From Streptomyces sp. WM6378 (GTDB lineage Bacteria; Actinomycetota; Actinomycetes; Streptomycetales; Streptomycetaceae), in NCBI RefSeq assembly GCF_001279695.1, contig NZ_LGDD01000011.1, positions 1-40,193 of the forward strand: a stretch of DNA of 40,193 nucleotides, read 5' to 3'. The position numbers and the translations under genes are program-made. Position 1 is the first letter of the stretch. Every line of letters starts with the position of its first letter. Shown here piece by piece: positions 1-40,193 of this stretch. The notes under the pieces were generated by a model. The model had not been told where the DNA came from and made no database searches. It was given only the letters and a program-made list of their open reading frames with translations.

Positions 1-12
1 GTACCGATTTCC

Positions 13-27
13 CGCCTTCGGAAGGCG
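13..27. terminator. Short GC hairpin at the window edge
   Basis: The arms CGCCTT and AAGGCG pair perfectly around a 3-base loop. It could end a gene lying outside the window or belong to the adjacent IS debris. There is no T-tract and no upstream gene is visible, so the role is a guess. Confidence 0.2.
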
Positions 28-93
28 AGTTGTCCGGTCAGGTACTGCAGGGTGCGGCTGGACAGGCCGATCGAGGACGGGCAGACAAGCACG

Positions 94-150
94 CGAGGCT
101 CCTGGCAGCAAAGTGGATCTTGGTCGTGACACCGTCTACCAGGAGCCTCG
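94..150. repeat. 12-bp perfect inverted repeat in IS debris
   Basis: CGAGGCTCCTGG (94-105) is repeated in inverse at 139-150, leaving a 33-base loop. No convincing ORF covers bases 1-530, so this probably belongs to the non-coding part or end of a decayed transposable element. It could also be a chance stem. Confidence 0.4.
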
Positions 151-533
151 TCGTTACGCAGGACCGTCCAACTCGTGGCCCAGACCGCCAGATTGAAAGA
201 GCTCCATGTCTTGCCGACACCGAACCTTGCGGGGACCGACGTCCGTTTGTACTTCTCGGCGAGACCATCTGGTCCGAGCAGCGCGAGATCGTCGACGCGG
301 TCCCCGTGACGCAGGGCCTGGTGGCGGCGCCGTAGTTGAACTCCGTGCAGGGCTGCATCCCGCCGACGCGGTAGCTTGCCGGGCCTCGGCCGTCGCACCA
401 GCCGGAGGTCCTGGTGGTGTTCTGCTCCCACACGTGGCACTTGGGCGATGCCTCCGCGCCATCCCCACCCCCAGGCGGCCGCACGATGTTGATTCATCCA
501 CCCGGCGGCCGCAGCACCGCTCGCGCACCGTGG

Positions 534-866
534 CTGGGCGCGAAAGCCGAACGGAAGTGGTGCACCGCCTCCCTCGTCCACCCTCCCAAGCCCGCCGTCG
601 CCGACGCCTTCGCGCAGGCCGAGGCCCGTGTCCCGCACCACCGGCGCACCTGGATCGTGCTGGGCGACGGCGCCCGCCACCAGCTCGACCTGATCCACGC
701 CGAAGCCGCCCGCCGGGACGTTACGATCCACGCGCTCCTCGACTTCGTCCACGTCAGTGAGTACGTGTGGACCGCGGAGCATTCCTTCCACAAGCCCGGC
801 ACCGCTGAGGCCGATGCGTGGGTTGCCACCCAGCAAGACCGTCAGCTGGACAGTCGGAGCCGATGA
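534..866 (+). pseudogene. ISKra4-family transposase remnant
   Basis: The reading frame carries a block typical of ISKra4-family transposases: a tryptophan-rich start (AERKW), then WIVLGDGARHQLDLI, EAARR and LLDFVHVSEYVW, followed by a stretch ending AWVAT. In the intact family this is the middle of a protein several hundred residues long. Here about 100 residues survive. No start codon or upstream family sequence is visible, and the frame runs into unrelated sequence and a stop at 864-866. I therefore call it a broken internal fragment. It marks the left side of the exopolysaccharide locus as a site of past transposition. Confidence 0.65.
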
Positions 867-1757
867 CAGTCTCATACCGTTCTGCGGTGTCTCGGTGGGA
901 TTCGAGAAGGAAGGCGTGCCACCGCTGCGCACCGGGCGGGCGGACATGACAGAAACCGTGGGCTTCATCGGAGCGCGACCCGCTGACCGGTCAACCTCAG
1001 ACGCGACCCGCTGACCGGTCAACCTCACAACAGACGGGACGTCAGCCGTCTCGCTTCGCTCATTGCGGGATCAAGTCTGGGCGGGGCGGAAGAAGTCGGT
1101 ACCACTCCTTGCTGGAACCGCCCGGCTGACCGCCGACGAGAGGCAGGGGACGGCGACTCAGACTGAAGGCGCTGCAGGATTGGCCAGAAAGGCAGGTCCC
1201 TCCCGCATTCGTTTCCGACAGACTGGCCGGTGCTGTGGGCGGCACGGCCCCGCTCTGACATGCCCTGCAGTGCCGCCGCAGTATGGGCGTAGGGGCCCGT
1301 GTGTGTGACGCCGGTTGGCGACGGGAGCGAAGCGTGTGAGGGTGCAACACGGGCCGCGTATCCCCGCATCGCGGCCGCGGGCGCTGCTGGTCCATGGGTT
1401 GGCGCCGGACAGCGGGCGCCTCCAGCCAGGCAGGTGAACAATCCGCTCGGTGCTGTGATTCTGTCCGGCTCTTCTTGTCTCTCGGCCGTCGGCGTTGCGG
1501 TGCCGGCTTGGTAATGGCCTGGAGTCTGTGGGGAGTTGGGTGTTGGCGGGGGCCGTCTCGGCATACGTTGGACGTGCACATGATCCGGTCTGGCCATCTC
1601 CAGAGGGAGGGCGACGTGCGTCGTGCGGCGCGAAAAATGGCTGTACTGGTCACCAACACGGCGGCGCCAGTAGGGCTCTTCGGGGAGGCGGCCCTGACGG
1701 CCTCACCACCACGGCTGTTGGAGGACAACGGGTGACGCACGCCGGCAAGTCGGTCCG
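867..1757. other. About 0.9 kb without a recognisable gene
   Basis: Several open frames cross this stretch on both strands, but none has recognisable family sequence, a good ribosome site or balanced codon use, so I treat them as shadows of high GC. The only structure I see is the 26-bp direct repeat at 974-1027. It is probably decayed IS or spacer DNA between the ISKra4 remnant and the PAP2 gene. Confidence 0.4.
974..1027. repeat. Two perfect 26-bp direct repeats with palindromic core
   Basis: Identical 26-base units lie at 974-999 and 1002-1027, separated by 2 bases. Each contains the perfect 10-base palindrome TGACCGGTCA. The layout could be a tandem operator, a replication slip or the scar of an IS end. 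No adjacent gene clearly uses it. Confidence 0.7.
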
Positions 1758-1792
1758 CCGGTCGTTGACCGGCTCGTGGTCCCACGGGGACC
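1758..1792. promoter_or_regulatory. Two tandem 15-bp palindromes upstream of the PAP2 gene
   Basis: CCGGTC-GTT-GACCGG (1758-1772) and GGTCCC-ACG-GGGACC (1778-1792) are both perfect 6-3-6 palindromes, with centres 20 bp apart (about two helical turns). They lie 86-121 bases before the PAP2 start. They may be operator sites for that gene, or two short hairpins in its leader. The arms differ in sequence, so one dimeric regulator need not bind both. Confidence 0.4.
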
Positions 1793-1878
1793 GGGACACA
1801 AGCCACTGAAGTCAGGATCCGGAACACCATGTACCGATCACGGCAAGCTACCGCAGGCCGACCGGGCGCGGTGGGCGT

Positions 1879-2559
1879 ATGACCGGCCCGTCGGCGCCCG
1901 CGGTGCTGCCGCCATCGCTGCGCGCGTGGCTCGGGCTGATGGCGGTGCTCGCCACGCTGGTGGTCGTCGTGCTCGGGGTCCTGTACGTCGGCCACGACAA
2001 GCCCGGCATGATTGACCTGCGGATCCAGTCGGCGGTGGAGGGTGTGCGGCCGCCGTGGCGGTCCGTCGCTCTGGCCATGGACTTCTGGGGGGAGCCCGCC
2101 GGAGCGGCGCCGCTGGTCGTGGCCACCGTGACGGGCTGCCTGCTGCTTCGGCGTCCTCGCACAGCGGTGCTCGTCGTCGCCGGCGTCGGCATCACCGTGG
2201 GGACGGCGACGCTGCTCAAGCACCTGGTGGGACGCACCATCCACGGCGGGAACCTTTCCTACCCGAGCGGGCACACCGCCTTCTTCACCGCGCTCGCCCT
2301 CATGGTGGCGCTGCTCGCGACCGGCCGGCTCGGCCTCGGCAGGACGGCCGACAAGTTACTTGTGTTCGCCTCGGCGCTGGTCGCCGGCGCAGCCATGGGC
2401 TGGGCGCAGGTCGCCCTGGGCGCGCACTACCCGACCGACGTCCTCGGCGGCTGGTGCACCGCGCTGGTGGTGATACCGGCGACGGCGTGGCTGGTCGACC
2501 GGGCGGCCGACCGGCTGGGCGATCGGACGGCCGACGCCGCTCGGCGGGAGCATCGCTGA
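1879..2559 (+). CDS. PAP2-family phosphatase (undecaprenyl-pyrophosphate phosphatase-like)
   Basis: Membrane lipid phosphatase of 226 residues; its likely substrate is a polyprenyl pyrophosphate or another lipid phosphate. Several hydrophobic segments are visible (about 15-38, 78-90, 96-113, 133-147, 161-176, 190-206). The PAP2 signature is present: K114 with R119, PSGH at 129-132, then H183 and D187 in GAHYPTD. The usual SR before the third motif is AQ (176-177), so the conserved phosphate-binding arginine is missing there. A rare TTA codon (2356-2358, Leu160) suggests bldA-dependent translation. The gene converges with the exopolysaccharide operon, the stops being 7 bases apart. It could recycle the lipid carrier for that locus, but this is inferred from position. 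The ATG has only a weak ribosome site (GGTGGG). Confidence 0.85.
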   Translation: MTGPSAPAVLPPSLRAWLGLMAVLATLVVVVLGVLYVGHDKPGMIDLRIQSAVEGVRPPWRSVALAMDFWGEPAGAAPLVVATVTGCLLLRRPRTAVLVVAGVGITVGTATLLKHLVGRTIHGGNLSYPSGHTAFFTALALMVALLATGRLGLGRTADKLLVFASALVAGAAMGWAQVALGAHYPTDVLGGWCTALVVIPATAWLVDRAADRLGDRTADAARREHR

Positions 2560-2566
2560 CGCTACG

Positions 2567-3892
2567 TCACGCCAAGCGACGGAATGCGGGCTTCACCGGC
2601 CGTCCGGCCAGCCAGGGGGTGGGGTCGGCGGCCTCCAGTGCCTTCCGGTACACCGCACATGCCTGGGCTGCGACGTCGACGGTGCGGTCGATGTCGGTGT
2701 CGCTGAGCGCGCTGCTCACCACGAACGACGGGGCAAGCACTCCGCCCGCGAGCAGTCGGCGGAGGAACAGGGTGCGGTACTGCTGCGACGGTTGCAGGTT
2801 CTCGTCAAGGGTGGCGAAGACCAGGTTGCTGGCCCGGCCCCGGACGACGACGTGGTCGCCGACGCCCATGCTGGCCGCGGCCTCGCGGACGCCGGCGGCC
2901 AACCGCTCGCCCAGGGTGTGCAGTTGCGCGGTGATGTCCTCCTCGACGTAGGTGGTTTGCACCGCCATCGCGGCGGCCAGGGAATGCGTTTCCGCACCGT
3001 GCGTCGTGGACAGCAGGAACACCCGGTCTCCGGGGTGCCGCAGCCCGCCGCGCTCCATCAGGTCGCGGCGCCCGGCCAGGGCGGAGACCGCGAACCCGTT
3101 GCCCAGCGCCTTGCCGAACGTGGAGAGGTCGGGCACGACGCCGTACAGGCCCTGGGCGCCCGCCTCGGACCAGCGCAGGCCGGTGATCATCTCGTCGAAG
3201 ACCAGTACGCAGCCGTGCCGGTCGGCCAGTACGCGCAGGCCCTGGAGGTAGCCGGGCGGCGGTTCGGTGTGGGTGGCGGGTTCGAGGATCAGGCAGGCGA
3301 CCTCGTCCTCGTACCGGGTCAGCAATTCCTCCGTGGCGGTCAAGTCCCCGTACGGGAACGCCACAGTGAGCTCGGTGGTCGCCGACGGAATGCCGGCGGA
3401 CATCGGCGTCGTACCGATGAACCAGTCGTCGACCGAGAAGAACGGATGGTCACCGCAGATGGCCACCCTCGGGCGCCCGGTGACGGCGCGGGCGAGGCGC
3501 ACCGCCGCGGTGGTGACGTCGGAGCCGTTCTTCGCGAACTTGACCATCTCGGCGGTCGGTACTGTGGCCAGAAATCGCTCCGCGGCCTCGACCTCCACGA
3601 TGGACGGCCGGGTGAAGTTGCTGCCGCGGTCGATCTCCCGCCGCACTGCCTCGAGGACGCGTGGGTGAGCGTGGCCGAGGCTGACCGACCGCAGGCCGGA
3701 GCCGTACTCGATGTAGTGGTTGTCGTCGATGTCCCACACGTGGGCGCCGCGGCCGTGGCTGATGACCGGGGCCAGGTTCTCGGGGTACTGGTCGTCTCCC
3801 TTCGCGTAGGTGTGTGCGCCTCCGGGGATCAGGGCGTGCAGGCGCTCGTTGGCCTGGCGCGACCGGGGCAGCGGGAGCTCTTCGGTGTCCAA
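2567..3892 (-). CDS. Class III aminotransferase, glutamate-1-semialdehyde 2,1-aminomutase-like
   Basis: PLP enzyme of 441 residues with the class III (GSAM-like) fold. Visible signatures are NGSD (122-125, phosphate-binding region), VFDEMITGLR (231-240, cofactor aspartate) and STFGKALGNG with the Schiff-base lysine K261. True HemL makes 5-aminolevulinate. A copy at the end of a polysaccharide operon more likely aminates or isomerises a sugar or a sugar substituent. The start is TTG, preceded by the ribosome site GGAAGGGTGA that overlaps the end of the upstream epimerase gene, which leaves only 7 bases between the genes. This is the last gene of the long minus-strand operon. The family is certain; the substrate is unknown. 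Confidence 0.88.
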   Translation of the reverse strand: MDTEELPLPRSRQANERLHALIPGGAHTYAKGDDQYPENLAPVISHGRGAHVWDIDDNHYIEYGSGLRSVSLGHAHPRVLEAVRREIDRGSNFTRPSIVEVEAAERFLATVPTAEMVKFAKNGSDVTTAAVRLARAVTGRPRVAICGDHPFFSVDDWFIGTTPMSAGIPSATTELTVAFPYGDLTATEELLTRYEDEVACLILEPATHTEPPPGYLQGLRVLADRHGCVLVFDEMITGLRWSEAGAQGLYGVVPDLSTFGKALGNGFAVSALAGRRDLMERGGLRHPGDRVFLLSTTHGAETHSLAAAMAVQTTYVEEDITAQLHTLGERLAAGVREAAASMGVGDHVVVRGRASNLVFATLDENLQPSQQYRTLFLRRLLAGGVLAPSFVVSSALSDTDIDRTVDVAAQACAVYRKALEAADPTPWLAGRPVKPAFRRLA

Positions 3893-3899
3893 GTCGACG

Positions 3900-4463
3900 T
3901 CACCCTTCCTTGTGCTTCAGGACGTGCTTCAGGGCCTCGGCGAGGCCAGGTGCCTTCCGGTCCCGCTGGGACATCGATGTGACCGGCAGCGGCCAGGCAA
4001 TGGCGAGTTCCGGGTCGTCGAAGGCGATCGTCACGTCCTCGGCCGGATCGTGCGGGCGGTCGATCCGGTACGAGGTGTCGGCGGTTTCGGTCAGCGCCTG
4101 GAAGCCGTGTGCGCAGCCCGCCGGGATGTACAGGGTCACCTGCGTCTCGCCGGACAGCTCGAAGAAAGCCTGGCTGCGGTAGGTCGGTGAGTCGGGCCGC
4201 AGGTCCACGATGACGTCGAAGATCTCCCCGTACGAGCACCGCACCAGCTTGGCCTCGCCGGCGCCGGAGCGCAGGTGCAGGCCGCGCAGCACGCCCTGGA
4301 CCGAGCGGGACAGGCTGTCCTGGACGAAGGCTTCCGGGTCGAGGCCCACCGAGCGGACCACGTCGGCGTCGAACGTGCGGCAGAAGAAGCCGCGCTCGTC
4401 GGCGTACGGCGTCGGCTGGAACAGGAACGCCCCGTCGATCGCCGGGACTTCGATCGCTTTCAT
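3900..4463 (-). CDS. dTDP-4-dehydrorhamnose 3,5-epimerase family protein (RmlC-like cupin)
   Basis: Cupin sugar epimerase of 187 residues, the usual RmlC length. The core GVLRGLHLR holds the expected catalytic histidine H63. K72, H119 (AGCAHGF) and Y132 (SYRID) fit substrate-binding and acid positions of the family. Where many RmlC enzymes have a Tyr-Tyr pair about six residues later, this protein reads RPHDP, so it may be a 3- or 5-epimerase of a different NDP-4-keto-6-deoxyhexose. No RmlA, RmlB or RmlD partner lies in the window, so a complete rhamnose pathway is not encoded here. The ATG start overlaps the upstream stop by ATGA, which implies translational coupling. Confidence 0.87.
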   Translation of the reverse strand: MKAIEVPAIDGAFLFQPTPYADERGFFCRTFDADVVRSVGLDPEAFVQDSLSRSVQGVLRGLHLRSGAGEAKLVRCSYGEIFDVIVDLRPDSPTYRSQAFFELSGETQVTLYIPAGCAHGFQALTETADTSYRIDRPHDPAEDVTIAFDDPELAIAWPLPVTSMSQRDRKAPGLAEALKHVLKHKEG

Positions 4464-5701
4464 GGTGACTCCTGCAGGGCGTGGGCGTGGTCGGCCGCCG
4501 GGAACAGGGCCGAGGTCAACGTGGTGAACTGGCGCTCAAGTTGCCGGACGGCGACCAGGTTCCGCTCGGTGAGGATCCGCCGCAGCTCCGCCGATCGCTG
4601 CTCCAGCGACCGGAACTGCTCCAGCAGCCGGCCGGCGTCGACCTCGCGAGCCGGGTGGCAGTACGCGGCAAGGCCCATCTGAGCCATGAGCGCGTCGCTC
4701 TTCGCCGCATAGCTGAGTGCGAGGGTCGGCACGCCGACCTTCAGCGCGCAGACGAGGTTGTGGTAGCGAGTCGCCACCACGGCGTCGGCGGCCGCCATCT
4801 CCTTCATGAGGTCGGCGAGCGAGGCCACCCCGGCAGCGGTGACCAGCGGCGAGTCCACTGCGTCGAGGATCGCGACGACCACCGGCGCATCGCACTCGTC
4901 GCCGGTGAGTAGCCGGACCGGCCTGCCGCCCTCAACCAGCGCGCGGACGAAGCGAGTTGTCCCGTCGAGATAGCGCCGGTGGATCTCCTCGGCCCGCTCG
5001 CGGTCGTCGTCACTGCCGTGGAAGTCCATGACGCCGACGCAGACCGGACCCGGCCGGCCCGGCGGCTCCGAGGGCGTGCCCGTCTGCGGCGTCGGCAGGG
5101 CGAAGGCGAGGTCCGGGTAGACCTCGTCGCGCGCGGTGTCCACGCCCATCTCCCGCATCGCGTCGCGGGACAGGTCGTCCCGGTAGGACCGGTACGTGGC
5201 AAGCCGCGCCGACCAGCGCACCAGGGACCTGGTCGGCCGCTTGCCGATCGGAGCGGCGCCGACGCCGACCAGCGCGACCCGGGTGCCGAACAGTCGGCCG
5301 GATGCGCAGAGCAGGAACAGCGCGTACGGAAAGCCCCACGGCCGCAGCGGCAGGGTGGCCTCCAGGACGCCCATGCCCGGCACGATCACCACGCTGTGCC
5401 GGCGCACCCAGGCGGCGGTGCGGACGGCGTCGACGACTTTGCCCAGGCCCTTCGCCGCGATCGCGCCCGCACGCGACGCGGTCCGGTACTCCCCGCGGTA
5501 CCAGTGCAGTCGCGTCGCGGGGATCCGGTACCGGGTCGCGACGACCTCGGGTCCGCCGCACAGCGCGTCCACGACCGCCTCCGGGTGCTCGGCGCGGAGG
5601 TAGCCGAGTACGGCTTCCAGCGACCCGTCGTTGCCGAGGTTGCCGGAGCCCAGCAGACCGAACACCCCGACGCGCACCGGAGCTTCGTCCGCGGACGTCA
5701 T
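4460..5701 (-). CDS. Polysaccharide pyruvyl transferase family protein
   Basis: A 413-residue member of the PS_pyruv_trans family, which moves pyruvate from phosphoenolpyruvate to a sugar hydroxyl to form a ketal. The amino end has the glycine-rich loop GLLGSGNLGNDG (15-26). The carboxy half has the characteristic RYHNLVCALKVGVP block near residue 312, followed by ALSY and a lysine-rich loop. Pyruvyl ketals add negative charge to exopolysaccharides and S-layer anchoring polymers. The gene overlaps both neighbours by four bases (ATGA at each end). An alternative role as a CsaB-like cell-wall modifying enzyme cannot be excluded, but the operon context favours exopolysaccharide decoration. Confidence 0.88.
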   Translation of the reverse strand: MTSADEAPVRVGVFGLLGSGNLGNDGSLEAVLGYLRAEHPEAVVDALCGGPEVVATRYRIPATRLHWYRGEYRTASRAGAIAAKGLGKVVDAVRTAAWVRRHSVVIVPGMGVLEATLPLRPWGFPYALFLLCASGRLFGTRVALVGVGAAPIGKRPTRSLVRWSARLATYRSYRDDLSRDAMREMGVDTARDEVYPDLAFALPTPQTGTPSEPPGRPGPVCVGVMDFHGSDDDRERAEEIHRRYLDGTTRFVRALVEGGRPVRLLTGDECDAPVVVAILDAVDSPLVTAAGVASLADLMKEMAAADAVVATRYHNLVCALKVGVPTLALSYAAKSDALMAQMGLAAYCHPAREVDAGRLLEQFRSLEQRSAELRRILTERNLVAVRQLERQFTTLTSALFPAADHAHALQESP

Positions 5702-6645
5702 GCCTGCCTCCCCTCACGTCCGGCGACGAGAGCGTCGACGGAGACGGTGATCCGGGCGGGGTCGACCGGGGCGCGGTCCTCGACCCGCTCGCCGGCGCCG
5801 GGCCGGGCCCGGCTGGTCATCCATGCGGCCAGGTGCCGGTGGCACGCGCGCCGGTCGGCCGGGGACAACGGTGCCCGCCGGATCGCGGAGGCGAAGCCCC
5901 AGACGTACTCGGCGAGCAACCGGGGCGTCGGGTGCAGCAGGCCTGCCCGGCGCGGGTCGAGGTTGACGCACCGGGCGCGCTTTCCGGGGTTCGCCCGCTC
6001 GGCACGGGTGGGATGGTCGCGGCGGAAGTACAGCAGCTCCGGCACTTGGTGGAAGGGCCCGTGCAGGACGATCTCGGCGACGAACGTGCGGTCCGCGTGG
6101 TGGTAGCTGTCGTGCGGCTTCACCCGGCGCAGCATGTCGGCTCGCATCACCCCGTAGAAGTCGTCACCACCGGGCTCGAACAGGAAACTGCGGAAGCGCT
6201 CCGGCGCGTTCGGCGAGTCGGTGGCGATCTTGTACTCGTACGGGACCTTCACCTGGCCGTCGCCGTCGATGACTGCCTGACCGGAGTGGGCGAGGATCAC
6301 GTCCGGCCGCTCGTCAAGCGCCTCCACGCAGCGGCGCAGCAGGTCCCGGGCGTACAGGTCGTCGTGCGAGGCCCACTTGAACAGCTCGCCGCGGCACTCG
6401 GTGAACACGTAATTGTGGTTCGGCGCGGCGCCGATGTTCCGGGGCAGCCGGAGGTACCGGATGCGCGAGTCGCGCGCTGCGTACCACCGGCAGACGACCG
6501 GAGTCCCGTCGGTCGAGGCGTTGTCGGAGATGACCAGCTCGAAGTCCTCGTAGGTCTGGCCGAGGAGGGCGTCGAGGGCCTCGGCAAGGTACTCCTCGCC
6601 GTTGTACACAGGCAGGCCGATGCTCAACCGGGGAAGGGCGGTCAT
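5698..6645 (-). CDS. Family 2 glycosyltransferase
   Basis: GT-A fold glycosyltransferase of 315 residues. It starts with the GT2 signature GLPVYNGEEYLAEAL (10-24), then ISDNASTDGT (39-48) for nucleotide binding and SHDD (93-96) as the metal-binding acidic motif. It has no transmembrane anchor, so it probably adds a sugar to the lipid-linked repeat unit at the inner membrane face. The frame stays open upstream inside the flippase gene, but the ATG at 6645 overlaps the flippase stop as ATGA and begins right before the GT2 core, so I chose it. Linkage and donor sugar cannot be read from sequence. Confidence 0.88.
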   Translation of the reverse strand: MTALPRLSIGLPVYNGEEYLAEALDALLGQTYEDFELVISDNASTDGTPVVCRWYAARDSRIRYLRLPRNIGAAPNHNYVFTECRGELFKWASHDDLYARDLLRRCVEALDERPDVILAHSGQAVIDGDGQVKVPYEYKIATDSPNAPERFRSFLFEPGGDDFYGVMRADMLRRVKPHDSYHHADRTFVAEIVLHGPFHQVPELLYFRRDHPTRAERANPGKRARCVNLDPRRAGLLHPTPRLLAEYVWGFASAIRRAPLSPADRRACHRHLAAWMTSRARPGAGERVEDRAPVDPARITVSVDALVAGREGRQA

Positions 6646-7958
6646 GGTGTCCTCGCTTCGCGGATGGGGGTGCGGTGGTGCTCGCGCAGGGCGGACCGCA
6701 ACTGCAGCCACCACACGGCCGAGCCGCAGACGGTCGAAGCGGCGACGCCCCAGGCCGAGCCCACCGTGCCGGCCACGGCCGCTCCGCCGAGGCCGCCGCC
6801 GACATAGAAGGCGGAGGCGAACATCTGGCAGCGCAGGCTGCGCCGGGCCGCTGCGAGCGCGCGGAGCCCGGCCGCCGCGCCGGTGCCCAGGCCTGCGCCC
6901 GCGACGCCGAGCGTGACCGGCGCGATGAGCGTCGAGGCGGAGCTCCAGACGTCGCCGAGGACGAACTCGCCGAGCCGGTCCGGCATCAGCAGCAGCGCCG
7001 CGCCCCACAGCAGCGCGGCGACGGCCTGCACGCCGCCAAGGACGAGACAGAAGACGCCGAGGTGGTGCGGGGCCCGGCGCAGTACCCGTGCCGCCTCGGC
7101 GACGGTGACCAGTGAAAGGCCCATCAGCACGGCCATGAACGGGCCGAGCAGGAGCTCGGCGCCCCGCACCACGCCCACCGCGCTGACCCCGACGATCGCG
7201 CCGAGCCCGTACGCCCGCAGCTGGCCGGCGCCGCTGACGCCGACGTTCTCGACCAGGTAGCGGTAGCCGAGGTCGCGGTGTTCGCGAAGCCACTCGTGCG
7301 CTCCGGTCATCCGGGGCCGGATGCCGGACTGGACGCAGCCGTATGCGGCGGCCACCGCGGCGGACGCGCCCCAGGCGAGCACGAAAGCGGCCACGCTGCC
7401 CACGCGGGCGGCCACCACCATGGCCGGGATGAGCGCGATGCCCCACACGATGTCGTTGACGAAGGCCCTGCGCCCGGTGCCGGCGGCGAAGAACGCGTAC
7501 CGCCAGGCGTCCTGCAACAGCAGCCCCGGCAGCATGAAGCCGAGGCAGGCGAACGCGGGCCCCACCCGCCCGCCGAGAGCGAGGCCGAGCACCACACACG
7601 CCGCCCCGATGGCACCGCCGACGCCGAGCGCGGTGCCCGACGACCGGGCCACCGCCCTGCGCCAGGACCAGTCCGGCACGCCGCTGAAGCGCACCACGAG
7701 AGGGTCGGTGGCCAGGCCGCGGGAGACGCTGAGCACCACGCCGTAGGTCACCCAGGCCAGGCTGAACACGCCGAACGCGGTGAGTCCCAGCGAGCGGGCG
7801 ACGTAGATGCCCACCACGAAGTTGGACAGGCTGGAGGCCGCCTGGTCGGCAAGGCCCCAGGACAGCCGGCCGAGGATGGCCCGCTTGGCGGTCCGCCGGG
7901 CGTGTCGGGCCGGGACCGCCGCTGTCGTCTTCTCCCCCTTGGCGGTCATCGACGTCAT
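6642..7958 (-). CDS. Polysaccharide flippase, Wzx/MATE-like (oligosaccharide flippase family)
   Basis: Integral membrane protein of 438 residues with roughly 12 hydrophobic segments. The first comes after a basic tail (residues 1-28) and is followed by the pattern GIYVARSLGLTAFGVFSLAW seen in polysaccharide-synthesis flippases. The expected role is moving undecaprenyl-linked repeat units across the membrane before polymerisation. It fits with the Wzy-like protein and the Wzz-like pair of the same operon. Both ends overlap neighbouring genes by ATGA. No nucleotide-binding motif is present, so it is not an ABC exporter component. Confidence 0.83.
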   Translation of the reverse strand: MTSMTAKGEKTTAAVPARHARRTAKRAILGRLSWGLADQAASSLSNFVVGIYVARSLGLTAFGVFSLAWVTYGVVLSVSRGLATDPLVVRFSGVPDWSWRRAVARSSGTALGVGGAIGAACVVLGLALGGRVGPAFACLGFMLPGLLLQDAWRYAFFAAGTGRRAFVNDIVWGIALIPAMVVAARVGSVAAFVLAWGASAAVAAAYGCVQSGIRPRMTGAHEWLREHRDLGYRYLVENVGVSGAGQLRAYGLGAIVGVSAVGVVRGAELLLGPFMAVLMGLSLVTVAEAARVLRRAPHHLGVFCLVLGGVQAVAALLWGAALLLMPDRLGEFVLGDVWSSASTLIAPVTLGVAGAGLGTGAAAGLRALAAARRSLRCQMFASAFYVGGGLGGAAVAGTVGSAWGVAASTVCGSAVWWLQLRSALREHHRTPIREARTP

Positions 7959-9292
7959 GCCTTGATCAGCCCGGCGCCGCGCAGGGCGTCGGCCGCGACG
8001 GCGACGGTGTCGAACGGCAGCCCGGACCGCTCGGAGACATCGAGGAGACTGTGCTCGCCGTCGGAGAGGCTGAGCACCCAGAGCACGGCCATCTGGGCGT
8101 GCTGCGTGTCGCTGCGGCCGCCGAGCGAGTCGTACAACCCGCGTCGGCCCAGCTGTGGTTCGCCGTAGGGGCTGAGGTTGAGGTACCGCCGGTTGCGGTC
8201 GAGGACGGCGAACGCCTCGCGGCAGACGGCGAGGGTGTCCGCCATCGCCTCCGGGGAGACGAAGTCCGGGTTGTCGGCCGAGGTGTGGTACTCGGCATAA
8301 CCGGCGTACGGGGTCCGGCTGAGCGAGCCCACGCCGAGATCGAATCCGGGCGAGCAGTACTGCCGCTCGTCGTAGCCGTACGGAGTGAACTCGGTGACGC
8401 GGTGCGGGCGTTCGGAGGCCAGCAGCACATGCCGCATCACCCGGTCGATCTCCGCGTCGCCGCGCCTGCTCTGCTTGTAGGTCAGTTGGCCCCGGTCGCC
8501 GGCACAGGCCAGCACGAGCCCGTGCTTGACCTTTCCCCCAGCTCTCGGCTCCGCTCGACCAGGGGATGCCCCATTGATGCGCTCCGCGTTGCGGGCCAGC
8601 CAGGTGATCGCGCCGATGGTGCCGGGCGCGTAGATGAACCGGTAGGTGTAGTAAGGGGTTTGCTCCGCCAGCGCGCGGGCCAGGAACGTCGCCACCGCGA
8701 TGCCTGCCAGGTTGTCGTTGGCCAGCGAAGGGTGGCAGACGTGGCAGGAGACGATCACCTCGTCCGGGACCTGACCGGGAATCACATGCTCGGCGTAGGT
8801 GAGGTGGCCGTCTTCGAGCGTGGAGTCGATGCGTACCTCGTACTCACCGTCCGGCAGCGCGTCCAGGGTCTCCTGGGACAGGCAGAACCCCCACTCCGGC
8901 TTGTAGTAGCTGGTGCGGTACGGCACCCAACTCGGGTGGTCCGGAAGGGTGTGCAGGTGTCCGCGCAGCTCGGACAGCGGCATGGTCTTCGACACGGGCA
9001 CGCTGTAGCCGAGCACGTGCAGGCTGGACGCGGCGAAGTCGACGACCCGGTTGCCGGCGGTGTCGGCGATGTACGCGTCCCGGATGTTCCACTCCTGCGG
9101 CACGGTCCAGTCGAGCACTTGAGTCCCGGTCGCCACCTCGTGCACCTGCAGCGGGATGTACTCGCCGACGATCTCCAGGGTGGCGCGCACCCCGTCGCCG
9201 GTGATGCTCCGGCAGAGCGGGTACAGCCGCTCCACCAGCGCGTGCATCTGCTGGCCGGCCGAGGTCATCGGCTGTTCGCCGGGCGCGGTCAT
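7955..9292 (-). CDS. DUF4910 / aminopeptidase-like domain protein with in-frame palindrome insertion
   Basis: Protein of 445 residues of the DUF4910/DUF2172 type: a zinc-peptidase-like (M28-fold) core followed by a small helix-turn-helix-like tail. Metal-ligand candidates are H184, H187 and D193 in SCHVCHPSLANDN, D308/E309 in YGYDERQY, and H336 in EYHTSAD. Despite the peptidase look, the family sits in many O-antigen and exopolysaccharide clusters, where it probably acts on a sugar or an amide; its reaction is not known to me. Residues about 241-253 are encoded by a Streptomyces interspersed palindrome (8533-8572) where relatives run directly from the helix into KHGLVLAC. The ATG at 9292 overlaps the upstream stop (ATGA); an ATG at 9268 is a weaker alternative. 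Confidence 0.85.
   Translation of the reverse strand: MTAPGEQPMTSAGQQMHALVERLYPLCRSITGDGVRATLEIVGEYIPLQVHEVATGTQVLDWTVPQEWNIRDAYIADTAGNRVVDFAASSLHVLGYSVPVSKTMPLSELRGHLHTLPDHPSWVPYRTSYYKPEWGFCLSQETLDALPDGEYEVRIDSTLEDGHLTYAEHVIPGQVPDEVIVSCHVCHPSLANDNLAGIAVATFLARALAEQTPYYTYRFIYAPGTIGAITWLARNAERINGASPGRAEPRAGGKVKHGLVLACAGDRGQLTYKQSRRGDAEIDRVMRHVLLASERPHRVTEFTPYGYDERQYCSPGFDLGVGSLSRTPYAGYAEYHTSADNPDFVSPEAMADTLAVCREAFAVLDRNRRYLNLSPYGEPQLGRRGLYDSLGGRSDTQHAQMAVLWVLSLSDGEHSLLDVSERSGLPFDTVAVAADALRGAGLIKA
8533..8572. repeat. Streptomyces-type interspersed palindromic element inside a gene
   Basis: The 40 bases from TTCCCCCAGCTCTCGG through GCTCGACCAGGGG to GCCCC match, from memory, a palindromic repeat scattered through many Streptomyces genomes, normally between genes. 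Its C-rich and G-rich arms can pair. Here it lies in frame within the DUF4910 gene and adds about 13 residues (roughly GASPGRAEPRAGG). It is the only copy I found in the window. Confidence 0.65.
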
Positions 9293-10314
9293 CGGCGCCA
9301 CCGCAGGGTGTCGTCGACGGTGCCGGCGTCGGACGCCGCGCGCAGCACGGCAAGGCGGATGAAGCGTCGCTCGAAGTCCTCCCGGGTCAGCCCGAACGTC
9401 CGGTAGGCATCGGCGAGTTCGAGTGCGCCCTGCTTCACCGTCCACTCGCAGTCGAAGCCGGGCACCGCGGCGCGGTACCGGGAGAAGTCCACCCGGTAGG
9501 AGCGCGGGTCGGCGCCGGTCTCGCCGGTGATCACCACCTTCGAGCCGGACACCGCCTCGGCGACCTGCTCGGCGATCTCGGCGACCGTGACGTTGTTGAT
9601 CTCGCTGCCGATGTTGAACGCCCGGTCGTGCACCGCTTCGCGCGGCGCGGTCAGCGCGGCCGCGAAGGCCCGCGCGATGTCGGCGGCGTGCACCAGCGGA
9701 CGCCAGGGCGTGCCGTCGGACATCACCAGGACTTCGCCGGACAGCAGCGCGTGGCCCACCAGGTTGTTCAGCACGATGTCGGCACGCAGCCGGGGCGAGA
9801 AGCCGAAGGCGGTGGCATTGCGCATGAACACCGGGCTGAAGTCGCCGTCGGCGAGCGCGTGCAGATCGTCCTCCACCCGCACCTTGGAAACCGCGTACGG
9901 CGTCACCGGGCGCAGCGGGGCGTCCTCGGCCACTAGATCGGCGCCGCCGGCGGCGCCGTAGACGGAGCAGGTGGACGCGTACAGGAGGCGCCGCACTCCG
10001 GCGTCGCGCGCCAGCCGGGCAAGGCGTACGGAGGCGTGGTGATTGATGTCGTACGTGAGGTCGGGCGCCAGCGATCCCAGCGGGTCGTTGGAGAGCGCGG
10101 CCAGGTGGATCACGGCGTCCACCCCGGCCACGTGTTCGGCCGTGACATCGCGCAGGTCCACCCGGGGCCCCGGCGGGTCCGCGGGCGGCGGGCCAAGGAC
10201 GCAGTCGGCGAACAGGCCGGAGTCGAGGCCGACGACCTCGTGCCCGGCGGCCGTGAGGACCGGAGCCATCACGGTGCCCAGGTAGCCCTGGTGTCCGGTC
10301 AGCAGTACGCGCAC
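9289..10314 (-). CDS. NAD-dependent epimerase/dehydratase (extended SDR)
   Basis: Extended short-chain dehydrogenase of 341 residues acting on a nucleotide sugar. The cofactor loop is GHQGYLG (7-13). The active site has the ASTCSVYG block with the catalytic Ser/Thr, and YAVSK with the Tyr-Lys pair. The usual 4,6-dehydratase signature (T-D-E before V-Y-G) is absent, so an epimerase, reductase or other oxidoreductase is more likely than an RmlB- or RfbG-type dehydratase. The GTG start lies 16 bases inside the end of the PIG-L gene, and the stop overlaps the DUF4910 start (ATGA). It belongs to the sugar-modification block 2567-12993. Confidence 0.87.
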   Translation of the reverse strand: MRVLLTGHQGYLGTVMAPVLTAAGHEVVGLDSGLFADCVLGPPPADPPGPRVDLRDVTAEHVAGVDAVIHLAALSNDPLGSLAPDLTYDINHHASVRLARLARDAGVRRLLYASTCSVYGAAGGADLVAEDAPLRPVTPYAVSKVRVEDDLHALADGDFSPVFMRNATAFGFSPRLRADIVLNNLVGHALLSGEVLVMSDGTPWRPLVHAADIARAFAAALTAPREAVHDRAFNIGSEINNVTVAEIAEQVAEAVSGSKVVITGETGADPRSYRVDFSRYRAAVPGFDCEWTVKQGALELADAYRTFGLTREDFERRFIRLAVLRAASDAGTVDDTLRWRR

Positions 10315-10964
10315 GGTTCATCCCCCAGATTGAGCGTGAGTTTGGTGACGGCGAACGCCTCGGCATAGCGCGCGGAGCATTCGATGCCGCGGATCCGGGC
10401 AAGGCCGAGGAAGGCTTCCCGGTCGTACCAGGGCCGGTGGCGTTGCGAGGGATAGTGCTCCTGCAGCAGCCGCACTTTCCGTTCGGCGATCTCCGTCGAC
10501 AGCGGCTGGTACGCCGCCGGACGGCCGAGATCGCCGTCCCACTTGACGATCTCGTAGCCGAGCACGAGGTGGTCGCGGAACGCGGTGGTCACCAGCTTCG
10601 CCAGGCTCCGGTGGTCCTGGTGCGCGTCATCGGTGCGTGGTGCAAGGACCAGATCCGGCTCGGTCTCCGTGCGCAGCTCCTCGACCGAGGCCTTGGCCTC
10701 GTCCCAGTGCGCGGGCAGTCGGCCGTCCGGCAACTTGTCTACGGTCAGCCGCAGTTCGGCACCCGGGCAGAAGGCGGCGAGTGCGGCCTGCTCCTCCTGC
10801 TCCCGCTCGCTGCCGCCGCCGGAGAGCACCAGCGCGTCGATGCGGATACCGGGCCGTGCGAGGCACGTCGTGAGCAGCGTGCCGCCGGCGCCGATGGCGA
10901 TGTCGTCGCAGTGTGCTCCTACCGCGACGATCCGGTTCAGGGGCCCGGCCCCGAGCCGGATCAC
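10299..10964 (-). CDS. PIG-L family deacetylase
   Basis: Zinc-dependent N-deacetylase of the PIG-L/LmbE fold, 221 residues. The first metal motif reads GAHCDDIAIG instead of the common AHPDDE, a form seen in sugar-cluster members. The second is DAHQDH (H-x-x-H). Expected substrates are N-acetylated sugars or nucleotide sugars, giving a free amine. The GTG at 10964 overlaps the nucleotidyltransferase stop as GTGA. The frame is open further upstream, but that part lies wholly inside the other gene and is a shadow. The next gene starts 16 bases before this one ends, so translation is tightly coupled. Confidence 0.87.
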   Translation of the reverse strand: MIRLGAGPLNRIVAVGAHCDDIAIGAGGTLLTTCLARPGIRIDALVLSGGGSEREQEEQAALAAFCPGAELRLTVDKLPDGRLPAHWDEAKASVEELRTETEPDLVLAPRTDDAHQDHRSLAKLVTTAFRDHLVLGYEIVKWDGDLGRPAAYQPLSTEIAERKVRLLQEHYPSQRHRPWYDREAFLGLARIRGIECSARYAEAFAVTKLTLNLGDEPCAYC

Positions 10965-11761
10965 GCCGTCGCTCCGGCGCTCGCGCCGTCCCGTTCCCAC
11001 ACGGCCCACGGGCGGTCGCCCCGGGCGTACGCGTCGTCGAGCGCGGCCCGCTCCTTCACCGTGTCGGTCGGCTTCCAGAAGCCGCGGTGCTGGTGCGCCA
11101 CAAGGCGTCCCCGCTTGGCCAGTTGGGCACATCCGTCGGCGACCAGGTCCCCGTTCTCCGGGATGTGGTCGAAGACCTCCTGGCGGAGCACGAAGTAGCC
11201 GCCGTTCTCCCACAGCGGCAGTTCGCTCACCGCGGTGATGCCCCCCACCAGGCCGTCCTCGCCCAGGTCCACGCAGTGGAACGACGACTGCGGCGGCACC
11301 ACCATCATCGACGCACCCGCGTCGCGCCGGGCGAACCGGTCGATCATCTCCGGCAGTGGGGCATCGGTGAGCACGTCGGCGTAGTTGGCGAGGAACAACT
11401 CGTCGCCGTCCAGGTGGTGCCGCACCCGGCGCAGCCGCTCCCCGATCGGTGACTCGATGCCGGTCTGCGCGAACGTGATCGTCCAGTCGGCGATGTCGGT
11501 GGACAGCAGCTCGGTCTTCCCGCCCCGCAGAACGAAGTCGTTGGACGTCGTCTCCTCGTAGTTGAGGAAGAAGTCCTTGATGTGGTGAGCGCCGTATCCG
11601 AGGCACAGGATGAACTCCGTGTGCCCGAAGTACGCGTAGTAACGCATGACGTGCCAGATCAGCGGCCGTGGGCCGACCATCGCCATCGGCTTGGGCACGT
11701 CGTCGGACGCTCCGCTGCGCATCCGCAGCCCATAACCGCCGCAGAACAGAACCACCTTCAC
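10961..11761 (-). CDS. Sugar-1-phosphate nucleotidyltransferase (RfbF-like)
   Basis: Nucleotidyltransferase of 266 residues, closest by pattern to glucose-1-phosphate cytidylyltransferases. The start VVLFCGGYGLRMR corresponds to the G-G-x-G-T-R loop, with leucine replacing threonine. VPKPMAMVGPRPLIWHVM matches the pyrophosphorylase lysine motif, and LANYADVLTD carries the metal-binding aspartate. It probably activates a sugar phosphate for the downstream SDR, PIG-L and methyltransferase steps; CDP is a reasonable guess for the nucleotide. The GTG at 11761 overlaps the methyltransferase stop (GTGA). The 35 in-frame codons upstream are not family-like. Confidence 0.85.
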   Translation of the reverse strand: MKVVLFCGGYGLRMRSGASDDVPKPMAMVGPRPLIWHVMRYYAYFGHTEFILCLGYGAHHIKDFFLNYEETTSNDFVLRGGKTELLSTDIADWTITFAQTGIESPIGERLRRVRHHLDGDELFLANYADVLTDAPLPEMIDRFARRDAGASMMVVPPQSSFHCVDLGEDGLVGGITAVSELPLWENGGYFVLRQEVFDHIPENGDLVADGCAQLAKRGRLVAHQHRGFWKPTDTVKERAALDDAYARGDRPWAVWERDGASAGATA

Positions 11762-12993
11762 GGCTTGACCTCGACAATGCTCAGTTCCGGGATGGGAAAG
11801 ACCAGGCGGCCGCCCCAGTCGTGCACGAAGGACAACTGCTCGACCAGCTCGGCTCGCAGGTTCCACGGCAGGACGAGGACGTAGTCGGGCTTGTCGGCGG
11901 CTATCTGCTCGGGCGGCAGGATCGGGATACGGGTGCCCGGGGTGAACCGGCCGTGCTTGTAGGGGTTGCGGTCGACGGTGTAGGGGAGCAGGTCGGGTCG
12001 TATGCCGCAGTGGTTGAGGAGGGTGTTGCCCTTGCCCGGGGCGCCGTAGCCGACGACCGCCTCGCCGCGCTCGGCCGCCTCGATGAGGAACTTCAGGAGG
12101 TCACGGCGCACCTTGGCCACCCGGGCGGAGAACTCCGTGTACCCGGACAGTTCCTGCAGACCGGCGGCCTTCTCCCGGTCAAGCACGTCGGCCACCCGCT
12201 GGGACGGCTCTCCCGCCACCTCGGCAGGCCGGGCCCACAGCCGGATGGAGCCGCCGTGCGTGGGCAGCAACTCCACGTCCACCAGCGAGAGTCCACCGCT
12301 CGCCAGCGCGCGGATCGCGGACGCGACCGTGTAGTACTGGAAGTGCTCGTGGTAGATCGTGTCGTACTGGTTCTCCTCGATCAGGGTCAGCAGATGCTGC
12401 ACCTCGATGGAGACCCAGCCGTCGTCGGCGACCAGGGCGCGGAGCCCCCGCGTGAACCCGACCACGTCGGGGACGTGTGCGTACACGTTGTTGGCCACGA
12501 CCAGGTCCGCCGGGCCGTGCTCGGCGCGGACGGCCGAGCCGGTGTCCGGGTTGAGGAACTCCGTGAGTGTGGGCACACCCGCATCGCGCGCCGCCGCGCC
12601 GACGTTCACCGACGGCTCGATGCCCAGGCAGCGGATCCCCCGGTCCACCACGTGCTTCAGCAAGTACCCGTCGTTGCTTGCCACTTCGACCACGAAGCCG
12701 TCGGGGCCGAGACCCACCCGCTGTACGGCATCGGCGACGAAGGTGAGCGCATGCTCCACCCAGGAGGCGGAGTAGGAAGAGAAGTACGCGTACTGGGTGA
12801 ACGTGTCCTCCGGGGTGATCAGCGGAGGGATCTGCGCGAGCCAGCAGTCGGTGCACACCCGCAGGTGCAGCGGATACCCGGGCTCCGCCTTGTCCAGTTG
12901 GTCCGCGGCGAGAAAACTCTCGCACGGCGGGGTCGCCCCCAGGTCGACGACGCTCTCCAGCGCCGCCGAGCCGCAGAGTCGGCATCGTGTCAT
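11758..12993 (-). CDS. SAM-dependent C-methyltransferase (NDP-hexose C-methyltransferase type)
   Basis: Three-part sugar C-methyltransferase of 411 residues. The amino-terminal zinc ribbon has C4, C7, C47 and C50. The Rossmann domain carries VVEVASNDGYLL (101-112) for SAM. The C-terminal domain has GYGAPGKGNTLLNHCGI, typical of TylC3/NovU-like enzymes that methylate C3 or C5 of NDP-4-keto-deoxysugars. NYDTIYHEH-like sequence (QYDTIYHEHFQYY) also fits this family. It implies a branched, C-methylated sugar in the polymer. The ATG at 12993 overlaps the upstream glycosyltransferase stop (ATGA). Class and domain order are clear; the methylated carbon is unknown. Confidence 0.88.
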   Translation of the reverse strand: MTRCRLCGSAALESVVDLGATPPCESFLAADQLDKAEPGYPLHLRVCTDCWLAQIPPLITPEDTFTQYAYFSSYSASWVEHALTFVADAVQRVGLGPDGFVVEVASNDGYLLKHVVDRGIRCLGIEPSVNVGAAARDAGVPTLTEFLNPDTGSAVRAEHGPADLVVANNVYAHVPDVVGFTRGLRALVADDGWVSIEVQHLLTLIEENQYDTIYHEHFQYYTVASAIRALASGGLSLVDVELLPTHGGSIRLWARPAEVAGEPSQRVADVLDREKAAGLQELSGYTEFSARVAKVRRDLLKFLIEAAERGEAVVGYGAPGKGNTLLNHCGIRPDLLPYTVDRNPYKHGRFTPGTRIPILPPEQIAADKPDYVLVLPWNLRAELVEQLSFVHDWGGRLVFPIPELSIVEVKP

Positions 12994-14261
12994 CCAGTGC
13001 CCCCATCCCTGCTCGCGCGGGTGTCCCGCCGCGAGCCGTTTCCGTTCCCTACCGGCGGCGCGCTTTCCCCGCCGCCGGACCGACCGGCGATCGCGGTTTG
13101 GTACCCCTCCACCAGGCGATCGAGGCCGACGGCCGGGCTGAACCCCTGCTCGTAACGGCTCCGGGCCGCCCGGCCCATCTCCCGGTTGCGGTCCTGCTCG
13201 GCCGTGATCCGGCGCAGGCAGGACGAGAGCGAGGCCGCCTCGCCCGGCTGGTGCAGCAACCCGGTCACTTCGTCCTCGACGAGTTCGACGAAGGCGCCGT
13301 GACCGGCGGCGACGGCCGGGACCCCGGCCGCCATCGCCTCCACGACCACCAGACCGAACGCCTCCAGCCACGTCGAGGGAGCCACCACGGCGACCGACCG
13401 TGCGATGGCCTTCTGACACTCCGCCGTGTCGTACAGCCCGACGTAGCGCACGTCGTCCCGGCCCGCTGCCCAGGCGATCACCTCTCGTTCCAGCGGCCCC
13501 GTGCCTGCGATCACGAGCGGCACGCCCACACCGCCGCCCGCCGCGATCTCGTCCCATGCGGCCATGAGCAGCCGCACGCCCTTGGCCTCCGCGAGCCGGC
13601 CGAGAAAGAGCACATGCTCGCCGTCGGCCGTCCGGCAAGTGCCGGGCTCTGGCACGAAGTTGTGCTTGACCGCGAGCCGGTCGGGTGGCATGCCCGCCCG
13701 TACCAGGACGTCGCGCTGCGCCGCGGAGATGCAGAAGAACCGCTCCACGCCGGACCACCACCGCCGCCGGTTGACCGACAGACTGACGGCGAGCGGCACC
13801 GTCGCAAGACGGGAGTTTCGGTAGCAGCCGTGCCGGACGGCGGGCAGTGGCACCGACCCGACGCACTCGGTGCACGGCCGGCCGTCCCGTTGCAGTGTGC
13901 CGGGCGGGCAGAGCTGGGTGTAGTTGTGCAGCGTGGCGACGGCGGGCACATCCGCGTCGGCGCAAGCGGCAAGCACCGCGGGCGACAGGAGCGGGAAGAC
14001 GTTGTGGATGTGCACCACGTCCGGCCGCTCGGTGCGAAGGCGGGCGGCGAGTTCCCTGCGGACCGCCGGGTTCCACGGCACGAGCAGTGGCACCGCTACT
14101 TTGCCCGGCAGCGTTCGGGCGGCGATGTCGTCGCTGCGCCGCCCGAACACCTCGACCCGGTGGCCGGCCGCGCGCAGCAGCTCCACCTCCTGGTCGACGA
14201 CCTTGTTCTCCCCGCTCGGCTGTGCCGAGGAGTAGCGGTTGTGCACTACGAGGATGTGCAT
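12990..14261 (-). CDS. Family 4 glycosyltransferase
   Basis: Retaining GT-B glycosyltransferase of 423 residues. The amino domain begins MHILVVHNRY and contains a glycine/serine loop (SGENKVVDQE). The carboxy domain has FLGRLAEAKG (219-228), VIAGTGP (250-256) and the E-x7-E motif at E300 and E308 in LEAFGLVVVE. A cysteine-containing segment at 118-146 (C118, C130, C133, C146) resembles a metal knuckle found in some GT4 proteins of polysaccharide clusters. The ATG at 14261 is preceded by GGAGGTGA at 8-base spacing, an excellent ribosome site. A GTG at 14273 overlaps the upstream stop but lacks this spacing. Confidence 0.88.
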   Translation of the reverse strand: MHILVVHNRYSSAQPSGENKVVDQEVELLRAAGHRVEVFGRRSDDIAARTLPGKVAVPLLVPWNPAVRRELAARLRTERPDVVHIHNVFPLLSPAVLAACADADVPAVATLHNYTQLCPPGTLQRDGRPCTECVGSVPLPAVRHGCYRNSRLATVPLAVSLSVNRRRWWSGVERFFCISAAQRDVLVRAGMPPDRLAVKHNFVPEPGTCRTADGEHVLFLGRLAEAKGVRLLMAAWDEIAAGGGVGVPLVIAGTGPLEREVIAWAAGRDDVRYVGLYDTAECQKAIARSVAVVAPSTWLEAFGLVVVEAMAAGVPAVAAGHGAFVELVEDEVTGLLHQPGEAASLSSCLRRITAEQDRNREMGRAARSRYEQGFSPAVGLDRLVEGYQTAIAGRSGGGESAPPVGNGNGSRRDTRASRDGGTG

Positions 14262-14269
14262 GCTTGAGG

Positions 14270-15568
14270 TCACCTCCGATCCTTGGCCCAGCGCGGGAGA
14301 TGCCGCCGAGGGACTGTGGGCGTCGATGGGGGAGCGGTCGCGGCGGGTGCCGCGAGGAGAGAGGCGGCCACGGCCAGATGCAGCAGATAGGGGGAGGCGT
14401 CGCCGAGTCCGGCTTCGGTGTACGACGCGATCGCGCAGTAACTGATCAGGAAGATCGCACAGGCCCTCGACAGCGAGGGTGGCCGCAGCAACGCGACGCC
14501 GGCAAGGACGATGATGATCGCCGCGACCAACCCGATGCCGGTCAGACCCTGCTCGTTGTAGACGGCCAGCCAGCTGTTGTCGATCGGCAGCCCGCCGAAC
14601 GACTTGTCGCCCAGGCCCACGCCGAACAGCTGCTCCGAGGTCGTCCGGGGGGCTGCCAGCAGGGCGTCCCAGACTTTTTCCCGGCCGGTGAGGTTCGAGA
14701 AGTTCTCCTTGCTCTGTCCGCGCAGGAACCACGCCTGAAGTGCGGAGCTGAACCCCACCGCGGCCACGGTGGCGCACAGCACCGTCCAGGTGAAGAACCG
14801 GCGGGCTGCGGCGCTGCTCAGGACGAGCGAGCCGATCGCCAACGCCAGCCCGATGAGCAAGCCGAGCGTGGCCGTCCGGGTATGGGTCAACGCGAGCAGG
14901 ACCAATGACGGCACGATGACCACCGCCGCACTGGCCCTGTCGGTCCGACGGCCCAGTAGGAGCAGCACGGCGAGCCCGGTGATCACCGCGGCGTACTGTC
15001 CGATCTGCGGCGGAGTGAGCGGCCACAACGCGCCGACAAGGCGCCCGCCGTAGAGGTCGGGCATGGCCGCGCCCGGTGAGACGACCAGGCCGGCGGCCAC
15101 CGACGCGAGCACTGCGAAGTACATCCGGATGTGGTGCCGGACGAACGTCGGGCCGCCGTCCCACCAGCGGCTGAGCAGCCACAGCGTGCCGACGAAGAGG
15201 GCAAGCCGGGTGCACCGGAACAGCGCGCCGAACCCGGACTCCAGGTGCGCACTGGAGATCACGCTCGGCACCAGCAGCAGGGTCAGCAGGAACAAGAAGG
15301 CGCTGGCTTGGATACGCAGCCGGAGATTGAGGGCGAGCGCCAGAGCGAACGCGCCGACCAGTGAGCCCATGGTGACCAACTGGATGAGGGAGCGGGGCAG
15401 CGGGATGATGGTCCGCGCCCCGGCGGAGCCGAGCGTGTTGAGGACCAGCAACCCCCAGACGACGCCTACGGTCCTCGGTGTGCCGACCGGGCGCGGTTCG
15501 GCGCCGAGCCGTGCGCCCGCCGTGTCCGGTCCGCCCGGCAGCCCACCGGGCATCAGGTTCCCGCCCAT
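14270..15568 (-). CDS. O-antigen ligase/polymerase family membrane protein (Wzy-like)
   Basis: Polytopic membrane protein of 432 residues with about 10-12 hydrophobic segments. A large loop near residues 290-340 contains RGQSKENFSNLTGREKVW and then GVGLGDKSFGGLPIDNSWL followed by NEQGLTGIG, the pattern of the Wzy_C/WaaL family. In this operon, with a Wzx-like flippase and Wzz-like proteins, it most likely polymerises lipid-linked repeat units on the outer face of the membrane. The ATG at 15568 is one base after the beta-helix gene stop. A GTG at 15577 and an ATG at 15553 are alternatives, as none has a strong ribosome site. Confidence 0.82.
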   Translation of the reverse strand: MGGNLMPGGLPGGPDTAGARLGAEPRPVGTPRTVGVVWGLLVLNTLGSAGARTIIPLPRSLIQLVTMGSLVGAFALALALNLRLRIQASAFLFLLTLLLVPSVISSAHLESGFGALFRCTRLALFVGTLWLLSRWWDGGPTFVRHHIRMYFAVLASVAAGLVVSPGAAMPDLYGGRLVGALWPLTPPQIGQYAAVITGLAVLLLLGRRTDRASAAVVIVPSLVLLALTHTRTATLGLLIGLALAIGSLVLSSAAARRFFTWTVLCATVAAVGFSSALQAWFLRGQSKENFSNLTGREKVWDALLAAPRTTSEQLFGVGLGDKSFGGLPIDNSWLAVYNEQGLTGIGLVAAIIIVLAGVALLRPPSLSRACAIFLISYCAIASYTEAGLGDASPYLLHLAVAASLLAAPAATAPPSTPTVPRRHLPRWAKDRR

Positions 15569-15569
15569 C

Positions 15570-17108
15570 TCAACCACCGGCCCGCGAGGTGAGGGTGCTG
15601 CCCGTGTCCTGCTGGTACGGCGTGGCCTGCCACTGCCCGAAGTCGAGCACCCGGCTCGGGTCGTGGGCGACGAATTTCCACGGTCCGACGTAGACGTTGT
15701 CGTGCCAGCGGTTGTTCTGCTTGAGGGTGACTGCCTCAGCCACCCGTTCGCCCTGGTACGGCGACCAGTCGGGGTAGGTGCCGTAGTTGGCCAGCACTGC
15801 CATGCGGTCGCACTTCTCCGTGCACTTGACGACGGACGGGTCCAGCACGAAGCGGTTGTCGTGGATGTCCACCCGCTGGGTCTTCCACCGGCAGTCGGTG
15901 TACAGCGGCGCGGCGGCGATCGCGGGCTTCGCACACCGGTCGGACTTCGGCACCAAGAGCGTGCAGTCGCCGGACGAGGTGTTGGCCGGGCTGTTGCAGA
16001 ACCGGTCGGCGTTCTCCCACAGGGTGATCCCGGACCAGTTGTTCTCCAGCACGTTCCGGGAGATCTCGATCTTGTCCGTGCGGGCTTTGATCCGAGGCTC
16101 GCCGCCGGACTCCGACACGTAGACGGCCGGATAAGGGAAGGTGTCGCCGCGGTTGGCGTACTTGCGGCCCTCGACCCAGTTGTTCCGCAGCATCGTGTTG
16201 TTCCGGACGACCGCGTTGTAACTGGTCTCGTAGATCAGCGCGGCACCGTCGTTGGCCTCGATCACGTTGTTCTCGATGCGGAAGTCGTTGTTGTTGGTGT
16301 CCGCCCACAACCCGGTTCCGTGGTTGTCGTGCACCCAATTGCCGCGTACGTCGGCGCCGTTGACGGCCCAGAACTTGACGCCTCCGGTGCAGCCGCAGCC
16401 CGGCTTCCGCCGCTCCCAGTCGTCGGTGTTGTTGGCCGCGATCTCGTTGCCCTCGACCACCAGGCCGGTGAGGGGGGCACCGGCCTTGTACGCGTTCATG
16501 CCGTACTGGCCGTTGCCGCGCAGGCAACTGGCGCGGACCTGCTGGCTGGCACCGGCCATCAGTCCGGCGCCGGAGTTGTTCTGGATCGTCGCGTGCTCGA
16601 TCACCCACCCGTCGGCCGATTCGTGGTTGACCACGCCCTCGTCCTGCGGCGCGACGAATCCCTGGACGGTCAGGTAGCCGATGGTGACGTTGCGGGCGGC
16701 GCCGCCGAACGCGTACTGGTTGGTCTTCCGGCCGTCGAGCACCGCGCCCGGCGCGCCGAGGTAGCTGTCCCCCTCCTTGGGGATGACCTGGGCGTAGCGG
16801 TCCGGTTCGAGCGCGTGCTTGCCCGGGCGGAGCCAGAACGTGGTGTTCGGGGGGCTGCTCTTGGTCTTCGCGGCCAGGTCACCGACCACCGCGGGGTCGA
16901 CCGTCACCGCTCCGGCCGGCGCGTCCGCCGGCCCGGCCGCAGGCTTGGCGCACACCCGGGCCACGGACGTGGAGGGAGCGCCGGACGCGGATGGTGTACC
17001 GGACGGCTCCGCCGGGGCGTCCGACGTACTCGTACAGCCGGTCGCCGCCAGCAGGGCCAGCGCCAGCGGTGCCGCCGTCAACGCCCAGTGCCGCCTTCTG
17101 ATCCCCAC
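15570..17108 (-). CDS. Right-handed parallel beta-helix repeat lipoprotein
   Basis: Secreted protein of 512 residues. A basic start (GIRRRHW) and hydrophobic stretch lead to a lipobox ending ATGC, with C25 as the lipidation site, and a Ser/Thr/Pro-rich linker to about residue 50. The rest shows beta-helix coils rich in N, V and I (VIEHATIQNNSGAGL, FRIENNVIEANDGA, IEISRNVLENNWSGI). Such folds occur in polysaccharide lyases and C5-epimerases, for example AlgG-type mannuronan epimerases. Paired cysteines (CGC, then several in 380-450) suggest disulfides. In the locus it may epimerise, cleave or bind the polymer outside the membrane. The GTG at 17108 has a purine-rich ribosome site (AGGGGGGC). 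The reading frame is open straight into the heparinase gene because of the frameshift there. Confidence 0.83.
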   Translation of the reverse strand: MGIRRRHWALTAAPLALALLAATGCTSTSDAPAEPSGTPSASGAPSTSVARVCAKPAAGPADAPAGAVTVDPAVVGDLAAKTKSSPPNTTFWLRPGKHALEPDRYAQVIPKEGDSYLGAPGAVLDGRKTNQYAFGGAARNVTIGYLTVQGFVAPQDEGVVNHESADGWVIEHATIQNNSGAGLMAGASQQVRASCLRGNGQYGMNAYKAGAPLTGLVVEGNEIAANNTDDWERRKPGCGCTGGVKFWAVNGADVRGNWVHDNHGTGLWADTNNNDFRIENNVIEANDGAALIYETSYNAVVRNNTMLRNNWVEGRKYANRGDTFPYPAVYVSESGGEPRIKARTDKIEISRNVLENNWSGITLWENADRFCNSPANTSSGDCTLLVPKSDRCAKPAIAAAPLYTDCRWKTQRVDIHDNRFVLDPSVVKCTEKCDRMAVLANYGTYPDWSPYQGERVAEAVTLKQNNRWHDNVYVGPWKFVAHDPSRVLDFGQWQATPYQQDTGSTLTSRAGG

Positions 17109-17116
17109 GCGCCCCC

Positions 17117-19034
17117 CTAGCCGCGGAACCTGAGTACGGTGGTGAACCCGTCCGCGCCGTCGGTGAAGCCGGTGCCGACCAGCGTGGTGGTGGGTTCCTT
17201 GCGCCCGAAGCCGGGGGAGTACCAGCCCAGCGGCGGGTCCGTCTCGCCGCGGTGCGCCCGCCAGCACAACTGCCCGGGCAGGTCGAGCCGCCCGGTTCCC
17301 CACCAGGTCCGCGCCGATCGCCGGGCCGAGGTGGAACGCCAGCTGCACCGCCCGGCGCGGGCCGCGCACCTCGTCGACCACCCGCAACTCCTGACTCGCG
17401 GCAGTCAGCTCCACCTGACGGCGGTGCACGGAGGGCTGGTAGCCGTCGTGCTCGGCACACCAGCGGACCACCTGCTCGCCGGATGTGTCCGCGACCAGAA
17501 CGCGGCTGCGGGCCTGCCGGGTCCACAGGAACGGGCCGCCGGAGACGGACTGGTCACCGCCGTCCAGTTGCAGGGTGTTGTGGCTGAGGGTCGACCGGAA
17601 GTATTGCCGCCACTCGGGCTGCCCGTGGTAGCAGAACGTCCCCGGGTCGGCGAGCACGTCGACCCCGTCGTACCGGACCTCCACGGACAGCGCGTCCGCG
17701 TGGGCATGCGCGGCGATGGACAGGAAGCCGTGCGGACCGCCGTCGCAGCGGCACCAGATCTCTCCCGGACCGCGCAGGATGGTCATGCCCGCGTCGGCGA
17801 AATGGGCCGGTCGGCTTGCCGAGCGGGCGACGGACGGTGCGGTCCCATTTTTGGGGTACGGGCGGATGAGCGCGGCAAGGAGCGGGGTGCGTACATCGGT
17901 GCCGGCCACCTCCGGCCACCAGGCGAGACGGCCGAACACGGCGTCCCCGGTGGCCAGGAGCGAGCCCCAGCGGTCGGTGCCCGTGCCGTCCACGACCAGA
18001 CCGTGCCCGTCGTCCGCGTCCCCCTGGCGCGGTGGCCGGAACCGGCCGTCCACGACGGCCGCGAGTGCGTCGGTCATCCGCAGCAGCACCAGGCGGACGG
18101 ACTCGGGGACCGGCACGCCGGCGGCATCCGCTTCGGCCACCGCGGCCAGACCGAGCTCCAGCACGAGTCCGTGATATTCGGTGGCCAGCTCGCGGTTGAG
18201 GCCGGAGGCGAAGGTGTTGCCGCGCAGGTGCCGCTCCAGTGACCGCAGCGCGCCGAAGCGCCAACGCGCCGAGGAGGGGAACCATCCGAACGCGCAGGCC
18301 GCTGCGAACTGTCCTGCGGTCTCGGCGATGACGTGGTTGTTCGCCGAGGACCCCCGGCTGGGGAAGGCGGCCAGCCAGCGCTGGTGGTGCCAGATCTGAT
18401 TCACCGCCACCGGGTTGCCCTCGAAAAGGCCGGCCGCGCCCGGCCAGCCGTCGAGCAGGCGGCGGATCCACACCCAGGAAAGCAGCCGGATGCCCAGCTC
18501 GATGCCGCTGATCCAGTGCACTCCGCGCAGCGGTGGGTTGGCCGCCCACCACGATCGCAGGTGCCCGGCCACGCGCTCGGCGTACCGCTCGTCCCCGGTG
18601 ACCGCGTAGGCGGCGGCGAGCACGGTGAGGTACTGATGCCGGGACAGCTCCCAGATCTGCTTGATGTCCCCGACCGCGTCTTCGCTGCGGTACGGCACGT
18701 CGAAGGCGTAACCGGACGGAGCCCGGCGGCCGGTCTTCGGGTCGCGCCACCAGTCCGGGTCGGCCAGGTCGTCGCGGACCACGCCGAAGTACTCGGCGTG
18801 CCCGTACATCAGCCGGTCCGCCTCGGCGACGAGACGTTTCGCGGCGTCCGGAGGTATGGCGGTGAGTGTCCCGGCGGGCAGTACCGCGGTGAACCGGGCG
18901 CCGGTCACGCGCGGGCAGTCGGGCACCGACGACCGCCACCGCCGCCTGCGCACCGCGTCGCCCACCCGGCCGCCGACCTCCCGCGGCTCCATCCGGGAAA
19001 GGCGTCGCAGGTACCAGCCGGTGCTCATGGTCAT
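17117..19034 (-). CDS. Heparinase II/III-fold (alginate-lyase-like) protein, frameshifted near the 3' end
   Basis: The intact gene would encode 638 residues: an alpha/alpha toroid (about 1-330, with NQIWHHQRWLAAFP and SSANNHVIAETAG), then the heparinase beta domain with AAHAHADALSVEVRYDG, LADPGTFCYHG and RSTLSHNTLQLDGGDQS. After ADLVG the reading frame changes at a run of four C on the + strand (17298-17301). With three instead of four, the frame continues GTGRLDLPGQLCWRAH to a TAG at 17117. As written, the frame skips that stop and runs on into the beta-helix gene. This is either a one-base sequencing error or a real frameshift. Likely role: lyase or trimming enzyme for a uronic-acid polymer, although no signal peptide is visible. 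Start ATG 19034 overlaps the upstream stop. Confidence 0.78.
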
Positions 19035-21211
19035 CGAGCCCTCACCAACTTCACCGGCGCGCCGCCGACCAGGCCGGCTTGCACGGCGAGGGTGGCCGAC
19101 GTGGTGGCGACCAGCGACTCCAGCGGCACCGGCATCGGCCCGCCGGTCCGCACGGCCTTGATGAACGCGGCCAGTTGGGCGTTCTGGCCCTTGTCCCGGG
19201 CCTGGGGCAGCCGCGAGCTGACCCACTTCTTGGGGCCATGGACCGAGGTGCGGACGAAGTCGTCGAGCCGCAGCACCCTGCCGTCCGCGACGAGGTCCAG
19301 GGTTTCTTTGGGGAAACCGGACGGACCGGTGGTGACGTAGCTGATGGTGGCGGTGGACCCGTCCGGGTAGCGCAGCACGACCTGAAGATCCTCGTTGCCG
19401 GGCGTGGCGACCGCGTACACCGAGACCGGATCGGCTCCGAGCAGACAGCTCGCCGTGTCGATGAAGTGCCCTCCCTCGCCGACGAACCGCGAGCCCTCGG
19501 TGCCCTGCCGGAGGTACCAACTGCCGTGCTGCAGACGGCCCGCGTTGACCAGGTAGCGCAGGCTCGCCGGACCGGTCCGGGTGCCGAACCGCTTCCTGGC
19601 CTCTTGCAGCAGCGGCGCGAAGCGGCGGTTGAAGCCCACCTGCAGCCGGTCGTTGCCGGATTCCTCCACTGCCGCGAGTACGCCGGTCAGCTCGTCCTCG
19701 GTGAGGGCCAGGGGCTTCTCCACAAACACCGACTTGCCGGCAAGGAGCGCCCTGCGGGTCAGTTCGGCGTGCGAGCTGTGCCGGGTGACCACGAACACAG
19801 CGTCGACGGACGTGTCGCCGAGAACGGCGTCGAGATCGGTGGTCGCCTCGGCGAAGCCGAACTTCCGCTGGGCGTTGGCCGCGGACAGCGCCGTCGTGGT
19901 GACCACTGTCGACAACTCGACGCCGTCGCGCTGTGCCAGGTGCGGCAGCAGCATCGACGTCGCATAGTTTCCGGCGCCGACGAACGCGAGCCGCACCGGA
20001 GCCTTGGCGGCCCGGACCGGGGTGGAAACGCCGCCGCTGCGTCGCACCGCTGGCACTGCCACCGCCGGGGCCGCCGCTTCCCCCTTGTGTTCGGGGTACC
20101 GGAACAGCACCGCCACGGCCTTGAGGCCACCGTCCTGCAGGCGCTGGTATGTCTCGACGGCGTCGTCGAAGTCGGCGATGTGGGAGACCAAGGGCTCCAC
20201 GTCGACGCTGCCGCGAGCGAGGAGATCGAGGAAGCACGCCAGATTGCGGCGTTCCGTCCAGCGGACGTAGCCGATCGGGTAGTCCCGCCCGTCGAGCTCG
20301 TACGCCGGGTCGTAGCGCCCGGGGCCGTACGAGCGCGAGAACCGGACGTCGAGCTCCTTCTCGTAGTACGCGTTCCACGGCAGGTCCAGGCGGCACTTGC
20401 CGATGTCGACGACCCGGCCGCGGTCCCGGCAGAGCCGGGCGGCCAGCTCGACGGGCTGGTTGCTGCCGCCGCCGGCGGCCAGGTACACCTGGTCCACGCC
20501 GTGACCGCCGGTGAGTTCGGCGACGGCGGCCTCCACCGCCGCGGACGCGGGGTCGCCGCAGGCCGCGGCGCCCAGGCGCTCGGCGAGCTCGCAGCGCACC
20601 GGGTCGGGGTCGACCCCGACGACGCGGACTCCCGAGGCGGAGAGGAGTTGCAGCACCAGCTGCCCGATCAGTCCGAGGCCGATGACCAGCGCCACCTCGC
20701 CAAGCTGCGGCTCGCCTTGGCGGACGCCCTGCAGCGCGATCGACCCGACGGTGCCGAAAGCCGCGTGCCGCGGCGCGAGGCCGTCCGGGACCCGGGCGTA
20801 GAGGTTCTTCGGCACCCAGTTCAGCTCGGCGTGCAACGCGTGTTCATTTCCGGCGCAGGCCACCAGGTCGCCGACCTTCACGTCGTCGATCCCGGTGCCG
20901 ACCTGCTCGATCACCCCGCACAGCGAGTAGCCCAGCGGTGTGTACGAGTCCAGCTTGCCCATCACCTTGCGGTAGGTGGCGGGCACCCCGTTGGTGGCCA
21001 CGCTCTGCATGACCTTGGCAACCTGGTCCGGCCGGGAGCGGGCCTTGCCCAGCATCGACATGCCGGCTTCGGACACCTTCATGAGCTCGGTCCCGGTGGA
21101 TATCAACGAGTAGGCGGTCCGGACAAGGACACCGCCCGGCTTGCACCCCGGTACCGGCACGTCGAGCACCGCCAGCTCGCCGCTCTTGTAGTTCTGCACG
21201 ACCTGTTTCAC
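19031..21211 (-). CDS. Bi-domain oxidoreductase (zinc-type MDR plus Gfo/Idh/MocA)
   Basis: Fusion of 726 residues. The first half (about 1-365) is a medium-chain alcohol dehydrogenase-like domain with GLGLIGQLVLQLL as its Rossmann core. The second (about 405-726) is a Gfo/Idh/MocA sugar oxidoreductase with FVGAGNYATSML and the EKPLAL lysine motif. A linker rich in Ala, Pro and Val joins them. Such fusions recur beside heparinase-like genes in polysaccharide clusters and probably carry out two redox steps on a nucleotide sugar, for example oxidation and reduction around a keto intermediate. The GTG start has the ribosome site GAGGAG 18 bases after the asnB stop. The reaction order and substrate are unknown to me. 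Confidence 0.87.
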   Translation of the reverse strand: MKQVVQNYKSGELAVLDVPVPGCKPGGVLVRTAYSLISTGTELMKVSEAGMSMLGKARSRPDQVAKVMQSVATNGVPATYRKVMGKLDSYTPLGYSLCGVIEQVGTGIDDVKVGDLVACAGNEHALHAELNWVPKNLYARVPDGLAPRHAAFGTVGSIALQGVRQGEPQLGEVALVIGLGLIGQLVLQLLSASGVRVVGVDPDPVRCELAERLGAAACGDPASAAVEAAVAELTGGHGVDQVYLAAGGGSNQPVELAARLCRDRGRVVDIGKCRLDLPWNAYYEKELDVRFSRSYGPGRYDPAYELDGRDYPIGYVRWTERRNLACFLDLLARGSVDVEPLVSHIADFDDAVETYQRLQDGGLKAVAVLFRYPEHKGEAAAPAVAVPAVRRSGGVSTPVRAAKAPVRLAFVGAGNYATSMLLPHLAQRDGVELSTVVTTTALSAANAQRKFGFAEATTDLDAVLGDTSVDAVFVVTRHSSHAELTRRALLAGKSVFVEKPLALTEDELTGVLAAVEESGNDRLQVGFNRRFAPLLQEARKRFGTRTGPASLRYLVNAGRLQHGSWYLRQGTEGSRFVGEGGHFIDTASCLLGADPVSVYAVATPGNEDLQVVLRYPDGSTATISYVTTGPSGFPKETLDLVADGRVLRLDDFVRTSVHGPKKWVSSRLPQARDKGQNAQLAAFIKAVRTGGPMPVPLESLVATTSATLAVQAGLVGGAPVKLVRAR

Positions 21212-21229
21212 CCGAACTCCTCTGTATTC

Positions 21230-23164
21230 CTAAGCCGATAACCGAGTGCTCTGGCCGGACCCAGAGGTCGCGTCGCGGTACCAGTACTCGAGGGTCAGCA
21301 CGTGCCAAAGTTGCTTGGAGAAGTCCCGCTGTCCGGCGGCGTCCTCGGCGACCATGCGCGCCAGCGCGTCGCGGCGCAGGAGCCCGGAGTTGACGAGCAC
21401 GCCGTCGTTCACCACCTCGCGCACCAGCGGTGCCAGATCCCGGCTCATCCAGGCGCGCAGCGGGGCACTGAACAGGCCTTTGGGCCGGTACACGATCTCC
21501 CGGGGAAGGATCGAGGTGGCCGCCTCCTTGAGGGCGGCCTTGCCCTGCCGTCCGACGATCTTGCGATGGCCGGGCACGGCGAACGCCGCCCTGACCACCT
21601 CGACGTCCACGTACGGCACCCGCACCTCGGTCGACGCGGCCATGCTGGAGCGGTCCGTATAGGCGAGGTTCAGGCCCGGCAGGAACATCCGGGCGTCTCC
21701 CAGGCACATGCGGTTGACGAAGTCGTCGAGGTCGTTGTCCTGGTAGATGTCCGCGTGTTCGGTCAGCACGTCCTCGACCGTCCCGGCCAAGTCAGGATCG
21801 ACCAGGGCGAGCAGCTCGTGCTCGTCGTACATGGTGTAGCTGCGCCGGAACGCGGTCTCCTCCGGCAGATCTGCGAAGGAGAGGAACCGCTTCGCGAAGC
21901 GCACTGACCGGTACCCGCGGCGGGACGTGGCGACCGGCAGCCTGTCCACGGCCCGGGACAGGCCCCGCCGCAGGGGGCTCGGGATGCGCTGGTAGCGCAG
22001 CGCGAGCAGGTTGGCCAGGTGCTTGCGGTACCCGGCGAACAGCTCGTCGGCTCCCATTCCCGAGAGCATCACCTTGACCCCGGCCTCCCGGGCGGCCGAG
22101 CAGATCAGGAAGGTGTTGATCGCTGCGGGGTCGCCGATCGGCTCGTCCAGGTGGTACGTCATCCGCGGCAGCAGGTCGAGCACGTTCGGAGCGATCTCGA
22201 TCTCATGCAGGTCGACGCCGAACCGCTCGGCCACCCGCCGGGCATGGCGCAGGTCGTCCGGCATCGCCTCGAACTTGGCGTCCTCGGCGCGGAATCCGAT
22301 GGTGTAGGCGGAGATCCCGGGCTGGTGGCGGGCAGCAAGGGCGGTCAGGTAGCTGGAGTCGAGACCGCCGGAGAGGAAGGTCGCCACGGGTACGTCGGAG
22401 AGCAGGTGCTGCCGGGTCGACTCCTCGACGATGGCGGCCAGGTCCGGCTGTTCGCCGCTGCGGGCCCGCTCCCGGCCCTCGGCGGCGACGTCCTTCAGGT
22501 TCCAGTACCGGCCGCGCTCCACCCGGCCGTCGGGCCGGCACCTTAGCCAGCTTCCCGGCGGCAGCTTCTCCGCCTCGCGGTACGCGCACCGTGATTCCGG
22601 CACCCAGTAGTACAGCAGCGAGGCCACCAGCGCCGCTTCGTCCACCTGCAGTGTCCCGCCGGTGGCGGTGGCGAGAGCCTTGAGCTCGGAGGCGAACATC
22701 AGGCCCGCACCGCGCCGGAGCAGGAACAGTGGCTTGATGCCCAACTGGTCACGGGCCAGGACTAGTTCACCGGTTCGCTCGTCGAAGATCCCGAATGCGA
22801 ACATGCCGCGCAGCCGGGGCAGGCAGTCCGTGCCCCAGCGCCGCCAGGCCTCAAGGAGCACCTCGGTGTCGGAGGTTCCGCGGAAGCGCACCCCGGCGGC
22901 CGCCAGTTCGGCACGCAGCTCGGGCGCGTTGTACAGCTCGCCGTTGTACGTCAGGGCGAGTCCCCCCGAGACCATCGGCTGGGCGCCGGTCTCGGACAGG
23001 TCGATGATGGCCAGCCGGCGGTGCCCGAGGTGCACTTCTGCGTCACCGGCGGGGTGGCTGTATCGGCCCGCCCCGTCCGGACCGCGGTGGGCGAGAGTGT
23101 CGGTGAGACGGTCGGTCACGGCCTTCCCGTCCGCCCATCGGTAAGTCCCTGCGATGCCACACAT
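21230..23164 (-). CDS. asnB: Asparagine synthase (glutamine-hydrolysing), AsnB type
   Basis: Class II glutamine amidotransferase of 644 residues. C2 after Met1 is the glutaminase nucleophile; HRGPDG (27-31 region), LTYNGELYN (71-79) and SDTEVLL complete that domain. The synthetase domain has the PP-loop SGGLDSS (265-271). In polysaccharide clusters, AsnB-type proteins amidate the carboxyl of uronic acids (as WbpS-like enzymes do) rather than aspartate. The AlgD-like dehydrogenase of this operon supplies such a carboxyl. A TTA codon at 21239-21241, third from the last sense codon, is a possible bldA target. The ATG is 3 bases after the upstream stop and preceded by AGGAG. Family is certain; the role in uronamide formation is inferred. 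Confidence 0.88.
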   Translation of the reverse strand: MCGIAGTYRWADGKAVTDRLTDTLAHRGPDGAGRYSHPAGDAEVHLGHRRLAIIDLSETGAQPMVSGGLALTYNGELYNAPELRAELAAAGVRFRGTSDTEVLLEAWRRWGTDCLPRLRGMFAFGIFDERTGELVLARDQLGIKPLFLLRRGAGLMFASELKALATATGGTLQVDEAALVASLLYYWVPESRCAYREAEKLPPGSWLRCRPDGRVERGRYWNLKDVAAEGRERARSGEQPDLAAIVEESTRQHLLSDVPVATFLSGGLDSSYLTALAARHQPGISAYTIGFRAEDAKFEAMPDDLRHARRVAERFGVDLHEIEIAPNVLDLLPRMTYHLDEPIGDPAAINTFLICSAAREAGVKVMLSGMGADELFAGYRKHLANLLALRYQRIPSPLRRGLSRAVDRLPVATSRRGYRSVRFAKRFLSFADLPEETAFRRSYTMYDEHELLALVDPDLAGTVEDVLTEHADIYQDNDLDDFVNRMCLGDARMFLPGLNLAYTDRSSMAASTEVRVPYVDVEVVRAAFAVPGHRKIVGRQGKAALKEAATSILPREIVYRPKGLFSAPLRAWMSRDLAPLVREVVNDGVLVNSGLLRRDALARMVAEDAAGQRDFSKQLWHVLTLEYWYRDATSGSGQSTRLSA

Positions 23165-23167
23165 CTC

Positions 23168-24697
23168 CTACCGGGCCTCCTGGTCGTTGTCCGGGACGCG
23201 TGAGGCCAGCATCGGCGGACGCTCCGTCCGCCGGCGGTCCGTCGCATTCTGCCGTGCCAGCCGCTCGTTGTGGCCGCGCAGCGCGGTGTGCAGCCCGTCC
23301 CACAGCGTGCCGTCGGTCCGGTCCCGCGGATCGGGGTCGATCAGCACCACACCGATCACCGGAATCCTCAGGTCCGCGAGCTGTCGCGCCACAGTGTGCA
23401 GCCATGCGGCGTCGGCGTGCCCCGCACGCACGACGAGTACGGTCTGGGTACCGAGGTACGGGAGGTCGGTCCACGCAGCGCCCGGCGCGACCGAGCCCAC
23501 TCCGAACCGGTACTCCTCACGTGACACAGCCGCGGCACGCCCGCCGGTGACCACGGCCGGGCCTCCTGGCTTTTGGCGGAGGTGGGCGAGCGGCAGGCCG
23601 GGCAGACCATCGATGATCACCACTGGCCCGTCCGGTGCCAGCGCCTCGGCAAGGTCCAGGGCGATCACGCTCGCGCTGCGCGCACAACCCAGTTCGAGCA
23701 GCGACACCGGTTCCAAGGAGTCGCGCACGGTGCGGGCCAGGTTTGCGGTGAGCCGTTCGCGTGCCGCCGGGGTCCGTCTGCGCCGCCACAGCCTGCCCGA
23801 CCCCAAAGCCGCGTGGCGCAGCTCCGCGATGACCGAGGCGCCCAGGTTCGCCGCGATCTCCCGGCGCAGCACGGGGCGGTCCGCCACCACGGCGCCGATC
23901 GCGGCCACCGCGAGTCCGAGGACGAGTCCGAGGACGAGCCCGATCGCGGCGTCGGTGCCGGCGGCCTTGGGTAGGGAGTGCGCCACCGCGCGCGGGCCGT
24001 CCACGATCTGGGTGCCGGCGACGAGTTTGGGCGTGCCGGTGCGCGCGTCTGCGGCGCGCTGGTCGAAATCGGTGATCCGTGAGGTGAGTTCGGCCCGGCG
24101 GGCGAAGAGCGACTCGATGCTCGCCGACGCTTTCGGGTCGCTCCCCGGCGATCGATCCCCGATCGCCTTGTTGACCTGGGCGAGGTCGTCCTGAATGCGG
24201 TCACGCTGGTCGAGCAGGGCCTTGGCCTCGGCCGCCGCAGCCTGCTGCATCCGGCTCACATGGTCCGCGACGAACGCATCGGCCAGCGCCTCGGCCCGAG
24301 CCACCGCTTCCGCGTCGCTGGCACCTGTCACATCGATCTGCAGCAGGTTGTTGGTCAAGCCGGTACCCCGGTAGTCCCGTATGAAGTCCTCCGGTTTTTC
24401 AGGAGACTTGAGAGTCTGTAGGGCCTTGTCGGCGATCCGCGTGGTCCCCAGCAGTGCGACGTCGGTGCGGATCAGCGTTCCGGGGTCGTTCGGCTGGTCC
24501 GCCTGATGCGCGACCAGCACCTTGGCCACCGCGGACGGAGGCGGCGGCAGCAGCACCGCTATCGCCGCGCCGACCAGCAGCCCGAGCAGAGCCATGGAGC
24601 ACCAGAGGCGGCGGCGCCTGCGCACCGCCACCACCAGTGCCTGGAGGTCAAGCAGCGGAGCGGCGGCCGACGACTCCGGAGTCTTGCTCGGCGTCAC
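23168..24697 (-). CDS. Wzz-like chain-length/copolymerase protein with degenerate ATPase tail (1)
   Basis: Membrane protein of 509 residues. An arginine-rich segment and transmembrane helix (about 26-50) end in a proline-rich motif. An extracytoplasmic stretch follows, with a helical, probably coiled-coil region (about 135-215), then a second helix (about 249-271, Gly/Leu-rich, from a 12-base tandem repeat at 23911-23934). The cytoplasmic part has a Rossmann-like pattern (ALDLAEALAPDGPVVIIDGLPG) resembling bacterial tyrosine kinase tails, but with no Walker A lysine. It probably controls polymer length together with the next protein. The GTG start overlaps the upstream stop (GTGA). No tyrosine cluster is seen at its end. 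Confidence 0.78.
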   Translation of the reverse strand: MTPSKTPESSAAAPLLDLQALVVAVRRRRRLWCSMALLGLLVGAAIAVLLPPPPSAVAKVLVAHQADQPNDPGTLIRTDVALLGTTRIADKALQTLKSPEKPEDFIRDYRGTGLTNNLLQIDVTGASDAEAVARAEALADAFVADHVSRMQQAAAAEAKALLDQRDRIQDDLAQVNKAIGDRSPGSDPKASASIESLFARRAELTSRITDFDQRAADARTGTPKLVAGTQIVDGPRAVAHSLPKAAGTDAAIGLVLGLVLGLAVAAIGAVVADRPVLRREIAANLGASVIAELRHAALGSGRLWRRRRTPAARERLTANLARTVRDSLEPVSLLELGCARSASVIALDLAEALAPDGPVVIIDGLPGLPLAHLRQKPGGPAVVTGGRAAAVSREEYRFGVGSVAPGAAWTDLPYLGTQTVLVVRAGHADAAWLHTVARQLADLRIPVIGVVLIDPDPRDRTDGTLWDGLHTALRGHNERLARQNATDRRRTERPPMLASRVPDNDQEAR

Positions 24698-26061
24698 ACA
24701 GACCCCCCGTTCTCGTGGCCGCGCACCGCGAGGGCCGGAGCGGCCTTGTCCGGAGGATGGCCGACAGGTCGCTTCGTACGGGCTCGGACCGCGCCGGCGG
24801 TGACGACGCCGACGACCTCATGTCCTGCGTCCGCACACGCCTCGGCGACGGCGGCGAGCTGCTCCGCGGTCCAGCTGCCCGGGCTGAGCACGACCAGGGC
24901 ACCGGACTCGGAGTCGCGGTCCGGCACCATCGGCCGGGACACCGAAACCTCCACCACCCGCAGCAGCGGACCGCTCCTGGCCTCCGCGGCGAGCTGCCCG
25001 GCGGCCCGGCGGGCGATTTCGTCTCCGTCCAGTACGACAACCAACAGCCGCCGGGGAGCGGGGAGTTGGTCCCGGAGGCGAGCGCATACCCGCTGGTAGC
25101 GGATCCGCCGGCCGGCCTCGTCGCCGGACATCCGCGGGGTCGGTATGTCCCACCGGGTGTCGGTGCCCATCAGCCGGCGGAGCCAGGCCCGCGGGCGCAC
25201 GCCCTTCTGCCGGGGTGCGGGCCGTTCATCAGGTACGTCGACGGTGCCGAGCAGCACCGAGTCCAGTGCCGCGGCGATCTCCGGTTCGGTGCGCAGTCGG
25301 CGATTCACCCGTGCGGCGCCGAGATGGCCGATGACCGCGAGCAGGAGGAACAGCAGCGCCCCGGCGACGACGAGCTGCATTCTCGTCGGCGGCGCCTCGC
25401 CGGTCGGCCGGGCCGCCGGTCCCATGACGACCATGCCGGCCTTGTTGGCCGCCGGGTCGGTCTGGTCCAGTTTCTTCATGGCTTCCTGCAGCGTGGTGCG
25501 CAGCTTCTCGAGTTCGGTGCGGGCCTGCACGCTCTCCACGGTCTGCCCGGGATTGGCGGCGTTGGCCAGGTCGGTGATGCGGCGGTTGGCGTCCGCCACC
25601 TGCTGCCGCAGTGCGTCCGGCCCCGTAGCCGTGTCGGGGTTGGCGCCGTCGCCCGCGATCCGCGCGGCGAACGTGACGAATTGCTGGGCCAACTGGTCGC
25701 AGAGCCGCTGTGCGCGCTCCGGGGTGTCGGCCGTGCCCGAGATCTTGATGATGTTTCCGTCAGAGGCCTTGGCGCTCACTCGATCCTGCAGCTCGCCGAC
25801 GCTGACGCCCTTCCAGCCGAGCGCGGCGGCCGCGCGGTCGACCACCGCCGAACTCGTTGCGATCTCCGCCTGCGTCAGCAGCGCGCGCTCCTCCCACTGC
25901 CCCGGGAGCAGTACCGATGCCGACGCCGTGTACCGCGGCGGAAACAGCATCGAGGTGCCGTAGCCGACGAGCGCGCCCACCACGGTGAGGATGGCGAGAA
26001 GCCGCCAGCGCCGACGGAGAATCCGCCCGATCGTGACCAGGCGTATCGGGTCATCGCTCAA
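24694..26061 (-). CDS. Wzz-like chain-length/copolymerase protein with degenerate ATPase tail (2)
   Basis: About 455 residues with the same architecture as its downstream neighbour: SDDPIRLVTIGRILRRRWRL, a transmembrane helix ending in FPPRYTA, a periplasmic-side helical region, a second helix (MQLVVAGALLFLLLAVIG), and a cytoplasmic nucleotide-binding-like tail without Walker A. Two consecutive homologues may form a hetero-oligomeric length-control complex. The start is uncertain: TTG at 26061 has GGAGG at 8-base spacing and gives a family-like start. A GTG at 26076 is the alternative (460 residues). The open frame continues to 26301, but that part is a shadow of the glycosyltransferase gene. 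Confidence 0.77.
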   Translation of the reverse strand: MSDDPIRLVTIGRILRRRWRLLAILTVVGALVGYGTSMLFPPRYTASASVLLPGQWEERALLTQAEIATSSAVVDRAAAALGWKGVSVGELQDRVSAKASDGNIIKISGTADTPERAQRLCDQLAQQFVTFAARIAGDGANPDTATGPDALRQQVADANRRITDLANAANPGQTVESVQARTELEKLRTTLQEAMKKLDQTDPAANKAGMVVMGPAARPTGEAPPTRMQLVVAGALLFLLLAVIGHLGAARVNRRLRTEPEIAAALDSVLLGTVDVPDERPAPRQKGVRPRAWLRRLMGTDTRWDIPTPRMSGDEAGRRIRYQRVCARLRDQLPAPRRLLVVVLDGDEIARRAAGQLAAEARSGPLLRVVEVSVSRPMVPDRDSESGALVVLSPGSWTAEQLAAVAEACADAGHEVVGVVTAGAVRARTKRPVGHPPDKAAPALAVRGHENGGSV

Positions 26062-27323
26062 CGGCGCGGCCTCCACCCCGTCCGTAGCCGGCCGCCCGTC
26101 GGACCGGAGCGCGGTCACGGCAGGCAGCGGCGTAGGCGGCGAGCAGCGACGCTTGCGAGTTCCGCCAGGACAACTGCCCGCTGATCCGATCCTGGCCGAT
26201 CTTGCCCATCCGGGCCCGCTTCTCCGGATCGTCAAGGAGCAGCGCGATGAGCTCGGCGAACTCCGCCTCGTCGTTGGCGGGCGCGTAGACGGCGGCGTCA
26301 CCGGCGGAGACGCGCGCCTCCCGGAGGTCGAAAGACACGATCGGCCGCCCCATCGCCATGTACTCCAGGACCTTGTTCATGGTCGACACGTCGTTGAGCG
26401 GATTGCGCGGGTCGGGGGAGAGGCACACGTCGGCGGTGGACAGGTAGCGCACCAGATCGGCGTCCGGAATGCGCCCGGTGAACTGCACCTGCTCGGAGAG
26501 CCCGAGTCGCTGGGACAGCTCCACCATCGCGTCGAAGGCGTCACCGGCGCCGACGAACACGGCGTGCCAGTCGGTCCGTTCCAGCTCGTCGCGCATCTTC
26601 GCAAGGGCCCGCAAAGCGTAGTCGACGCCGTCCTGAGGGCCCATGACGCCGAGGTAGCACAGCAGATGTGGCTTGCCGCGCTTCAACTCCGGTTCAGGCG
26701 GCACCGGTTGGAAACGGTCGATCTGCGGCGCGCTGCGCACCACGAAGACGTCCTCCGGCCGCCGACCGCCACGGCGTACCGCGACGTCCCGGTAGCTCTC
26801 GTTCGTGGCGAGCACGATGTCCGCGGCCCGGTAGGTCAGCCGTTCCAGTGCGCACACGGCGCGGTAGAGCAGATCCTGGCCGCGGTCGAACCGGGAGAGG
26901 TACAGCTCGGGTACCAGGTCGTGCTGGTCGAAGACGAACCGCGCGCCGCGCCGCTTCAGCCGCAGCGCCGGCAGGAACAGCAGGTCGGGTGGGTTGCAGG
27001 CGTGGACCACGTCGACCGGGCCGACCTTGCGGGCCAACCGGGCCGTGTGCCACAACGCCGATCCGTACTCCCGCAGGTAGCCGGCCGGCCCTCCGGTGGC
27101 CGCGCGCAACGGGTAGCGATGGATCCGCACCCCGTCGATCTCTGCCTCCGGCTCCGTGTCCCGCGTCGTCCCCCGGGGACAGATGACGTGCACTGTCCAG
27201 CCCGCGTCGCGCAGCGTCGTGCACTCCTGCCACACCCGCCGGTCGAATGGCACCGACAGGTTCTCCACGAGGATCAGTGCGCGCCGGCCGTGCCCGACCC
27301 AGCCTTTCTCACCGAACGATGTG

Positions 27324-27334
<11 letters not shown>
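26051..27334 (-). CDS. Family 4 glycosyltransferase
   Basis: GT-B glycosyltransferase of 427 residues of the WcaI/GT4_WbuB-like type. It opens with ALILVENLSVPFDRRVWQE, the characteristic motif of this subgroup. VHACNPPDLLF and FDQHDLVPE follow, and the carboxy domain has CYLGVMGPQDGVDYALRAL and STMNKVLEYMAMGRPIVSFD with the donor-binding glutamate. It probably adds the second sugar onto the primed lipid carrier. The start is TTG at 27334, 11 bases before the end of the dehydrogenase gene; no ATG or GTG is available before the core motif. The overlap suggests coupled translation. Confidence 0.87.
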
Positions 27335-28640
<1,306 letters not shown>

Positions 28641-28713
28641 TACCCGTACCTCCCCCCAGGCAGGCCCTCTTGGCCTGCGGTTCGCGCGCCGGCCGGACGA
28701 CGACCCCCGCGCA

Positions 28714-30192
28714 TCAATACGCCCCCTGGCCGTAGAGCACCGCACGCAGCGTCTTCCACAAGATCACTGTGTCCAGGGCGAGCGACCAGTCCTCCACGTA
28801 CCGCAGGTCGAGGCGGACCGCCTCCTCCCACGGCAGGTCGCTGCGTCCGCTGATCTGCCACAGGCCGGTGAGCCCGGGCTTGACAAGGAGCCGCCGCCGG
28901 ATGTCCGGGCCGTACGCAGCGGACTCCTCCGGTAACGGAGGCCGCGGACCGACGAGCGACATCGATCCGGTGAGCACGTTGAAGAGCTGCGGGAGCTCGT
29001 CGATCGAGTACCGGCGCAGCACTGCTCCCACTCGGGTCACCCGCGGATCCCGGCGGAGCTTGAACAGCAGACCGGCGCCCTCGTTGCGGTCGGCCAGTTC
29101 GGCACGTGCCCGGTCAGCCCCGGCGACCATGGTGCGGAACTTGAGAATGGTGAACTCGCGGCCGTCCTTGCCGACCCTGCGCTGGCGGTAGACCGCCCCA
29201 CCTCGGCTGTCGACCAGCACGAGCAGCCCGACGAGCACCATCAGCGGCGCGAACAGCAGCAGCAGAATCGCCGCGCCCATCCGATCGACGATCTCTTTGA
29301 CCGCACGGCGGCCCCCGGTGAAGGCCGGCATGGTGACCCGCAGCAGCGGGATTCCGAGCACCGCGTCGACGTGCAGCCGCGGGCCGGCCACCTCCATCAG
29401 CACGGGGGCCACGACCATTTCGGCGTCGCTGCCTTCGAGGTTCCAGGCCAGCCGCTGCAGCCGGTCCGGTGACCAGTGCGCGTGCGGTGTGACCGCGACG
29501 ACACGGTAGCCGTCGCGGCGGACATGGTCGGCGACGTCCGTCAGTCGGCCGACGACCGGCACTCCGTCCAGTTGGTCACCGTCGAGCCCGAGACCGTCCG
29601 TCGTGCACACCGCGTCCACCCGCCACCCGAGGTGCGGGAACTTGCGGGTTCGGGTGATCAAGTCGCGCACGGTGGCGGGGCTACCGGCAGCGAGCACGGG
29701 GCGCAAGCATCGCCCTTCCTTACGCTGTTTGTGCAGCCAGAGGCGCAGCAGATACCGCTCGATCATGGTGATGAGCGCGATTGCGGGGATCGCGACGAAG
29801 ATCCAGAGCTTGATGTTGCGCGAGGTGAGGGCGATCCCGCCGAGCGCCAATACGACGACCGCCGTGAACAATGAGCGTCCGAGCCGGCGGAATTCCTCGG
29901 CACCCTGGCCGAGCACGGCCGGAGCCCACGCCCGGCTCACCGCAAGCGCTGCCAGCACCAGCAGCTCGGTGCCGAAGGCGAGAATTCCCCACTTCTCGTG
30001 CCAGTTGGCCGCGTCCCGGACCCCGAAGAAGCTGCCGATCGCCGCCACCACGATGGCGGTTGCCACGGTATCGCTGGTGATCACAGTACGGCGATACCGC
30101 TGCTCCCAGTCGATAGCGGGCTGGCTGATTGCCCCGTTCGCCGGACGTCTTCGCTCCGACGTAAGCGGGCTGACTAATTCGCCCTGCCGCAC
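28714..30192 (-). CDS. Polyprenyl phosphate sugar-1-phosphate transferase (WcaJ/CpsE-like priming enzyme)
   Basis: First gene of the operon, 492 residues. Four amino-terminal membrane segments (about 38-150) and a CoA-binding-like Rossmann domain precede a re-entrant helix and the catalytic domain, with FTILKFRTMV, RYSIDELPQLFNVLTGSMS, LVGPRPPLPEE and KPGLTGLWQISGRSDLPW. It transfers a hexose-1-phosphate onto undecaprenyl phosphate to start each repeat unit. The GTG at 30192 has a G-rich ribosome site (CTGGGGGG). ATGs at 30309 and 30318 would add a low-complexity Gly/Arg tail that looks non-coding. Two TTA codons occur: codon 6 (30175-30177) and codon 420 (28933-28935). The early one cannot be avoided by any downstream start that keeps the membrane domain intact. 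Confidence 0.87.
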   Translation of the reverse strand: MRQGELVSPLTSERRRPANGAISQPAIDWEQRYRRTVITSDTVATAIVVAAIGSFFGVRDAANWHEKWGILAFGTELLVLAALAVSRAWAPAVLGQGAEEFRRLGRSLFTAVVVLALGGIALTSRNIKLWIFVAIPAIALITMIERYLLRLWLHKQRKEGRCLRPVLAAGSPATVRDLITRTRKFPHLGWRVDAVCTTDGLGLDGDQLDGVPVVGRLTDVADHVRRDGYRVVAVTPHAHWSPDRLQRLAWNLEGSDAEMVVAPVLMEVAGPRLHVDAVLGIPLLRVTMPAFTGGRRAVKEIVDRMGAAILLLLFAPLMVLVGLLVLVDSRGGAVYRQRRVGKDGREFTILKFRTMVAGADRARAELADRNEGAGLLFKLRRDPRVTRVGAVLRRYSIDELPQLFNVLTGSMSLVGPRPPLPEESAAYGPDIRRRLLVKPGLTGLWQISGRSDLPWEEAVRLDLRYVEDWSLALDTVILWKTLRAVLYGQGAY

Positions 30193-30240
30193 AGGACCCC
30201 CCAGGTCACCAGTGGTTCGACGTGTTCGCCCAACACTGTT

Positions 30241-30268
30241 CCTCCCCCCCGGGAGGCCCCCGCCTCCC
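30241..30268 (-). promoter_or_regulatory. Overlapping alternative hairpins in the operon leader
   Basis: Two stems share the same GGGAGG strand: CCTCCC/GGGAGG (30241-30256, loop of four C) and GGGAGGC/GCCTCCC (30251-30268, loop of four bases). They cannot form together. They lie 49-76 bases before the proposed GTG start of the first exopolysaccharide gene. This could be an attenuation or ribosome-access switch, or simply G/C-rich sequence. Confidence 0.35.
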
Positions 30269-30812
30269 CGCACTCTCTCCCTCGACAGGCCCCCGCCCTC
30301 GAATGACATCCCAGCCATTTCGGTGCTACTTGAACAACCCACCCTGGCGGAACCCATCGAGGCCTCGGGCGCTCCCCGCGCCAAAGGCTCCCTGTCGGAC
30401 TCCAAGAGTTTCTGACTGTCTGTAGCTGGACCTATAGATCATTAACGGTCGTCTCGTACCCGAGCAGCTGAAGCAGGGACAACTTAGAGCACCGGAGACA
30501 ATATGTAGAGAGGTTGTGTGTAATTCGTGGTCAGCTTTGAGACTGAATCCACCGGCCGGTGACTGCTTACGAGTGGCTTGATGCCACCGCGCGCTCGAGC
30601 AGTTCGCCCCGCACGTGGGCGCCGCCATCTGGGTCTTGAGTCAACTCCGCAGCAGCTCGCCCCCTCATTTGAGGCGGCGGGCTGCGGTGCTGTTATGGCG
30701 GGTTTATTGACGGGTGAGGACGTTGATCTCGGTGGCGGAGGCCCAGGGGTGAGGATGATCGCCTGGAGTGGGCACCCTGGCATCCCTGAAAAGTCGGCCC
30801 GGAGCAAGGTGT
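30269..30812. other. Intergenic region upstream of the exopolysaccharide operon
   Basis: No gene is recognised. Bases about 30400-30545 are clearly richer in A and T than the surroundings, as expected for a promoter region, and the main operon must be read leftwards from here. I found no pair of -35/-10 boxes on the minus strand good enough to report. Minus-strand frames from 30405 that join the priming transferase are low-complexity and probably untranslated. Confidence 0.4.
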
Positions 30813-30977
30813 GAGCAGCTTGCGGGCCGCGGCAACCTTGGCGATGTTGCGCGCCGCGGCGCCGCGGCGGGCCTCGATCCGCTCCCGGTGGGCACTCATC
30901 GGGGTGTTGTGAGGGGCGTGCCGGATGGCCTCAACGGCCGCCCAGCGGACCAGTTTCGAGCCCTGCTCGGGATCCGT
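30813..30977 (-). pseudogene. IS110-family transposase C-terminal remnant
   Basis: About 55 codons match the end of the Transposase_20 domain of IS110 elements: GSKLVRWAAVEAIRHA, then a charged helix (HRERIEARRGA) and IAKVAAARKLL. In intact proteins this segment follows the G-x-G serine region and precedes a short tail. No other part of the transposase survives upstream on this strand. It is not derived from the intact IS110 at 38.7-40.0 kb, whose corresponding region reads differently. It abuts the DUF6233 fragment at about 30978. Confidence 0.6.
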
Positions 30978-31115
30978 CCGCGCCCCGTCCTCACCCTCGA
31001 CCAAGCCCTCGACAACGCGCAGAAGCCCAACACGAGGCTGTGCTCCCTGTGTGGGGCGGCCGGCGAACTCGACCCGATGCTCAACGGTTTCGAGCACATC
31101 GACGACGAGCGGTGA
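30978..31115 (+). pseudogene. DUF6233-like C-terminal fragment
   Basis: The frame reads RPVLTLDQALDNAQ and then TRLCSLCGAAGELDPMLNG, ending EHIDDER and a stop. As I recall, this is the end of a Streptomyces DUF6233-type protein, with a C-x-x-C pair at the carboxy end. The preceding roughly 60-100 residues are missing, and the sequence changes abruptly into the opposite-strand IS110 remnant. I read this as a gene cut by an old insertion. The open frame upstream is not family-like. Function of the family is not known to me. Confidence 0.5.
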
Positions 31116-31144
31116 GAAGGCGCGTCGGAGCGTCTCGCTGAGCT

Positions 31145-31447
31145 TCAGGACTGTAGACCGCGGTGCCGGGCCGCGGCCATGATTTGCCGATATCCGACGA
31201 TCGAGCAGACCAGCAGCGTGGACAGGGCTGCACCGCCCACAGCCAGGGCAGCTCGTATCACCCACGACAGCCCTGGGTTGGTGAACGCGCCAGCGAACAC
31301 GAAGGGCCCGGCGAGGAGAGGCAGAAGCATCCGCCAATTCGCCCACTGTCCCCAGGACTCCCGTTGATGACCGTCGAGACCGACGGGGAAGAGCCAGGCG
31401 GCGAACCGCATGGACCTGGACGGATTGTCGTGTGGGGCACCGAACAT
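31145..31447 (-). CDS. Small hypothetical membrane protein
   Basis: Unrecognised protein of 100 residues. A hydrophilic amino end (FGAPHDNPSRSMRFAAW) is followed by two likely transmembrane segments (about 45-60 and 65-88) and a basic tail. Codon use looks coding and the length is typical of small actinomycete membrane proteins. The ATG at 31447 lacks a strong ribosome site; an ATG at 31411 preceded by AGG is an alternative. It lies between broken genes and has no obvious partner. Confidence 0.5.
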   Translation of the reverse strand: MFGAPHDNPSRSMRFAAWLFPVGLDGHQRESWGQWANWRMLLPLLAGPFVFAGAFTNPGLSWVIRAALAVGGAALSTLLVCSIVGYRQIMAAARHRGLQS

Positions 31448-31667
31448 GTGATCAAGTGTCTCAGACCGTGCAAATCGGAAAGCGCACAGCGAGGGTTCTC
31501 CCCGTTGCCGATCTCCGATACGGCCGTTCCTGTGGTCGAGCTCTGCCGACCAGCGGCCGGGGCCGCGCAAGGGGGGTTTCCATGCTGCCGGTAGCCGGGA
31601 GGCCCCCCGAGGCGTCCGTGTGGATGGTTTCGGCCACCAGTAGGCCGCAGGTGCGGGAGCATGGCTC

Positions 31668-32231
31668 ATGCCCAACACTGCCTGGACGATCCTGGTGGCG
31701 GCGATCACCGCAGTGGCGGCCACCACTGCGACCGGCCTCATCGTCACGCCGCGGATGGACGCCCGTAAGAAGAGGCTTGGCGAAATCCATTCCGCCCGAG
31801 ACTCCTTCAGCACGCACATGACGATGGTCGTCTGGGCGTGCACCCGGCTGCTCAATGTGCCGCCTGTGGCCGACGATGGTCCGGAGTGGACACCCGTCAT
31901 GCGCGGGCGCCTGGCAGCCGAACGGGCACGGTGGCTCCAGCAGATCGACGATGCCACCCGCTGGATGGTCGACAACGTCGCGACGTACGCCGGGAGGTGG
32001 CCTCTGCGCCGCCTCATCGTGTTCGCCACTGCCTACGCCGCGAACGCCCGGATGGTGGTGCTGTCCGAGCGGGAGGAGGCCACCAAGCTGCGGCACCTGC
32101 TGGTCCTCACAATGCCGGTGCAGCGCCAGTTCTTCGGCTGGCCGTGGTCTCGCGCGCGCTACTACTTCGCCGACAGGCGTGCCTTCGCTGAAACCATGGC
32201 CCGCCTCGAACGCGAGGCCACCGCACGGTAG
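31668..32231 (+). CDS. Hypothetical protein with N-terminal membrane anchor
   Basis: Unrecognised protein of 187 residues. Residues about 5-27 form a hydrophobic anchor (TAWTILVAAITAVAA and following), with positive charges after it (MDARKKRLGE), so the rest is probably cytoplasmic. The remainder is helical and rich in Arg, Trp and Ala, with a conserved-looking central block (WMVDNVATYAG, then FATAYAANARMVVLSEREE). No enzyme motif is visible. The ATG has GGGAG about 10 bases upstream. The gene stands alone, with debris on both sides. Confidence 0.65.
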   Translation: MPNTAWTILVAAITAVAATTATGLIVTPRMDARKKRLGEIHSARDSFSTHMTMVVWACTRLLNVPPVADDGPEWTPVMRGRLAAERARWLQQIDDATRWMVDNVATYAGRWPLRRLIVFATAYAANARMVVLSEREEATKLRHLLVLTMPVQRQFFGWPWSRARYYFADRRAFAETMARLEREATAR

Positions 32232-32843
32232 GCCAGTGGTTCGGGTCCGGCATCGAGAGACGTAAGGCCGCGGCTGCCGGCATCCTCCCCGAGATGTCCC
32301 GTTCCTCGGCCGCTCCCCGCTGCCCGCGGGGCTCACACGGAACGGAGATGCCATGAAGCCCACCGTGCCACCACCTCCCCCCAGCCCGGGGCTGCCACTA
32401 CCAGCGGGCACGCACAGCCGCCGAACAGCTGTCCGCCGCCGTGCACTTCACCCAGCACCTCCGGGACCAGCGCACCCCGACATCTGCCGACCGATAGCCG
32501 CCGCACCGCTCGGGGCGGCGGTATCCGCGTCCCACGGGAAGGTCGTGCCGGCGGGGTCGCAGCTGGGTAGGGTCCCGGCAGCAACACAGAATGGGGCCGC
32601 GCATGACCCGACGACCTGGTGGCCGTGTGTGATGTCTGCCTGGGGGAGGTAGCGGACGGCTCGTCTGCCCGGGCCGCTACAGCTTCGCCGCCCGCCCGCC
32701 ACGCGTGGGCCTGCGCCCGCTGCGTGACCCTGCGACCGTCCACCTCGACCAGGACGACGAGGGCACCGGCGAATGACGCGGCGTTAGGGTGCGTATCAGG
32801 CCGTGCTCAATGAGCATCGCGGCTTGCCTGCCGGGACGGTGTG
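32232..32843. other. About 0.6 kb with at most gene remnants
   Basis: No intact gene is recognised. A frame near 32353-32500 (MKPTVPPPPPSPG, with AAEQLSAAVHFTQHLRDQ in a second frame) looks like a decayed small gene. A 13-base palindrome TGCTCA-A-TGAGCA at 32804-32816 lies just beyond the TetR gene stop and could help end its transcript. See also the separate entry at 32619. Confidence 0.35.
32619..32813 (+). pseudogene. Possible decayed small cysteine-pair protein
   Basis: A frame from GTG reads AVCDVCLGEVADGS, followed by an Ala/Arg/Thr-rich tail and a second C-x-x-C (CARC). Just upstream, ATG at 32603 gives MTRRPGGRV and a stop. Restoring two missing bases would give a start like MTRDDLVAVCDVC, so I suspect a frameshifted remnant of a small zinc-ribbon protein. 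It could equally be a chance frame in GC-rich DNA. Confidence 0.25.
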
Positions 32844-33422
32844 TCAGGCCATGGCGAGCCGGTCCGCGAGGAGCTCCACCCTCTGAGCGGCATCCTCCGG
32901 CAGCAGCCGTCCCGCCCGGGTCAGGGTCGCAAAGCCGTGCAGGGACGCCCAGAACACCTCGGTGAACAGTCCCGGGTCGACGCCGTCCCCGGCGACCTCG
33001 CCCAGGCTTTCCAGTAGGGCGGCGAAGGCGTCCTTGAGAGGTTCCGGGGTGTCCTCCTGGGCGTATGCGAGACCGCCGTCGAGCTGGAACAGGGCGTCGT
33101 AGACCGCCGGATGGCGTTCGGCGAAGTCGAGGTAGGCGCGCGCGAGGGCGTTCACCCGGGCGCGCGGGCCGTCCGCGGCGGCGGTCGCGGCCCGTACCGC
33201 GGAGGCCATCTCGGCGGCGCCCTCCAGGGCGACGGCGCCGATGATCTCGCGTTTGCCGCGGAAGTGGCTGTAGAGGACTGGCTGGCTGTACTCGATGCGC
33301 TCGGCGAGCCGGCGGGTGGTGACCGCGTCCCAGCCCTGCTGCTCGGCGAGTTCGCGGGCCGTCGCCACGATGAGGCGCTCGCGCTCCGCCCGTTCGCGCT
33401 GCTTGCGTTCCTGTACCGACAT
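32844..33422 (-). CDS. TetR/AcrR-family transcriptional regulator
   Basis: One-component repressor of 192 residues. The amino-terminal helix-turn-helix (about 16-60) contains IVATARELAEQQG, then VTTRRLAERIEYSQPVLYSHF with the typical Y-x-H-F recognition end. The C-terminal ligand domain (about 75-190) includes FAERHPAVYDALFQL and LTRAGRLLPED, as in the TetR_C_13/WHG group. It is divergent from the DUF1772 gene. The shared 90-base region holds two near-identical palindromes that look like its operators, so autoregulation plus control of the neighbour is likely. The ligand is unknown. Start ATG 33422. Confidence 0.87.
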   Translation of the reverse strand: MSVQERKQRERAERERLIVATARELAEQQGWDAVTTRRLAERIEYSQPVLYSHFRGKREIIGAVALEGAAEMASAVRAATAAADGPRARVNALARAYLDFAERHPAVYDALFQLDGGLAYAQEDTPEPLKDAFAALLESLGEVAGDGVDPGLFTEVFWASLHGFATLTRAGRLLPEDAAQRVELLADRLAMA

Positions 33423-33431
33423 GATTCGATC

Positions 33432-33444
33432 CTAGCATCGCTAG
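33432..33444. promoter_or_regulatory. TetR operator candidate 1
   Basis: CTAGC-ATC-GCTAG is a perfect 13-base palindrome 10 bases before the TetR start. On the minus strand it overlaps TAGGAT, a plausible -10 box for the TetR gene. Confidence 0.6.
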
Positions 33445-33470
33445 ACAATCGAGCGGCAGCAGTACTAGCT

Positions 33471-33498
33471 TTGCCTCACTGCCTAGCAACGCTAGATT
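33471..33498 (+). promoter_or_regulatory. Candidate promoter for the DUF1772 gene
   Basis: TTGCCT (33471-33476) and TAGATT (33493-33498) with a 16-base spacer resemble the HrdB-type consensus. The -10 box overlaps operator 2. The ribosome site GGGAGGG begins at 33501, so the leader would be very short or absent. Confidence 0.4.
33483..33495. promoter_or_regulatory. TetR operator candidate 2
   Basis: CTAGC-AAC-GCTAG repeats operator 1 with two changes in the spacer and perfect arms, 51 bases away. A half site CTAGC lies between them at 33465-33469. Bound repressor would cover the proposed -10 box of the DUF1772 gene. Confidence 0.6.
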
Positions 33499-33512
33499 CT
33501 GGGAGGGTCATC

Positions 33513-33959
33513 ATGCTCAACGCACTCGAGGTCATTACCACCGTGGTCGTCGGCGTGATGGTGGGGGTGGAGTTCTCCGTCGCCTTCGTCATGAACCGGA
33601 TCTTCAACGCCCTCCCGGAGGACAGTGGCCAACTCGGCCGCGCCCACGGGGGCCGGATGCTCGGCGCCGTGATGCCGGTCTGGTACATCGGTTCGCTCGC
33701 CCTCGTCGCGGTCTGGGCCGTCGCCGGATGGCGCCACCCCGGCACCGGCCTCGTCGTCACCGCCGGCGCGCTGCTGATGCTCAGCGTGATCATGTCGATC
33801 CTGCTGCTCGTCCCGATCAACAACCGGAACAAGACGTGGACCCCCGAGAATCGGCCCGAGGACTGGAAGGAGCAGATGAACCGCTGGGACCGCTTCCACT
33901 ACTTCCGCGTCGCCGTCATCATCGCCGCCTTCGCCCTGCTCGTCGCCGCACTCGCCTGA
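33513..33959 (+). CDS. DUF1772 family membrane protein
   Basis: Membrane protein of 148 residues with four hydrophobic segments (about 5-25, 48-68, 78-100 and 125-147). A conserved-looking loop NNRNKTWTPENRPEDWKEQ and WDRFHYFRV lie before the last helix, as in DUF1772/anthrone-oxygenase-like proteins. Relatives in fungi act on polyketides, while the bacterial function is mostly unknown. It is divergent from the TetR gene and probably repressed by it, which suggests a role in response to a small hydrophobic compound. The ATG has GGGAGGG 6 bases upstream. Confidence 0.75.
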   Translation: MLNALEVITTVVVGVMVGVEFSVAFVMNRIFNALPEDSGQLGRAHGGRMLGAVMPVWYIGSLALVAVWAVAGWRHPGTGLVVTAGALLMLSVIMSILLLVPINNRNKTWTPENRPEDWKEQMNRWDRFHYFRVAVIIAAFALLVAALA

Positions 33960-33997
33960 GCCCGCGGGTCGACACCGCGCCCGGTGGCGCACGATCC

Positions 33998-34014
33998 CCG
34001 CCCCCCCCGGGCGG
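33998..34014 (+). terminator. GC hairpin downstream of the DUF1772 gene
   Basis: CCGCCC and GGGCGG pair around a loop of five C, 38 bases after the stop. No T-tract follows, which is common for Streptomyces terminators. CACCG/CGGTG just before it may form a second small stem. Confidence 0.35.
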
Positions 34015-34193
34015 CAGCGGGCCACGGAAATCCCGACATCCGGGAGTACAGCTGCCGCTCAGATTCCACAACGGCGATCCCGACAAACCACGCCCCTCGA
34101 CCAGCCGCGTCCTTGGGGTCTGATCGGGCCCCACACGACTCGGCAAGCTCCACGAAGCTCACCAAGCCGACGAAGACCCGCAAGGAGAAGGAC

Positions 34194-34619
34194 ATGTCGC
34201 TGAAGAAGATCAACACCGTCCTGGCCGCCGCCTTCATCCTCTTCATCCTCTGGTTCGGGTCGGAGTTCATCCTGAGCCCGGAGACGATGGCGCCGGGCTT
34301 CGGCCTGCCGAGCTGGCCATCCGGCGACGGTGGCGGCTTCCTGATCATCAAGGGAATCCGCGACGTCGTCCTGGCCCTGGTCCTGGGCATCCTGCTGGTG
34401 ACGGGCCACCGCCGGGCGCTGGGCTGGGTGCTGCTGGTGGAGGCCCTCGCCGCGTACGGCGACATGACCACCGTGCTGGCTCACCACGGTTCCGTGGCCA
34501 CCGCACTCGGCGTCCACGGCCTGACCGCGACACTGATGGTGGTCAACGGCCTGCTGATAATGCGGGAGCCCCGCAAGGTCGCGGCCGCTCCGGCAACGCC
34601 CGCCCCGCAGCCCGCCTAA
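34194..34619 (+). CDS. DUF4267 family small membrane protein
   Basis: Membrane protein of 141 residues with four hydrophobic segments (about 7-27, 52-70, 77-92 and 102-122) and an Ala/Pro-rich tail. The block GLPSWPSGDGGGFLIIKGIRD before the second helix is typical of DUF4267. Function is unknown to me. The ATG at 34194 follows AAGGAGAAGGAC, a clear ribosome site. The frame is open upstream to 33984, but that part is low-complexity. It is 234 bases downstream of the DUF1772 gene and may share its control. Confidence 0.75.
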   Translation: MSLKKINTVLAAAFILFILWFGSEFILSPETMAPGFGLPSWPSGDGGGFLIIKGIRDVVLALVLGILLVTGHRRALGWVLLVEALAAYGDMTTVLAHHGSVATALGVHGLTATLMVVNGLLIMREPRKVAAAPATPAPQPA

Positions 34620-34718
34620 AGAACACCGGCCCGCAACGTCGCGTCGCGTGTCCTGGGCGATGACCTCCGTCATGGCCCGTCGGCTCACCGGCGCCACCCT
34701 TGCCTCCTGGAGGACAGC

Positions 34719-35061
34719 GTGAGCGACAACCCGCAGATCAGGGCCATCCTGGAGTACGTCGAGGTCCGGGAGGCCGAACTCGGCGAGCAGGCCGGAGGGA
34801 TCCGCTCCCGCATCGAGGAACTCACCACGCGGTGGGTGAACTCGACGCGGAGAGCGAGAACTTGCGAATCACCCGCAAGACCCTCCTCTCCACCCCCGCA
34901 CCGGAACCGCCGACGAACCGTCGGTGCCCGACGTGCCAGACCACCCGGCCTACCGGCAGATCCTCGCCGCCTTCGCTGCTGCAGCGACCCCGCTGCGGGC
35001 CCGCGATCTCTGCCCGGCCCTCGACCTACCTATCGTCCCGAAGAACACCGAAGGCAGTTGA
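34719..35061 (+). pseudogene. Frameshifted and truncated gene of a conserved Streptomyces hypothetical family
   Basis: A GTG with a good ribosome site (GGAGGACAGC) starts SDNPQIRAILEYVEVREAEL. The frame then shifts near 34832 to continue ELDAESENLRITRKTLLS, and again near 34905 to continue PSVPDVPDHPAYRQILAAF and LRARDLCPALDLPIVPKNTEG, ending at TGA 35059-35061. In intact relatives, as I recall them, the protein has an amino-terminal coiled coil (ELGEQ to ESEN) and goes on after TEG with a basic winged-helix-like stretch. The gene is cut there, exactly where the first 74-base repeat begins. Function unknown. Confidence 0.6.
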
Positions 35062-35132
35062 CCTGCTGGGATGCCAGGTTGTTTGAGAAGCGGAAGCCCG
35101 GAGTTCTCGAACGACCTGGCATTCGCGGAAGT
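35059..35132. repeat. 74-base direct repeat, copy A
   Basis: This copy and the one at 36811-36884 have the same length, share the first 12 bases (TGACCTGCTGGG), a TGCCAG block, AGTTCTC in the middle and TTCGCGGAAGT at the end, and differ between these blocks. Copy A contains a 9-base inverted repeat, ATGCCAGGT (35071-35079) and ACCTGGCAT (35114-35122). It begins exactly at the breakpoint of the truncated gene before it. Confidence 0.65.
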
Positions 35133-35204
35133 CGCGTTCGCGGTAGCGGCAGGTGTGCCCTTTGCCGGGTCGTCACAGGCGCGAGTTACCAGCCGTTCAT
35201 CAGT

Positions 35205-35228
35205 GGGGCCTCGCTCACGCGAGGCCCC
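35205..35228 (-). terminator. Strong hairpin terminator of the quinone oxidoreductase gene
   Basis: GGGGCCTCGC and GCGAGGCCCC form a perfect 10-base stem with a 4-base loop, 9 bases beyond the oxidoreductase stop. It is the clearest terminator in the window. No T-tract follows on the minus strand. Confidence 0.75.
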
Positions 35229-35237
35229 TCGACGGGA

Positions 35238-36167
35238 TCAGACGGTGAGGACGAGCTTGCCCTGGAGGTGACCGCTGTCGAGGAGCCGGTGCGCGTCGGC
35301 GACGCGCTCGAAGGGGAACGTATCCTGCACGTGGACCCGGAGCCTGCCCTGTTCGACGAGTTCGACGAGGCCTCGCAGGGCGACCGGATCGGGGTCGACC
35401 GCGATGCCGCTGAAGTGCATGCCGGCCACCTCGTACTTGGTGGCGAGCTCCGAATCCTCCTCGGCGACTGCCGTTACCAGGTGACCGCCTGGGCGGAGCA
35501 CTTCGAGCGACCGCTCGACGGTGTCGCCGCCGATCGTGTCGAGCACGACGTCGATGTCGCGGACCGCCTTGGTGAAGTCGACCGCCGTGTAGTCGATCAC
35601 CTCGTCGGCACCGAACCCCTCGACGAACTTCCGCTTGCCCCCGCTGGCGGTCGCGATCACGTACGCGCCGAGAGCTTTCGCGATCTGGATCGCGACGTGG
35701 CCGACCCCGCCACCACCGCCGTGGACCAGGACGCGGTCGCCCTCACTCACGCCGCCGAGGTCGACGAGGCCCTGCCACGCCGTCAGCCCGGCGACCGGCA
35801 GCGCCGACGCCTCGACATGTGAGAGCGACGTCGGCTTGCGTGCCAGGTGCAACGCCGGCGCCGACACGACCTCGGCGTACGCGCTCGCCGCCCGGGGGAA
35901 CAGCGGCATCCCGAACACCTCGTCGCCGGGCCTGAACCGCCACGTCCCCGGCGCCTGTTCGACCACGCCGCTGATGTCCCAGCCGAGGACGAACGGCGGT
36001 CGGCCGATCAGCGGGAACTCGCCGGCGCGCAGGCGCGCCTCCAGCGGGTTCAGCCCGATCGCCTTGACGCGGACGAGAACCTCGGTCGGGAGGGGCTGAG
36101 GCTCGGGCACGTCCACGATGGTGAGCACCTCAGGACCGCCGAGCGTCTGCTGGGTGATGATTCGCAT
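35238..36167 (-). CDS. Zinc-free MDR quinone oxidoreductase (NADPH-dependent)
   Basis: Medium-chain reductase of 309 residues of the quinone oxidoreductase (QOR/zeta-crystallin) type. A GroES-like amino domain (1-115) contains VKAIGLNPLEARLRAG, and the cofactor domain has the VHGGGGGVGHVAIQIAKALGAYV loop region (about 145-165) for NADPH. The cysteines and histidines that hold zinc in alcohol dehydrogenases are absent. It probably reduces quinones or enones. It is divergent from an HxlR regulator 75 bases away, a common redox-stress pairing. The ATG has AGGAGAG 7 bases upstream. Confidence 0.87.
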   Translation of the reverse strand: MRIITQQTLGGPEVLTIVDVPEPQPLPTEVLVRVKAIGLNPLEARLRAGEFPLIGRPPFVLGWDISGVVEQAPGTWRFRPGDEVFGMPLFPRAASAYAEVVSAPALHLARKPTSLSHVEASALPVAGLTAWQGLVDLGGVSEGDRVLVHGGGGGVGHVAIQIAKALGAYVIATASGGKRKFVEGFGADEVIDYTAVDFTKAVRDIDVVLDTIGGDTVERSLEVLRPGGHLVTAVAEEDSELATKYEVAGMHFSGIAVDPDPVALRGLVELVEQGRLRVHVQDTFPFERVADAHRLLDSGHLQGKLVLTV

Positions 36168-36206
36168 GACTCTCCTGGTTTGGGAGGGGGGAGAGAATCC
36201 AGGCTA

Positions 36207-36234
36207 GGTTTCCGATGGGAACCAGCAGGTACCT
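36207..36234. promoter_or_regulatory. HxlR operator candidate
   Basis: In the 75-base divergent region, GGTTTCC-GAT-GGGAACC (36207-36223) is a near-perfect 17-base palindrome with one arm mismatch, followed by the perfect 8-base palindrome AGGTACCT (36227-36234). Either could bind the dimeric HxlR protein and control both genes. Confidence 0.4.
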
Positions 36235-36242
36235 TTGGCGCC

Positions 36243-36635
36243 ATGAGCGGTTTCGGTCCCGGCGATCCCTTTCTCTCCGACTGTCCGGCGCGTCTGGCGG
36301 TCGAGCTCATCGCCGACAAGTGGACCGTGGTCGTGCTCTACGGCCTCAGTAAGGGCCCGGTACGCCATGGCGAGCTCATCAAGCTGATCGGCGGCATCTC
36401 CCGCAAGATGCTCACTCAGACGCTTCGACGGCTTGAGGCGCACGGACTCATCCGCCGCCACGCCTACGCCGAGGTGCCGCCCCGCGTCGAATACGAGCTC
36501 ACCCCGCTCGGGGCGACGCTGATCGACCCGATCCACATGCTGACCGAGTGGGCGAGGGCGAACGGCGACGCAGTGCTCGATGCGCTGGACGCCGATCCTG
36601 GCGGCGAAGCGGCGCTTGAGGCCGGGCAGATGTAG
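36243..36635 (+). CDS. HxlR-family transcriptional regulator
   Basis: Winged-helix regulator of 130 residues. The HxlR signature runs from DCPARLAVELIADKWT through LYGLSKGPVRHGEL and GGISRKMLTQTLRRLEAHGL to VEYELTPLG. The single cysteine C14, before the first helix, sits where redox-sensing HxlR members (YodB, QorR) have their reactive cysteine. It is divergent from a quinone oxidoreductase, as in the QorR/QorA pairs, so thiol-based sensing of quinones or oxidants is likely. Start ATG 36243; no strong ribosome site is visible, so the transcript may have a short leader. Confidence 0.85.
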   Translation: MSGFGPGDPFLSDCPARLAVELIADKWTVVVLYGLSKGPVRHGELIKLIGGISRKMLTQTLRRLEAHGLIRRHAYAEVPPRVEYELTPLGATLIDPIHMLTEWARANGDAVLDALDADPGGEAALEAGQM

Positions 36636-37026
36636 CGGGTAACCATCAAATGCGCCGAGAACGAACAGACGCCCCACAGCGCCCATGTACACGCCTAAAT
36701 CGATCCTGACAGGTGCAGTGGGAACGAACCCTCGAAGTGGGATCAACCTGCACGGACGAAGCAAACGCCGAAGTGTCCCGTCGCGTTTCAGGTGGCAGGT
36801 GACAGGGCCCTGACCTGCTGGGCTGCCAGTTAGAGTGGGAATCTAGCCCGCCCAGTTCTCAGTCGAGTTGGCCTTCGCGGAAGTGGGGGGATGCCCTGGT
36901 CTGCAGCAGGCGGGTGGCGGGGCTGGGTTCGTAGGCAGGGGCTGATCCCGCGCAGGCGGCGCGAGCTTGACTGTGGGCTGCGCGTCGTGATTGCCGAGCT
37001 GGTGACGTCAGCGGCTGGGGGGGAAC
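36636..37026. other. Intergenic stretch containing repeat copy B
   Basis: No gene is recognised here. The repeat at 36811-36884 is the main structure. The G-rich run just before 37020 serves as the ribosome site of the ankyrin gene. Frames on both strands look like shadows or old debris. Confidence 0.4.
36811..36884. repeat. 74-base direct repeat, copy B
   Basis: Same orientation and length as copy A at 35059-35132, with matching ends and a diverged middle. The two copies bracket the oxidoreductase/HxlR pair and its terminator, a segment of about 1.7 kb. Confidence 0.65.
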
Positions 37027-38439
37027 ATGGGCAAGAGCGGACTCGATGGCCGTCTCGTGTCGGCGGTACGGGCGGGGGATGCCGAGGCGGTGCGGGCCCT
37101 GTTGGAAGGGGGCGCGGACCCCAACACAGCAGACAGCGACGGGCTGCCGGTGCTGTGCTCGGCTGTGGCAGCGTACGACGCTCCAGTCGCCGAGGCATTG
37201 GTGCAAGGCGGTGCCGACCCTGACTGGACGCTGCCCGACGGGACCACCCCGCTGTGGCGTGCCATTGACGGCGGCTCCCCGACGGTCTTCTCGGCGGTAC
37301 TGGGCGACGAGCCCCGGTTGCGGCTGCCGGAACCTGTCCGTGAACAACTCCTTGCCCTGGCCCGCAGCTGGCATGAGACGGGCGCGGCCGAACAACTGCG
37401 GCGCCGGACCGGGGCGCGGGGCCCCGTTGTGACAGCCCCGGTCCAGGACGGCGAGTACGTCTGGGAGTCGGTCGATCAAGTCTCCTTGGGCGGCCTCGTC
37501 ACGCGGTCCGGACACAGCGCCATCCTGACCTCGCTGGAGTGGGCTTTTCGCATCCTCACCCCGGTGAGCGAACTGATCTCCCGCGCCGCCGAGCAACCAC
37601 ATGAGGACCAGATGACCTGCTGGGAGGTCTGCTCAACCCTCTGCCAGCGCCGCGGCTTCGAGACCTGGTCGGCCGTGGTGGCCCATCGCCACCACCCCGA
37701 CCCCGCGCACCGCCGCGTCGTCGCGCGCTACCTGTGGATGCGGGGAGTCACCGACTGCGCCTCGTCCTGCGCGACGAAGGAGAGCGAAATGCTGGCCGCC
37801 TGGGCGACTGAAGAGACCGACAGCACGGTACTCGCGAACGTACTCAACGCCTTCACCGAGTACGAACACCCCGACCAAACGGCCATCGGGCTGCACTACG
37901 CCGGCCATCTCGATCCCCGCGTACGCCGCGAAGTCCCCGCCGCTCTTTCCGGCAACGACACTCCCCTCAGCCCTGCAACCAGGGCCGCACTGCTCGCTCT
38001 CACCCGTGACCCGGACGCCACGGTAAGCATCAACGCATGCCGAGCCGGCAAAGGAGACGACAGCCTCCTCCCACAGATCACCCAGACGCTACTGCTCTTG
38101 GCCGAAGACCCGGACGCCGACCTGCGGGGCGCGGCGGCAGTTGAACTGGCCGCCTCCCCAGACCACAGCCCCGCCGTCGCCGACACCCTGTGGACCCTGC
38201 TCGACGAGGACAACCAAGTCATCCGTCTGGAGGCCGCCCACGGCCTGGCGCTACGCGACGATCCGCGTACTGCCAGAGCCATCGAGCGAGTCGGTCCCTT
38301 CAACGGCCGCTTCGAGCACGACCACCGTGCCAACGCGCTCTGGGCATGGCAGTGGCGAAGGGAGAACCCGCCCACAGGGCGCCCCCTGGCCTCTGGCCTC
38401 GCCCCTACTGCAAGGTCTGGATCGGGCAGGCCGTCATGA
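37027..38439 (+). CDS. Ankyrin-repeat and HEAT-repeat protein
   Basis: Repeat protein of 470 residues. About two ankyrin repeats at the start (LVSAVRAGDAEAVRALLEGG, ADPNTADSDGLPVL and then GADPDWTLPDGTTPLWRAI) are followed by a linker. A helical region of HEAT-like repeats comes next (about 205-440), with recurring DPD-A and LRGAAAVELAASPD patterns. It has no signal peptide or membrane helix. Such proteins are scaffolds for protein binding; the partner is not visible. The ATG follows a G-rich ribosome site (GGGGGGGAAC). The tail after about residue 445 (Gly/Pro/Ser-rich) may be non-native sequence created by the IS110 insertion. Confidence 0.75.
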   Translation: MGKSGLDGRLVSAVRAGDAEAVRALLEGGADPNTADSDGLPVLCSAVAAYDAPVAEALVQGGADPDWTLPDGTTPLWRAIDGGSPTVFSAVLGDEPRLRLPEPVREQLLALARSWHETGAAEQLRRRTGARGPVVTAPVQDGEYVWESVDQVSLGGLVTRSGHSAILTSLEWAFRILTPVSELISRAAEQPHEDQMTCWEVCSTLCQRRGFETWSAVVAHRHHPDPAHRRVVARYLWMRGVTDCASSCATKESEMLAAWATEETDSTVLANVLNAFTEYEHPDQTAIGLHYAGHLDPRVRREVPAALSGNDTPLSPATRAALLALTRDPDATVSINACRAGKGDDSLLPQITQTLLLLAEDPDADLRGAAAVELAASPDHSPAVADTLWTLLDEDNQVIRLEAAHGLALRDDPRTARAIERVGPFNGRFEHDHRANALWAWQWRRENPPTGRPLASGLAPTARSGSGRPS

Positions 38440-38737
38440 GCGCGACGCAGCGAGAATCCGATGACACGGATGAGAACGGTTGAGAATCCGCCAGTTGCAC
38501 TGCGACAGTCCTCGTATCGCTGACGTGACGCCTTGCAGCCGTGAAAATGGGGTCGGTGGCTGCCCGCGACGTCGATTTGTCCTTGGGCGATCGATCCCGC
38601 GCGACAGTCTGATGCCGGAGCCGGCTTGAGGGGCTGCGCACTGTTGCCATCGAGCACGCCGTTCAGATTCTCGTTTCCCCTCCCGCTCCCGGGCGGTCAC
38701 CGCCTGGAACGACGGCTGCGGGATGAGGTGGGCTGCA
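38440..38737 (+). ncRNA. IS110 upstream region, candidate bridge RNA locus
   Basis: IS110-family elements encode a bridge RNA in a non-coding end next to the transposase gene, in the IS110/IS621 group on the 5' side. This 298-base gene-free stretch is in the right place and size. Visible structures are small stems (GCCGG/CCGGC near 38615, CCGC/GCGG near 38680) and 9-base direct repeats: GAGAATCCG at 38452 and 38482, GCGACAGTC at 38502 and 38601. I could not fold it, so exact ends and guide loops are not called. Confidence 0.35.
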
Positions 38738-40039
38738 ATGACAGAACCGGAAGAGATCAGCACGTCCGAGGATTTAGTGGACCGTGTCGCGGCGATCGAC
38801 GTCGCCAAGGCAACGGGAATGGTGTGCATGCGCCTGCCGCACGCGTCCCGACCTGGGCGCCGGGTGCAGGAAGTGTGGAACGTGGCCGCCACGACCAATG
38901 CGATCCTGGAACTCGGCGACCGCCTGGTGTGCCAGGGCGTCACCCGGGTCGTGATGGAGTCGACGGGCTCGTACTGGAAGCCGTTCTTCGTCCTCCTGGA
39001 AGCCCGCGGGCTTGAGTGTTGGCTGGTGAACGCGCGCGACGTGAAGAACGTCCCCGGACGGCCCAAGACCGACCGGCTGGACGCCGTCTGGCTGGCCAAG
39101 CTGACCGAACGCGGCATGCTCCGGCCCTCGTTCGTCCCGCCCAAACCGGTGCGGCAGCTGCGCGACCTGACCCGCACCCGTACTGTCCTCCTGCAGGAGC
39201 GCACCCGGCACAAGCAGCGCATCGAGAAGATCCTCGAAGACGCGCAGATCAAGCTCAGCACCGTGGTCACCGACATCTTCGGCGTCTCCGGCCGGGCGAT
39301 GCTGGAAGCCCTGATCGCCGGCGAGCGGAACCCACGGACGCTGGCCGAGCTGTCCCGGGGGCGGATGAACGCCAAACGCCCGCGGCTCATCGAGGCGTTC
39401 ACCGGCGGCTTCGAGGACCACCACGGCTTCCTGTGCCGGACCCTGCTGGACACCGTCGACCACCTCACTGCCCAGGTCGACCGGCTGACCGAGAGGATCA
39501 CGGCCGCGATCGAGGGCCTGCCCGGCCCCGACGGCGAACCCGGCCTGGGGCCCTCGCTGGTGCAGCGGCTGGATGCCATCCCGGGCATCGGACCGACCGC
39601 CGCCCAGATCCTGCTGGCCGAACTCGGCCCCGACATGCGCGTGTTCCCCACCGCCGACCACCTCGCGGCCTGGGCCAAGCTCACCCCACGGACCGTCCAG
39701 TCCGGCGCCAGCAACGCCAGCCGCCCCACCGGCAAGGGCAACCCCTGGCTCAAGGGAGCCCTCGGAGAGATCGCCCTGGCCGCCTCACATAGCGACAGCT
39801 TCCTCGGCGCCCGCTACAAACGCCTGGTCAAACGCCGAGGCAAACCCAAGGCTCTGGTCGCCGTCGCTCGCTCGATCCTCGTCATCGTCTGGCACCTGAC
39901 CAACGACCCGGACGCCGTGTACACGGACCTCGGCGCCGACTACCACCAGCGGCTCATCGACCCCGCCCGCCGTACACGCGACCTGGTCCGCCAGCTCAAA
40001 GCCCTCGGCCACGACGTCACCCTCGCCCCCACCGCGTGA
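38738..40039 (+). CDS. IS110-family transposase
   Basis: Transposase of 433 residues with an intact domain order. The amino-terminal RuvC-like DEDD domain has D21 in AAIDVAK, the glutamate in VVMESTGSYWK (about 75) and the aspartates in KTDRLDAVWLA. A coiled-coil region follows, and the C-terminal Transposase_20 domain begins at DAIPGIGPTAA, with its serine region near SGASNASRPTGKGN. IS110 enzymes recombine through RNA-guided target choice and make no classic inverted ends. ATG 38738 has GAGGTGGG at 6-base spacing and is preferred over ATG 38723. Codon 13 is TTA (38774-38776). Confidence 0.9.
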   Translation: MTEPEEISTSEDLVDRVAAIDVAKATGMVCMRLPHASRPGRRVQEVWNVAATTNAILELGDRLVCQGVTRVVMESTGSYWKPFFVLLEARGLECWLVNARDVKNVPGRPKTDRLDAVWLAKLTERGMLRPSFVPPKPVRQLRDLTRTRTVLLQERTRHKQRIEKILEDAQIKLSTVVTDIFGVSGRAMLEALIAGERNPRTLAELSRGRMNAKRPRLIEAFTGGFEDHHGFLCRTLLDTVDHLTAQVDRLTERITAAIEGLPGPDGEPGLGPSLVQRLDAIPGIGPTAAQILLAELGPDMRVFPTADHLAAWAKLTPRTVQSGASNASRPTGKGNPWLKGALGEIALAASHSDSFLGARYKRLVKRRGKPKALVAVARSILVIVWHLTNDPDAVYTDLGADYHQRLIDPARRTRDLVRQLKALGHDVTLAPTA

Positions 40040-40077
40040 CCCCACTCCTCAAAGCTCAGGCCAACGAAGGCGCCGCC

Positions 40078-40179
40078 ATGGCCGAGCACAGATGGATTTT
40101 CCGTTCAGTAGTTGGGGCCGCTGCGCTGGCCGCCGTGATGGCGGGAAAATCGGCCTGTGTCCGTCCGGGACGCCGATGA
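40078..40179 (+). CDS. Possible short secreted peptide or truncated gene start
   Basis: An ATG after AAGG starts a 33-residue frame: a charged start (AEHRWIFRS), a hydrophobic core (VVGAAALAAVMAG) and KSACVRPGRR before TGA. It looks like a signal peptide without a mature protein. It may be a gene start broken by the IS110 insertion or a frameshift, or a chance ORF. The remaining bases to the window end hold nothing recognisable. Confidence 0.25.
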   Translation: MAEHRWIFRSVVGAAALAAVMAGKSACVRPGRR

Positions 40180-40193
40180 GTCTGTGATGCGTT

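Follow-up and report, generated by a model that had tools for sequence, protein, structure and literature searches.

What do the sugar-modification genes at positions 2567-12993 of a 40,193-nucleotide stretch of Streptomyces sp. WM6378 DNA (hereafter the window) make? A first-pass annotation of the sequence had listed eight enzyme families there and supposed that they generate a branched, amino-bearing and possibly pyruvylated sugar. We propose, with a probability of roughly one half, that most of these genes form a module for one nucleotide-activated, 3-C-methyl-branched sugar of a surface polysaccharide, made by a seven-enzyme route.

Organization of the locus

Profile and PDB matches placed all eight named families on the minus strand of this interval, in which the first-pass list had left out a GT2 gene and a flippase-like gene. 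From upstream to downstream, the locus reads as follows:

12990..14273, minus strand: GT4, family 4 glycosyltransferase (PF00534/PF13439), directly upstream of the C-MT gene
11758..12993, minus strand: C-MT, three-domain sugar C-methyltransferase (PF08421, PF13489, PF08484), core gene
10961..11761, minus strand: NT, RfbF-like nucleotidyltransferase without EKP motif (1tzf match), core gene
10299..10964, minus strand: PIG-L/LmbE-type zinc amidase (deacetylase; PF02585, 49.9 bits, cut-off 28.2), core gene
9289..10314, minus strand: SDR, predicted nucleotide-sugar C4-dehydrogenase (Cj1427-like; PF01370, 156 bits), core gene
7955..9292 (start 9292 or 9268), minus strand: DUF4910-DUF2172-HTH_47 protein (PF16254/PF09940/PF16221), core gene
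6642..7958, minus strand: multi-pass membrane protein, probable Wzx-like flippase (from its position and inspection by eye)
5698..6645, minus strand: GT2, family 2 glycosyltransferase (PF00535)
4460..5701, minus strand: polysaccharide pyruvyltransferase (PF04230, 99 bits)
3900..4463, minus strand: RmlC-type 3/5-epimerase (PF00908, 184 bits), cassette gene
2567..3892, minus strand: GSAM-like class III PLP aminotransferase (PF00202, 129 bits), usual but optional cassette gene

As anticipated from the sequence, the genes appear translationally coupled: from the GT4 gene to the GSAM-like gene, nine of the ten junctions overlap, eight by 4 bases and one by 16 bases, the SDR-DUF4910 overlap presupposing the DUF4910 ATG at 9292 (the ATG at 9268 would leave a short gap). 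The sole exception is the 7-base gap between the RmlC and GSAM-like genes. The membrane protein yielded no Pfam or NCBIfam match and harbours seven hydrophobic 19-residue stretches.

A co-inherited cassette shared by distant soil bacteria

The co-occurrence search proposed with the first-pass annotation gave a strongly positive answer. Of 199 genomes from the genus, 72 carry DUF4910, and the same 72 carry NT (lists compared by eye). The order C-MT-NT-PIG-L-SDR-DUF4910 on a single strand was present in 80/80 kept loci, all actinobacterial, which represent the top scores among at least 584 loci and are therefore biased to close relatives; in seven of them the contig is so short that the distal genes could not be seen. 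Among plasmid records with a close NT, which include Alphaproteobacteria, PIG-L, C-MT and SDR genes lie within 15 kb in 29 of 29 cases and DUF4910 in 27. The distance matrices of the five core genes correlate at 0.93-0.98 (36 taxa), values reached in none of 2000 permutations. The linkage is thus far beyond chance, and the cassette is a true unit, largely co-inherited and common to distant soil bacteria. Its travelling core consists of C-MT, NT, PIG-L, SDR and DUF4910; RmlC and GSAM are usual but not universal. The pyruvyltransferase, GT2 and flippase genes are part of the polysaccharide locus, not of the sugar cassette. The suggested pyruvylation of the cassette sugar is unsupported. Seven plasmid DUF4910 records had no cassette gene among the matches listed, and the five examined are nonulosonate loci.

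An SDR in the position that a 4,6-dehydratase takes in sister cassettes

The best PDB match of C-MT is 4rv9, a mycarose 3-C-methyltransferase (292 bits). C-MT has the PF08421-PF13489-PF08484 order and the YxEH motif of TylC3/TcaB9-type sugar 3-C-methyltransferases; the YxEH residues, which we take to be catalytic, are present in 97/97 rows.

4,6-Dehydratases carry a T-D-E or T-D-K signature. The SDR has S-T-C-S at this position, in agreement with the first-pass reading, and only one of the 104 SDR-like sequences taken from these loci has TDE. The SDR scores far below the cut-offs for both the CDP-glucose 4,6-dehydratase RfbG (TIGR02622; 19.9 bits, cut-off 278.45, with 466 bits for the RfbG of locus L123 as a control) and the UDP-glucose 4-epimerase GalE (TIGR01179; 84.9 bits, cut-off 262.3). 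Its closest solved relative, both by sequence and by Foldseek, is the Cj1427-type C4-dehydrogenase: 6vo6 (Cj1427) is the best PDB sequence match (100.6 bits, runner-up 81.7), and Cj1427 chains occupy Foldseek ranks 1-6 (E values of 1e-19 to 5e-18; next entry 1e-16). Passages of PMC10680097 describe Cj1427 as a C4-dehydrogenase that converts alpha-ketoglutarate to L-2-hydroxyglutarate. Motifs and relatives together predict that the SDR is a nucleotide-sugar C4-dehydrogenase rather than a dehydratase.

Sister cassettes are consistent with this prediction. Comparison of the orders RfbF-LhgO-SDR-RmlC-MocA (L110) and NT-SDR-RmlC-reductase (L121) with RfbF-RfbG-RmlC-CMT-reductase (L123) places the SDR in the slot of the CDP-glucose 4,6-dehydratase. 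SDR relatives (51-52% identical) adjoin the gene for LhgO, an L-2-hydroxyglutarate oxidase, in 4/4 Deinococcus plasmids, and WM6378 has an LhgO gene of its own (56% identity) elsewhere in its genome, on a different contig. No CDP-glucose 4,6-dehydratase (TIGR02622) was detected in that genome at E <= 1e-30.

Alternatively, C-MT and RmlC might use dTDP-4-keto-6-deoxyglucose supplied by the genome's RmlB, the SDR acting only as a C4-reductase or epimerase, to give an ordinary 3-C-methyl-6-deoxy product by the logic of mycarose or vancosamine. We regard this classical route as rather unlikely, even though the genome encodes a dTDP-glucose 4,6-dehydratase scoring over the TIGR01181 cut-off, the best solved relatives of C-MT are antibiotic-sugar 3-C-methyltransferases, which use dTDP sugars, and 4-epimerases have the SDR fold too. 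It would leave the always-linked NT without a job and LhgO in Deinococcus unexplained, and it fits poorly with the SDR occupying the RfbG slot of sister cassettes, where a separate reductase or MocA gene follows. Moreover, the operon genes that were scanned yielded no 4,6-dehydratase, and the annotation of the matching plasmid locus L002 lists none.

Two further lines concerning LhgO were discarded. The FAD oxidoreductase encoded next to the SDR in L113 belongs to the amine-oxidase family. In additional plasmid rows, LhgO genes lie in loci that look catabolic (L117-L119) or like a different biosynthetic locus (L120), and therefore LhgO by itself predicts nothing.

RmlC, GSAM-like and PIG-L enzymes

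RmlC is just above the cut-off for dTDP-4-dehydrorhamnose 3,5-epimerases (TIGR01221; 158.7 bits, cut-off 155.75). The GSAM-like enzyme is well above that of NF004856, a model bearing the GSAM name (705 bits, cut-off 486), and its PLP-binding Lys is retained in 76/76 rows. It is not the housekeeping HemL, as it remains below the TIGR00713 cut-off (219.6 bits, cut-off 527.3) and a separate hemL elsewhere in the genome exceeds it (588.9 bits). PIG-L, which is above the PF02585 gathering score, harbours the zinc motifs HxDD (91 of 96 rows, the other five being gapped) and HQDH (96/96); it scores below the BshB1 equivalog cut-off (55.7 bits, cut-off 182.5).

The neighbouring enzymes might serve different residues of the repeat unit, for instance RmlC a rhamnose and GSAM another sugar, and be joined only as a polysaccharide locus. 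The distance correlation of RmlC with the five core genes is indeed lower (0.72-0.83), GSAM is absent from 8 of the 73 loci with long enough contigs (from the best 80 of at least 584) and from 6 of the 29 plasmid records (present in 23), and RmlC lies approximately 11 kb from DUF4910 in L114. However, GSAM, where present, tracks the core at 0.97-0.98, RmlC tracks GSAM at 0.98 in the 24 GSAM-bearing taxa, and RmlC abuts DUF4910 in L003, L004 and L005, which makes this explanation improbable.

A nucleotidyltransferase devoid of the EKP motif

NT matches the glucose-1-phosphate cytidylyltransferase 1tzf (146 bits) and falls below the RfbF cut-off (TIGR02623; 183.3 bits, cut-off 300.25). No second RfbF-type gene was found in the genome at E <= 1e-20. 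In the NT of the window the EKP motif is replaced, and EK is missing in 89 of 95 NT rows, all 89 from PIG-L loci; a strict coupling between PIG-L and EKP loss is broken by L105. The GG.G.R and PKP motifs and the metal-site Asp are retained, as in nearly all of the 95 rows. Because NT lacks EKP, its substrate is probably not glucose-1-phosphate but a modified or amino sugar-1-phosphate; GlcNAc-1-phosphate uridylyltransferases likewise lack the EKP Lys. That loss of this phosphate-contact Lys, together with the sub-threshold TIGR02623 score and the existence of sugar-nucleotidyltransferase folds acting on other phosphates, reflects a non-sugar-1-phosphate substrate or a non-catalytic partner is most improbable, given the retained motifs, the adjoining sugar enzymes C-MT and RmlC and the precedent of the GlcNAc-1-phosphate enzymes.

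The DUF4910 protein

To our knowledge, no activity has been assigned to the DUF4910 family. The window's member exceeds the cut-offs of PF16254 (360.9 bits), PF09940 (134.8 bits) and PF16221 (100.8 bits) and matches structure 3k9t (475 bits). In the zinc site, the His residues of CHPS and YHTS are conserved in 110/110 rows and the Asp in 102. The catalytic Asp/Glu of M28 peptidases are replaced by Ser/Pro, as in 3k9t, at the positions given in part of PMC4000134; a role in proteolysis or protein glycosylation was set aside, both for this absence of the peptidase residues and because the pertinent sections of that paper (Das et al. 2014) report no target protein linked to DUF4910. Zinc-dependent acyl or amide transfer is our guess for its chemistry.

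Proposed pathway

From gene content, co-inheritance, motif losses and family membership as given by the tools, we infer a scheme, that is, all substrates, the order of the steps, the CDP carrier and, as its weakest element, the DUF4910 step. NT would convert a modified or amino sugar-1-phosphate to an NDP sugar, with CDP as the probable carrier. The SDR would oxidize C4 with retention of the 6-hydroxyl, its bound NADH being recycled by reduction of alpha-ketoglutarate to L-2-hydroxyglutarate. C-MT would methylate C3, adjacent to the 4-ketone, the RmlC-type enzyme would invert C5, and the GSAM-like PLP enzyme, where present, would aminate the ketone. PIG-L would remove an N-acyl group, and DUF4910, with its one-zinc M28 fold devoid of peptidase residues, might move or make an acyl or amide bond on the sugar. 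The likely product is a 3-C-methyl, 6-hydroxy and probably amino-bearing nucleotide sugar. The results agree with the branched sugar first suggested, as part of a surface polymer and probably amino-bearing. The unassigned steps, at first restricted to DUF4910 and the GSAM-like enzyme, number more than two, as NT lacks EKP and the SDR is no dehydratase by motifs.

This scheme predicts a 6-hydroxyl-keeping way to branched 4-keto sugars and offers an explanation for L-2-hydroxyglutarate oxidase within Deinococcus polysaccharide loci. As a tentative extension, possible rather than probable, an alpha-ketoglutarate-recycled C4-dehydrogenase might replace the 4,6-dehydratase of the CDP-sugar route, yielding 6-hydroxy 3-C-methyl (4-amino) hexoses for the surface polymers that Streptomyces and rhizobia produce and, in Deinococcus, related 6-hydroxy sugars, and DUF4910 might represent a new class of one-zinc M28-fold acyl/amide transferases acting on sugar nucleotides.

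Relation to known systems

C-MT resembles the 3-C-methyltransferases 4rv9 and TcaB9, whose sugars are mycarose and tetronitrose, in being the same three-domain enzyme with the YxEH motif. Unlike the cassette, those enzymes belong to antibiotic clusters and act on dTDP-4-keto-2,6-dideoxy sugars. The CDP-sugar C-methyl trio of Sinorhizobium meliloti, named in PMC4053727 (ddhA, ddhB and a 3-C-methyltransferase gene, SMb21416-21418), and that of L123 similarly combine an RfbF-type NT, a 4-keto-forming SDR-fold enzyme and a homologous C-MT, but with a true CDP-glucose 4,6-dehydratase (466 bits for that of L123). L123 also encodes an RmlC-like protein and a C-MT 46.5% identical to that of the window; it differs by its EKP-bearing NT, and PIG-L, DUF4910 and GSAM are not annotated there. 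The GDP-heptose route (Cj1427, Cj1430, Cj1428), as presented in portions of PMC10680097, also uses an SDR-fold C4-dehydrogenase followed by a 3/5-epimerase and keeps the 6-hydroxyl, but on GDP-heptose, with a C4-reductase next and no C-methylation. The oxidation step of the cassette probably resembles this Campylobacter step, although the two SDRs are only 26-28% identical.

The statement that no such pathway had been described needs qualification. Das et al. (2014), in the relevant sections of PMC4000134, reported DUF4910 neighbourhoods (CA_C2195) in actinobacteria and other phyla that contain, like the locus studied here, a sugar epimerase, nucleotidyltransferase, glycosyltransferase and SAM-dependent sugar methylase, several operons adding an export protein and a pyruvyltransferase, and proposed a role in a modified cell-surface carbohydrate. 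The association of DUF4910 with sugar-modification genes is therefore not new; the pathway chemistry is absent from those sections. Sections 6 and 10 name neither PIG-L, the GSAM-like enzyme and RmlC nor the EKP loss and the dehydrogenase reading of the SDR, 'deacetylase' and 'cytidylyltransferase' occur nowhere in the main text, and the worked example there is a nonulosonate locus, unlike the cassette. We found no paper title pointing to the full gene set, which the supplements of PMC4000134, listing all neighbourhoods, may include.

The orphan DUF4910 family, with its structure 3k9t and the 2014 neighbourhood paper, thus gains a precise set of partners. Our analyses also suggest that, for genes of such loci, 'glucose-1-phosphate cytidylyltransferase' is a misnomer, as is 'glutamate-1-semialdehyde aminomutase', an issue that for NT alone concerns 72 of the 199 genomes surveyed in the genus.

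Organization of the polysaccharide operon

The window belongs to a 9.5 Mb genome, Streptomyces-like in its best relatives at the protein and DNA levels, and carries a polysaccharide operon on the minus strand. All gene families named in the first-pass annotation of the cassette (2567-12993) were recovered by profile and sequence matches, along with two genes absent from its list (marked "additional").

About 30.4 kb to 2.6 kb, minus strand: polysaccharide operon
Upstream of the cassette, minus strand: initial sugar transferase, UDP-sugar dehydrogenase, GT4, two Wzz-type proteins
Upstream of the cassette, minus strand: asparagine synthase, alcohol dehydrogenase (ADH)/MocA fusion, heparinase-like and beta-helix parts
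Then, minus strand: protein matching Wzy weakly, below the cut-off, followed by a GT4 and the cassette
6642-7958, minus strand: membrane protein (additional)
5698-6645, minus strand: GT2 (additional)

Nine of the ten junctions from this last GT4 gene to that of the GSAM-like enzyme are overlapping, with 4 bases shared at eight of them and 16 at the ninth. The genes for the ADH/MocA fusion and the asparagine synthase (19031-23164, same operon) are both found again in L002, a Streptomyces plasmid locus. The right end of the window (37027-40039) harbours genes for an ankyrin/HEAT-repeat protein and an IS110-type transposase.

Conservation of the cassette

At a limit of E <= 1e-100, DUF4910 and the RfbF-like nucleotidyltransferase (NT) were each found in 72 genomes of an even sample of 199 across the genus, the window's own included; these were the same genomes, as judged by comparing the lists by eye, and neither protein was found in the other 127. 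Being of one genus, these genomes are related and do not represent 199 independent trials. In genome G421 (contig C1, about 2514453-2517745), only partial matches to both genes are present, which might reflect decay or rearrangement of the cassette there.

Scanning with the DUF4910 alignment yielded at least 584 confirmed stretches; the best 80 loci are, judging by record titles, all actinobacterial. In all of these 80 loci, the genes for the C-methyltransferase (C-MT), NT, PIG-L, SDR and DUF4910 are found in one order and on one strand, and RmlC and GSAM-like genes were found in 73 and 65 of them, respectively. Among the 15 loci without the GSAM-like gene, seven are on cut contigs (L030, L049, L057, L069, L071, L075, L090) and eight are not (L093-L100); the latter harbour none within about 10 kb. 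A PAP2-family phosphatase gene (1879-2559 in the window, convergent with the GSAM-like gene) adjoins the cassette in 65 of the 80 loci, and its product is perhaps the lipid-carrier phosphatase of the locus.

The matches listed from PLSDB include 60 NT rows, of 190 records. Twenty-nine are close NTs (identity >= 41%), and the others, at most 38.5% identical, are mostly annotated rfbF. PIG-L, C-MT and SDR genes lie within 15 kb of all 29 close NTs among the matches listed, DUF4910 of 27 and GSAM of 23, in cassettes that include those of Mesorhizobium, Shinella, Agrobacterium, Sinorhizobium and Ochrobactrum.

Pairwise distances were compared over 36 taxa, i.e., the window and 35 picked from 86 loci with all five genes. 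Correlations were 0.93-0.98 among the five core genes, 0.97-0.98 between these and GSAM (24 taxa) and 0.72-0.83 for RmlC (34 taxa), and none of 2000 permutations reached any of the observed values. Much of the correlation is carried by large between-phyla distances; still, the cassette genes have for the most part moved and evolved as a set.

Probable source of the 4-ketosugar

Enzymes of the C-MT family methylate C3 beside a C4 ketone and therefore require a 4-ketosugar. This is usually supplied by a 4,6-dehydratase, which is absent from the cassette. No CDP-glucose 4,6-dehydratase (RfbG) was found in the genome at E <= 1e-30, and a dTDP-glucose-type enzyme is encoded on another contig.

The SDR harbours STCS where TDE or TDK is expected and scores 19.9 bits against TIGR02622. 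Its best solved relative by phmmer is the Campylobacter C4-dehydrogenase Cj1427 (100.6 bits; next, 81.7), which also occupies Foldseek ranks 1-6 with the AlphaFold2 model (mean pLDDT 80, pTM 0.85; pLDDT < 50 at 117-127 and 129-133). VIA-align placed Cj1427 level with 4-epimerases, and thus the assignment is not settled by fold alone. Cj1427 is described as oxidizing C4 of GDP-heptose with retention of the 6-OH; it requires alpha-ketoglutarate, released as L-2-hydroxyglutarate, and a 3/5-epimerase acts next (PMC10680097). We propose that the SDR is a C4-dehydrogenase, with a probability of about 0.6.

A C4-dehydrogenase would account for the presence of L-2-hydroxyglutarate oxidase (LhgO) in Deinococcus, where it adjoins SDR relatives (51-52% identical) in all four plasmids listed. 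In Deinococcus polysaccharide loci (L110:6990-10646 and the plasmids of H329-H331), LhgO is found between the RfbF-type gene and the SDR gene, and it seems to act as recycling partner to a sugar dehydrogenase dependent on alpha-ketoglutarate. Four other plasmid loci with LhgO have no SDR annotated beside it, and no further LhgO match was found among 116 loci. The window's genome encodes LhgO on another contig.

The classical CDP-sugar cassette of L123 is ordered NT(EKP)-RfbG-RmlC-like-CMT-reductase, EKP being the sugar-phosphate motif, and a ddhA-ddhB-C-methyltransferase trio has been reported in S. meliloti (PMC4053727). Relative to L123, the RfbG position is taken by an SDR in L110 (NT(EKP)-LhgO-SDR-RmlC-MocA), L121 (NT-SDR-RmlC-reductase) and L122 (NT-SDR-methyltransferases, with the SDR inside a longer gene).

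NT and GSAM-like enzymes

The NT retains GG.G.R, PKP and the metal-site Asp but has lost EKP, and it falls below the RfbF equivalog cut-off (183 versus 300 bits). No second RfbF-type gene was found in the genome at E <= 1e-20. EK is missing in 89 of 95 NT rows, all 89 in PIG-L loci. The six other rows (L105, L110-L114) and two more loci, L122 and L123, have EK-bearing NTs; PIG-L is present in only one of these eight, L105 (by tblastn for six, by annotation for L122 and L123). Because GlcNAc-1-phosphate uridylyltransferases likewise lack the EKP Lys and PIG-L accompanies EKP loss, we infer an N-acetylamino sugar-1-phosphate as the NT substrate, although L105 speaks against it.

The PLP Lys of the GSAM-like enzyme is retained in 76 of 76 rows. 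The name comes from NCBIfam NF004856, a label rather than a test, and a role as the haem enzyme (hemL) was rejected (220 versus 527 bits, with a separate hemL in the genome). C6' aminotransferases are among its class III relatives of known structure; at a guess, the enzyme might transaminate the C4 ketone.

DUF4910 and cassette variants

The DUF4910 protein matches the solved structure 3k9t across its length (475 bits). All 110 rows conserve both zinc-site His residues; at the Asp position, 102 have Asp and the other 8 Asn. Das et al. describe DUF4910 with one zinc and without the M28 catalytic pair, and propose transacylation or amidase activity on sugars; its link to sugar epimerases, nucleotidyltransferases and methylases has been in print since 2014 (PMC4000134). 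Our literature search, supplements aside, found no paper on the full gene set or on the SDR as a dehydrogenase. The component families are known; what is new is a variant, in how they are combined and in the chemistry we predict.

L113 has NT(EKP), RmlC, DUF4910, C-MT and SDR genes, with PIG-L and GSAM absent; the Rhizobium locus L114 has GSAM-CMT-DUF4910 and separate EK-bearing NT and SDR genes, without PIG-L. In L108 (13036-14163) and L109 (13027-14139), a second methyltransferase gene replaces that of DUF4910; the L108 product, the one scanned of the two, is a C-methyltransferase-like Methyltransf_13/14 protein with no more than a partial SAM-domain match. Given these variants, DUF4910 is often associated with C-MT, and not strictly with PIG-L or GSAM.

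Among 42 plasmid DUF4910 records, 27 have the full core, seven (Rhizobium) C-MT and GSAM, and one (Paroceanicella) C-MT, NT, RmlC and SDR. The remaining seven have no cassette gene among the matches listed, and the five of them that were examined (L006, L007, L008, L115, L116) are nonulosonate loci. A putative acyl or amide step by DUF4910 fits its presence in two unlike amino-sugar settings, the cassette and nonulosonates.

The L108 and L109 cassettes are those of Gordonia and Tsukamurella. In L114, a gene for a DRL-type oxidoreductase with a SAF domain (1998-3281) adjoins RmlC.
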